Source: Saururus chinensis
Taxonomy: Eukaryota > Streptophyta > Magnoliopsida > Piperales > Saururaceae
DNA: 64,000 bases
NCBI GenBank assembly: GCA_035235625.1
Contig: CP141148.1
Location: forward strand, 25,483,057-25,547,056
Direction: 5' to 3'
A program made the position numbers and the translations under genes. The notes below the pieces were generated by a model. That model had not been told where the DNA came from and did not search any database. It saw only the letters and a list, made by a program, of their open reading frames with translations. Below are positions 1 through 64,000 of the stretch, in pieces; position 1 is the first letter of the stretch; the number at the start of each line of letters is the position of its first letter.

Positions 1-1476
1 GGGTTGGAGGGTCCGCCACGGCCATTTCAAGATGCAGGTGCAAGTACCGTGGAAGGCAGAGGGGAAAAAGGTGGCGATGAGCTCAATGCAGCTCCGGGCC
101 GTTGAACAACCAACCCACGTGCAGATCCCGAAAGCGCCCGACATATCTCACGGGGTCGTCATCCTTACGGCTGGTTTTTGTGTCCCGTGGCTATTTGTAT
201 TTGGAAATGGCCTGCGGGTTGAAAACGGACAATTCGTCAGAGACGGACTTCCCGGACCTGGACATTAATGAATATATGCTGCTCCTGCTGGCACATTTTT
301 AGTCTGTGGCTGTGCACCCAAGCCTCCGAGACTCAGGCCATTTCCCCTGGCTGCCCTACTCCTACAACGCGATGGAAATCATATTTTTACATTAAAATTA
401 TACATTAAAAATTCATATTTGAGTTATGATTGATATAATTAAGTGAGCCAAGAACTAGGTGAAATCCAATCAAAAATTTTTGTATGAGTTTTTGTAAATA
501 TTTTTACTGTAAGAATATCACTATTTATTTTCAAACAAGAAAAGGGTGTGGTGCGTGCCTCTCCCCACTAGCTCTACTTGTTTGTCACAAGCTTTGCACT
601 ACTCAACTACAAGTGCAAATAGGTTGTCACATCACACCTAATCCAAATATGTAGTGAGTTGTCGCTCTTATATTGTTATGTCATATAAAATAATTAGATA
701 TATTAGAAAAAAATTTAAACACGGAGATGTTAATATAAGAAAAATAAAATAGTGATGATTTCTTTACATAGAATGAGGGGGAGGCAGGGAGGAAGTGGAA
801 GGGAGCATTTAAGACCTTTTGTCACAAGGGCAGGTTCATCATTCTTTGTTATACATTTGGAGATACAACACACTTGGGGAGCCTACTTCGTTAAATATAG
901 AAAAGCATAGGACAACATGAGTATATCATCACTTGGGCTAAAACTGGGCCAAAGCTGGGCCCTAGCCTAGACCAAACCTTAAGCCAGCTGCCAAAGGTTT
1001 GGCCCTAGCCCAGCCCTATGTGGAGTCAGGCCAAGCCACATGGTTTTTTTTTTTTGCCTTCTTTTTATTTTTTTTAAAAAGTCTACGATTTTAAGTGGAA
1101 TCTCACTAGTTGACCATATAGGGCATGGGATAAAGGCCTCTAAGTGGGATCCTTCACAACCAACCATTATAACTTGTAAGTTTAGAATCTCTTAAACTTT
1201 ATTAAAATACACAACCTCCTCCCTTCTATCTCACTTTTTGACCAATGTAGGACTATCCAAATAAGTGAAAATAATGTTTTTATACATGGGACAGAAAATT
1301 TTCAGGCATTAACCGCACTATTAGAGATCTGATAGGGTTAGGCCATCCAATTAAAGTTTCATCCCTAATCATCACTAAGGGTATGTTTGGATATTGATAA
1401 TTACACCTCAATTCCACCTTGATTCCACCCGATCCTAGTGGGTTTGTGTTTGGGTAACAAAATGGCACAAAATTAA
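1..1476. other. Non-genic stretch with GC-richer start
   Basis: The first ~260 bases are GC-richer than what follows and stay open in two overlapping plus-strand frames (32-268 and 102-302). Neither translation resembles a family I know and no splice structure is evident. It could be a gene edge cut by the window or a captured fragment. From about 360 onward the sequence is AT-rich intergenic DNA with no gene I can support. Confidence 0.4.
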
Positions 1477-2011
1477 GGGGCTATTTGGATATAGAATCCC
1501 TAGTAGATTTCAAGGATTCAGTCAAGATTTCAGCTTGATTCTGCATAATTAGGTTTGGTTATGGAATGGGAACATAATTAAAAATTCCAATGGAAGCAAG
1601 ATTTTCGGTCAATTCTAATAGAAACACCGAATCTCTTCATGATGTAATTTCATTAATGTCGGCTCTTAGCCCCTATTTCAAAATTATAATATAATGTCAT
1701 TTTCTAACTGATAGCCCTCATATCGATCTCAACCTCGAGAAACATGTATATGGGTGGGCCCCACTTAAAATATTCAATCTTGTTTGATAGTGTTTATCAA
1801 TACAAGCATAACAGTACCAAGAACATGTGATCCAAGTCTGGGAGAGAAAGTTATGATTGTTAAAAGTTTGTGAAATTGGTTGGAAGTTATATTTGAATTT
1901 ATCCTAAAAAATTCCGTTGCCAAACTTGATTTGATTCTATACTACTTCACCTGAATTAATTCCAAAAAATTTCAATTTCGATTCTAAATAATTTTGTATC
2001 TAAATAGGCCC
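1477..2011. mobile_element. Tourist-like (PIF/Harbinger) MITE, copy 1
   Basis: A 535-bp non-coding element with imperfect terminal inverted repeats: the left end reads GGGGCTATTTGGATA and the right end TATCTAAATAGGCCC. It is flanked on both sides by the trinucleotide TAA, the target duplication expected for PIF/Harbinger MITEs. Its interior resembles the element at 24017-24540, for example the shared block starting CCCTCATAT and the AAATTCC-type blocks near the right end, so the two are one family. Confidence 0.7.
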
Positions 2012-2922
2012 TAAATTTTTTTCTTCCATTCAACTTCTACACTTGAATCAATGTATAGAATCATTGAATGTCCTTTGCAGCAAATTCCATCAATTCCTCT
2101 TTTGTTTCCACCTCCTACCTCATTGTTGACTTTTATCTGCATTAGGAAGCTACCAAGTGGGCATTCCATTTAATTCCATTATGCGAGTCATGCAATTCTA
2201 TTACCAAAGTTAATTTTGATTTCATAGTCGTTTGTTGAAATTAGTTCTAATTATTTGATACATAGTTGAAATGAAATTTGAGTGTAAATTTATTAGAATT
2301 ATTTCTGGCAGAAGGCCATGGAAGAATTAGCTTTGGTATAATTTTTTATTATTTTATGGAATGAATTGAATGGAATGGCATCATATAGAATCGCCATGTG
2401 ACAGTTTTCTAATACTAATAAGTCAATGATGATAGCTAGTGTGGGAAACAAAAGCATAATCAACTATATTTGTTGAACATCCTTTAAGAGGACATTTAGA
2501 GATTCCACAAAATTAAGGGTTGAACCTAAATAGAATTGAATTTTTTAATTATGTGACAATTTGCATTCTTATATCATTGAGGAATCTAGTTTGGTCATCT
2601 ATGTGACACATTTTTCCTCTATTTACCCAAATAGACTTCAGATTGTGTGAAATGAAAAACATATGATAGGAAAGGAACCCTCTATGGTTATCAACTTCTA
2701 TAGACACACTTTCCTCTTATTGAGCCTCTCGACTCCTTAGTGTGACCCTTGATGCTATTGCACCCTCTTCACCGTAGGATCACCTATGGGTGAGGCCACA
2801 ACAATGAATTGCTCATATCTCCACTGGATTGCCCTCTTTGCATACGGTGAGTGTTTTTTATTCCATTAAAAATATTTTCTTTCTATGGTGCCACTGTGCA
2901 AGGTGGGAGCGGGAAGTGAAGA
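2012..2922. other. Intergenic stretch
   Basis: AT-rich DNA with no supported gene. A possible upstream scrap of the DUF819 pseudogene lies near 2819-2850, where the plus strand can read HWIALFAY just before a GGTGAGTG donor-like sequence. Confidence 0.4.
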
Positions 2923-3096
2923 TCAGAGAAGATGAAGATTGAGAGCACTCTGAGTGGGGCCCTCATTAGCACATTGGTTGGCCTCGCCGCTGGCAATATG
3001 GGCATCATCGCCTCTTAGTCCCCTGGCCAACTCGATTGTGTTGGAGTTCCTCCTCCCCTTGGTCGTCCCCTATTGGTTTGTGATCTATATGTGTGG
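2923..3096 (+). pseudogene. DUF819-like membrane protein, pseudogene fragment
   Basis: The plus strand reads SEKMKIESTLSGALISTL, then VGLAAGNMGIIAS, then a stop at 3016-3018. About 10 bases on, a shifted frame continues as NSIVLEFLLPLVVP. This order matches the first hydrophobic segments of plant DUF819 proteins, where a WSEKTKIG-like start leads into a G-rich LVGLAASN segment and a LEFLLPL segment. DUF819 proteins are predicted multi-pass membrane proteins of unknown function. Only two segments remain, separated by a stop and a frameshift, and no downstream exons are visible, so it is a dead fragment. Recognition is from remembered family features; a profile search would settle it. Confidence 0.5.
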
Positions 3097-3149
3097 CAAA
3101 CACAAACCAAGGAAAAGAAAGCATCTCTAACCTACAATTGAGTTACAAG

Positions 3150-3700
3150 ATTTATCTTCCCATTTTAAAATAAAATAAACTCATATTTTATTTTAGTGAA
3201 ATTATGTAGAACCTAACTAGGGAAAAACACACAATAATTTTTACGTGGAACCCAACTAGAGAAAACCACGGGACACTTTGTCCAGATCAACTATGCACTA
3301 TGTAAACAAGAGATTACATAGAATTATCATTTACAAAGACAAAAGACTCCTTCCTTTTTTTCTACATGGCTGGTTCTTCATACTACTCTAATTTGAATCA
3401 ATCACTCCTTAGTTGTTTACTGGCATAAACAAGATCTTCTTTCCTCCTTGTGATCATCAATAAATTTGGATCTTTTATCACCTCTTGTGGAATGAATATT
3501 TTTTCTCCTTAATCTTCTAAGCAACAATCTTCAACAAGACACCATGCCACATGTCTATTTGTGCTCACCTCTAATCACTCTTTTGATTAAGGTAAACAGA
3601 ATCCATAACTATAAGACTAATTCTCTCTAAAAACCATTTAAACAACTCCACATAAGTTCTCTAAGATTTCTAAGTCTTCCTCTCTGCTCTCCTCACGTTC
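3150..3700 (-). mobile_element. Possible Copia LTR remnant
   Basis: Contains ACGTGGAACCCAACTAG followed by AGAAAACCACGG. Reversed, this resembles the U5-like end of many plant Copia LTRs (GTGGTTTTC...GTTTTCCACGTAAAAAT). A related plus-strand sequence occurs near 61390-61440. No TG...CA boundaries or target duplication could be fixed. Confidence 0.3.
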
Positions 3701-4821
3701 CTAATCTTTTTTATAGACTCTCCTTGTAAGGACTCTCAATTCTAAACCGGTTTTCGTTTCTTTTTAATTGTCGGTTATTGCATGGTTAACTCGTTTTCTT
3801 ATTAATTCGGTGATTTCAAAGATAGATGGTCTTTCTGATTGTTTTAATCAAAATAAACTTTACAATTACTGATTTTAAGTGATTTTGAGTCAAATCTGAA
3901 TTTTTGGGATTTTTTTGAATTTTCCCTAATTTTCAAAAAATTAGGGTTTGGCAGGACCCCCTGTGGGCCCCACCGTTGAAATTTAGGTTTTTGGACCAAA
4001 TTAACTCAGACATCAACTTAAGGCTTTACAAAAAATTTCATAATTTTCTCAGATTTATTTAGTGCTCAAATCGCCAAATTACCCATCTTTAGCCTATTAT
4101 TTTATTCATACCCCATATTTTACATACACACACCCCACACCCTACTATAAATAGAATGACCTGAGCCATTTCTATTTTGGGAATGGGCTGGGAGAGGGAG
4201 ATTAAGCCTACTTCCCCAATTAGGCCCGGATTAGAAGGTGTTTAAGGTAAACTTCTTCTAATTAAGCCCTAAGTTCTAGATTTTCTCTTAATCTCTTCTA
4301 AATCTTTCATTCCTCCTAGGTTTTGATTTGTTTTTAAACATCAAAGCTACTGATTTGCATCTTTACTACAAACCCTAGATTTCAAAATTCGATTTTTAAG
4401 CTTATTTAGCCCTAGATCTGAGTTTTTCATTAGGGTTTTCTAGGTTAAATCAGTTTTAATGGAGTTTAATATAAATTGTATCTATTTGCAAGGTTTTCAA
4501 GAAGGGTGACCATCAAATCTAAGCCTAATCAAGGGATAAGGTAATGGACTTTCGAAATTTCAGTTTTCCTATGGTAAAACTCTTGATTTTGTGGTTTATT
4601 TTGAATGGATTTACTTGATTTAGTGCTTTAATGGCATGATTAGTAAATGATAATCTTTAATCCCGATTTCATAGGGTTTTATCTTGTTATGTTGTGGATT
4701 AACATTCTGGAAGTTATGGTATAGTTTTAATGGTGTTTGAGTTGTTAAATGAAGATTTTAAGTTGTATCAATGGAGTTTCGGTTTGAAAATTTGAAATGA
4801 AGAAGATGACCAAAACTGCTT

Positions 4822-4935
4822 TGTTGGCGTTAGAACAGCCTTGCAGGGCGTTCGAACGAAAACACTACAATTTTGGCATTTTTCCTGTGTAACCGTTAGA
4901 ACGGCCCTACAGGGAGTTTGAACGGCTACACTGCA
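4822..4935 (+). repeat. Imperfect palindromic cassettes in L1 LTR
   Basis: Two successive cassettes, each with a CCTGCAGGG- or CCCTACAGGG-type palindromic centre flanked by CGTTNGAACG-like arms. Related cassettes occur at 63830-64000 in the second L1 copy and, inverted, at 28355-28420. Confidence 0.55.
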
Positions 4936-5445
4936 GAATTTGACAATTTTATGTATGTTGCTTATTTCGACATATCTACTTCAAAATATCATTTTTATGT
5001 TTATGTGGAGTGTTTTGAGCTATTGTAAGCTACTGGAAGGGTATCCCATTGATGTTTAGAAGTTGTGGTATATATTTAAAGTTATGTGAAATGACTTGTA
5101 GTTGGATATCATTGTTAGAATTTGCTATCTTGAAGTTATGAGTGGTTAATTCCTATGGTTTAAGCATGTTTCCAGTAGAGTTACCGCATGATAATGAACT
5201 GTTATGTCATTATAGAGTGTGGCTAATTGATGTGTGAATGTTAGTGAATGTCATGACTCAAGAATGAAGTGAATGATTGTATATGTGTTTAGCTTGTGGT
5301 TAAGCTTTGATTTGAGTTATGATTTTAATGATTCTTCACCTATGATTTTCGTTGGAATTTCATGATTAGGTGATACACATGTGTAGTGTGATAGTGAGTG
5401 GATTACAATCATGTTGATATGCATTGAGAGAAATGCTTCTATTAT

Positions 5446-5462
5446 GCACACACACACACACA
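5446..5462. repeat. (CA)n microsatellite
   Basis: About eight CA dinucleotides inside the L1 LTR. Confidence 0.9.
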
Positions 5463-6065
5463 TGTAGGATTTAATGTTGATGATAAGCATTGATATTATG
5501 ATTATGAATGATGCATGAGGGGCTGATGAGAGCACTTAACATGAATTAGGATTCATGTATGTCTTGCCTACGTATGTACCATGTTGCATGCATCATGAAA
5601 ATAGATTTCAATTGATGCTTTATCGAGATTAATCGAGTTTGACCGATTGGATGCAATGTGGTGAAATTATGTGCCGGATTAATCGGTCGTGGCTTAATCG
5701 AAACTTGATTGGTCCGAAAGGACATGTTTTGATTTGAGTTCCATCGTGGAACATGTGCACTCCCCGGGTTGAGTCTAGTTAAATGAAATGATATGGGGAC
5801 GAGTTATGTACTTGTCTTGCGGTTTGAGATTATTATGATTGTCTTCTAGACCCTGAGAATCCAGAGTGGTACGCTCTGTACACCAGCTACCACGTGTTCT
5901 AGGGTTCCCTATGTGGGAATTCGGGCTCTCTCCTACCGCAGGAGATGTCTCAGGGCAAACACCCCTGCTCTAGATTCTCTATGTGAGAATGAGACATCCT
6001 TGGCCAGGATCATCCAGGGTGAGCAGCTTTAGGGATTGACAACCCCGACCTTCTTAAATTTTTGT

Positions 6066-6207
6066 GTAGAATTTGGACCACGACCCGCCTTCGTGGCCTT
6101 GTCTGTGTCCCCGTCTTCGTGACACTAAATTCTTATGTAGAATTTGGACCACGACACACCTTCGTGGCCTTGTCTGTGTCCCTGTCTTCGTGACATTAAA
6201 TTGTGAT
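6066..6207 (+). repeat. 71-bp tandem duplication in L1 LTR
   Basis: Two adjacent copies of a 71-bp unit that begins GTAGAATTTGGACCACGAC and contains TTCGTGGCCTTGTCTGTGTC. The copies differ at a few positions. Confidence 0.85.
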
Positions 6208-6311
6208 TACTCTTTGATGAAGGCATTCTTGTTTTATGTTGATGCAAGTATATGATCTATGCCATCTATGTATGTGTAACATGTAATTTGACACGTTTGT
6301 CGTGCAAGAAT

Positions 6312-6622
6312 GGATGAAATATATGTTATGAATGCATGATCAGAAAGTGCGATTAAGATATTATATGCAGGATTATGTGTTATGAATGCATGATCAGGAA
6401 GTGTAATTAAGATTCTATATACAGGATTATGTGTTATGAATGAATGATCAGAAATTGTGATTGAGATATGATATGCAGGATTTTGTGTTATAAATGCATG
6501 ATCAGAAAGTGTTATTGAGATTATATATGCAAGATTATGTGTTATAAATGCATGATCAGAAAGTGTGAGTTAGACACTATATGCATGTTTATGTATTATA
6601 AATGTGTGATCAGGGAATGATA
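6312..6622 (+). repeat. 54-bp minisatellite, about six copies
   Basis: The core TGATCAG recurs at 6337, 6391, 6445, 6499, 6553 and 6607, exactly every 54 bp, within units containing TTATGAATGCATGATCAG. It lies in the 3' part of the L1 LTR. Confidence 0.9.
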
Positions 6623-7202
6623 CATCTTGTCAATCTTTGCTTTGACTAGTTATGTTGATAGACTATCATGTTTCTGATGATGACAATATATTAAAAACCA
6701 TTGCTGAGTTTGTTTAAACTCACCCCTCTTTGTTGTGTTTTGCTTTGGGGCTGCGTGGCGTGACACGCAGACAGACAGGATCTCCTCTTCGAGGAAAGAT
6801 CGGAGACAGCATGGATGTGATCATGGAGTCCTCTTATGAGACTTATTATCTTTGGTTTATGCTTTATGTTTAGAACCTTTGTGTATGGTTCTCATGTTGA
6901 TTTATGCTTTGTCACACTTTTGTGTTGTTTAAGACCTATTTTAGAGCCTAGAGTGGGCTATGGTTAAACTAAGCATGTGGGTTTGAGACTAGTTGTTTAT
7001 TTTGAGTTAAGCAACTCTCTTTCTTTTCTACTTATTTACTCTTGCTCAAAGTGGTGTGCGTACTCCGTAGTTATGTTAAATCGCCCATGATTAGGGTTAA
7101 GTCTTCCGCTAAACTGTATCTCAATTTCCCTTGTCGCCCCCATGCGCTTGACCGGCCCCTGGACCGGGTTCGGCTCTGGTCGGGCGGTGCCGGGGCATGA
7201 CA

Positions 7203-7639
7203 CTCCTAGTCTCAAAAGGAATGTGTCTTCAACCAGGAATCTAAATTAACTCGAAAATATCTAAATTAGGTAACTCAACGATACAACGATCGGTCCGAAG
7301 GGTGATCAATCGGTTCCCTGTATTTTTCTCTCAATTCCTCACAAAAATTGATCAGCCTCACCTAGTGATTAATCGTTCTCAACTCATGGACCCAAGTGGT
7401 CGAGTTCTCGACTTCCATGATCATCAAAACCTTATTTTCATGCTAATCATCTTTTTATGTTCTGATCTGTTCAAACCTTATTCTCATGCCAGGGGAGTGA
7501 CTTTACATATAACTCCTACTTTTGGAGAGCTAGAATATTATGATCATTATTCATACCAAACATTTCCGTCTATGTGGCTAAGACAACTCACTTTTGGAGC
7601 CAGCCAAACACTAAGATCTTTTGTCCTTAAGTGTTGAAA
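7203..7639. other. Intergenic stretch with a short open frame
   Basis: A 111-residue plus-strand open frame (7302-7637) has no recognisable domain and average AT-rich composition. I treat it as chance. Confidence 0.4.
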
Positions 7640-10090
7640 TGCACTGGTGATACATGTGAAATATATCTATTTTATATGTTGTTTAACCTTATTTGCTAGT
7701 GTATGATTATGCTAATTTAGGGTTGATTAGGGTTTATTTGTGTTATGATAGAAATTAGTATTTTAGTTTAATTATTAATTTAATTCGGGTGATATTAGTA
7801 ATTCAGGAGTATATTTGAACCAAATTAGGATTTTATTTTCACTTAATTTAGAATAGTTAAGTCTGGAAGTCGGAGACAATGAATAGTAACCTGCTAGTAC
7901 TGTTCATTGGTACTGTAGCAAATAATTTTTTACTTGATTTTTCTTCTTTTTCTTCACAACTTGTAAGTTTCTTTTCACTTATTTAAATGCAGATTTTTCT
8001 TTTTTGAGTAATGATTGGCTAGTTTTTCACCTACGGCTTAGATGAAACCTTGTTAATTTGTATGGATTCATGATCATGAGAGTTGATTAAGTTGCTTTAC
8101 ATATGCTTTAATGTTTAATTGTTCTACCTATTTTCAATTGATAAACTCTATCTTGGATATAAGATTAATCATATTCTTTCTTATGATTTGAGGTGGTTTT
8201 TATTAGTTAGTTGTTTGGATTTTTAACTCTTTAATTAGGGTTGGGTATCAATTGTGATTTGCATCTTGTGGATACAATTATAGATTTAACCTTAATATTA
8301 TTAAGCAAAGGAAAACATAATTTATACTCTTGAATGTATGCTTAACGATGATTGATATGTTCATAATATAACCATTTATATACCCTAGTTTTATGCATTT
8401 TGGAGCATTCATGATGAATTTTTGTGCAAAAACAAGTTCAAGTTGGAAAATTCCTTTACTAAAACCAAGTGGATGGTCAAGTGCTTAGAAATAAAAAGTA
8501 AAAAGAATAGAAAGTCTTAAATGAGGAAAGAACCAAAAAGAGGAATAGAGAAGTTGGTTAGAGTAAAATAAGGGAAGAGCTTATAAAAAGAAAGATGTCT
8601 TAATTAAAGAAAGTGTCAAAGATAGAATGCAACAAAGTAGGAATCAAACAAGAAGACCAATTGAGGAAAGGACGAAATTGAGAAGGTGAATCAATTAAGA
8701 ATGTTGTACTGGTGGGCCCCATTCTCATTAATGGAAAGACAAACTTAGGTACTTACTTGATTGAGACTTGCTTTTGATAGTATAAAAGGGTATAAGATGA
8801 CCTAGGGAGGAGAGCCAATTGTAGAGAAGGGTATGGTCATCATCTTCCTTCAAGGAGTTCTAATGTGAAGAAAGGGACCAAAGCATAGAATCAAAGAAGA
8901 AACAATCTCAGTGGGTTACTGTTCACAATTACTGTTCATGGGTTACTATTTATGGTATTGTTCATGGTTATTGTAGCCGTTTGAAATTTTTTATTCTTGA
9001 TTAATTTTATTCTAAAGTTGTAAGCTTCTTTCTACTTTATTCAATGGAAATTTTATTTCTTAGGTTAATGAATAGGAAAACCTCTTTGCTAGGGTTTGGA
9101 TAAAGCTTCATTAAATTATAGAATTTCATGATTATGAGACTTGATTAATTTTTCTTAATGATATATTTAATGTTAATTGTTTCTACCTCATTAATTGATG
9201 AGATTGATTTGGATATGAGTTTAGTAATGCTTCTCTCATGATTTAAATTAGTTCTCGTTAGTTTTTTTACTTGGTTTTATCTTGTTTAATATTGAAATTA
9301 GGTATTAGTTGTGATTTGCAAATTGTGGAGACAATTAATAACTTGATTTTAATCTTTTGAAGTAAGGAGGAACAATATATTTTTTATTATACATGACAGT
9401 TTAATGATGATATTTTCCATAATAACGAAGATTGAATTCTAGATTATTATGAGGAATGTGGAAAAAATGATTAATGATCATGCTTATGAGTTTCTATGAT
9501 TTAATGAATGTGGATTCATATGCCTTAGTGTTTTGTTTAATTCTTAGTGTTTTGTTTATTTGATAGTATTCTATTTATTTTGTATTACTTTCTTATTCTT
9601 AGATTAAAGCTATAGAATTTTGATTTAGATAGTTTAATTGCCTTAAAATCCTTATTGGTTTTGTTAGTTATATTAGTCAAGTCATTCTCTTTATATTTGT
9701 TAACTAGATTAGGGTTTACTTGAGATAGATTAAATTTATTTTTTCCATTTCAAGTCTTTGTGGGATCGACACTCGATTTAGCCGCTTAACTACTATAAAT
9801 TTGTGCATTTGCGAGTAAACAATTAAAATTTAACAACAATAATATACTCATAATACATAAGATTAAATTCTAATGTGTTATGAGATAGGTTAGAAAATAA
9901 ATCAACACTCATGGACATAATTCTTTACAAATTAATTTATGCGGATTCTCATGCTTTAGTAGTTCAATTATTTGGATATTTGAATCTTTTGACATTGCTT
10001 TCTTAGTTTAGATTGATTTTTTAACTTTGATTCTTGTTAGTTACATAGTTCTTAGATTTAACTTTGGATTTTTTTACTTGTTTTTTATAG
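7640..10090 (+). mobile_element. Outer LTR-like remnant interrupted by a related copy
   Basis: The segments 7640-8368 and 9849-10090 appear to be the left and right parts of one old LTR-like sequence split by a related copy (8369-9848). The part at 7930-8320 resembles 8975-9385 of the inner copy, and the part after 9856 resembles 9405-9640, which fits a nested insertion. Outer boundaries are approximate and no coding sequence is seen. Confidence 0.45.
8369..9848 (+). mobile_element. Nested LTR-like insertion, ~1.5 kb
   Basis: Flanked on both sides by CATAATA (8362-8368 and 9849-9855). It contains a CCCTAGTTTTATGCATTTTG-like start and, near the right end, TGTGGGATCGACACTCG followed by GTGCATTTGCGAG, both typical of plant gypsy LTR ends. 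The exact termini do not show clean TG...CA, so the boundaries are tentative. Confidence 0.45.
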
Positions 10091-12176
10091 TTTCGATAAT
10101 TTTACTTCTTTAGTTTGCTTTTGTTTTTCATTCTTATTTACTTTAGTTTTTTTAAACTTAACATTATAATACTTATAAATAACATAAAAAAAATATGTTT
10201 GAGATCCTCTACACCAATGTATCATAAGTAACCACACTAACATGTCGGCCAGGGCATCTTTGGCCTTTGACATCCCATTAATATGTCAAACCCTTACTCT
10301 AGTTTGCTATGGAAGCCTATCTCACTAATGCATCATGCTAATGACCGGTTTAACACCAACACTTATCGATGCAAATATAGTCATCTTCCTCCTTATACTA
10401 ACACCATCACCAACATGACATTGGTGTTGCCAGTGATTGGGAAGAAAATAATAGATTTTTCTTGTTCACCCACTTCTCTTAAATAGATAACATGGATCAA
10501 TCCTCACTTCATACCACCAACCCATCATCAAAACCTATGCTTAGTCTAACATATAATCATCATGAATTGAAAAACATGATCTAACATCATTGTCATGACA
10601 TGAATCTAGAAATCAACCATAATATTCTTTTATATTCATCAGGAAACATATAAACACTTCAAATCATCTATTCAAAGCCATTATATGGTATCAAGGTTAG
10701 CAATATAACCTTTTCTCCCGCCAATGTGCAAGGTCTCCAAAGTCTAGTCTTTTCTCCTAATCCTCCAGTCTTTGGCATTCCCAAATCTCTCCTTTTGACT
10801 CAATAGTCATAATTCAAAAAGATTTGGGTCAAGGGTGTCAAAGGTATTTAAAGGGGATAAAAAGTAACTGAACTCTAGTGCATAACTGCGTTTGAAACTA
10901 CACACAACAGCCTCGTACCTTAGTTTTGCACTCATTGGCAAGCTACACCGATCTCACAAATGTGTTGATGATCTACCAATAGTAAAAATTGCACTTCACT
11001 GATGGTAGCATTGACGTGTTAGAACCTACTGATAGTAGTTTGGATTCCCATCAACATGAGCATCATCATGTAGATGTCTGTTGATAGTAACTCTTGATTC
11101 AGAAATTTAAAATATTTGTATAAACAACTTCTCTTTACCTATTTTAAATTTATCATTGTAGCCATTTTCCTAAGTTTAATAGTCAGTAGCATTATCTCCA
11201 TCAACGTGTTCTTATAATCAACATATATTCTAATCAAACTTAAACACTAAACAAATTGAATATCCTCAAATAGACACTCACTCAAGCTTCCATCTCTTGT
11301 GTGAGAACTCTTGAATGTGTGCTTGTTCTGAGACCATCAGTTTAGGAGGAGTAGGGTTTGTATAATTCAACAAAGCCACCTCTTATAAAACAAGTCCACA
11401 AACCTTTCTTGTAGGTTGATCTTTCTTAACTTCTGTCCATGGTGTTGCCTTACCAACATCTCTTATTTCTTCATCAAGCTTCTATACAATGTTCTTAGTC
11501 ATTTCATTCTTAGCAGTCACCTCCTCTGCTTCTATTACTTTGGTCTCCTATTTCTAAATCCTTGGTAGCTTGACCTTATCTATATTTATCTTCACCATCT
11601 TCTTCAGTTGACTCCGTCATAGGCCTTCTTTTGTTTCTCTTGTAGGAAGTGAAAGAGGTCTTCTTGTACTTGTTGGCAATCCTTTTCCTCTCCTCAATAG
11701 CCTCCTTCTTAACCTCCATGACCTTTGGGTCATCACTCCCAAGGTCTAGACTCCATTCATCCTCTCCCATTGACTTGTCCCCCTCACCTTGGTCAGCACC
11801 TTCCGTGATACTTGAGTCATCACTACCAATGTCTACACCATCTTTCTCCTCTAGCACTGACTTTCCCCCCACTGGCAACAATTGCCTCAATTGTCTCATG
11901 TACATCCTCATCTCCATCAATATCCTCATGTATTGCCTCACCTTCCTCACCAACCTCATGTAGTTCCTCTCATCCTTCACAAGATGCATGTACGTCCTAA
12001 TCATGCTCAACTTTATCACATTCCTTCTTAGTCACACCTTCTAACTATCATAAACTTCTTCTTGTCCATTAGACATGTCACCCCTCTGGTCATGGGGCCC
12101 AACAGACATGTCATCATCCTAGAAGAAACATACACAAACATGCACATATACTTTTAGTTTGGGGTTAGGACTTACA
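10091..12176 (-). mobile_element. Left part of an eroded DNA transposon
   Basis: This stretch joins the segment at 15671-18670 across the solo LTR at 12182-15665: both sides carry the same kind of ~21-bp repeat array exactly at the LTR insertion point. The only long open frame is on the minus strand (11576-12019, 147 codons). It has a basic, methionine-rich start, an acidic middle with SDDSSITEGADQGEGD and a basic end. That is compatible with a transposase-associated linker, but no catalytic domain is visible. Confidence 0.35.
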
Positions 12177-12181
12177 ATTAG

Positions 12182-15100
12182 TGTAATATCCCAGAATTTC
12201 ATAGGTTTCAAAAATTAAACAAGTAGAAAATAGGGTGTTTGACCCATTGCATTTCTTAGTATAATAACTTCCTCAATAGATAAAATTTGTGGCTAAAAAC
12301 TTATGTGGTTAGAAAGTAGACATAAAGAGCTTCAAAACGTCACTAAAAACACAGAAATCGGAGTTCGGATGAGGGAAATACAACTATTCGAAGTTGAACA
12401 TATGGTACAGGGCTTGTTTACCTAATTTAGACGTATATTTGAGCTGTTTAAGTCATTTTGTGGTCTTCATTATTAAGAGTGACGAGAATTATTAAAATAG
12501 AGCCCAATTAGTTAACCTTAGCCTAACTTCTAAGGGGATTAGAGTTCCTACTCCCTATGATTATAAAAGGGCTTCTTAAGGCATAATTAAGGGAGCTTTT
12601 TAGCCTAGAGGGGAGGAGAGAGAAGGAGCCGCCATGGAAGTTTTCCTGCCATGGCAGTTGGCGAAGAGGAGCGAGCTCGAAGACCGGAGTCTTGATGAGG
12701 TATAATCACTTGACACTAATTTTTTAGGTGTTTAAGGTTAATTTAGGGTGATCTATGCTTGATTGTGGATTTAGAGTAGAAAAATGCCCCTTTTAATAAG
12801 AATTTATTAAGGATCGGGGCGGAGTCACCGGCGGCCGGATTGGAAGGTAGGGTGGCTGGCTGCTGGCCTATATGAAACCCACTATCAGATTATGCCAACA
12901 GGCTAAAGGGAGGCTAGGGAAGGGCTCGCCACATACCACTTCTCCCCTTCCCCTTTTCCTTCTCTTTCCCCTTCCCCTTCTTCCTCTCCAGTGTCGAGTG
13001 GGACACACCGGGGAGGAGGCAGTAGCACCCCCACCACCCCATATTCTGGTTTTGAATAGACGGTGCTTCTGCCGGCCGTAGGCCAACTGATTCGACAGCC
13101 GCCGAGTAGGTCGTTGGGCTAACACAAAAAAAAGAGGAACAGAGAGATGAGGGTTTTGTTTCTCTGGCCGTCAATGGCCTGCGACGAGACCTGGGCTCCT
13201 GGATTCACCATGCGATGGTGGTCCGGTTGAGCCAGTCCCTAGCTGGGCCGTGACTGGAGGTTGGCAACCAACTTGTACAATTTGTACATAACGGAAAAAA
13301 GGGCCCTTTGGCTCCAGGACGGCGGCGGGGCCGATACCATTGGTTCCGCCATGCGTCGGTAGTCAAAAAGCCCGGGCACATTCCCCACACCGCTGCGATT
13401 GTCAGAGGCGCTGCCAAAGGCTAGGATGCCTCTGGCTAGTCGCGGGAGAGACGACCCACGAAGCGGGTCATTGGGTCAGACTCGGGTTCAGTCCAGTTTA
13501 AAACAAAACCCTACTGAATCAGTCCGATTTAGTAGGTTGTAGACATGAAAAAAAATTAAAAAAATTATTAATGGACATTGAGAGGTGTTTGAGTATCTTA
13601 GCCAAGTTTCAGGGAAAAATCCTATAGACTATGAAATAACCATTTTACCCTTATAGCTAAGTCACGGTTCACTTACCTAATTTAGGGGCTCTAGTTTAGG
13701 GGACTATGAGTGGATTTGAAAATTAAGAAAATTCTCAGTGAGAGTTTAATGTGTACCCTAATTATAGGCATATGTGCAAGCTGAGGAAAAATCCGAGTAA
13801 ATAAATAATTAACTATTTTACCCCTAGGGTTAAGGTAAAACCGTTAACTGAACCAGGGTTGGTTTAAGGGGTTTACGACCCCATTAAATGGCAAGAAAAC
13901 TACCTCGGGTCCATAACATCAAGGGGTATCCCTAAACTTAGTTTTGGACCTATTAGGATTCTGGGAAGCCCTGAACACAATGACAAAAATACCCCTATAA
14001 GCGGAACAACCCTCATTTGCATGAATGGAATTAACAGGCTAATTTGATATCAGAACCTCTTGAGAGGTCAAAGATTTACCCAAGAACAGAAAGGGTCATG
14101 TCCAATGTGGGATAAGTAACTTAAGGCCCTTAGGTGCATTATGACTCATTTTCATAAAAGTTTAATCAGCTAACCCAAGGAGGGTTAAGGCACGAGAGTG
14201 TGAACATTTCTAATGTCATTATTGAGTTTGGTTTTTGATATTATGATCAGCTTGGACCTGTGTGGGTATGTATTGTTTATGTTTTTTATTATTTTGATAT
14301 TTATTATTGATGTTGTGATAGTAATTTATCACTAACATAAGATTAATAAAAGATTAATCGATGGGGTTAGATAGCTTTGGATTAGGCGAGAATACCTAAT
14401 CAAGATAAAGACTAAAATAACCTCTGAGTGGTCTGAGTCTAATTCATTGAATGAATAAGGCCTTTAACCTAGCAATTTGCCTTGATTAAGGAACCGATGG
14501 CAGTATGAAGTTTTAACCCTAGTCTGAAAGATAGGGTTTGGGATAGTCATTTGGAATCCTTGCTTGTTGATTAGCAAGACAAGGTTCAAAATGGTTTTTC
14601 TGAGTCATAGCTCTATTGAGGAGCTGTTGATTTGGTTGTGAAGTTGCACCTCCCCATTGGAGGGAGCTCCGCGTGAGTCAGGCTCACCACCGATCTATTA
14701 GGGATTATTTAGTGTACATGTATTTGGATTAGCTTATATCCTTCTTGGTTGACTTTTCCCACCACTTTTGTTTATGTGCAGTTATAGGTCATGCCCTTCT
14801 ACTCCAGTCAGGTCCTTATGGGCTAGGTTGGGTTATGGTACTTCCTAGTGGATTCCAGGACCGTACTATAGATAGTTCTATTTGAAGAAAGATCCATACT
14901 AGTTGTATCATTTGTCACTTAGGTTGACATTTGATGAACCTATCTGTCATTGGGATTAGATGGGGATATTAATTATCGAATAATGGTTCGAGAGATAATT
15001 AATAATATTATTTGATATTGCTTATTTAATTAGAAAAGTGGAACGATTTAAGGACTTGCATAAAATGTAGGTTGGTTGAAAATATTTAAGCATTACATGC

Positions 15101-15665
15101 GTGATATTATGCTTGTTAAGATATTATAGTTTTTAGGCAGAACTACATATGGATCCGATCTTGTTGGAAACATTAGAGATGTTGTCTGATGAGTACGTAG
15201 GCAACTAACATCGGGTGATATTGACCCGATCCGAAAAATAGTAATTAATACTTTTGTTCTTTTGGAAATGCTCCTCCAAGCAGAGGAGATGTTTTTTTGT
15301 TATTTGGTCTTGTTGGTTGTAGGCTCTTTAGATGAGGACGTAGCTAGATCAAAATGTGGATGGGAGATTGAGGACGACATTGCATTAGTGGGATCTAGTT
15401 TCTTACTTGCGCAATTTTGTAAGTAATTATAATTATTTTCGAACATATGACAGACTTGTACTTAGAGGGTTAACCTACTATTTATTTAATTTTGATACGT
15501 ATAATAATATCATACATTTTGATATTCATATTTGTGAACCCCATATATCATGACTTGGCTATTTAATCGGAGTATTTGTTTTGCATTTATGAAAGAAAAA
15601 AAAGTTCCTTGTGATTTATCGCGTGTCCTTCATTTAAAAGGGTTTTAAAAATCTGGGTTGTGACA
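12182..15665 (+). mobile_element. Solo LTR, 3.48 kb (family L2)
   Basis: Starts TGTAATATCCCAG and ends AATCTGGGTTGTGACA. The target duplication is ATTAG on the left (12177-12181) and GTTAG on the right (15666-15670). The sister repeat array at 16856 reads GACTTACAATTAGTAG, which is what the empty site here would have read, so ATTAG is the original and the right copy has one change. No coding interior. A relative, inverted and 2.69 kb long, lies at 31858-34543. Confidence 0.8.
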
Positions 15666-15785
15666 GTTAGTAGTTATAACTTCCAGTTAGTAGCTAAGCC
15701 TTCCAATTACTACTTCAAACCTTATAGTTAGCATATCAAAACTTATAGTTATCACACGTATGACTTTTAGTTGGTGGTAAATGAA
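15666..15785. repeat. Degenerate ~21-bp repeat array 1
   Basis: About five units of the type CTTMYAGTTAGTAGNTAAG. The first unit is split by the L2 solo LTR, its left piece lying at 12171-12181. Confidence 0.6.
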
Positions 15786-16849
15786 TAATCACTTACACTT
15801 AGGCTAGTTAAGATAAGGAGTTGGATTTTAGTAGGTAATAAAGATAAAAAACACTAAAAATAGGCATGACATGGAGTTAAATTTTAGTAGAACACTAAAA
15901 ATGGGGAGGGTACAAATGATTCAAAACAATAATATTTTAACAAAATAGACCTCAAGTGAAGAGAAAAATAAAAAATCTATGCTACCAAGTCAAACATCTT
16001 CAACTTAAATCATTTCTTGTGGTTAGATTTTTGTTTACCAGTGGCAAACAAGATTATGCATTTACCCATATGTGCAAAACAAGTAATATATTTGCCATAT
16101 TAGGGTCATTATTGTCAATGTCAATCATCTCACACACTACTTTGTTAGAGATGATCTTAGGACGAGAAACATAATCTATATTGGAAATTTTGTGTTCATG
16201 AGCCATATTGTTATGGCTTTCTTTCATGCACCCTATCAGTTGTTGGAGACTGAAGCTTGACATATAGCCTCTTTTATTATGTCTCCAATGGATATGTAAC
16301 CATCATGCAGTTTGCACCATATGTGAAAAGTGCAAGATGCTCATTTAGCCGCTTGAGATAAGTAGAAGAGAATATATGCTGAGCTTGAGTATCTAACAAA
16401 TGATAGGGTGCATGGAAGCAAAGTCATGATACTATAGTTCATGTACACGAATTTCTCAATATGGATTATGTTCTTCATCATTTAATCATCTTCTATCAAA
16501 GAAGTTGTTAAATGATTGACATTGACAGTAATGACCCTAATACATGCTTCTTCAATGTACTTGTTGGCTAAATTAGAAGCCTCTTTGTCTTGCACATATG
16601 TTTAAATGCCTCTTATAGTTGTTTGTTGCTAATAAAAAAAATCTAATGACAAGAATGCAATTGGTGAAAATTCGGTATTATGGCAACTCTTAGCAAGATA
16701 AGGGCTCTCCAAGTAGCTGCAAATTGTGGAACTTCAAGAATACCAAGTGACATAACTATTTGTAGTAATTAATTATCTCAGTGCTAATGTAATAATTATA
16801 ATTAATCATCAAACAAAGTTTAGCCTCTTAACTAAGTATCTTCAAGCTA

Positions 16850-16985
16850 GTTAAGACTTACAATTAGTAGATAAGACATACAGTTCGTAGTTAAGGCTTC
16901 CAATTGCTAGTTGAAGATAGAGTTTACATATCAAAACTTAAAATTGTCACTTGAATGACTTACAGTTAGTGATAAATCAATATTG
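16850..16985. repeat. Degenerate ~21-bp repeat array 2
   Basis: Begins GACTTACAATTAGTAG and continues in units of about 21-22 bp (CTTCCAATTGCTAGTTGAAG, CTTACAGTTAGTGATAAATC and similar). Same family as array 1. Confidence 0.6.
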
Positions 16986-17699
16986 AGATGATTTTATTTA
17001 AGTTCTATTCACTCACATGTGGGGAAAACTTTGTGAAAAAGTATTGACCCCAATCCTCTTCCTCATCACTTGCTCTTGCTTTCCTAAAATATTGTGCATT
17101 CATCAATAATTTATTTAGATAGCATCACATGGAAAAATATTACTTGATAGGATCCCATAGCACATAATGCGCTTACCTTGTCTCCCTTCTCACTGGTGTC
17201 AGAAGTGCTCCCTTCCTTGGCAATAATTCACTAACATTTGTTGTCAATTTGTCCACCTTGCTCTCCATTTGCTCACTATTCTCTCCAGTGTGCTTACCAC
17301 ATTAAGCAAAGTGTCCTTAATCCATTTCAATTGGCCTTGCACATTGTCTTCCAAAGTTCCCTTATGGTGGCTAGAATCTTGACCAACAAACTCATCCAAA
17401 AAATAAATAAAATTGCAAGAACATTTGCTTTTGATGCAATTCTTTCAGTTACCTATGTTGTCTCATTCTCATCCCTCTCCTCTTGTAGGGATCTTAAGTT
17501 ATTTACATCTGACCTATCAAAAATATTCCTCTCTCCTAAAATCTTTTTCAACTTCTTGCCTTCTTTTATTACTTCCCCCTCCTCCTTGGATTGGGTCTCT
17601 ACCAAGAGTTTGAACATAATAAGTTACAAATGATGATTAAGGGAATATAAATTAATTGCTTAGTAAATGCAGAGGTGAACTCATAGGTTTAGTAAATGT

Positions 17700-18130
17700 C
17701 ACTCATCTACCTTCCCATCTCCAAAACAACTTTGCCCATGGGGTCATAGGTGAGTTTCTTGTAGTTTTCCCAGTCTAGCATCCTTGGGAATACTTTGTGT
17801 ATGCGTCATGCACATAGGTCTCCAAGAGATGGAATCTTGTCCATTGCCCATACTTGCATTGTTAATAAACAACAACATATCATATTCTCAATGTAATCAC
17901 TTTACATTACACTTACATTTACTAGTGACAAATATACCATAAGTGCATGGACAAAACCTTGCATTATGTATGTAGTATTGTTCATGGCCTTCCACGCATG
18001 CTCTTAGGCATACAGGGTGTCCTAGTAGGCCATGTTTCCCCATGGATACAAATCGATCTCTATCATCTGCAAGTAAGAGAACCTCCTATCCACCTTATAA
18101 TTCCAAGACTAATTCACAAGCCAGCTTCAC
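17700..18130 (-). pseudogene. DUF1985/plant mobile domain-like transposon protein remnant
   Basis: Reading the minus strand from about 18130 down, one frame gives YKVDRRFSYLQMIEIDLYPW, then GNMAY, a stop, DTLYA, a stop, HAWKAMNNTTYIMQGFVHAL. After a shift it continues with LLTMQVWAMDKIPSLG (ending at 17821). The YPWG motif, a YxxxGFxxAL stretch and a QVWAxxxIPxLG motif in this order are the hallmark of the domain shared by DUF1985-type transposon proteins. At least two stops and one frameshift make it non-functional. Open pieces at 18341-18607 probably belong to its N-terminal side. Nothing here indicates a host function. Confidence 0.5.
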
Positions 18131-18544
18131 TGCGTCCTCATCTTTCTTGCAAATAATGATCGTTTGATATATTTACTTCTATGTAATGTGGAGTTTTTCC
18201 TTCTTGAATACCCTACATAGTTAGGAGTCCTTTTTCAATATCTTTGGGACAACTTGGAGGGGAAGCACAACCAACATACCTAGATCTATGATTTGAGAAA
18301 ACTCAATAGGTGACATCCTCATGATGTAGGTTTCCTTCCTCTAAAACCTAAAATCCCCCTTTAGTATTCTCATTAAATGATGGAATGCCTGCATTGGGAA
18401 CATTAACTTGCCAATATAAATTTTTATATCTACTGAAATAATTATTTTTAAACATGTTGTACTACCTCTTGTGCATCTAGAAATGATCCTGAAGCTTCCA
18501 TTTGTATATGTATGATTTGAGTTGAAGCTTCTGTATGAATGCAG

Positions 18545-18662
18545 TTGCCCAATTGCAATTGACATTTTCCTACTTGGAGTTGACATTTTCCCACTTTCAA
18601 TTGGCAATTGCCTGCTTTTAGTTTGCTATTGCCCACTTTCCTCTGGCAATTGCCAATTTACA
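18545..18662 (-). repeat. 21-bp coding-like minisatellite (array 3)
   Basis: Five to six 21-bp units. On the minus strand they read as a 7-residue repeat around G-N/K-C-Q-L-K/Q-V (open frame 18448-18636). Units on the plus strand start CCYA and contain AATTG. The period matches arrays 1 and 2. Confidence 0.7.
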
Positions 18663-18670
18663 GTTAGGAT

Positions 18671-20058
18671 GATACAATAGCACTATCATTTCCTTCTCAT
18701 TCAACCTTAAGAATAACAAACAAATCATATCTAAAAAAAAATCATACTTAGCTATCCAAAACAAATAAACTACTTTTATTTCCATATCATATTTTCAAAC
18801 ATAAGAGTGACCTAATCAACATCTAAACATTTTTCAATAAAAAAACATAAATATTTTTTAAAAATTACACACATTTCTTTCTCACCCACAAAATATTCTT
18901 CTACTATGTGATCATTTATAGCAACGTTGTAACATTTAAGTTTTAATGACCAACTTTCATTAAAAAAACTAAAAACACTCAAACCATAATCCAAAAACTC
19001 AAAACACTTCAAATTTTAATGAGCTTATCTTGTCATTTCGTACTAGTTGAAGAAGAAGCAAAAGGTGGAGAAAGATGGCGGGAGAGGAGATACTCATCGG
19101 GAGATGAGACACACCAAGAGATGAGAGAACCACGCTAGGAGAGGGGAGAGTCCGCTCAAGAAGGGGGTTCACATGAAAGGGGATAATCACTGGAGAGTGT
19201 GGCTGCAAGGGATGGTCACTGAAAGGCCGGGAGAGGGTGAATCACTGGGAGCAAACTGGAGACGGGGGATGCGAAGCAAATGAGGGAGGCACACATGCAC
19301 ACACTGATGTTTAAAATGCCCTAAGGGCATACTTATCTTTTCAATGTGCATGTCTACCTCTCGCATGTGTGCGGGTCTAATTTTGCTATTTTGTATTTGC
19401 TTGCATATTTTTGCCAATCCATCGATTATGAGATTTAATTTTATAAATTATTTCCCTCATCTAAACTCCTATTTGCTTGTTCTTGGTTATGTTTCAAAAC
19501 TCTTTCACTCTACTTTTAAATCTCACAAGTCTCATCTATAAATTCTATCCATTTAGGAAGATATCTAACTAAGAAGGTAAAATGGTCAAACTCTTTGATT
19601 TCCAAAGAAGGATCAAATAAAAGGTAAATTGAATTTTTATTCAACCCTATAGAATTAAGAATTAGAATGACTTGACTACATCAAGATAGAAATTCAAACC
19701 CCCCCGGGGTGTTTCTACAGATAGTTATCGAAAGGGCCAATCTATTTAGGGTCAAATCCCTCCATGATATATTTTATTCCAATTGATCATGTGAATTTTA
19801 CTAGCAGTTGATAAAGAATTGGAAGTAGAAATGGTACTTGTGTCCTTTCTTGTCACACGTTTCTCATTTCACATACTCTAAGTCTTATTTAGGTAGATAG
19901 TAAAAATTAGTTCAAATAATGAATATACGACTAGTTTGGTAATTCCTCAATATCATATCAATTCAATTTCCAAACAACCCTCACCCCAAGTTTACTTCAA
20001 ACAATTCCTAGAAAAGCCATTTTCATTCATGAAAAAAAGGGATTCAGGAGTACTCTTC
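18671..20058. other. Intergenic stretch
   Basis: AT-rich DNA with a purine-rich block at about 19050-19280. Small open frames here look like chance; no gene or element boundary could be supported. Confidence 0.4.
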
Positions 20059-20064
20059 TCACGT

Positions 20065-20312
20065 GCTAAGTGACAAAGTACGAATTGTATACCTATTTTA
20101 TATACATATATAGTATTTCTTTCCTCTGGCCTTATCATTGATCACCATAACATTTATGTTTTTGTAATAATACATATTTTCCTATTTTTTCATTTAATAC
20201 ATATTTTTTCGGTTCATTTTAAGCTACATAATCTTACGGATATTTCTACAATAAAAAAATTAAATTTTATATTTTAATTATTTTTTATAATTATTTATTA
20301 ATATTTTTTATA

Positions 20313-20355
<43 letters not shown>

Positions 20356-20377
20356 TCTCCGTACTTTGTCACTTAGC
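20065..20377. mobile_element. 313-bp MITE upstream of mS34
   Basis: Perfect 18-bp terminal inverted repeats: GCTAAGTGACAAAGTACG at 20065-20082 and its exact complement at 20360-20377. The flanking 6-bp direct repeat is TCACGT (20059-20064 and 20378-20383). The interior is very AT-rich and ends in a (TTA)n run. The superfamily is uncertain because 6 bp is not a standard target-site length. It lies directly before the probable 5' leader of the mS34 gene. Confidence 0.8.
20314..20356. repeat. (TTA)n microsatellite
   Basis: About 14 copies of an ATT/TTA triplet at the right end of the MITE interior. Confidence 0.95.
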
Positions 20378-20389
20378 TCACGTGCCCTA

Positions 20390-20784
20390 GTGCGTCCGCC
20401 CTCTCGGTCGCTTCTCTGCCTTCATTGCCCAAACGGCGAGGCGGCGAGTTCCGGGAAGCTTCTCACTCCTCTCCTTTTTCTGCTGCCTCTTCTCTCTCCT
20501 CATGCATTTTGCTAGCGAGAGAGTAGACCAGTCTTCGGACTGACAGCATCTAAACCAAAAGGATCAGTCTTCAGCCTCTCACCGGCAACCGGGAAGCCAA
20601 TCAACCACCCAGCCACCGGCAGCCAGGTTCCCTTCTTTGGGAAATTCTGCGGGAGGCTTACACACTGGAATCACACCTAAACGGAAAGTGGTGGGAAAGG
20701 AAAGCGCCTTTTTTTTCTTCGTATCGTTTACATCCTTCTTTACATCCTTAGTGGCAGAGACGATCTCATACTCTCCTCTTTTAG
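20390..20784 (+). promoter_or_regulatory. Probable 5' leader exon of mS34
   Basis: A CT-rich, GC-richer stretch beginning just after the MITE and ending at a strong donor-like site, TTTTAG|GTGAGA (exon end 20784). With the acceptor AACAG at 22413 this would form a leader intron of about 1.6 kb placed before the start codon. The open frame at 20637-20876 crosses this donor and has no recognisable domain, so I do not call it a protein. The assignment is by position and splice signals only; a cDNA would confirm it. Confidence 0.45.
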
Positions 20785-22431
20785 GTGAGAACTGGAAGAA
20801 CCCAATTTCCTCCATCTTCCTTACTCGCTTTTTTCAAAATGGAATTGCTGACTTTGTTTCATTGATAAGAATGTAAGGGAGTGATCGTTTACTTTTGGTG
20901 AACTTGTATCATATAAAAGAAGTGATGTGTACTATGTTTTTTCTTCTGGATTTTAGTGCGCGAACCCAGTTTAGTCTTACTTCTCACCCTGGAGCGTATG
21001 GGAGAATTTTAAGAGGGTTCTCTATGTCTATCTAATTTCATTTATTTATTGCACTCGTGGGGCATTTATGTTGATGAAGATTGGTATCGAAACACTGGGC
21101 TTGTCTTTGATCTTGTAGAAATGATGTTTGCTTTGGTTTTCCTTGTGTGGTTTATGTGGTTATCCATATCATTTTTTAGCGGCTATACTAGTTTCCTACT
21201 ACTGAGAGTTATATGAATAAGTAGTTGATCTTCCCTGTCTACGTGCCTTTTCTCCTGTAAGAGATCTAATAGCAAAGTCGATTCTTTTTATATGACTTTC
21301 GTTGCATTTGTGTACACTGCTTTATTTTGTAATTGCTTTTGTAGTTCTGGTTGCTTCTGTTTTATATTTATATTGGCATCAGTGACTTCATTTGCTGGTC
21401 CTAGTTAGTTCAGACCGTGCTATTCATCCATCCAAAATGAATTCAGATGTCAGCACATTAGTTTAATGTCACTTGTATTACATCTTCTTCGGGATTGATT
21501 TCTTTTCTTTCTCAGATGACTGTTTTAAAATAGCTTTTACGGATTCTTTGGGAGATGTTTTAGTCTACGGTTGAGGTTCTCTACCAATTTCTTGCTTTGT
21601 TGAATGTCAATGTGCTAGTGAATTTTACATATTCATTTTGATTAGCTCGTGCCTATGAATTATGAGTTTTGTGGGGATATGTTAAAACTTGAGTTTTGGA
21701 ACAATTTAGGTTGTCATGTATTTTTTATTTGATGGCAAGTATAAAGGTTGGCCATATAATAGATGAGTAGCTATCATATATATTTATGCTAATGTATCTG
21801 AGATGTGAATTATTTTAGCTTTTTAAAAAAATATTTTTAGCATTTTAAAATTATTAAATACAAGAGGCTTATGCCTCGTGCCTTCAGGCTTACAACACAT
21901 TCTGGGTGGTGGAATGCCTCAAGACTCATGTACACACCTTTTCAAGCACCGTCCACTTAACTTCACAAGTGTAGACTTTGGTGAATTTTCATCTATTTGT
22001 TAACTTTGCAACAGCATTGGCCACTATGGTAAAGAAGTTAGTTGCAGGAAATGGTGTGTTTTTGCTTTCTTCTGTATTGAGGCATAGAGTATTAAGGATG
22101 GTTTGTGACTAGAAGTGACTCAGCTTTTATCTGTAGTTAATTTAATTTTGATTATAATGATTGAACTTTTTTGCAATAGATGGTATCAAGGTCTAATTTG
22201 GCTGCTGATCACAATTTTGGAGCAGTGAGCTTTCTTTATTATGAATGAAGAATAGGAAAACATTTTTCAATAACAAATTTCTGTAGTTGGAACATATATC
22301 TCCTGCTGACTAAATATATGGAAGAAAATTTATGGAAGTTCTTATTCTTTTTCGTTATTTTATTCTAAAATGTATTTCTCCTCTTCCCCACTTTTTTTAC
22401 GGCTAATTAACAGGCCCTGTAACTCTGTCTA

Positions 22432-24946
22432 ATGGCGGATCTAGCAATGAGAATATCAACTCATAGAAGTCTCAAAGTGTTCTTCCAAAGTTCTATTAAT
22501 ATTATACGGAATTTTACTTCTGCATCTCCGCAATTGCCCTCCTCCTCAGCTGGAGTTGCAAAGACATCAAAACAAAGAAAAAGGAAGAATCTCTTTGAAG
22601 TGGCACAGTTCTTACCAAACTGGGGAATTGGGTATAAGATGGCAAAGACTCATTGGAAAGGTGTTTCCTATGAGATAACTAAAATCAATCTTTACAAGGT
22701 TGTTCTCCTTTTCTTTTAATTAAATTTTGTAAATAATTACCCCCCCTTCATTTTTTATTGTCGTTTTGGTTTTAGGTTATGTCATTGTTTAAGATTGAAT
22801 ATTCTCTTGCAGGATGGGCGGCATGGTAAGGCATGGGGGATAGTTCACAAGGATGGTGAGTGGTCGTAGGAACTTTCTTCATTGGTCCCATAATTGCGAC
22901 TCTTTTCTGTCACTCTTGCATTTCCTTTTATGCAACCATCTGCAATTTGAATGCATCAGTTTCTGTGTTTGTCTGATATGTTTGATGGTTAACTAAGCCA
23001 TTTTAAAATCTTTGGTGCGAGAAATTTTGCTTCCTACCAGTTGAATATTTTTTTCAGCTAATTGATTCACTACTTCAATCTCTCCTGGTTTCTCAAGTTG
23101 TCTATGCCATTTCACATAATTTTCCTTTCGCCATACAATACAGTTTTATCTTTTTTTCCCCTAATTTTTTCCACTTCTTTGTCTCTAGTGGCTTCTCTTC
23201 TCTTGGTTAAGGATAAGACCCGATTATTTATGAATCGTTCATGGGTTTCTAGTAGTAGTTATTTCTTTCTTTCTATAAGCCCTTAAGGCTATTGTAGGTC
23301 TTTGCTTTGTTAGTTAGATAATAAGATTAAGCAAATAAGCCCAGGCCCATTACGGGCAGAGCTATGTAATAGGCTTAGTGCCTTGATTTGGAATGAATGA
23401 GAAACATTAACCCTAGTTACTCTTCTTTCTTCCCGTTGTCTTCTCCCTGTTCCTTTCGTCCCTTCACTGGTTCGACTTGAACCAGTTGAGACCTCACCCC
23501 CTTTGCCCCTCCTTTCTTCAAATCACAAGACCCCAATTTGCAGGATACATAACACGATTGTATTCTTTTACAGGTTGACCTGCCATTTTTGGAGGGATAT
23601 ATGCATCCAATGAATTCAAAACCTGTCTCGCATTACTATCATCTCAAATTAGTTGACCAACTGTCCCCTGCCATTTCTTTGTAGTCTGTGGTATAGTAAA
23701 TAGTATCACGTAATTTATGTAGCCATATGTATTTTTGTGCTTTTAACATTATATGAGCTAAAACCTATTGGATTACCCCTGTGGCATCAATTAAGATGAA
23801 GGTATGGCTAATTCTTAGATTACCTTGTTTTTTCTAACCTTAATAATGTAAGTTTTGGTCTTCCAAGAAGAAGTAATATTTTCATCAGTTAGGATTGCGT
23901 GTGATGACATGATTGGGCTGACGTCAGTATCTTGCAGGTGGAGAATGTATAATTTTGTTTGATAGATGTCCTAATTAGAATAGTATGTAGCTCTTGTTTT
24001 GGCATGTTGAGTTGTAGGGGCTGTTTGGGTTTTGAATTTGGTCCAGATTCTGTTGATTCTGTCTCAATTCGGTGAGGAATCAACGGATTCATGGTTGGGT
24101 GTAGAAGTTGGGCAGAAAAATTTTCACTCGAACACTGATTACTGCCTGTTTTTGCTGAAATAACCGAATCACCTCACGAGGTGATTTTGTCGATTCGGGC
24201 TCCCAGCCCCCCATTTTGGAAGTTAAGATTCTATTATTTTTTAACTGTTATCCCTCATATTGATTTGAGCCTTGAGAAGCATACCATAAATGTGGGGCCT
24301 GCGTTAAAGGTTCAAAATAACTTTACCCATGTGTGGTGTCTTGTTTGATAAGGCTTCAAGAACATGCATATCCAAGTTTGGGGGAGAGTGTTATGTTTTA
24401 GAAATGCGTTTGAAGTTCCATCTATATTTATTAAAAAATATTTCATTACCAACCTTAATTCTGATTCAATGCTGATTCAATTGAATTGATTCTCAAAAAA
24501 TTTACTTTCGTTCCTAAAACTTCCACACCCAAACAGCCCCTTAATCTTTTCCCACTATTTTTTATTTAGTTCATTCTGCCGTGTCATTTTTTACAAGGAA
24601 ATTTTGATTAGATGATTAGAAAAGCTGGAAGAGCTTTATAATTTTGTGAAATCTAAGATGTTATCTTCCGCATGCTCTGATCAAAATTGTTATGTCATCT
24701 ATTCCTATAAATTTGCACATACGTGAATCTGAAGTTACACTTGTATTGTGGAAGGGTTGGTATACAATCTCTCTTTGAATATTTCTTATGCAAATTGAGT
24801 AATGCTTTGAAATATTCCTAGCAGGCTTACCAGCTGCAGATGCCCCTAAGAAAATAAGTGGGGTCCATAAACGGTGCTGGAAATACATTCGGGATCCAAA
24901 GAAAGCTGTGGAAGACACATCAAAAGTGGCTGAAACTGAAGCTTGA
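22432..24946 (+). CDS. MRPS34: Mitochondrial small-subunit ribosomal protein mS34 (MRPS34-like)
   Basis: Three coding exons: 22432-22698, 22813-22855 and 24825-24946, giving 143 residues. The junctions are AAG|GTTGTT, TTGCAG|GATGGG, GATG|GTGAGT and TAGCAG|GCTTAC, and all keep frame. Residues 1-31 are rich in Arg and Ser with no acidic residue after position 3, as in a mitochondrial presequence. The conserved core follows: LFEVAQFLPNWGIGYKMAK, HWKGVSYEITKINLYK, then DGRHGKAWGIVHKDG across the two introns and ISGVHKRCWKYI near the end. This matches the plant mS34 family, a protein of the mitochondrial ribosome small subunit that acts in the matrix. The HGKAWGI stretch is shared with animal MRPS34. 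The start codon follows an AACAG acceptor-like site, suggesting a leader intron. The last intron (1969 bp) carries a Tourist-like MITE. Nothing looks broken. Confidence 0.9.
24017..24540. mobile_element. Tourist-like (PIF/Harbinger) MITE, copy 2, in mS34 intron
   Basis: Terminal inverted repeats GGGGCTGTTTGGGT and ACCCAAACAGCCCC. The flanking trinucleotides are GTA on the left and TTA on the right, one change from the TTA/TAA target rule. The interior resembles copy 1 at 1477-2011. It lies inside the final mS34 intron and touches neither splice site. Confidence 0.75.
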
Positions 24947-25684
24947 GTCTTAATATTTGGCTGCAGGTTTTCGTCCTTTGTAGCTGCGGAAGGTCTGTTT
25001 TACTTAAGCAGGGAGGGTTGGCCATTGCAGCTAGTGGTTCGTCATCTTGATTTCTTACTACTTTGGGGAATCTTAAAAATTGTCATGCAGCCTCCTAGCA
25101 GTGCTTATACTTGAAACATGAAAGAGAATTAGGGCTGAGAGAAAGTGTAACAGATGACTTGCAAAATGTTGGGATATCTGATGAATTTGTTCATTCACGT
25201 TTTGTTGTTAAAAACTTGTATTTGAGAAGCGTACCCTCTCAAGAAACATCAGATAAGCTTTTTGAATTTCTGCTGTGCCAGTTCATGTTCTCCGCAACAA
25301 TCTAACGGTGTTTTAGTCAGTTAACTTCCTGCCAGCATAAAATCAGCTTTTGGCTGCCGGACCCATCACCAAGAGTCCCCGGCAACCCACTTAGACTATT
25401 TTTGTACAATTTACCATTGTTCACTTGGCATAGAATTAATTACTAAATTTATTATCTTATTACACAAATATGCATAATCTCATTCCCCAGAGCATAACTA
25501 TTGGTAGAAAATAGGTTAGAAACACATAAAGTCAACAATACGGCATTGCAGAGTGAATTACCTATCTACTCAGGAAATCCCAAAACCCTAATTTTAGTGT
25601 TGTGACTGATTCTGAAATTTGTAATAATACCAAGAGACATTTGATACTCACAAAATTTTGAATATAGTCAATTGAACCAATCAT
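24947..25684. other. mS34 3' flank and intergenic
   Basis: The stretch to about 25300 probably includes the 3' UTR of mS34. A 64-codon open frame (25111-25305) has no recognisable domain. The remainder is AT-rich with no supported feature. Confidence 0.4.
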
Positions 25685-26047
25685 TGTGTTGAGTATGCCA
25701 CTCAGGGGGCGGGACATCTCCTGCCTTGTATTACTTTTTATGTTTAGGACCTACTATATTACGGTTACTTTCTTTTTCGGTACTTTTCTTTTAGGATGTA
25801 ATAAATTGTATCGGGGGGGGGGATTAAATGTTGATTTGTAATAAACCAGCTGGTGGCCTACTGATTAGTATGGGGCCCACTAATTGGCACACACACCAAG
25901 GAAGTTGTGGCCTCCCTATAAGGGGGCCATCTTCTTTCTTTGTCTTTTATGCAGAGTTAAAGAACTATTTTCTCTTCTTCCTTCGTCTAAACTTCTCTTC
26001 TTTTTCTTTTGTGAAGCTAAGTATCGTTTGTGTCCAATCGGGACACA
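25685..26047 (+). mobile_element. Putative 5' LTR of the chromodomain Ty3/gypsy element
   Basis: Ends ...GGGACACA four bases before a primer-binding site, and holds a TATA-like CCTATAAGGGGG near 25915 where an LTR promoter would lie. The left boundary is a guess. The candidate 3' LTR region (36330-36650) does not resemble it, so the element may be chimeric or missing one LTR. Confidence 0.45.
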
Positions 26048-26051
26048 ATAT

Positions 26052-26064
26052 TGGTATCAAAGCC
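26052..26064 (+). other. Retrotransposon primer-binding site (initiator tRNA-Met)
   Basis: TGGTATCAAAGCC matches the common plant PBS TGGTATCAGAGCC (complementary to the 3' end of initiator tRNA-Met) with one change, and lies directly after the LTR end. Confidence 0.8.
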
Positions 26065-26140
26065 TCAACGATCTGCCATAGCGTGAGGCAAACAACTGGC
26101 GACTACTCCCAAGGTGCAGCCCGAGAAAGAACGCGAGAAC

Positions 26141-29100
26141 ATGGCAGAAAACCCCAAACCAGTGAACAAACCGGCTGATCTCCATGCTCTCCCAGATTAT
26201 GACCAAACTCGAGCATCTCTCCATGGTGGTTGTCATGCCTTGGTGCCCGCTTGACCTGAGCCGAACCCAGTCTAAGGGGCGGTCGAAGCGCACGGGGGCG
26301 ACAACGGATTGATTTATAAGCTATGGAAGACTTTAGCCCCTCTATCTGGGCGAATTTTACATACGAGTTGCGAACCTTTAAACATTTGTGCAAGAGAAAT
26401 AAGGAAAATAAAAGATGACTTTAACTCTGAATAGTTTACGAGTCTTATACCCACATACTTAGAATCCTGAGTTGACACACATGGTTCGAATCAGAAAGTC
26501 TTAAACAAATCTAAAAATATACGATATACACAAGTCTGAAACAAGAACCACCATGCAAATGTTCTATTATTATAACAGAGTAAATAAAAAAAACATAACA
26601 AAGTACAGAGGCATCCATGCCTAATCTCATATTCTCCTCGACTGTTCCTCATATAGAGGATCTTGGTTAACTGCATATCATGCCATGCAGCCCCAAAACA
26701 AAACACAGAAAGAGGGGTGAGTAAAACTCAGTAAGGTTTTATACGTCAAGAGACTAAATTCAAAAAAATCACATATATTTCACCTAGAATACATCACATA
26801 AAATACATGCATTTATCATAAGACATTTGCATAACCTGTGCATGACTACTCATCATATGTATACATACTCATAAGATCATCCATATATCTCCTGCATACC
26901 ATTTCACATGGAAAATCATGATATTATCTCATTCATTATTTATTTTCAAAGCATTCATTCGTCCTGTATATAATTTCCTATAGTATATCGCAATATCATC
27001 TCATCCATGATCCATCCTCATCACATACATTCACCCTACATAAAAGTGTCTCAACACACTAATCCATAATCAGGCATATCAAACCATGTTCACATGTGTC
27101 ACATAAACTAAACTATCCCTACACAACCTGTGCAACCTAAGCATAATATTATATCTAATATATGCATCATCAACAATGGTGAATGTCTCCATCATAGAGA
27201 GAAATACAATCATATCACCTGCTCTGGGCGTGGTCCGATTTCCACGAAGGAAACCTAGGGTATTTGGGGTAGTCAGCCCCTCTGCTCGCCCTGGATAGTC
27301 CTAGTCAGGAACGTCCGAATCCAACACAGGGAACCTAGAGTAGTGTGTTCGCCTGGACAACTCTGCATTGGAAGAGTCCAAATCCAACACAGGGAACCTA
27401 TAACACGTGGTAGCTGGTGCACGAAGACGTACTACTCTGGATTCTTAGGGTCCATATGACTATCTAAATAAATCTCAACCACATTCAAGTCAACTCGACT
27501 CATCTCCATTCAACTCAACTCAACCCAGGGAGGATCCATGTTCCAATCAGGAACTCAAATTGAAATTATGTCCTTTCGGACCAACCAATTTCTTATAAGC
27601 CAACGACTGATTAATCCGGTACGCAAGCTCACATCATTGCATTTAATCAATCAACCATGGCTAATATCGATAAAGACTCATTCGAAAATCTATTTCATGA
27701 TGCATGCAACATGGTACATACGTGGGCAATATATACATGAATCCTAATTTATGAAACATGCTTCCATCAACCCCTCATGCATCATTTATAATCAAAATAT
27801 TAAGCATCATCATAATTATCCCCCACATGTGTGTGTACATGGTAGAAATAATCAATTCTAAGCATATGAACATGCATTATAATTAACCCATCAACATACC
27901 ACACACATGTTCTTTAACATTTAATCATGGATCTTTACTGAAATCATGAGTGAAAACCATCAAAAAATACAAATCAAATCAAGTGCAACCTCATGCTAGA
28001 CCTATGTAAGCATATTCATACCACATTTGAAGCTAGACATGACATCATCATTCACCCATAACTTAATCATAATATGTGAAGGCATACAATTTCATTCTCA
28101 TGTTATAGCCTTGCTGGAATCATACCTAATATATAAGGAATCATTTAACATGGATTCAAGACAAGAATTTATAACATGCTCAACCGAATAACATAAAATC
28201 CACTTAACACTAAAATATTCATCATAACTTTCAACATCAAATTCATACAATTTTAGTAGCTTATCATAGCATAATTTACTCACCCTAAACATAGGAAATG
28301 ATACTTAAGAGTAAAAACTTGAAATTGAGCAAAATAGAAAAAATCCCAAAATCTGTTGTATTGGCATTCGAATGCCCTGTAGGGCCGTTTGAATGCCTAG
28401 CCAATCAATCAGCCTGTCTGACTGTTTGATTGCCAGTACAAACATTTCTGGTTTGTCTTCTCTATTTCAAACCCAAAACTGAAACTTTACATAAACATCA
28501 TAAACCTTCAAATCTCACTCCCAAACATCATAATAATGAGGTTCATGCTTAGGAAATAGTAAATCTAGTCATTTATAATGAAAAAATCAAGAAATCACAA
28601 GAAAGATTGAGTTTTTCTAAATCCGCCGTTGAAGCTCAAATCTATGGAAATCCATATAGAACTCCTTTAAACATCAAATCTGAAATCACAGATCTATTTA
28701 GGAGGAAATCACTTACCTTCAATGAACTTCTTGACTTGAAAACGATACTCCAACAACTTTAAATCCTACCCACAATAGGGTTTTTATTAATACTTGCATA
28801 AACTCGATTAAAAATACCTAAATCTCTTGAAAACTTGTAGATATAGGGCTTAGTGAGTTCAAAAACGAAATTCCTTTCATAAGGGTTTGAAATAGAGGTT
28901 CAAATCAGTAGCTTTTTGGGTAGAAATTAATATTAAACCTTGGTAATAGAAGAGATTTGAAAAGTTTAGGAGAAACTTTAAGAAATTAGTGGAAGATTAG
29001 GTTAATCTTTACCTTAATTGCCTCTTCTTCTTTGGAAATGAGGATTATGGCTCCTAAGCTCCAAATTTCATCCCTTCCCAATTGCGGAAGTGGCTGAGAC

Positions 29101-30359
29101 TTTCTATTTATAGTAGGCTTTGGGGTAGACCTAACAAAAATAGGTGGGGTTTAAATAGGATTTAACACTAAAAATGGAAAACTTGCTTATTTTAAGCTCA
29201 AATTTATGTCTAAAAATTTTGAAACATTTAATTACTATCTTAAGATATTGTTAGGGCCATTTAGGACCTATCATCCCAATTTTGCACGTGGGGCCCATGG
29301 CGGGTCTTGTCCCTAAGTTTTTGGAAAATTAGTCAAAAATTCTGAAAATTTTAGAAAAATCCCAATTAACTTATATTAACATAAAACCATCAAAGTGAAG
29401 ACAATTTGCTTAAAAATCATTGTTAACTACTTTAAATTGAAAAATAAGCCAACATTGATCAAAGTTAACATTAAACCACATAATAATTACTAAATTAAAT
29501 AAAATGAATGGGTTTAAGTTAGGGATCTTACAACCGTTTCCCAACTTCAAGCAGCCCCTACAATGTCACTTTTGCCCAAGCCGCAACTTGCCTAGGCTGA
29601 TTGGGTGAACCTTCGCAACCCCTTGATTCTTGCACCCTGGGCCTCTAAGCATTGTTTGAGAGAGAGGTGCACCAACCCTAACATTCGGTCCGCTTCGGCA
29701 CCTTTGATCAGCACAAAGAAGGAGGATGTGCAGGTTGGGATATGCGAGGCCCTCCAGGTGTTCGAGAAAATGCCTCAATGGTGCTGCTCTACAAAAACCT
29801 GGTCCACGAGTTTGAGGATGATTGGGAGGAGTACTTTGGCTCTCGTGGAGGACTTCGGGGTGGGGCTGAGCCATGTTTGGCTCATCTTCAGTTCCCATGC
29901 TACAATAAAGATGAAGACCAAGTGGAATGGCTATACAAGGCAAAGAAATTCTTCGCCTACCCGGGAACTCACTCCAAGGCTGAACGGTTGTGCATAGCCG
30001 CTTTCCATCTATATAGTGATGCTTCTATTAGGTTTCAGAGCTTTGAGAAGGAGGTCGGATTCCCAACTTGGACTTCATTCGCTGATGAGCTTTGTGTCCA
30101 ATTCAGCCCCAACGAGTTCCAAGATTTCAAAGAGATGTTGTCCACCCTACGTCAAACCACTACCGTGCGAGCATACTACACCGAGTTCATGAAGATTGCC
30201 AATCGCCTCCCTGATTGGCCGATGACAACTATCGTGGGAACTTTCAAAAGGGGGCTCAAACCAAAAAATTTGGATGAGATGCACCATTTTCACTGCACGT
30301 TGATGCGTGAAGTCATGCGTCATGCACGAATTCAGGAAGAGAAGCTGGCCCAACAATGA
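26141..30359 (+). pseudogene. Ty3/gypsy gag, split by an inverted LTR
   Basis: The probable gag start ATG is at 26141, shortly after the PBS, and the frame is cut at 26230 by an inserted LTR (26231-29532). After the LTR, gag-like sequence resumes at 29533 (TVSQLQAAPTMSLLPKPQL), has a stop, and changes frame. The open piece 29742-30359 (205 codons) holds the retrotransposon gag core: EWLYKAKKFFAYPG, then WTSFADELCVQF and VRAYYTEFMKIANRLPDWP. A degenerate zinc knuckle follows near 30508-30556, reading CFKHDEKFILGH where the second Cys has become His. Gag packages the element's RNA in virus-like particles; this copy is broken by insertion, stops and frameshifts. Confidence 0.8.
26231..29532 (-). 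mobile_element. Inverted LTR, 3.3 kb (L1-related), inside gag
   Basis: On the minus strand it starts TGTAAGATCCC (from 29532) and ends AAGGCATGACA (at 26231), like family L1. The stretch at 27230-27450, inverted, matches the L1 segment around 5850-5960 (AATCCAGAGT, CACCAGCTACCACGTGTT). It interrupts gag. The flanks are GTGGT and ACCGT, so no target duplication is visible, unlike the other solo LTRs here. No coding interior. Confidence 0.7.
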
Positions 30360-30719
30360 CGAGGAGTCTGACTGGGCTCTTCTCCTCGGCCCCCAACCAG
30401 CCCAGCCCCCTTCCCTAGCATAGCGAACAGCCTTCCCACCAATTGTCCCTGCTATCCCTCTTGTACGCCGCCTCACTCCGGCTCAGATGGAAGAGCGGCG
30501 ATCAAAAGGCTTATGCTTCAAGCACGATGAGAAATTCATACTAGGCCATTGATGTTCAGTTTGAGCCAACTTGCTAGTCCAGAAGGCCGACGAGGAGGAT
30601 TATGATCCTGCCCTGGCTGCACCACCCCCTTATGACAGTGTGTTGCCTAATATTTGATGCATGCCTTTTCGAGCGCCTTCACTCCTCGCCTCATGCACAT
30701 CCAAGGCTACCTCAAGTGG

Positions 30720-31857
30720 CAGTAAGTGGCCATCCTTATCGAACGTGGCTCCACCCATAACTTCATTAATGATAAGATGACACAACGATTGGGGTGCTTC
30801 TTATTGGACTCGAAGACGTTTGACGTATTGATCAGCGATGGCAAAGGGTGTGTGCACAGGCTTTATTATCTATCCAGGGCCATACCCTCACCACCGATAT
30901 GTTCTTGTTGTCCACAAAAGGGGCGGATGTGGTGTTGGGCGTTCAGTGGCTTCAGGAGCTTAGTGACGTCGTATGGAACTTCCGCAAGCTGATCATGGAC
31001 TTTGAGATGCATGGGTAGCGGGTGCGCATCCAAGGTTCTCAGCCGGGCACTTTGTAGTCCACCCAATCAATGAGCTCCCTCTTTTGGTTTGCACCTCAGA
31101 GAATTTTCCTTCAGCAACGTGCTATTGTGGATGTGCGCCATTGTAGCCTTCTAGAGGATCTACTTGCTCTCTTGGCGGAGCATGAGGATGTCTTCGCTGA
31201 GCCTAAGGGGCTACCTCCAATGCGACCCTATGATCACCACATTCCTATCATTCCTGGTGCCTCTTACACAAATGTCTGACCATACCGAAACCATCACATC
31301 CAGAAGGCAGAGATTGAGCACTTGGTGGCCGACATGATCCAGTCAGGTATCATCCAACTGAGCACTAGTTCCTTCTCTTCCCTGGTGTTACTTGTCTAGA
31401 AGAAAGATGACACTTAGCAATTCTATGTAGACTATTGGGCACTTAATTTCATCACTGTCAAGGATAAGTATCCTATTACGGTGATTGAGGAGCTCCTTGA
31501 TGAGTTGACCGGAGCGACCTTCTTCAGCAAGCTTGATCTTTGCTTAGGGTATCATCAAATCCGTGTGTAGCCAACCAATGTCCACAAGACAACCTTCCGC
31601 ACTTTGCTACATCATCTCCCATGAAGGGGTTGCCACTGATCCTTTGAAGGTTACTACTATGCTCTCGTGGCCGACCCCCACTTGTGTTCGGGCATTTTGT
31701 GGATTTTTGGGCCTTACGAGTATTATCGACACTTCATCAGTCGGTATGGGATGATTGCTAGTCCCCTCCATGTCCTCCTCAAGAAGGGGGCCTTTACTTG
31801 GACAGAGGCATCCCAAGAGGCCTTTGAGAGGCCGAAGCGAGCCATGGAGACCACCCT
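30720..31857 (+). pseudogene. Ty3/gypsy protease and reverse transcriptase, degenerate
   Basis: Protease: AILIERGSTHNFINDKM at about 30726-30776 matches the usual DSGSTHNFI site, but the catalytic Asp-Ser is replaced by Glu-Arg. Reverse transcriptase: AEIEHLVADMIQSGIIQLS, two stops near 31398 and 31415, then [15 protein letters not shown] near 31530-31570 followed by a stop. After TFRT the sequence jumps directly to the YIISHEGVATDPLKV stretch (31604-31650), which in intact elements lies beyond the catalytic block. The segment that should hold the F/Y-x-D-D residues has therefore been deleted. RNase H-side sequence continues to 31857, where an inverted LTR interrupts it. The piece cannot encode active enzyme. 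Confidence 0.8.
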
Positions 31858-34543
31858 TGTCACGACCCGGATTTTAAAACCCTTTTTAATAAAGGGCAAT
31901 CGATAAATCACGACAAATTTTTTTCTTTAAATCAAATCAAATCAGCCGACTAAGTATCCAGGTCATAATAATTGGGGTTCACAAATACGAATAACAAATT
32001 ATATTATATCATAAGAGTATCCAAAAATTCACAAATAAGTAAGCCATCCATCCAAGTGCAACCCTTACGTCTATATGGAAATAAGCAACTAATCAAAGTT
32101 GGCTCTTACACCATTATTACAACCATTCAAAATGTACTGAAATAATGGAACTAAATCCTACTAGAGCTAAGTCATCCTCAATCTGATAGTCCGGTCCCGA
32201 TCCCACTAATCATCACCAGAAGATCCTACAAAACCAGGTCGCTTGGTATACTAATACCCAGTAGGAAAGATGAATAATATGAATGCAAAATGTTATTACA
32301 TTTTATGCAAATTTGTTAGGTTTCCACTTGAACCAATTATCAAGACAATTCTCAATATAATTCCCCATCAATTTTTCCCTCTTGGGAAAACCAGTAACCC
32401 GCCTAACCTCATAGACAAACAAATACATCAGATGTCATCCTAAGTGACAAATGATACACACCATAGACCACCCCTTAAGGATGATCCACAATGAAACCCT
32501 GGAATCCACCAGGAAGTGCCATCTCCCAACCTAGCCCCTGAGGACTTGACCGGAGTGGAAGGGCATGGCTCACAACTGCACATGAACAGAAGTGATCAGA
32601 GACGCCAACCAAGCAGGATGTCAGCGACCCTAAATGCTTGTACACTAAGTGATCCTCAATAGACCAGTGTGAGCCCAGCTCATGCAGAACTCCCTCCAAT
32701 GGAGAGGTGCAACTACACGGTCAAATCAAATGGCTCATCAATAGAGCTTAGACTCATAGGTCAACCCTAACCCCAATAACCTCATCAGACTGGGTTAAGG
32801 CCCCCCAAAAACCATCCTTGGTTCATCAACGAAGTTAGTTGCTAGGTCAAAACCCCCATTCAATTTATAAACGGGGTTTTTGACCCAAGGGTAATTTAGT
32901 CTTTATTTTAATTAGGTTTCAACCCCTAATCCAAAGTCTTCTACCCTTAACAATTATTTTTTATTAATTTTTATGCATTGATTCTCAAGATGCAACTATA
33001 CACATAGAACAAATTAATAAAGTCTAACAACTCATAAATAATTTAGCCATATTACTATTAGTGTTTAGGCTAAAAAATCACTAAGAAGCCCAACTTTACT
33101 CCCTGGATAGGGTTTGGGCTAAAAGAACGGTTGAATTCTGCTTAAATTTCAAAAGCAGTTCATATGTACTATACTGCACATATATGTACTATGTAGGATA
33201 CATTATACACTTTATACGATTCAATAAACCAAACTAGCACCTCTGCACAGAACAAGTTTGATTTAATATACTTTAATTTACTCTAATTTCATTTTTTTTA
33301 ACCCATGGCCCTGAAACCCGGCTCACTGGGCCCAGCCCAGTGGCCCGGTTCGGGCTGGCTCAGGGGTTAATGACCTCAGGCCGGGTTGACCCAGCCTGAG
33401 GTCGTCTTCAACCTCCAATGTCTGATTTAATTTTCCTTCAGAAACAAAGAGGAGGGGAATGGGGACGGCGGCCCGGCAGCCCTGTGGAGATCTTCTATCA
33501 TGGCGGAACATTGCTGGTAAACCAGGAGGCGTGGCCGCGGCGGGGAGTTCGTGGCTCACCGGTCGAGTCCTTCGTTTCCTGTCGACAATCAATGTGACCA
33601 AAAATTCAGAGGCTTGGTGCAGTAACAATCATGGTGGCATGTGGCCGGGTGATGGTGGGTCTTGTGCCACCCTTCCCTAATCCCATTCCACAAAGGCCAG
33701 AGGAGGCAGTGGCAACAACTGCCGCCTTTCTGCGGCAGCATCGATTTTCTCCCAAATCCTCCGGTGCTGCAATAACTTTGCCTACACTGTGAGCTTCTGG
33801 TTGCAGTGACTAGCGGTGAGTGGAGGACGAAAGGGAATCAAGGCGGCAAGGATCCCCTCTACCCTTCCCTGACTGTGGACAGCCATCGACACCTATTGAC
33901 CGAACCGGAATTGAGCAACCAGACAAAGTTTTGTTTTGTTTTTTGTTTTTATGCGTTCGGCGACCAAACGATTGGCAGGAAGGGATAACAGACTGGCCTT
34001 TGAAATAGGGCTGCAGACATTCCAGTAGAGAGGGTTCATCCGGTGATTAGTCGGCCGGAGGCAGTCAATTTCTGCAGATTCACTGTTCCTTAAAACTATA
34101 GGAACAATGATCTTTGCACTAATTAACATTTCAAAAATACAAACAATAAAATGCAGATCTCAATAATCACACACTCTACACACTAATTAATCAATAAACA
34201 ATCACTAATCTCAACTCAAAACTAAGACAGCGAACCTACCTCAAAAGCCGATTTGCCGATGATCCACAATCGTCGGAGCTCCACCTTCAATCACCTTCTT
34301 CTCTAATTTTGCCCAGGGTTAAACCAAGTAGGATAAGGAATCTTAAGTGGTTTAGACCCTCTCAAATTAAGTGGTCCGTCCACCACTTAATTGGGCCTGC
34401 AATGGGCTCTGTAGATCTTTCAGCACAGCCCAAAAACTGTTCTGCATACCCCAAATCCTGCAAATTCCCAAAAAATCCAAAACAATAGGGAAAAATCAGG
34501 AAAAAAAATCTAGAAAAATACCTAAACGTTCCTGGACATTACA
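31858..34543 (-). mobile_element. Inverted solo LTR, 2.69 kb (family L2), inside pol
   Basis: On the plus strand it reads TGTCACGACCC...GGACATTACA; on the minus strand it starts TGTAATGTCC and ends GGTCGTGACA, like the L2 LTR at 12182-15665. Perfect 5-bp target duplication ACCCT (31853-31857 and 34544-34548). The gypsy pol sequence continues in register on both sides. Open frames inside it are small and unrecognised. Confidence 0.85.
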
Positions 34544-34669
34544 ACCCTAGTCTTGGTTCTTCCAAATTTTAGCCATTCCTTTGAGGTAGAGACAGTTGCT
34601 TTGGATGCAGGTCTTGGTATCAACTCCGGCACAACAACGATGGGTCAACAAGCTTTGGGGCTATGATTA
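34544..34669 (+). pseudogene. Ty3/gypsy pol, RNase H-side fragment
   Basis: Continues the pol reading after the LTR with LVLVLPNFSHSFEVET, matching the start of gypsy RNase H, where the catalytic segment normally begins ETDAS; here it reads ETVAL. Truncated at 34669 by another LTR start. Confidence 0.7.
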
Positions 34670-35082
34670 TGTAATGACCGCAAATTTTCGGTATGATTTC
34701 ATGCCTCTAATAAAACTATTTTATGAGTTTTAATTATTTAGAGGTAAACATTAGGAGAGTTTTTATTGGGTGTGATAGAGTTCGGTGAGACGAGTGTGAC
34801 AAACCTAAGAACGAACAAAACAGAGGTCGGGAGTGAAAGTTACGACCTCGGGAAGTATGCCACATGGGCGAGACCCACTTTTAAAAGTGTGAGATAACCT
34901 ACCCATGTGGGGTCTAGTTTCGAAGGGCTAGTCGATACGAGTCCATCGGTACTAAGAACGCACAATTCCGACTTCGAGATTAATTATTAGATTTTACTAG
35001 ATATTTGTTTTGAATTAGATGTGTTCTGAAGAGTATATGTGGGCGAATTGCGTAGACGCAATTCATTTAAGGAGGGAAGAAA
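34670..35082 (+). mobile_element. LTR fragment (family L3)
   Basis: Starts TGTAATGACCGC and carries the L3 landmark blocks: GGTGAGACGAGTGTGAC, AAAGTTACGACCTCGGGAAG and GGGCGAGACCCAC. It ends where a second L3 start appears, so it is truncated on the right. An 8-bp perfect inverted repeat with a 4-base loop (GAATTGCG and CGCAATTC) lies at 35045-35065. Confidence 0.6.
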
Positions 35083-35515
35083 GTAACACCCCACATTTCT
35101 AATTATCTTTAGCCTATGAGGTTAGAGGTAATTAAATAACTTTTCGATGAGTTTTAGAGGGTTTTAGAGGTTAAAACCTTCGTATATGAGTAGAGCTCGA
35201 TAAAACGAGCGTAACGAATCAAAGAACGTGCAAAACGAAGGTCGAGACCGAAAGTTATGACCTCGAGAAATGTGTAATATAGGCAGGACCCACGTAGAAA
35301 GAGTGTGATTTACTACTTTAAGTGGGTTAGAATCGAAGGGCTCGTGAATCCGAATTTGGGGTAATAAGTTACGCGCATTTAAAATTTTGAATATAAAAAT
35401 AAAAAAAAAGGTAAAAGGAGTTTGGAGCACGCGCGGTCAAACAGTAATTGTGAATAGGAGATTTAGAAACCTATTACGCTGCCTTGTAGGGGAAAGCAAC
35501 CGAAATTGGGATTCA
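35083..35515 (+). mobile_element. Second LTR fragment (family L3)
   Basis: Begins GTAACACCCCACATTTC, equivalent to the L3 start TGTAACGCCCCGGAATTTC at 48433. It repeats the same landmarks (AAAGTTATGACCTCGAG, GGCAGGACCCAC, AGGGCTCGTGAATCC). It is cut off before the integrase tail of the host element. Its right end is approximate. Confidence 0.6.
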
Positions 35516-35534
35516 ATTCTTCCTGCCACCTAGT

Positions 35535-36270
35535 TTTCATATAATAGCTCAGCCAATAGGTCCATTGGCATGAGTCCATTTGAGGTTGTGCATGGTTATA
35601 AACACAAAAGGCCCATTACCCTTCTCCCCATGTCTCCTCATATTCTCATTTCTGAGTCTGCTTAAGCATTTGCACGACATGTCCATGATTTGCATCATGA
35701 GATCCGTAAACACATTGAGATTAGTAATGCACAATATAAACTTTATGCTGATTGTCGAAGACAAGAGAAAAAATTTACTGTGGGTGATTATGTTATGATC
35801 CGGATTTGCCTTGAGCGATTTCCATATGGGACAACCAAAAAATTGCAATCATGTAGTGCTGGTCCTTTCAAAGTTTTAAAACGGGTTGGACCCAATGCTT
35901 ATGCCATTGATTTTCTCTCTGATTATGGCATTAGTTCTACTTTCAACATCAGGATTTCGTTTCTTATCATGAACCTGCTCCTATTCCCGATGCCCTTTTG
36001 ATGACAACCGTCCTAATCCCCTTGATTGCCCTGCCCAAAAGCCTACATTGCTACCCTATTTGCCAGTCCCAAAAGAATAAATTGATGATATTTTAGATGA
36101 GCAAATTATTTCTACTAGGGATGAAGTAAGAGGTTTCTTGTTCATTGGGGTGGACGTCCAGATTCCAAGTGCACATGGCTAACCCGTGAAGAGCTCCACC
36201 ACATTGATCCAGACTTGTTGGAGTACCATTTGAGCTGCTGCAAGCCGTACTGTACGAGATCGAGCTTTTC

Positions 36271-36302
<32 letters not shown>

Positions 36303-36372
36303 CCCCGCCACCCATTATCCATGTTGTTGGGCCCAGGTCTAAAGCCCAGGTCCATGACTTGCTTTATCTTTA
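35535..36372 (+). pseudogene. Ty3/gypsy integrase C-terminal part and chromodomain
   Basis: Plus-strand sequence reads SYNSSANRSIGMSPFEVVHG, then HDLHHEIRKHIEISNAQYKL, GDYVMIRICLERFPYGT and AGPFKVLKRVGPNAYAIDF. This is the catalytic-core end and GPY/F module of a gypsy integrase. Downstream, in shifted frames, DDILDEQIISTRD, then TWLT-like sequence and REELHHIDPDLLEYH match the chromodomain of plant chromoviruses, which directs integration to marked chromatin. A stop occurs near 35664 and there are at least two frameshifts. The integrase catalytic core between RNase H and this part is missing, replaced by L3 LTR fragments. Confidence 0.8.
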
Positions 36373-36650
36373 GTGAAATCCAGCTCGTATGCTGCTTCTT
36401 TATTGTACCCAGTATTTTGTTCCATGGCTGTTGCTGCTTCTTTATGGCTGTTGCTGCTTCTTTATTGTGCCCAACATTTTGTTCCAGTCAAGTATATTTT
36501 TCTGTTGTGCTTAGTTTTGAGGTGTCTCGATGAACACACATCTGGTTTAATGTTTTGGTTATGTAACATCCTTTAAAAGGGCAAGAACTGTATTGTATTG
36601 GGCTGGCTTGCAATTTGAATAAATTTTTCTTCCTGGTAATTCCAGTACAG
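36330..36650 (+). mobile_element. Candidate 3' LTR region of the chromovirus
   Basis: Follows the end of the chromodomain frame. It holds a local tandem repeat (36385-36495), in which GGCTGTTGCTGCTTCTTTAT occurs twice in a row and a related GCTGCTTCTTTATTGT unit recurs. It is unlike the putative 5' LTR at 25685-26047. Boundaries are not resolved. Confidence 0.3.
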
Positions 36651-38255
36651 TTGGTGGTGATTCTGACTCTAGTCTTGGTGGTGATTCGGGCGAGGTGACT
36701 TGATGCCGATTCCAAGTCTTGTACTTCTGTTCCGTTTATCCTCTGCCATCCGCTGGTCTTCCTTCAAGTTCTGGCATGCCATCGTCCACCAGCACCCATT
36801 GCTGTGGACCCTTTGTTGCCACCTTTCGACGATGCCAACATGCCACTGCCGCTGCTGTTTGATTACCTTTCCACCGCTGTGATCTTCAAATCTTATTCCC
36901 AACACCATTGTCGAGGCCATTCTTCAGTTCATTGTCACCTCGCTGTTGTCGTCGTCAGCCCATCTATGCCGTCGTTGACTCCCCTCCTTCTCCACCAACA
37001 GCCACCGCCATCCACCCTTTTCTCATAAAGGCCGCAAACTCCTGGTAAAATGCTAAGGTCTTTCCTCTCTTATAGAATATATTTTATTTGTTTAAAATAT
37101 GATCAAGTTGCTCTGTGTGACTGGTGTTTAACGTTGGCTTATTCAAACTCTTTGCTTGTGACCTTGTTTAAGTCCACTTCTCCCAAGTTCCTTTCTGCCT
37201 CGTTACCCTGCTACTTGAATTATGCCTTACTGAATTGTCCTGCTGCTTAGCTGTGAATTATTTGTTATAGTCTTAGGAAATTCTAGTTCAACTCTCCTCA
37301 AATTTTGAATATACCAGCACTGCTTACAATATGAAGAAAGTTCTGGATCATGACCTCTTATGATCCTGCTTGCATTCTCAATTTCGTTTAGCAAATTAGT
37401 ATAAATTTTAATTTGTGTAGTGCTGAATTGGGTGTTTATTGGATCTCTGTCTGCTCTGCATAAAAAACTTTCGACTGCAGAAATGGAAAGTGGAATTCAT
37501 GGGTCATTCATTGGTTTGGTTGGAAGAAGCCCCCTCTTCTTAATCGTTCTTAAGGGTGGTTCTTCGTTTGGCACCGCCTCTCTTTACAACCATTACTACA
37601 GTTTCTGTCTGTTTACTTGTGCTCTTCATTTTTATCTGTCCATTCATTTTTGCGTAGAAGTAGTGAATGAGCGAAGCCATAATTATATATAGAATAATAT
37701 TTTACTTACATTTTTTCTGTGTGACATAGTTGCAGTATTGTCTTTTCATGATTCATTGGGTACCTATTTGTGTTATTTGAGCTCTGGGATTGACTCGTTA
37801 GTCTGTTTCTGGGTGTGGATGATTAATTCTTTCGGGTAATGCCCAGGTGGCTATCATTAATCAGTTATTAATTGAGTTAAAAATATGTTTGTGAGAAAAT
37901 GTTTAGTCATTCAGTTATACATGGGCAGTATGTGAAACGACGAATATATAAAAACACTTCAAAATAATTTTGTTTTGATGAGGAGGCTGGTACAGCGGTG
38001 TCTGTCATATAACTCTTGAATTCAAAGAAATTATGCGTCTGGTTGTGGAATGTATGAGTCTTTTTTTTTTCATTACCGTGTGGCAGATCGGTTGGAAGCC
38101 ACTTATTCACAGTAAGTATTGTGAATTCTTTTTCTTTGAGTATATTATTCAAACTATCTTTCCTTTGAAGCACATGATTGTCATGTTTATATATCTTTAT
38201 TGATGCTAAGTGAAGGGAATAGGCATTATGTGACTAGAATTCTCTGCAGAACGAG
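36651..38255 (+). other. Stretch upstream of the THO7 pseudogene
   Basis: The region 36700-37045 is C/T-rich and could be a leader exon, since it ends CTCCTG|GTAAAA. The region 37046-38250 is T-rich like a plant intron and ends in TTCTCTGCAG just before the THO7 start region. This could be the old promoter, leader and leader intron of the gene. I see no other gene; the open frame 37420-37692 is unrecognised. Confidence 0.35.
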
Positions 38256-39101
38256 ATGTCAATAAAAGGAAGAAAAGTCGGGGTGAGGGGGGGAAGAGAT
38301 GGCTGTTCATTATGCTTTTGGCCCCCTTGAAGATGACACAGTAATTCCTCACACGCACAACTACCACAATGGGTGAGCCCCGCTAAAGAAGCTTCAGAAG
38401 AAATTCACTGCTTTTGCTGGTTAAGTGGACAAGGACGCAGATAATTATAATGACTGTGAGAGGCTTTGCAAAAGCTTTTTACAGGAGATGGCCACATTTG
38501 AGCTTCCCCTCCTTAAGAGCAAGTCAGTCTTTGATTCAAATGTCGAGAGGAGGAGAATTTCGATGAATTGCAAGAAGAGATATGTTGCCAAATTATGCAG
38601 GCACAAATTGATATAGAGAATCTTAAAGTCCAGCTCGAGGAGAGTAAGATTGAGAGGCAACACAAGGAGGAGTGTGAAGCAATCAGAAGGGTAATTGCAC
38701 TTCAGCCACCTAGATCTGAGACTCAGAAGCATATCTCAGATCTTATAAGGGACATTGCCGGCTTCGAGGCTGAGAGTACAGCTGGTTCAAGGACATTAGA
38801 ATTGAGGAAGAAACAGTTCTCACTTCGGTTGCATGTGGTGAGCTGGTGTTTGTGCAAATTTCATAATTTTTATCAGCATAATCTGAACCATGGCAATGAA
38901 TTCTACCTACATGTATCTACTGAAGTTTTCAATATGGTGATTTCCTAAATATATATTTGAAATATCCAGGTAGATGAGCTTCAGAATACCATTGAGGACG
39001 AGTAGAAGAGTTTAGCTAAGGAGTTGAAACTTGCAATGAATAAGCACAAAAGTAGCTTGGAGGATGCGAATAGAGGTTCACAATCCATGGCCATTGATTA
39101 G
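38256..39101 (+). pseudogene. THO7: THO complex subunit 7 (THO7) pseudogene, copy 1
   Basis: THO7 is a coiled-coil subunit of the nuclear THO/TREX complex, which couples transcription to mRNA export. Recognisable blocks, in order, are [79 protein letters not shown] and [11 protein letters not shown]. An intron at 38838-38969 (GTG|GTGAGC to TATCCAG|GTAGAT) separates the last exon, which ends SQSMAID and a stop. Damage: a deletion and frame slip after DDTVI that removes part of the HRLLTRTTTT region, a stop at about 38423, a one-base loss near 38542, and a TAG at about 39003 where copy 2 has CAG. A TGCAG acceptor-like site precedes the start region. No poly(A) tail is seen and at least one intron is present, so it is not a simple processed copy. 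Confidence 0.85.
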
Positions 39102-42100
39102 TGTAGGTGTCTACTAAGGTTACATCTTAAAGCAAGTTCCGTGAATGTGATTTTTTGTACTTCAAGATCACAGCACATTTTATTACATTTTTTGTACTAT
39201 TGCTCGCTGTAGTTTATTTATTTATTTTTGGTTGACACCAAAAAATAAAATTCCACGCTAAGTTACCATTTAGCCTTGAGACTGAGTGATATCCATGTTT
39301 ATCTAATTAGTGTCTAGAAGAGTATTAGCTATTACAAGTTTCGTGTTTGATACACTACTGTCGTCTATACAAAGCTTCAACTTTATTGAGCCAATGAGAC
39401 GTTTTTCAGTTTGGCATTTCCTACACAACGAAAATGCATTTAAATATTCTCCTTGGCAACCCTATCGGCTTATGGTAGGTGTTTGGCTGGACGTTATCTC
39501 TTATACTCCCTCCATCCCACATTTAGTAGATTACTCCCTTAGGAAAGTTAAATTTTACTTAATTTGGCTCTCCAATGTTGACTCTACATGTGAGTGAATA
39601 TTTTTAAAAAAAATGAGAAACCCTACATGTGCATTTCTTGGTCAAGGGTGACACTGCCCTATCTTGTCTCATTGGTATTGGTTTAAAAGAAAATACTTGA
39701 GTGAAGTGACATTGTATACGTTAAAAGTCTATTTCATCATTTCCATAACATTGATGAGTGGGGCCCAGAAATGTGAGCCTCACTCAACAATGTTGCAATG
39801 GTGTGAAACCGGTGAAGTAGAGTTTTTACTCCTTCATTTTCAACAACATTGATGAGTAGGGCCCATAAAGTGAGCCCCACGTATGAATGATATGAAAACA
39901 ATGAAGTAGAGTTTTGACGAGTGAAACTTCATGTCACAATAACAGTACTCTTAAAAAATGACCTTGCTCAATAGTCAATCCAAGTTTGATTAGACATAGT
40001 GGCATTTTAGGTTGGGAATTTCTCAACATCAACCTACAATTTGCCCGAAAGAACCAAGAAAGGCTAGATGTGAACAAGCCCCCCCCTCTCCCGCCCGCGC
40101 ACACACACAGAAACAAACAAAAATTATAAAATCACTTGAGACAGGGTGGTAGGATGAGGACCAAGATGAGGGGGTAGTTTGGCTTGTGCATGTGACTATG
40201 AGGTGGGCCAAGATGAGTGTTGACACATACTAGGCAAGCATGCATTGGGAGGGCAATCAATTGAACTTTTTTGTATTTTAAAAAAAGTTAGAGGGTATAA
40301 GTGTAAACTTTGAAATGTGGGGGGTTTTATGTTTACTTTTAACTAAATTAAGGATGCATAAATGTATGTTTTTAAAGTGAGAGAGTATAGATTAATTGGA
40401 TAGTGATATACACTAAATGAATTTACTCAACAAACTCTCCTAACTAGGTTTTGGTGGGGTAAAATGTCATGCTCCGGCAGTACCCCATTGACCTGATTAG
40501 AAGGAATGAGAAGGGTGTGATGAGATTATTTCTAACTTAAACCCGGGATAGATCAAAGTACACGGTTATCATTTTGTACAAAAGTAATTACTGAAGTATA
40601 AGGAAATTAAATAAAACTATTAAACATTTACATACCCACATATAAGTTAGCAACTATAAGAGAGTCTCAAGCCTAAAAAACAAAAATAAAAGCCCAAACT
40701 ATCAAAATGAAAGGCGCTCTCGCAAACATAGTTATATCTCATAATCACATCAGATATCAACTATTGATTATTCCAAAATAGGAAAACTATCCCCGCTCCA
40801 CATCCGTTTAATTTCCACCATGCTCACAAAATAAAATTTCATGAGAACCTGCATGACAAATCCACATAGAGGATCCCATAGAGATTCCCAAAACAAAATA
40901 AGGTAGAGGGGTGAACATAGCCCAATATGGGTTTGAATATATGAAGCTCACACTAACACCATAAAACATCCTTAAGATGCTTAACATAAACCTCATGCAA
41001 TACCGGTATTAAGATTACAAGAGCATGTCAAATTCCTTACACATAATACTTGTGTAAATATTATAATCATGCTTTATAATCCATAAGCAAAACTTGTGCT
41101 AGTGCCTTAATAGTGTATCATAATTCACACACACAACTTGTGTAATTAAGTGTCATAATCCATACATAACCTATGTAAATGAACATCATTATCTATACAC
41201 AAAAGTTGTGCAAATAAGCATAATAGTCCACAAAATCAACGATAGAATAATCCCAGTACCCGAAGATATTGAATACCTACTTACCCACTATTCCTAATTA
41301 TCCAAAAATACTAAAAGCAGTTGACACTCATGTAAACTGGAAAATGCCCCTAGTTAGCTAGTGCACATGGACAAACCAGCCTAAGACTCACTCTAGAAGT
41401 CTCATTTAGTATTCTCAGTGTAGCATTCAACTCTTCTCGATCTGGGGAGGATAGACCTGACCTTTCAATATTGAAAACCCTGTTATTTTAGATGGAAAAC
41501 TGATTCATTCAAAGCTCTGATACTACTAATTCGGAATACCACGACTAATCATGGCTAATCCTAGTTTAACAAATTCTTTTCATGGCTTATGCAACGTAAG
41601 TTATATGTAAAGAATGTCAAATATATGCAATCACAAGTATTCGTACCAATAAATAGCCCAACCATGCATGAAACATGGTTCATATGTGGATAATATGGTC
41701 ATGTATGCCTAAGTGCATATAAACGCAAATAGTCATATTCATAAATGGTCTAGAGTGCATGGAACATGGTTGATACATGAATAATATCATGTGTGTGTAA
41801 GCATTCATATCATATCATGATAATTCTTTACTAGTTACATGTAAGAAACATGAATGAACCCTAAAAATCTAGCTTCAAAATAAGCATAAAAGTGAAAATT
41901 TACTTGGGCGATTGATGAGGCACATAGAAATGACAAACAATCACTTTAGTGATCAATTTGCTCGCAAATTGATCTTCCTGATAGGGAAATTGATTAATCT
42001 TTGTAAAATTTAAAGACAATTCGCCTAGCGATTGATCAACGCTCAAGGGTGATTGATTAATTGTGCCCAGAAACACGGAAAACAAAATAAATTTGGCAAA

Positions 42101-42885
42101 ACAAGACCGATTTTCCATCAAAACTTTAAATAAACATCATCTAGGATTTAGACATGATAGATCCAACATAACTCATCAATATTCATGTCAAGACATCATC
42201 AAAGTACATATTCAAGAAGAGCTAAGCTCACAAATCCATTATGCTTTAAGAATATGATTTAACATAAACAATCTATGGTATCAATGTAAGGAAAACTTCA
42301 CCAAATAAAAGCAATTTACCTCAAATCAGTAAGTAGTTCCTTCAAATTTTTTTCCCAAACTCAAGGAATTCCTAACCAACAAATTAGGTCACATTAGCCC
42401 TAAGCAAAATTTACACCTTTCCACCAAATAGTCTCAAAATCACAAATAGAAAGATAAATCAAGAATTTCCATGTGCCCAAACATGAAACAGAAGAGTAGA
42501 AACAAGTGACAAGGATCTAAGACTCAAAAACATGGGTAAAAGATGAAGCTTTGAAGAGTAAAAGACATTAAATCAAATGCAAGTAAGGACATGAGATTCA
42601 AGGAAGAAGCATAAGAAATCTTGAAGTAAACTTATTTGGCGTATGTTAGATAAAGTTAGAACACATGCATCCCCTTCTAGATAGATGTTAGAGCACAATA
42701 AATTCTTTAATCTCAACCACTCTCAAATGAAAGAATGAGCTAATTTGACTATTTATACAAGTGAATCGGTAAGTGGGTTTGCATGGGCCCAACAAAGGAA
42801 CAAGTGAAGCCCACCTTGGGAAATGAGTTAAAATAAATATAACAAGGCCTAAGACTATCTAATATTCCAATGAAGGTCGGCGGTT
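38571..42885 (+). repeat. 4.3-kb tandem duplication, unit 1
   Basis: Unit of 4315 bp starting inside the THO7 pseudogene at CAAGAAG. It contains the 3' half of THO7, ~1.3 kb of flank with its own ~95-bp direct repeat (around 39749 and 39845), and an inverted LTR-like segment from 40465. Unit 2 follows directly. In the first ~260 bp the two units differ at about three positions. Confidence 0.95.
40465..42885 (-). mobile_element. Inverted LTR-like segment (L1-related), in unit 1
   Basis: Starts TGTCATGCTCCGG on the plus strand, equivalent to the inverted end of L1-type LTRs (TGTCATGCC...). It contains an AGAGGGGTGA block like that in the inverted LTR near 26712. It is truncated at 42885 by the tandem junction. 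No coding content. Confidence 0.55.
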
Positions 42886-43416
42886 CAAGAAGAGATATGT
42901 TGCCAAATTATGCAGGTACAAATTGATATAGAGAATCTTAAAGTCCAGCTCGAGGAGAGTAAGATTGAGAGGCAACACAAGGAGGAGTGTGAAGCAATCA
43001 GAAGGGTAATTGCACTTCAGCCACCTAGATCTGAGACTCAGAAGCATATCTCAGATCTTATAAGGGACATTGCCGGCTTCGAGGCTGAGAGTACAGCTAG
43101 GTCAAGGACATTAGAATTGAGGAAGAAACAGTTCTCACTTCGGTTGCATGTGGTGAGCTGGTGTTTGTGCAAATTTCATAATTTTTATCAGCATAATATG
43201 AGCCATTGCAATGAATTCTACCTACATGTATCTACTGAAGTTTTCAATATGGTGATTTCCTAGATATATATTTGAAATATCCAGGTAGATGAGCTTCAGA
43301 ATACCATTGAGGACGAGCAGAAGAGTTTAGCTAAGGAGTTGAGACTTGCAATGGATAAGCACAAAAGTAGCCTGGAGGATGCGAATGGAGGTTCACAATC
43401 CATGGCCATTGATTAG
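42886..43416 (+). pseudogene. THO7: THO7 pseudogene, copy 2 (3' half only)
   Basis: Begins mid-gene at the tandem junction and carries [33 protein letters not shown] and [11 protein letters not shown]. The same intron follows, then the last exon ending SQSMAID and a stop at 43414-43416. It lacks the N-terminal half, the start codon and any promoter. Its last exon reads GAGGACGAGCAGAAG, keeping the Gln codon that is TAG in copy 1, so the stop in copy 1 is probably younger than the duplication. A transcript could only come from read-through. Confidence 0.85.
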
Positions 43417-44386
43417 TGTGGGTGTCTACTAAGGTTACATCTTAAAGCAAGTTCCGTGAATGTGATTTTTTGTACTTCAAGATCACAGCACATTTTATTA
43501 CATTTTTTGTACTATTGCTCGCTGTAGTTTATTTATTTATTTTTGGTTGACACCAAAAAATAAAATTCCACGCTAGGTTACCATTTAGTCTTGAGACTGA
43601 GTGATATCCATGTTTATCTAATTAGTGTCTAGAAGAGTATTAGCTATTACAAATTTCGTGTTTGATATGCTACTGTCGTCTATACAAAGCTTCAACTTTA
43701 TTGAGCCAATGAGACATTTTTCAGTTTGGCATTCCCTACACAACGAAAACACATTTAAATTTCTCCTTAGCAACCCAATCGGCTTATGGTAGATGTTTGG
43801 CTGGACACTTATCTCTTATACTTCCTCCATCCCACATTTAGTAGATTACTCCCTTTGGAAAGTTAAATTTTACTTAATTTGGCTCTCCAATGTTGACTCT
43901 ACACGTGAGTGTGAGTATTTTTAAAAAAAATGAGAAATCCTACGTGTGCATTTCTTGGTCAAGGGTGACACTGCCCTATCTTGTCTCATTGGTATTGTTT
44001 TAAAAGAAAAATACTTGAGTGAAGTGACATTGTACATGTTAAAAGTCTATTTCATCATTTCCATAACATTGATGAGTGGGGCCCAGAAATGTGAGCCTCA
44101 CTCAACAATGGTGTGAAATCGGTGAAGTAGAGTTTTTACTTCTTCATTTTCTACAACATTGATGAGTAGGGCCCCAGAAAGTGAGCCCCACATATCAATG
44201 GTGTGAAAACAATGAAGTAGAGTTTTGACGAGTAAAACTTCATGTCACAATAACATTAGTCTTTAAAAATGACTTTGCTCAACAATCAATCTGAGTTTGA
44301 CCAAACATAGTGGCATTTAGGTTGGGAATTTCTCAACATCAACCTACAATTTGCCTGAATGAACCAATAAAGGCCAAATGTGAACA

Positions 44387-44404
44387 TGCCCCCCCCCCCC
44401 TCCC
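44387..44404. repeat. C-rich homopolymer run
   Basis: A run of about twelve C followed by TCCCC in unit 2; the matching site in unit 1 (about 40079) has a shorter C run. Likely slippage or an assembly-sensitive spot. Confidence 0.8.
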
Positions 44405-44781
44405 CTCTCCCAGCCGCGCACACACACAAAAACAAACAAAAATAATAAAATCGCTTGAGACAGGGTAGTAGGATGAGGACCGAGGGGAGGGGGTAGTTTG
44501 GCTTGTGCATGTGACTATGAGGTGGGCCAAGATGAGTGTTGACACATGCTAGGCAAGCACGCATTGGGAGGGCAATCACTTGAACTTTTTTGTTTTTTAA
44601 AAAAAGTTAGGGTATAAGTGTAAAATTTGAAATGTGTGGGGTTTTATGTTTATTTTTAACTAAATTAAGGATGTATAAATGTTTGTTTTTAAAGTGAGAG
44701 AGTATAGATTAATTGGATAGTGATATACACTAAATGAATTTACTCAACAAACCCTCCTAACTAGGTTTTGGTGGGGCAAAA

Positions 44782-47280
44782 TGTCATGCTCCGGTCGTAC
44801 TTCATTGACCTGGTTAGAAGGAATGAGAAGGGTGTGATGAGATTATTTCTAACTCAAACCCTGGCTAGATCAAAGTACACAATTATCATTTTGTACAAAA
44901 GTAATTACCGAAGTATAAGGAAATTAAATAAAACTATTAAGCATTTACATACCCATATATAAGTTCGCAACTATAAGGGAGTCTCAAGCCTAAAAAAACA
45001 AAAAACAAAAGCCCAAGATATCAAAATGAAAGGCGCTCTCACAAACATAGTTATACATCATAATCACATCATATATCAACTATTGATTATTCCAAAATAG
45101 GAAAACTATCCCCGCTCCACATCCGTATAATTTCCACCATGCTCACAAAATAAAATTTCATGAGAACCTGCATGACAAATCCACATAGAGGATCCCATAG
45201 AGATTCCAAAACAAAATAAGGCAGAGGGGTGCGCATAGCCCAATAAGGGTTTGAATATATGAAGCTCACACTAATACCATAAAACATCCTCAAGATGCTT
45301 AACATAAACCTCATGCAATACCGGTATTAAGATTACAAGAGCATGTCAAATTCCTTACACATAATACTTGTGTAAATATTATAATCATGCTTTATAATCC
45401 ATAAGAAAAACCTATGCAAGTGCCTTAATAGTGTATCATAATTCACACACACAAGTTATGCAATTAAGTGTCATAATCCATATACAACCTATGTAAATGA
45501 ACATCATTATCTATACACAAAAGTTGTGCAAATAGGCATAATAGTCCACAAAATCAACTATAGAATAATCCCAGTACCCGAAGATATTGAATACCTACTT
45601 ACCCACTATTCCTAATTATCCAAAAATACTAAAAGCAGTTGACACTCATGTAAACTGGAAAATGCCCCTAGTTAGCCAGTGCACATGGACAAACTAGACT
45701 GAGACTCACTCTAGAAGCCTCATTTAGTATTCTCAGTGTAGCATTCTACTCTTCTCGATCCAGGGAGGATAGACCTAACCTTTTAGTATTGAAAACCCTG
45801 TCATTTCGGATGGAAAATTGATTCATTCAAAGCTCTGATACTACTAATTCAGAATACCACGACTAATCATGACGAATCCTAGTTTAACAAATTCTTTTCA
45901 TGGCGTATGCAGCATAAGTTATACGTAACGAATGTCAAATATATGCAATCACAAGTATTCATACCAATAAATTGCCCAACCATGCATGAAACATGGTTTA
46001 TATGTGGATAATATGGTCATGTATGCCTAAGTGCATATAAACGTAAGTAGACATATTCATAAATGGTCTAGAGTGCATGGAACATGGTTGATACATGAAT
46101 AATATCATGTGTGTACAAGCATTCATATCATATCATGATAATTCTTTACTAGTTACATGTAAGAAACATGAATGAACCCTAGAAATCTAGCTTCAAAATA
46201 AGCATAAAAGTGAAAATTTACTTGGGCGATTGATTAGGCACATAGAAATGACAAACAATCACTTTAGTGATCAATTGGCTGGCCGATCGATCTTCTAGAT
46301 ATGGAAATTGATTAATCTTTGTAAAATCTAAAGACAATTCGCCTAGCGATTGATCAATGCTCAAGGGTGATTGATTGATTGTGCCCAGAAACACGAAAAA
46401 CAAAATAAATTTGGCAAAACAAGACCGATCTTCCATCAAAACTTCAAATAAACATCCTCTAGGATTTAGACACGATAGATCCAACATAACTCATCAATAT
46501 TCATGTCAATACATCATCAAAGTACATATTCAATAAGATCTAAGTTCACAAATCCAACATACTTTAAGAATATGATTTAACATAAACAATCCATGGTATT
46601 AATGTAAGGAAAACTTCACCAAATAAAAGTAATTTACCTCAAATCAGTAAGTAGTTCCTTCAATCTTTTCCCAAACTCAAGGAATTCCTAACCAATAAAT
46701 TAGGTCACATTAGCCCTAAGCAAAAACCACACTTTTTCACCGAATAGAAGCTCAAAATCACAAATAGAAAGATAAATCAAGAATTCCCATATGCCCAAAC
46801 ATGAAACATAAGAGTAGAAACAAGAGACAAGGATCTAAGGCTAAAAAACATGGGTAAAAGATGAAGCTTTGAAGAGTAGAAGACATTGAATCAAATGCAA
46901 GTAAGAAGGACATGAGATTCAAGGAAGAAGCATAAGAAATCTTGAAGTAAACTTATTTGGCGTACCTTAGATAAAGTTAGAACACATGCATCCCCTTCTA
47001 GATAGATGTTAGAGCACAATAAAATCTTTAATCTCAGCCACTCTCAAATGAAAGAATGAGCTAATTTGACTATTTATACAAGTGAATCAGTAAGTGGGTT
47101 TGCATGGGCCCAACAAAGGAACAAGTGAAGCCCACCTTGGGAAATGGGTTAAAATAAATATAACAAGGCCCAAGCCTATCTAATATTCCAACGAAGGTCG
47201 GCAGTTCAAGAAGTTGGCATGACGAAGATGGTCGTGGGTCCTAGCATGGGGCCCGCATCCCTAATACTTATAACAATTAG
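44782..47280 (-). mobile_element. Inverted LTR-like segment (L1-related), in unit 2
   Basis: Same element as at 40465, starting TGTCATGCTCCGG, but continuing past the tandem edge at 47206 into unique sequence (GGGCCCGCATCCC around 47250), as expected of the parental copy. The true end was not found; the coordinate is approximate. Confidence 0.5.
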
Positions 47281-48432
47281 TGCGGTAACATGGTGGTTTA
47301 TACTAGCCACTAATGTTATCCAATAAAAAATCAAAACAAGACTAAGAAAATTTATAATCAAACCAAACCATCACACAACACAAGCAATTAACAATATAAA
47401 AAGTTTTCAATTCACATAAAATATGTGGACCTCACACAAATCGCACTTATACCTAGGGCTGCCAATGGTACCTGTTATACTATTCTACCATTCGTATCGT
47501 ATCGTTAAGAAGTTAAACGGTATGGTTAAATTAATTTGACGGGTAAATAAGAAGATAATTTTATTTGACCATTTTCTAAATGGAACAGTTATGGAAAATT
47601 TTTCTTCCATACCCATTTGTCTATCAGTTGTTTGTCATATTTATAAATATATTATACTCATTAAGTTTATATATAAAAGAGTATATTTTTTTGGTATATT
47701 CTATATATAATCTATATTTCACTATAAACTTATTTTCCCCTTTCTCACTCATCCAGAATAGATTGGGAGGGGGGATTAGGATCTTTATCAGCGATTGAAT
47801 TTGGAGCCACCTGCCCCTCCTTTCTACCTCACCTTAGCCCTACCCTTGTCCTCTATTCTTTTTCTCCCCTATCTAGAATAAGCTGGAGGTGGATTGACCT
47901 TACCATTACACTATACTTAAATCACTTGTTTCCCTTGTTACTCTCAACTATTATTAAATAAAAGAAGGGTACATTAGATTATTTGTTGGCATTGGATTGT
48001 ATAGGTCTAAATCTAATATATACAAAAATATCCAAGCTAATTTTTATTTCATGTTTGATTTTTACAATATATTTATAATAATTATAAACAACACTAGTAA
48101 TGTTATTATTTTTTTACCTTGGCAATATCTGATTCACTAAATCAATTTGTGAAATGTGCTTATTCTGGCATTTTTGAGATATTTTGGCTGATTTAGTGAT
48201 GATTTAAAATGTTTATATCGTAAAATTGGTTTGATAGAGGCTGGTGTATTATAAGAAAGTGAACTACCTGAAGCAATTTTCCACATATAAGAATATGTTA
48301 GTTGAACTTGTGAATAATGTATTTTAGAATTTTAAGTTCTAAGTTATATATATCCAAATTCTGTAAAAAATAAGTATTTAAGTTACATTTTAGGATAAAG
48401 AATTGAGTTTAACATGTCTATCTAGTTAGCAT

Positions 48433-50423
48433 TGTAACGCCCCGGAATTTCAATGTTTTGAAATTCGAGAGTTTGGGCCCATTAACGGTTTTTCCTAAAA
48501 TTAGACTATCTTGAGCTTGATTCGTTCAAAGAATCCTTAAGAATTTTGATAGGGCTTGGTGAGACAAATGTATCGAGCCCAAGAACATGTCAAACGGACA
48601 CCGGGATATTAGGCTATGGCATTGGGAAGGGTGCCATAGGCGGGACCCACTTTAATTTAGTATGAAAACATGCCCTTGCATGACCTTGTTTCGAAGGGCT
48701 TGTCGATTCAAGTCCAACAGTATCAAGAATGTGTAATTCCATGTTCGGGATAGGGAGTTACGCCCGTTTAAAGTTTAAATTTTTGTTTTAAATTTAAAAA
48801 CGATTTTTTTTAAAAAAAATGTTGTTAGCAGGTTGACGCCAGCACTGATGCACTGGCGTCAGCTCACCTGCCGCTTTGCGGCAGGCTGCAACAGGACTAG
48901 GCTAGCCACAAGCTAGCCTGCGCGGCTAACCTCAAGCTAGCCTGATGATTAGCCGTAGGCTAGCCTATTTTTATATTTTGTTGGATGCGCGCCATGTGAC
49001 ACGCATCCAACGGAAGCCTTTCTCTATTTAAGGGGAGGGGGAGGGGGTGCCCAACTCGCCCCTACCCTATTTCTCCTCTCTTGTTCTTTGCTCCACACCG
49101 TTTCTAAACCTTGAATGTACATTTCTTAACCATTCCCTGCCTGTTTTTACCCGTTAAAAAACTGAACTTACCTAATTCGAGGGTGCCCGACGTCGTGAGA
49201 GGGTCCGTTTTTTGAGATAACCCCTCTAAAAGGTGAAAATGACCTAAGGCAAGAGGAGGCCCTGTCCGCTACCCTCGGGCTGGAAATGAGGACTGTCCCA
49301 ACGCTAGGGGAGGTTCTGCCCGCCTCACCTGAGCTGGACGAGGAGTCTGTCCTAACGTTAGGAGAGGTTCTGCCCGCCTCACCCGAGTCAGACGAGGAGA
49401 CTATCCCAGCACTAGGGGAGGTTCTGTCCGCCTCACCCGAACTGGGTGAAGAAACTATCTCTACGCAAAGGGAGGTGTTGCCCACCACTTTTAAGCTGAC
49501 TGCAAACGTAGGCTTAACGAGTGTAGGTGGCTTTAACTTCTAATTTCGTGCTATGACTAGGCATTTTATTACGTGATTTATTTGTCTCTTATAATAAATT
49601 TTATTTTGAAATTAGACATTATTTATTAGGGGTCGGGCGAACGCTAAGATAATAGCGTATCATACACGTCTAAGGTGTAATTTATTGTGATACGAGCTTT
49701 AAAGATAATATTATTTATGAATGATTTGACCGGATTTGAAGGGTAGCTATTTGGTATAAAGCCCAAAAGCTATCGGAATTATGACTCTTAGGTACCGCTT
49801 ATTATGGCATATGGCGCGCTCATGAAGTTGGATATTGTGGAAAGATCCTCTTCATTCTAGTCCCGTTGCCCTACAAGCACGGGTGTATATCGCTCCAGTA
49901 TCGGCGGCATTCTGTTAACGACGATTTACCCGAGTTCGAATTATTTATCAGATTCTGGCTACGAAAGAATTATCCGAGTATACCGGATTCTGCGAAGAAC
50001 TATCTTATCAATATAAGAAGTGTGAGTCGACTTTTGAATATAAATGATTATGATATATTTATTTATGTTTTGTGTTTTAGCTTGCTAATATAATTTAATT
50101 CTATCTATTGAGTATAATTATACTCACCCACCCCTAGACGATGCATGTTTGACTGAAAAAGATGATATTAATGAAGATTGACCATAGAACTTCGAAAGAT
50201 CTATGTTTTATCACGTTCTTTTGTTAAGTATAAAATTTGGATGTGCGCGACTTAGATTTTGTTAAGGCATGATAGACCTTATTCTGTAAAGTTTTTGTAA
50301 TTATGTAAATTAATAGAAAGTTACTCTTATGTGCACGATTGATCTTGACCCATATTTAAATTATTACAAATTGTCAGCGCTTTAACCTTTAAAGTAACTT
50401 TAAAAAAAAATTGAGGCGTAACA
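48433..50423 (+). mobile_element. Solo LTR, 1.99 kb (family L3)
   Basis: Starts TGTAACGCCCCGG and ends GAGGCGTAACA, with a perfect 5-bp target duplication AGCAT (48428-48432 and 50424-50428). It contains the landmark GGGCGGGACCCAC-type block, a TATTTAAGGGGAGG promoter-like stretch near 49025, an internal 54-bp repeat array and TATACTCACCCACCCC near 50120. There is no coding interior or PBS. Confidence 0.9.
49240..49510 (+). repeat. 54-bp coding-like minisatellite in the L3 LTR
   Basis: Five units at exactly 54-bp spacing (landmark AGG at 49257, 49311, 49365, 49419 and 49473). The plus-strand frame 49286-49543 turns them into an 18-residue acidic repeat, LGEVLPASPELDEE plus a 4-residue spacer. 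It may be transcribed leader of the parent retroelement; no family match known to me. Confidence 0.85.
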
Positions 50424-50701
50424 AGCATTCACTATGCATATGGTGTAGACTACTTTCTTAGATTAACAAAGTTGGAGGGGCCTATTTATTTTGCCAAATA
50501 GGCTATTCATTTTTAGGAATAACTGTGTCTATTACATTAAAATGTGAATCCTTATAAAAGGGGTAATGGGTAATAGTTAACTGATCAACCGATCGATTAT
50601 TAGTGGATGAAACGGATATGGAAAAACTTATGCCGTTTCTTTAACATAATGGTTATGATAATGAAATAAGTTATACCTATATTATTTCATTGACATCCCT
50701 A

Positions 50702-51897
50702 TTTAGGCCTACATATTTTGTCTAACCACAACCAAGTTGAGATAGTGTTGGGTAGATTGGTTGGGTGATTGTCATTTTTCGTATTATTATACTAAAATCA
50801 ATGAGCGTAAATACATTTTATGAAAGTGAAGGCCTCTACATCTAATTTTAACAAAGGTCCGGGGGGGGCAGGGGGGATTGACAAAGGCATGAAAAAAAAA
50901 GACGGGAACATAAAGAGTTCTTAGAGGTCCACTACACCCTATTACTTATTATAATTGACAGTAGTCCTTATTTGGGTTGCGTTATTTCTTCCTCTACAAA
51001 GTATAAAAACGCTTTAGTGATAAATCTACTTCTATCATCTAAACATTAATTGATTAGTAGGATTTATTTTTTTTACACTACTAATCGCCAGATGCTTAAA
51101 TAATGAAGTAACATTAGTCTACAAAGTAAGGTAAGATCACTTATGAGCATATATTACTCTACAAAGTAAGGTAAGAGCATCACTTACGATTTATGAAGGA
51201 TGGAAAGGGCCCAAAGGCCTACCCGGGTCAAGTCAACTTGCACGGGAAACCCAATTAGCATTGACTGATACATGGCTTCATAACGTAACACGAGGGAAAG
51301 CGAGTAGGCAGGGCGGTCAAACGTCCTCATCTTCCTACGCGGTTGTGAGATGGATTAGGAAAGGTGGAGTGCCTTCGCCCCTAAGAAATCTGATTCATCA
51401 CTGAATCACTACCATGGTTATCCTTACTATTATTCATCCGCGTTGGATGCATGCAGACCCCTAAATTAAAATGTAGCTCTCTTCGTACCAAAATTCCTTC
51501 AATTGGGTAAATTTTATTGATTAGCAAAAAAATTTAAATTCCCACCTCAGGCATATATGATTACGTAAGCTGAGGCATCGTGGGTCGTCGGATTTCAATC
51601 TGAAGGTGCACGTTACTTAGGAGGCAGGCGGATTTAAAATACCCGCGATAATTATCGACCGCTTGTGATGCCTGGACCCACGCTTATATTAATTTTTACA
51701 AAAAAAACTTTTAGGATAAATTTTCAGCAAATGGGGTCAACATTGATAGAAAAGGACATCTTGGGGAAAATCTGAGAAGAAGAGAAAATAAATAGGCAAT
51801 CTACATGAACTTGTTCCCGAAGAATCCTCCTAGCAAATATATGACAGAATATGGGAAGCAGAATCCTTCGGATTGCTAGCTTGCCATTTTTTGCTTC
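50702..51897. other. Intergenic stretch
   Basis: Holds two close direct copies of CTACAAAGTAAGGTAAGA (about 51119 and 51162) and G-rich runs near 50870. No gene or element boundary could be supported. Confidence 0.4.
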
Positions 51898-51907
51898 CTT
51901 TATACAT
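51898..51907 (+). promoter_or_regulatory. Possible TATA box of MADS-like gene A
   Basis: CTTTATACAT lies ~50 bases before the ATG at 51956, giving a very short leader if used. Alternatively CTCGACAG at about 51940 could be a 3' splice site of a leader intron, as gene B seems to have. Confidence 0.4.
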
Positions 51908-51955
51908 AACGTCTAATAGACCTCTTGGTCTCGACAGCGTGCAACCAAAGGCACC

Positions 51956-52852
51956 ATGGAAGGAGGCCAGGCTGCTAGGCTCACTATCAGGCAGCAGAAC
52001 CGCATGAACAACTTGGAGAAGAAGCTTGGCGAGCTCATTACTCTTTGTGGGACGGAGGGCTTTCTCATTTCCTCCTCCACCTCCTCCACAGGGCTCAAGT
52101 CATGGCCGGAGGATTTAGGGGTCCTTCTTCCCTTGGTGCAAAGGTATCGAAGCGTAGCGCAGCGAGGGATGCTTAGGAGGAAGCCTTCATCAAGAAAGTT
52201 GAGACGTGGATTGGGTGATCAGAGAAAGAAACCTGCATGGGTGGAATTGATGAGCCACAAGGACCATGAAACTAATCTAGATCGGATTCTCCGGTTTATA
52301 TCTGGCTATGAGAAGCTTGATTGCTTAACAGTAGAGCAGTTGAGAGAGGTGTTGGACCGCATGCAGCATGTTGAACTAATCCGTTCATCAGATTTGGAAG
52401 TGAAGGAAAGAGAGGTGAAGGAGGGAGGGAGGCTGTTGGATCTGTTGGGGAACTTCTCTGCAGAGAAGAAGTGCACAAAACGAGAGGTTGAATCGATGGA
52501 ACTGGTCGAAAAAAATTCAAGTGGTGCAATGGAGGAAGGAGGAGAGAAGGAAGAAGAGAAGTCTTGTTTGGTCACTTCTAGTAACCATTTCAGGCTATTT
52601 ATTGAAGGGGAAGAGCTTGAATCTTTGGAGGTGATGGGTAAAGTTGCAACCAGCATAGATGAGAAACGATGGAAAGAAATAGAAGACATGAAGATCAGAG
52701 AAGATGAGATTCAGTTGTCTTTTACTGGTGAGCAGATCAATTCAATGAAATTGGTAGCCAAGTTTGCAAGCAAAGCAGGGGATAAAAGAATGGAAGGAAG
52801 TAGAATCCAAGAGAGGCCTGATCTGGATCTATCACTTAATTTCAACCATTAG
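51956..52852 (+). CDS. MADS-like/EAR-motif protein A (298 aa), single exon
   Basis: An uninterrupted 298-codon frame with a strong start context (GGCACCATGGAA). Residues 15-66 resemble the second half of a type I MADS domain: NRMNNLEKKLGELITLCGTE, then WPEDL (50-54) and VQRYRS (61-66), where type I proteins have ELSTLCxVE, WPS and INRYK. The basic DNA-contacting start of a MADS domain is not present. Residues 106-136 (TNLDRILRFISGYEKLDCLT, then VEQLREVLDRM) form a predicted helical block shared with gene B. Repeated modules follow: HFRLFIEGEELESLEVMGKV (211-230), EIQLSFTGEQINSMKLVAKF (251-270), and a short form LLDLLGNFS (160-168). LDLSL at 290-294 fits the LxLxL EAR motif known to recruit TOPLESS-type co-repressors. 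Nuclear role is inferred. Its paralogue is gene B, 5.7 kb downstream on the same strand. That it is a gene is likely; the MADS origin is less certain. Confidence 0.75.
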   Translation: MEGGQAARLTIRQQNRMNNLEKKLGELITLCGTEGFLISSSTSSTGLKSWPEDLGVLLPLVQRYRSVAQRGMLRRKPSSRKLRRGLGDQRKKPAWVELMSHKDHETNLDRILRFISGYEKLDCLTVEQLREVLDRMQHVELIRSSDLEVKEREVKEGGRLLDLLGNFSAEKKCTKREVESMELVEKNSSGAMEEGGEKEEEKSCLVTSSNHFRLFIEGEELESLEVMGKVATSIDEKRWKEIEDMKIREDEIQLSFTGEQINSMKLVAKFASKAGDKRMEGSRIQERPDLDLSLNFNH

Positions 52853-54799
52853 AAAGTAAGGATGTTTTTTTCAGGCTTCGTTCGTATTGTAATTAGACTA
52901 CCTTCAATTTTTTAGTAGACAGTGTAAATTAACTCTCTATTGATTCAAGTATAGATTATCTATTTGCTTATATATTTTATTAGGTGGGTCATAATAGTTT
53001 TAATACTTATGAGCTCTTTTTTTTTTTGCATTCTTGTTTGCTGATATGTAAATTTATCAATGGTACTTTTCTACTACTAAGTAAACATTTGTGTTCATAT
53101 CATTTTGTTACATGTTTGCTTTGGTTATAGAGCAAAAGAGGATCTTAAATAGCATTAGTGCAATTTATCTCAATATGTAGTTTCAGCATTCAAATATAGC
53201 TGCAACAAGCATAACCATATGCGGCTCCAAACCATCCTAAGTGCTCCAAACCGCATTGTTGGTGAAAAGGTTTTCAATGAGACTAGGGTTTCTAATAACA
53301 AGAGAAGAATGTGGAATTCAATCTCATGGTGATAAGAGGTGGATTTACTTTGTGAATGTAAGCATTGGACCGGAGAGTTTCTACATGGAAGAGTAAATAT
53401 GATAAAAGAGAAGATTTCCTTGTGGGAAGAAAGAAGGAAGAAGGGAGAAGTGTTCAAAGAATGGTAAAACTGATATAATTATGGGAGGAAAGTTCTTCTT
53501 AGGAAGTGGATATTCTTGTAGTTTACTTTCTTTATACCAAAAGTCTACTCTAGTCTTTAATTAGACAGAGAAGGCGAGTCGTACTTTGACAAGATAAAAT
53601 TCATTTTCCCTAATCTAATCAGAGTGAATTACCATAACATGAAGATTCACCTTTCCCAGTTTAATCGGAGGCGGGAATAGGCTTTTAGTATAAAAAAACT
53701 AGAGTAGCAATATTATTTTCCTTTTTCTTTAGGCGCATTTGGATAATTCTTTCTCTTATGGTGTTTTTCCTCTTTGCAAGAGGAGGGTTCTTGCAAAAAG
53801 GGCCTTCTCATTTTTTTACACATCCACATGCAAAAATTTCTTACAGGATGATGACCAAAAGTATCTTTTCTCTCTTGGCATCCAAAAGACCCCTAAATCC
53901 TCAACAGAGCAAAGGTTACATTTTAAACAGATTAGAAAAAAATAGATACTGATGATTTTTTGGTGTTCATATTATCCCTTCAAGTAAAGAAAACAAATAA
54001 AGAGAGAATCCCATCAAAGTAATCGTTGTTTTCTTGTCATCTTCCTTGATTGTCATCAAAGGTGATTTTGTCATTCACAGTGAAGAAATCACAAAACTCA
54101 AAGTCATTTTAACAACAACGGGCAACTTGTAAGGCAACATTTGCAGCTCCTTCAGACTATTTATGTCTATAATCTTTAGTATCATATTTTGGTGATTCAA
54201 TTGCAGACTACGAAGATCAAGATGACTGATGTAAAGAGCTACAAATAAAGCCTCACAAGCAGCTGATTGTCGTTAAAATGACTTGTTTTTTTCATTGTGA
54301 ATAATTATATCACCTTATACCTTTATTTCGTCATTCCAATTGACGAAATATTGATTTCGTCACTCAACATGACAACATTTAGTAAAAAACAAGATGCACA
54401 CAAATTTCCAAGCTAACGCTTGCAAGGCAAGTGAGAACACCTATTTGGTAATTAATTTTCTTTCTCTTTAATTTTGATAAATATTTATGTTAATAATAAT
54501 TTTAATACACTTCCCTATAAGAAATTATCATAACCTAATTATACCTACGAGATGTGTGAATAAAACATAAAAATTTGTTAAACAATTTTGTATTTCAAAT
54601 TGTTATGTTTCCCAACCTGCTTAGAAGAGCCCTTTCCCTATAAGCCCAACCCCACTCCAGACTCGCTTCTATTTCAATCCATGTCGGGGGTGATATTTAA
54701 ACCTTGTACTATGGTCAAATGGGCACTATAAGAATGGGATGCTCAAAGGCCATTTATTCCTTTCCCTCCTGAGTTCATAAACTACCTATTGGTCTTTCA
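52853..54799. other. Intergenic stretch after gene A
   Basis: AT-rich. The first ~200 bases probably include the 3' UTR of gene A. Small frames at 53170-53457 (minus) and 53739-53945 (plus) are unrecognised and look like chance. Confidence 0.4.
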
Positions 54800-55433
54800 T
54801 AGGGTTGGGACAATTTAACCCGACCCATTTACCTGATTTGAACCTGACCTGCCTAACCCTGTACTCAACCCGACTTAAATACAATTAAGGTTAGGGTTTG
54901 AAAATTTTACCTATTTTAAAAATAGGGTCGGGTCGTGCTTTACCCGTATAACTTGCACAACCTAAACTTGACCCTATTATTTAATGATGTTATGATGCAA
55001 GATAGAAATATTTGAAAGAAATTTTCTTATAATTTTATTTTTTCCTATTGTTATTTTATTTAATAATTATTTAATAATTTTTTATATGATTTTTATAGTT
55101 TTGTGTGTGTATCTAATAATATTGCAATGCTCTATCTAACTCTCATTTTCTCAAATAACATGAAAAATGTGTCATTTATTTATAATGTTGTAATGTATCT
55201 AAAAATTCTTTATATTTGGCCCATGCAAAGATAATATATAAAATATTAAGATAAAAAAAATTAATGAAAAAAAGTAAGGTTACCTATATACCCAACCCAA
55301 TTAAAGTAGGGTTAGGGTTTGAGTTTTCAACTTGATTAACAAATAGAGTCAGATCATGACCCGACTTAATTTATATGCATATCAAAGTTGACCCGATTTG
55401 ATTTGACCCTACCCGACTCAATTTCCTGCCCTA
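54800..55433. mobile_element. hAT-like MITE, 634 bp
   Basis: Left end TAGGGTTGGGAC, right end TTTCCTGCCCTA, with many ACCCGAC/GTCGGGT blocks just inside both ends. Flanks GTCTTTCA (54792-54799) and GTCTTCCG (55434-55441) match at 6 of 8 bases, fitting an 8-bp hAT target duplication. Confidence 0.6.
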
Positions 55434-57530
55434 GTCTTCCGCATCATCAACAAAGGAAAAAAATCCAACCAAGTAAGATGGCTAGGACTGAGATCAAACC
55501 CCTCATCATTGGCTACCAGCACAAGGTTTGTATTACCTACGAAATTTTAGGTAATTTTTTACTAAACTTAGAAATTTTTTTGGGAATTTTTGTGAAGCTA
55601 GGAAGTTGTCCACACGTCCATTGACATAACAAATGACATGTTGCCACTAGTAGACGTGTTGATGTAGGGACAATCGTAGATGGAATTTCAAATATTCTTT
55701 TCTTGGCCCTAAGTTACATCTTGTCTATATAAAGCCTTTCCCTCGGCTTAACCCTTGGTCCTTCTTAATGTGCACCAAAGCTTTAAATAGGGAAATTTTA
55801 GTGGATCAAGGAGAGGAAATTGAGAAATAGAGGAGAAGTGGATTTGGGAGGTGTGTGAGCAAGAAGAATTTAATTTCGTGGGGTAGGATCATTGACTATG
55901 ACTAAGCCAAAGTCTTCATATGTTTAAATACGAGTTCAAACTCTAAATTGAAAGATTTCATAGGATTTATATCTGAAAATGACAGATTTTTTAGGTTTTG
56001 AACAATTTAGTTGACCGAAGCCAAATTGAGATCATTATGAGAGCTAACGACATCTATGGATTCTTATTAATTTTGCAAAATTTCTTGCCAACCTTAAACT
56101 CAATGTGCACTGCTATCTACAAATGGGACCATGAAAGTATTTTTAGATGAAGTTTTTATTTAACTCTTTCAACATGGGAAAATTGTAAAGCGTCATTATT
56201 ACATAATTTGTTAGGTATGCGCATAAGCAAATTCTTTTTATTTATATACTCATTCCTTCCTATATTAATAGTTACATTTGAAAAAATAATTATTTTTATT
56301 GAATGATAAAATTTATATTTAAAAGAAGGAAAAATAAGCTCATGATATTCTTTTATAAATGGGCTGATCTCATTTATAAATGGGCCGATCCCAAGCCTGA
56401 TTTGCCTGTTATTGTAGTGGGTCCGGCCTAGCATGCTTGGGAACCAAGTTATGCCAAGCCTAGGTATACAGGCACATGGGCCGACATGCTTGGTAGCCCT
56501 GAGTTACGAGCTAATATGGGCCGGCTCATAGACCCCCGCATAAGGTGAGCCCCCCTAGGTGCATGAGCAAGATCTGATTTTATAGCTGCGGGCTATAGCC
56601 AATAGGCCGTGACCAATTTTTTAAAAATAAAAAATTTTGGGTGGGTAGCATGACTAGTCGGGATAGTATGACCCTCTTTTTGAGCAAGCCTGGGCTAGCC
56701 TTGCTCGTTGCCACCCCTATTGATAGTGAAGCAAGGATGTGATGCTCCCATTTATATTTATTATATTTTTTTTTTCAAAATGGAAATTCATTTTGGAATG
56801 GGAGTATTAATCAAAGAACACTACGTAATTTTTCCATAAAAAATAGAACAAAATTTGATTTAATGGTGATATAACCGCTCAAATAGGGTTGAACTTGGAC
56901 TAAATAGCCAATAGACAAGTCTTGCTTGAGTCTGTGTCTAATAATAGTTTGCTTGCCAATATTTTGTCGCGAACAAAACCTCATATTTGACACTCAAAAG
57001 TACTATTTGTAGACATAGCCTTGTAAGTGATTAGATGAAGATTAAAATTATTAGAGAGAACAAGAGACATTAATAACTATGACCAAGTAAGGTAAAAGGA
57101 GATTTTTGCATTAAGTAATTTAGTATATAATAATAATAATTTAAATTTATACATATCATTTTATTTATTTATAGAAGTATTACTTATTGAATTTGCCTGG
57201 TACATATTTAATAATTAACTTCAATAAAAAAAATTCAAATATAATATTAATATTATTATATTTTAATTATTAAAATTTTAAATATAACAAAATAATATTT
57301 AAGAGTAGTTATAAAAAAATAAAAATCTCATTGCATAAGTGTAAATTATATTTTAAAGATTCAAATGCCTCGGGAAACGTGCACGACAATGCAATCGAAT
57401 TGATGCGCGTGGGCCTTTACGTAGGCCCAGGTATTGGCCCGCATGGGCCCGATGTATCAAATATGCCCATTTCCGGATTGCGATGTCCATAGTCGGTTCG
57501 CAATTCCAGCAATTTACCGGAAATGCCGAC
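55434..57530. other. Intergenic stretch
   Basis: AT-rich, with a patch of GGGCC/GGCCC-rich sequence at 56360-56720 ending GCCACCCCTA, possibly one end of another hAT-like repeat. No gene seen; small frames are unrecognised. Confidence 0.4.
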
Positions 57531-57531
57531 C

Positions 57532-57539
57532 TATATATA
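57532..57539 (+). promoter_or_regulatory. TATA box of MADS-like gene B
   Basis: TATATATA in the context GACCTATATATAGTAG, at the start of a locally GC-rich stretch (57360-57720). It is about 150 bases before a good splice donor, which places transcription start near 57565. Confidence 0.6.
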
Positions 57540-57564
57540 GTAGAAACACGGGCCGATCCCATTT

Positions 57565-57689
57565 CCGCCGGTTGGTTTCCGACGTTGTAAATGGTGGGAA
57601 ACACCGTCGAGCGAGCCACATCCCTAACCTTCCCTCCGGTCCGACCTCGCCGCCGTACTTCCCGGTCGCCGGCTTCCGTCGTCGGCCAG
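57565..57689 (+). other. Probable 5' leader exon of gene B
   Basis: A GC-rich segment starting ~30 bases after the TATA box and ending at GGCCAG|GTACTC. With the acceptor CAACAG at 58528 it gives a leader intron of 839 bases, leaving AAAATC before the ATG at 58535. Supported by splice signals and position only. Confidence 0.55.
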
Positions 57690-58534
57690 GTACTCTCTCT
57701 TCCTCCCTCGCCCGTCTGTCATATTTCTGCTCACCTCCGGTATTTCCTCTCCGCACTAAATTCATCTTGAATGATCATCGCAATAGCTATAAATGGCAAC
57801 CGGGAACTAGTCGTCTAGGTTGTTTAATAATCGTGTAATTTATGCATTTGAAAACCCGTTTACACTGTGCTGAAGGGTTGTTTGGTTTGGATTTGAGTGT
57901 TGAAATTGAGAACGAGGATACCTTTTCTTTGTGTTAATGGGAAACTTTGTAGGGAACGTTTGTATGGTGTTTGATCAAATGCCGTAGCGATAGATGGAAC
58001 ATTACTTTTATAAGGAATTGAAGTTTGGCACTAACTTTCCTTCTAGGCACGTCTGCCGTTTTGCTAAAAGAAATGGGCTCATTTCCATGTCCAATAATGT
58101 CTGTGGCTATGAAGGGGCCCTATATGTAATTTTCATGGAGATATGGAATTGGAAGAACAACGCTTTAACCAGGGTGTCACATGATCATGAATTTATGACT
58201 ACTGCTATTCTTTACAATGATTAGAGTGAAAATGATCCTATAAAATTTCATACAAGTTTGAAAGATGATAGGTAGGTAGAACTGTAGAAGTCGAAAATGT
58301 ACCAATGAGGGCATGATAATTGGGACTAGACATGAGTTTTCACTAAAAGGCGATGGGGAAATAAGAAAGTTAAGCCTCAGGAACAAGCTTTGATATTCTT
58401 TAATGTGCTTGAATTTATTTTTCAAACTGTAAGCCCTGCATCAGCAAATAGTCTGGTTAGAATTTCTAATTCCGTTTTTTTATGTGCAAAACCAAATTGA
58501 TTGCCTTATACCTTGTTTTCATCAACAGAAAATC

Positions 58535-59683
58535 ATGGCACAAGACCACGTCCATGCATCGAAGAAGATTACTGGAACAATAAAGCGGATAGAGAATGTA
58601 AAGAAAAAGCTTGATCAGCTTAATATTCTGTGTGGGACGGAAGGCTTCATCATCTACCCCTGTAGCAATGGGCTTCTATCCTTTCCGGACAGTTTAGACA
58701 GCATTCTCCCACTGATTGAGAAGTATCAGACTTGCATAAAATCAGGGTTATATAAGGGGGATAATGTTCCGAAGCCTTTAAAACCTTCAAAAGATGCAGC
58801 TACACTAGAGTTGGAATTGGCAAATCGAGATCACAAGCTGGCATGCATCAGCCTGGATGGACGTGAACAAGATATAAAACCACATTACACTGGGTTGAAA
58901 ATAGATGACCAGGAATCTTACTTGAGTAAAATTCTCCATTCTATTTCAGGTAATCACAAACTGGATAGTTTTTCTGTTGGGGAGTTGCGGGAGATATTGC
59001 ATCAGATTGATTCTCTTAGAAGAACTGCTCAAGTTAAGTTGAAGCCACTAGAGTTTCTAGAGAAATCTTCAAAAAGCATAACACATGGAAAAGAAACAGG
59101 CAATGGAGAAAAAGAAGAATCACATGTGGCTTTTCCCAAGCAACAACATGTGTTGTTTGATTTATTGGGAAAATTTTCTGATGGTGTTAAAGAGGATAGA
59201 GGGAAAGGAAATGTAGTACCACAAACAATGACAACTAGAGACAAGGATAAATTAGAGAAAGAAGACTACCCTTTTGGCCAGATCTCCAAAGAGAATTTTC
59301 GATTTGTTTTTACAGGAGAACAACTTCAATCTTTGGAGTTTATAGGTAAACTTTCAAACAACACTCAGGAGGAAAATAGTAAGGTCGAAGAAGTACACTG
59401 TAGCTTAGGAAATAGAAAAGAAAAGGAAACGGATGAAATATTTAGCCCCTTGAAAAAGGGACGAGGAAAGGGCATAAATGACGAACAAAGTACCAGTATG
59501 GGAAAGAGAAAAGAAAAGGAAACTGACAAGGTACCCTATCTAACCACTTCCAGAGATCAATTTCGATTATTTTTATTGGGTGACCAAATTGAGTCATTGG
59601 AAGTAATTGGAAAACTTTCGAGCAAAGTAGAGAAGGGAGATAGAAAGGATGATGAAGAAGCAATTTTAAAATTGGCTCTCTAA
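58535..59683 (+). CDS. MADS-like/EAR-motif protein B (382 aa)
   Basis: The upstream in-frame ATG at 58484 lies in the likely leader intron, so I take the ATG at 58535, seven bases after an acceptor (TCATCAACAG). Residues 10-64 resemble a type I MADS domain with an internal gap: KKITGTIKRIEN, then VKKKLDQLNILCGTEGFIIY, SFPDSLDSI and LIEKY. Canonical MADS proteins have about 14 more residues between RIEN and LCG, the basic DNA-contacting part. Residues 128-158 (SYLSKILHSISGNHKLDSFS, then VGELREILHQI) match gene A. Modules: NFRFVFTGEQLQSLEFIGKL (254-273), QFRLFLLGDQIESLEVIGKL (342-361), and a short form LFDLLGKFS (207-215). A second repeat, G-N/K-RKEKETD, occurs at 292-300 and 323-331. The protein ends in LKLAL (378-382), an LxLxL EAR-type motif. 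A co-repressor-recruiting nuclear role is inference. The frame is intact. Confidence 0.8.
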   Translation: MAQDHVHASKKITGTIKRIENVKKKLDQLNILCGTEGFIIYPCSNGLLSFPDSLDSILPLIEKYQTCIKSGLYKGDNVPKPLKPSKDAATLELELANRDHKLACISLDGREQDIKPHYTGLKIDDQESYLSKILHSISGNHKLDSFSVGELREILHQIDSLRRTAQVKLKPLEFLEKSSKSITHGKETGNGEKEESHVAFPKQQHVLFDLLGKFSDGVKEDRGKGNVVPQTMTTRDKDKLEKEDYPFGQISKENFRFVFTGEQLQSLEFIGKLSNNTQEENSKVEEVHCSLGNRKEKETDEIFSPLKKGRGKGINDEQSTSMGKRKEKETDKVPYLTTSRDQFRLFLLGDQIESLEVIGKLSSKVEKGDRKDDEEAILKLAL

Positions 59684-60840
59684 CGAAGAGGAAACTTTTC
59701 ATTTTTGGTTGGATCTCATATTACTTTAAGACAAGATAGACAATTGTATCTAGTCATGACTGAACAGTGGCAAGTCTGTTTATATTTGTAATTTAGTTAT
59801 ACATGTTTGCTGTTACAAACTTTTCACATCAAATTTTGATTACTGATGATTCAATGGAGAAACAAACATGCGTGATCCAGAAAATCTGGAAGTGAAGATC
59901 AATGGATCTACTTAGTTTCAAATGCATGTCTGGTGTTGTATCATTTGTTACTATTAGTATGTGTTGGCACAATTATACACAAATTATTTGATTCTTGGTG
60001 TTTTATGATATGCTGCAAAGATCTAACAGCTCAAGAATTTGTGAGATAGTTGGGCTTTGCTGAGCCTTTGCGAGATTCAACTCATTAAAGTTCATGTTAG
60101 GCTTTTATCTTCTCTGTATAGATTAATGAGGCTAATGGGCTTTGCATGGATAAGTACCTTGATGATGGCCGTTCCTTTTATTCCAAGCTAATGTGGCGGG
60201 GCAATGACCATAGGAATGTAGTTCTGATGATATTTAATCTCAAAGTCCATTCCTGATTGTTAGGACATAGAACTAATCTTCTTTCATGGAATTTTAAAAT
60301 TCTGAGACTTTGCTAGGCAGGTGGGGTGGTAACTAGATACCTTTACAAGAATGTGGTTATTTACACCCCATTAAACTTTTTTGTCCCCTATTTTTTTAAT
60401 TACCCTAACATCTTCTAAAATTTCTTATTTATCTCCCACACTTTAAAATTAATATTATTTTACCCCTGTCTTCCTCTCTCTTTTCTTTGCGACAAAGAGA
60501 GAAGAAGGCTTTAAAATTTCATGTTTCATATAAGCAAAATGTATTACAGATTGTTTCAAGAATTGTTATGTTCCTCTCCCCCTCGGGATTGATGCATAAC
60601 ATCTGATTGTGGTTGCTAGTGCCGAAAACAACGAAACGTATTCAGCCCCACCTCACGACACAATCAAATGGCTCGGTCCTACATTATCTTCTTGTCCCTC
60701 ATCTTCTTCTTTTTCTCTCATTCCTCCTCCCTCTCAGCCTCCCTCCTTTTTGGATCTGGCCTCAACCAACAACCAGGGTGATGGCTGCAACTAAGTTGGC
60801 TGCAAGTGTTATAGGCCGCCACTAGCTTGGATGCGGCTAG
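59684..60840. other. Gene B 3' flank and intergenic
   Basis: The first few hundred bases probably hold the 3' UTR of gene B. A CT-rich stretch at 60690-60760 is open in two frames but unrecognised. Confidence 0.4.
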
Positions 60841-61640
60841 GCTACAATTTATTTGAAACTTCATAACAAAAGAAATGTGAAAACAAGGCAAAATATTATA
60901 GAAAACATGTGTGCCTAAAAGATGAAAAGAATTAAACCATGGATAAAAATTAATCTCTTACTTAGAGATTTATGACTCGTTAGCCTTGCCTAGCCATCTA
61001 ATTCTAAGACAATCTAAGGTAGATTTACTTAGCTTCCTTATTTCATCATTTAAGGCTTGAAGATTAGGTTTTTTTCACCCATACCCTTTTCATGTTATGC
61101 TTATACACTTGGTGGGGTAATCTAAATTTTGTGTATGTTAAGAATCTCTTCATCTTTCTCCTAGAGATAGGTTTTTGAGGATAATTGTTTGAGCATTCAA
61201 ACCTAGTGTGGATAGCCTTATAGAAAATGCCACACATTCCCACTAAACTATATTTTAATTTCAACACTTTCCCTCTTGGCTCTGGTAGATTGATTACTAC
61301 CTTTGGGGTTTAATGACTCTCTTTGGTTTACACTAAGGTGACTTGTAATAAACTTTCTTATATAGTGGATTTCAAAAGGCTAGACAAGGTCTCGTGGTTT
61401 TCCTAGATGGGTTTTCCATGTTAAAAATCTTGTTTGTCGTGTGTGATTGTTTTCTTTTCTACAAGTTAATTAAGGTCTTTTTCCATCCACGACATTTTAT
61501 AAGTAAATATATCCTTAGTTTAATTAGATTAATCTTAGAAAGTTGCTAATCTAGTTAATTAGGAAGGTGACTATTGCACACTTTATGTAATCCATAGTGT
61601 GATGCAAAGCTTTCAATTGGTAGATGTGGTTTTGATTGTT
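60841..61640 (+). mobile_element. Possible Copia LTR remnant
   Basis: Contains GTCTCGTGGTTTTCCTAGATG followed by GGGTTTTCCATGTTAAAAAT near 61390-61430, resembling the 3' part of plant Copia LTRs and the inverted sequence at about 3236-3270. Boundaries are not seen. Confidence 0.3.
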
Positions 61641-62733
61641 TCAAATTGCTTTTAATTGATTCTAATTGCAATTGGCTATTTTTATAAGAAGTTGCAAGTT
61701 GATGTCAATTGGTATTTTTGGTTAGGGGTCCTCTTGATATATTTTTTGTTAGATTTTAATTGTTTACTTTTGCTTGGTGAATTAATTCTTGTGTTAGGAA
61801 TTATAAGAATTATGCTTGGCACCGGGCCACGTGGCTGGCCTGCATCGTGCGGGACCCGCATGGCGGGTCCAGGTCACGCGGTGCGCCGACCACGCCCCGG
61901 TGTGCGACTCGCATCATACATGCGTTGTGTGCCAATTTTGCCATGTCACCTTTTTTTAATATATAAATCTGACTTTCGATGGTTGTTTTCATTTTCTACC
62001 ACATGTAAAACTTTTGTTCCTCCGTTCTGGGTTGTTTTATGTCCAAATCTGGCCGTTCCAAAGGCATTTTCACCTAAATCGACTGTGCCGAATGCTTTGA
62101 CGGGTCAGTTTTTCCATTTGAGCTCTCTACAACCACAAATTTTCTACCCTAAATTTAAGGTAGGGGGTCTTAAACTCTAGCTTATGCTCTGCTTGTATGG
62201 TTGACTTTTTATGCACCGTTTTCATTCCGTTATGTTTATTTGCTTGAGTTTTATGAAGCAATGCTATATTTATGCTATATTTTACCTACACGGAATTATG
62301 TTATGGTACATGTATTTTCTGGATAGTTCTGGGATTAAACCTAGAATTATATTTTGTCTGGATACATATCGAGGAAATAATTGGTATTTAGCACGCGCAC
62401 ATAGGTGTGAAGTGTCATGAAAAAACTCCTAGCCTTCTAAGCTTCCTGTTGCCCAATAAGCATAGGGAGGAACGCCATTTAGTATCACGACTCTGGATTT
62501 ATCGTCATCGAACGAACCAATTTTTCTATAATTATTGCCAAATTCTTTTCTATAATAAATTCTATTTTAGCAAAAATTATTACCGTCATGAGTATTTCTA
62601 CTTACCATTAAATTATATTTTAATTCCACCTACTAAGTATATAAAATACTCACCCACCTCAGACTCTACATGTAGTAAAATCAAACCAGAGGGATGACTT
62701 AGGAATTTTCTGCATAATTTTCTTGAGTGTTTT
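61641..62733 (+). mobile_element. Degraded LTR-like stretch (possibly L3-related)
   Basis: Contains TATATAAAATACTCACCCACC followed by TCAGACTCTACATG near 62637-62670, the position and form of the conserved block TATACTCACCCACCCC in the L3 LTR. A GC-rich patch occurs at 61820-61910. The 174-codon frame 61656-62180 has no recognised domain. It is interrupted on the right by the L1 LTR at 62734. Confidence 0.35.
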
Positions 62734-64000
62734 TGTAAGGACTCTAATTTTTAAACCGGTTTTTGTTTCATTTTAATCATCGGTTATTGCTTGGTTAACT
62801 CATTTCCTTATTTATTCGATGGTTTCGTAAATAAATGATATTTCTCTTGGTTTTAATCAAAATCAACTTTACAATTATTGGTTTTCAGTGATTTTGAGTC
62901 AAATCTGAATTTTTGGGATTTTTCTGAATTTTCACTAATTTTCCGAAAATTAGGGTTTGGCGGGACCCCCTGTGGGGCCTACAGTTGAAATTTGGGTTTT
63001 TAGACCAAACTAACCTAGACATCAACACAAGCCCTTACCAAAAATTTTCATAATTTTTTCTTGTTTAATTAGTGCTCAAATAGCTAAATTACCCATTTTT
63101 AGCTTATTATTTTATTTATACCCCACTACTTACTCATACACACCCTAAACTCTACTATAAATAGGATGACCTGAGCCATTTCCATTTTGTGAATAGGCTG
63201 GGAAAGGGTGGTTAGGCCTAATTCCCCAATTAGGCCCGGATTAGAAAGTGTTTAAGGTAAGTCTCTTCTAATTAAGCCTTAAACCCTAGATTTCCTCTTA
63301 ATCCTTTCTAGATCTACCATTTCCCCTTTGTTTTGATTCGTTTTTAAACATCAAAACTACTGATTTGCATCTCTTCTTCAAACCCTAGATCTAAAAATCC
63401 GATTTTTATGTTCAACATGCCCTAGATCTAAGTTTTTTATTAGGGTTTTCTATGTTAAATCGGTTTTAATGGAGTTTAATTTAAACTCTATCTATTTGCA
63501 ATGTTTTCAAGAAGGGTGACCATCAAATCCAAGCCTAATCAAGGGATAAGGTAATGGACTTTCGAAATTTCAGTTTTTCTATGGTAAAGCTCTTGATTTC
63601 ATGGGTTATTTTGAGTGGATTTACTTGATTTGGTGCTTTAATGGCATGATTAGGAAATGATAATCTTTAATCCCGATTTCATAGGGTTTTATCTTGTTAT
63701 GATGTGGATTAACTTTCTGGAAGTTATGGTAAAATTTTATTGGCATTTAGGTTCTTAGATGGTGATTTTAAGTTTTATCAAGGGAGTTTCGGTTTGAAGA
63801 TTTGAAATGGAGAAGAAGGTCGATCTGCCTTGTTGGCGTTTGAATGACCCTCCTGGGCGTTCGAACGATAATACTGTAAAATCGATAGATTTCCCACTTA
63901 GCCGATCGAACGGCCTGATTGGGAGTTCGAACGGCAACACTGTCAGTTCGACAGATATACAGTTTAGCCGATCGAACAGCCCTACTAGGCATTTGAACGG
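62734..64000 (+). mobile_element. LTR, family L1, second copy (cut by window end)
   Basis: Begins TGTAAGGACTCTAATTTT and parallels the LTR at 3725-7202 for its whole visible length with almost no net indel (AAGGGATAAGGTAATGGACT at 63541 and at 4531). The right end lies outside the window, so solo or full-length status is unknown. It includes the palindromic cassettes at 63830-64000. Confidence 0.85.
63830..64000 (+). repeat. Repeated palindromic cassettes, L1 copy 2
   Basis: Three cassettes spaced ~65-70 bp, each with a C-rich and G-rich palindromic centre (such as CCCTCCTGGG or CCCTACTAGG) between CGNTCGAACGG-type arms. Same position as 4822-4935 in the other copy, but with one more cassette visible before the window ends. 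Confidence 0.6.

Follow-up and report, generated by a model that had tools for sequence, protein, structure and literature searches.

Two neighbouring frames, here called P1 and P2, lie in a 64,000-nucleotide stretch of Saururus chinensis DNA (contig CP141148.1; hereafter the window), and they raise the question of whether a MADS-derived family could keep its partner-contact surfaces and carry a repression tail while lacking a normal DNA-binding surface, as had been proposed from an initial reading of the locus.

Architecture of two neighbouring paralogues

The original prediction described two intact frames of 298 and 382 codons on the same strand and regarded them as paralogues. Both are present at those lengths in the list of open reading frames, and BLASTP aligns their products with 89 bits and an E of 2e-24 (81/272 identical, 30% identity). 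When P1 and P2 were compared with the whole window by tblastn, no third copy was found (best other match, E 2.5). Judged by their sequences, P1 and P2 are old neighbouring (tandem) paralogues. They have in common a MADS-like N-terminus, an ISG..KLD block, modules of the type FRLxxxGEQxxSLExxGK and an LxLxL tail (Table 1); the shared elements listed at the outset, namely LCGTEGF, an LxxILxxISGxxKLDxxxVxxLRExL block, one module pair per protein and the LxLxL tail, were all found.

Table 1. Positions in the window of the two frames and of the features within them
Feature	Position	Strand	Basis
P1, uninterrupted coding frame, 298 aa	51956..52852	+	ORF list, homology to P2, dN < dS
P1 MADS-like region (residues 14-66), lacking canonical residues 1-8	51995..52153	+	Mgamma HMM; SRF-TF sub-threshold
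P1 LDRILRFISGYEKLDCLTVEQLREVL block, residues 108-133	52277..52354	+	common to P2
P1 LLDLLGNFS, residues 160-168, possible half module	52433..52459	+	aligned with P2 LFDLLGKFS
P1 module 1 (FRLFIEGEELESLEVMGK)	52574..52675	+	module alignment A5
P1 module 2, degenerate (IQLSFTGEQINSMKLVAK)	52694..52795	+	self-alignment, 3/5000 shuffles; A5
P1 EAR-like LDLSL, residues 290-294 of 298	52823..52837	+	pattern, shuffle rate 1.3%
P2, uninterrupted coding frame, 382 aa	58535..59683	+	ORF list, homology to P1
P2 MADS-like region (residues 9-67), lacking canonical residues 1-6	58559..58735	+	Mgamma HMM; SEP3 PDB match
P2 LSKILHSISGNHKLDSFSVGELREIL block, residues 130-155	58922..58999	+	common to P1
P2 LFDLLGKFS, residues 207-215, possible half module	59153..59179	+	aligned with P1 LLDLLGNFS
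P2 module 1 (FRFVFTGEQLQSLEFIGK)	59279..59380	+	self-alignment, 0/5000 shuffles; A5
P2 module 2 (FRLFLLGDQIESLEVIGK)	59540..59641	+	self-alignment, 0/5000 shuffles; A5
P2 EAR-like LKLAL, last five residues, from residue 378	59666..59680	+	pattern, shuffle rate 1.0%

The internal repeat scored 88 in P2 (best shuffle 52), and the degenerate repeat of P1 scored 46 (best shuffle 47). A third P1 module around residue 177 was rejected (score 35, reached by 137/5000 shuffles). Polyubiquitin chains matched the module profile A5 with a best E of 1.2e-5, but this value sums over repeats; where a stretch was counted on its own, the best ubiquitin row had an E of 1.6 over 13 residues. These matches were taken as chance, as were those to chemokines (E ~1). 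Guanylate kinase led the PDB matches of the full pair profile through the module region (E 0.035, with SEP3 second at E 0.35) and was likewise taken as chance. The ISG..KLD block was also considered as the Mgamma C-terminal block (MFQxLxGK...DLNDLGxxID), and this identity was discarded because an HMM of that block, built from 103/120 proteins, performed at chance on the 100-aa middle regions (score reached by 5082/10000 shuffles for P1 and 571/10000 for P2). A literature search found no paper on LCGTEGF and, in titles and abstract openings with most subscription journals outside its scope, none naming modules of the GEQxxSLExxGK type.

With LxLxL and DLNxxP as the two EAR forms, LxLxL was found in both tails; the rates in Table 1 are the shares of 100000 shuffled proteins with LxLxL in the last 12 residues. 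The tail of each single protein is suggestive of an EAR motif, and the evidence is stronger because both proteins have it. LxLxL alone is a weak motif, and a further one occurs in P2 at residue 91.

Resemblance of the N-termini to MADS domains

The original prediction was also that the N-termini derive from type I MADS proteins. In Pfam, SRF-TF (PF00319) stayed below its curated cut-off of 26 bits in both proteins (14.3 bits for P1 and 12.6 bits for P2), with the two matches falling in one register, and no K-box appeared among the families reported up to E 10 (2 for P1, 3 for P2). The top Pfam match of P1, above SRF-TF, was Peptidase_M10_C (E 0.021, 15.1 bits); it did not reach its cut-off of 20.7 and was rejected as the identity of P1.

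An HMM built from 116/120 fetched Mgamma N-termini scored 20.1 bits on the first 80 aa of P1 and 15.8 bits on the full protein, over residues 14-66. The first 80 aa of P2 scored 11.9 bits over residues 9-45; 0/10000 shuffles of the full protein reached the 80-aa score of either paralogue, and the 7.3 bits of full-length P2 were equalled by 2/10000 shuffles. A full-length Mgamma HMM set neither protein apart from shuffles: the top score among 5000 + 5000 shuffles equalled the 10.5 bits of P1, a shuffle was ahead by best domain (10.2 vs 8.8), and P2 gave two domains of -0.9 and 0.7. In a blind scan of 2012 open segments of the window, P1 ranked first and P2 second by whole-segment score; P1 stood out, and P2 lay at the edge of the background (8.5 bits vs 7.9 for the next segment) and behind that same segment by best-domain score (7.4 vs 8.0).

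Profile-profile comparison by hhalign of the two N-termini with 26 Mgamma proteins gave an E of 1.5e-5, a probability of 80% and a score of 39.1, which 0/300 column shuffles reached (best 23.3); with the full proteins the result was weaker (E 0.0012, probability 19%). Against single proteins, the N-terminal profile of the pair scored 15.8 bits for AGL80, 14.7 for SEP3, 12.3 for PHE1 and 11.7 for AGL62 (0/5000 shuffles each), and the full-length profile 7.5 bits for PHE1 and 7.1 for AGL62 (reached by 5/5000 and 4/5000 shuffles, respectively). Furthermore, the sole match of P2 to the PDB by sequence at E up to 10 was SEP3, over residues 17-67 (E 0.2). These data make a relationship of the N-termini to MADS domains likely but weak: profile comparison favours MADS ancestry, with strong evidence in P1 and weak evidence when P2 is taken by itself, but neither protein reaches the Pfam cut-off. 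The assignment to type I is tentative, as SEP3, a type II protein, scores about level with AGL80, with PHE1 and AGL62 below both.

AlphaFold2 models were poor, with a pLDDT of 36 for full-length P1 (two-row alignment) and, for the N-terminal 80 aa of P2, a mean pLDDT of 55, a pTM of 0.28 and no beta-hairpin. Low-confidence helices at P2 residues 4-34 and 54-69 occupy the places expected of MADS helices I and II, and the strand region lies under pLDDT 50. Foldseek with the 80-aa model gave no MADS structure among 4 matches (best E 3.4), and a repeat fold search gave none among 2 rows; the model is too poor for these results to speak either way. Among about 5.8 billion proteins including plant nr, no relative was found at E 0.01 for P1 (1924 candidates) or P2 (3258 candidates), which is weak evidence because the search used at most 100 five-residue words per query and relatives at 30-40% identity can escape it. 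In viral contigs, 273 stretches matched by pattern and 0 were confirmed, as expected for a plant gene.

The missing arm and comparison with known systems

Both frames lack the canonical N-terminal arm (R3, K/R5), with positions 1-8 absent from P1 and 1-6 from P2, and position 17 is L or K instead of the canonical R. The basic residues R24, K30 and K31 of helix 1 are kept in both proteins, and K23 in P2 only; therefore, DNA binding may persist. Of the proposed loss of a normal DNA-binding surface, the frames bear out the missing arm, but DNA binding need not be lost, since basic positions of helix 1 remain and an upstream exon may supply the arm.

The sequence around the start codons was also read. 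With an A at -3 and a G at +4, both ATGs stand in a favourable context for initiation. Directly upstream of the P2 ATG, and in frame, stands a 3' splice site-like sequence, CCTTGTTTTCATCAACAG then AAAATCATGG; in P1 a weaker CAG, also in frame, lies 18 bases upstream. Over ~5 kb 5' of each gene, where a short exon could escape detection, one arm pattern gave no match and a second matched once, as M-x-R-x-K at 58217, in a reading frame that contains stops.

AGL80-type Mgamma proteins resemble P1 in the helix I motif KK..EL.TLCG and the W-P region, and unlike the P1 and P2 frames they keep the arm MTRKKV (MTRKK in 26/26 aligned). Among 120 fetched Mgamma proteins, LxLxL occurs in 29, but starts in the last 12 residues of none, and the narrow module pattern GE[QE][LIV]xS[LM][EK] occurs in 0/120; the Mgamma C-terminal block has no match in P1 or P2. 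The likeness of SEPALLATA3 (MIKC, type II) runs from helix I through the strand region into helix II (SSMLRTLERYQKC vs DSILPLIEKYQTC). MIKC proteins differ by their K-box, absent from the Pfam matches listed for P1 and P2, and MIKC genes, which have several introns, differ from the intronless P1 and P2 frames. EAR-motif repressors, which are characterised by binding to TOPLESS/SAP18 and by repression, share the terminal LxLxL, but P1 and P2 have no DNA-binding domain above a Pfam cut-off.

It had been claimed that no described family has this architecture. Arabidopsis AGL80, a type I MADS protein, is reported to bind TOPLESS through an EAR motif, a precedent for repression (PMC7609669); on that account, the combination of MADS, EAR and TOPLESS makes the architecture less unprecedented than first claimed. 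P1 and P2 are unusual in their repeated modules, in an LxLxL placed terminally and in lacking the arm.

A tentative repressor model and its alternatives

Because the arm is absent and the tail is of a repressor type, P1 and P2 may dampen normal MADS partners. We tentatively favour the reading that they are MADS-derived tandem paralogues repressing the targets of MADS partners through a dimer face and a TOPLESS-binding tail, the most likely mechanism being that of a dimerising co-repressor adaptor. Dimerisation with ordinary MADS proteins, type I most likely, would still take place through the helix I/helix II region, lack of the arm would weaken or alter contact with the CArG box, and the C-terminal LxLxL would bind TOPLESS-type co-repressors; the GEQxxSLExxGK modules could be partner-binding segments with charged linkers between them. 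Such a dimer would silence the targets of the partner in one of two ways, bound to DNA as a co-repressor bridge or away from DNA as a poison partner, and reproductive tissue is the probable setting. A broader version, in which lineage-restricted adaptors lost the arm, kept the dimer face and gained tandem modules and an EAR tail, converting activating MADS dimers into TOPLESS-recruiting ones, is unlikely. Central cell and endosperm development are under M-type MADS control, and built-in dimer brakes would be of wide interest; if the favoured reading holds, P1 and P2 would be an old, constrained, arm-less MADS derivative acting as such a brake through its repressor tail, and genes of this kind would escape MADS surveys that rely on the SRF-TF cut-off.

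P1 and P2 could instead be ordinary, divergent DNA-binding M-type MADS proteins with a fast-evolving C-terminus, the arm coming from an upstream exon or helix 1 sufficing, which we regard as somewhat unlikely. The basic residues kept in helix 1 and the splice site-like sequence and weaker CAG upstream of the ATGs agree with this, as does the high divergence known for M-type genes (PMC13293092). However, both ATGs lie in good start context, and the upstream patterns, which a short exon could escape, yielded nothing over ~5 kb apart from the site in the stop-containing frame. Moreover, type I MADS genes are usually single-exon.

Less probable again is a non-MADS, lineage-specific family whose helical N-terminus resembles MADS helix I by chance; the sub-threshold SRF-TF scores, the weak full-length comparisons, the near-background score of P2 alone and a middle block unlike that of Mgamma would fit it, but the paralogues agree in both the family that they match and the register of the match, the N-terminal shuffle controls favour MADS, and the blind scan sets P1 apart.

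Across 283 aligned codons, identity between P1 and P2 is 54/64/39% by codon position, with a dN of 0.59 and a dS of 2.52, the latter rough because it is near saturation and the alignment is gappy. In 2000 simulations each, neutral change of 0.1 per site left the frame open in 1.1% (P1) and 0.6% (P2), and 0.2 per site in 0.1% and 0%. This codon evidence supports P1 and P2 as real genes with coding frames under constraint. Decay as pseudogenes of the M-type birth-and-death process, which would accord with the degenerate P1 repeat and with some M-type genes being thought pseudogenes (PMC13293092), is very improbable, since dN is well below dS and the frames are open at ~2.5 synonymous changes per site, when neutral simulation closes nearly all at 0.2.

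Coding status of P1 and P2

Two intact frames of 298 and 382 codons on one strand had been described in the original prediction, and both were recovered at their predicted places in the list of open reading frames; these paralogs are here called P1 and P2. Their homology covers the greater part of both proteins (BLASTP E 2e-24, 81/272 residues identical), and no third copy was found in the 64 kb window, where the best other tblastn match had an E of 2.5. Across 283 aligned codons, identity at codon positions 1, 2 and 3 was 54, 64 and 39%, with a dN of 0.59 and a dS of 2.52, the dS being a rough value owing to near-saturation and many alignment gaps. In a neutral simulation at 0.2 changes per site (2000 copies each), the frame stayed open in 0.1% of copies for P1 and 0% for P2. 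Because neutral drift would have shut both frames, and given the dN/dS, these data indicate that P1 and P2 are old protein-coding genes under constraint, not chance frames. The gene content of the window and the MADS resemblance point to a plant origin. The window also holds eight perfect CArG boxes (CC[AT]6GG), two of which, at 50698 and 50966, lie 1.0-1.3 kb upstream of P1 and could reflect autoregulation or chance.

Positions of the paralogous frames in the window
Feature	Position	Strand	Description
P1	51956-52852	+	298 aa, uninterrupted frame
P2	58535-59683	+	382 aa, uninterrupted frame

Probable MADS ancestry of the N-termini

Matches to the Pfam MADS profile SRF-TF (PF00319) fell under the 26-bit cut-off (P1, 14.3 bits, E 0.028; P2, 12.6 bits, E 0.093), and an unrelated peptidase domain just outranked SRF-TF in the P1 list (E 0.021); the two SRF-TF matches share one register, with R16 of P1 and R18 of P2 at profile position 15. 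Against PDB sequences, P1 gave no match, and the sole match of P2 at E up to 10 was the SEPALLATA3 MADS domain and second helix (E 0.2). An HMM of Mgamma, the type I MADS subgroup that includes AGL80, was built from the N-termini of 116 of 120 AGL80-type proteins, the best 120 of 765 matches to an AGL80 query at E up to 1. The first 80 residues scored 20.1 bits in P1 and 11.9 bits in P2 (each reached by 0/10000 full-protein shuffles), and the full proteins 15.8 bits (0/10000) and 7.3 bits (2/10000). Profile-profile comparison of the P1/P2 N-termini with 26 Mgamma proteins gave an E of 1.5e-5 and a probability of 80%, with a score of 39.1 against at most 23.3 in 300 column shuffles (0/300 near); full proteins matched at the same place but only weakly (E 0.0012, probability 19%). 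The N-terminal profile of the pair matched AGL80, SEP3 (type II), PHE1 and AGL62 (0/5000 shuffles each), and the full-length profile matched AGL80 and SEP3 at 0/5000, PHE1 at 5/5000 and AGL62 at 4/5000.

When every open segment of at least 20 residues in the window (2012 in total) was scanned blind, P1 was clearly top (E 0.0005); P2 ranked next on whole-segment score with 8.5 bits (E 0.2), barely over the following segment (E 0.29, 7.9 bits), and behind that segment by best-domain score (7.4 against 8.0). A low-confidence structure prediction for P2 placed helices at 4-34 and 54-69, the expected sites of MADS helices I and II, with no strands. Taken together, these comparisons make it likely that P1 and P2 descended from MADS proteins, on account of P1 and the pair jointly rather than P2 alone. 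The predicted MADS derivation was supported by the N-terminal profile comparisons, strongly for P1, but not at the Pfam cut-off, and P2 by itself is weak.

DNA-contact positions, modules and tail

A normal DNA-binding surface had been predicted to be missing, which holds within the frames for the arm, the N-terminal basic stretch of the canonical domain, but not for the whole of the basic helix face. In the common register, the first residues of the domain are absent from the frame (8 in P1, 6 in P2), R3 and K/R5 are missing from both, position 17 carries L or K, K23 is replaced by N in P1 but retained in P2, and R24, K30 and K31 are retained in both; in MADS domains these positions contact DNA. 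With the arm gone from the frame and a basic helix face left, DNA binding by P1 and P2 is doubtful but possible. An upstream exon might in principle supply the arm. By eye, a good 3' splice-site-like sequence at 58511-58534 directly precedes the P2 ATG, suggesting a possible 5' UTR intron or upstream exon, and a weaker one precedes the P1 ATG. Pattern searches for an arm covered roughly 5 kb upstream of either gene: one gave no match, and another gave a single arm-like site, the frame of which holds stops.

Beyond the N-terminus, P1 and P2 have in common a middle ISG..KLD..LREIL block. The K-box, suggested for a profile check, was absent from the Pfam families listed for P1 and P2, and neither protein matched an HMM of the Mgamma C-terminal block. 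The paired FRLxxxGEQxxSLExxGK-type modules repeat clearly within P2 (score 88, 0/5000 shuffles) and more weakly within P1 (score 46, 3/5000), and no convincing relative of them was found in the PDB. Their alternating hydrophobic residues suggest a beta-hairpin, and a full-length model, which is poor and carries little weight, places strands there. By shuffling, an LxLxL (EAR motif) end would arise by chance in about 1% of cases for each protein.

Relation to known MADS and EAR proteins

Among the best 120 of 765 AGL80-type matches, the narrow module pattern occurred in none, and LxLxL occurred somewhere in 29 but started within the last 12 residues in none. The combination of MADS and EAR is already known: more than 20 Arabidopsis MADS proteins carry EAR motifs, according to PMC6639411. 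PMC7609669 reports that Arabidopsis AGL80 partners AGL61, binds TOPLESS through its EAR motif and represses MYB98 via CArG boxes, with conservation of that motif restricted to Brassicaceae. The review PMC13293092 describes M-type heterodimers of Malpha with Mbeta/Mgamma, the second helix belonging to the dimerising unit, and strong divergence and fast turnover of M-type genes. The predicted novelty of the architecture therefore narrows to the modules, tail position and arm loss, which were unnamed in titles and abstract openings across the literature search. No relative of P1 or P2 was found in a protein set including plant nr and UniRef, by a search whose word-based candidate step may miss distant ones.

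On the precedents of AGL80, M-type heterodimers and MADS EAR motifs, the simplest reading would be a MADS-derived partner still able to dimerise, which might bring a co-repressor to a MADS partner while its own DNA contact is weakened or altered. Its dimerisation, TOPLESS binding, repressive action and tissue are inferences.

Elsewhere in the window, an adjoining tandem duplication of about 4.3 kb (38571-42892 and 42886-47213, 94% identical) includes, in both copies, a segment of THO complex subunit 7 (Pfam THOC7, E 4.8e-13 and 9.7e-12). Ty3-type retrotransposon remains lie at 29682-30359 (gag, E 8.1e-13) and 35666-36001 (Tf2-1-like SH3 domain, E 7.7e-14), and a 1.2 kb repeat pair, 85% identical and in the same orientation, lies near both window ends (3724-4936 and 62733-63946).
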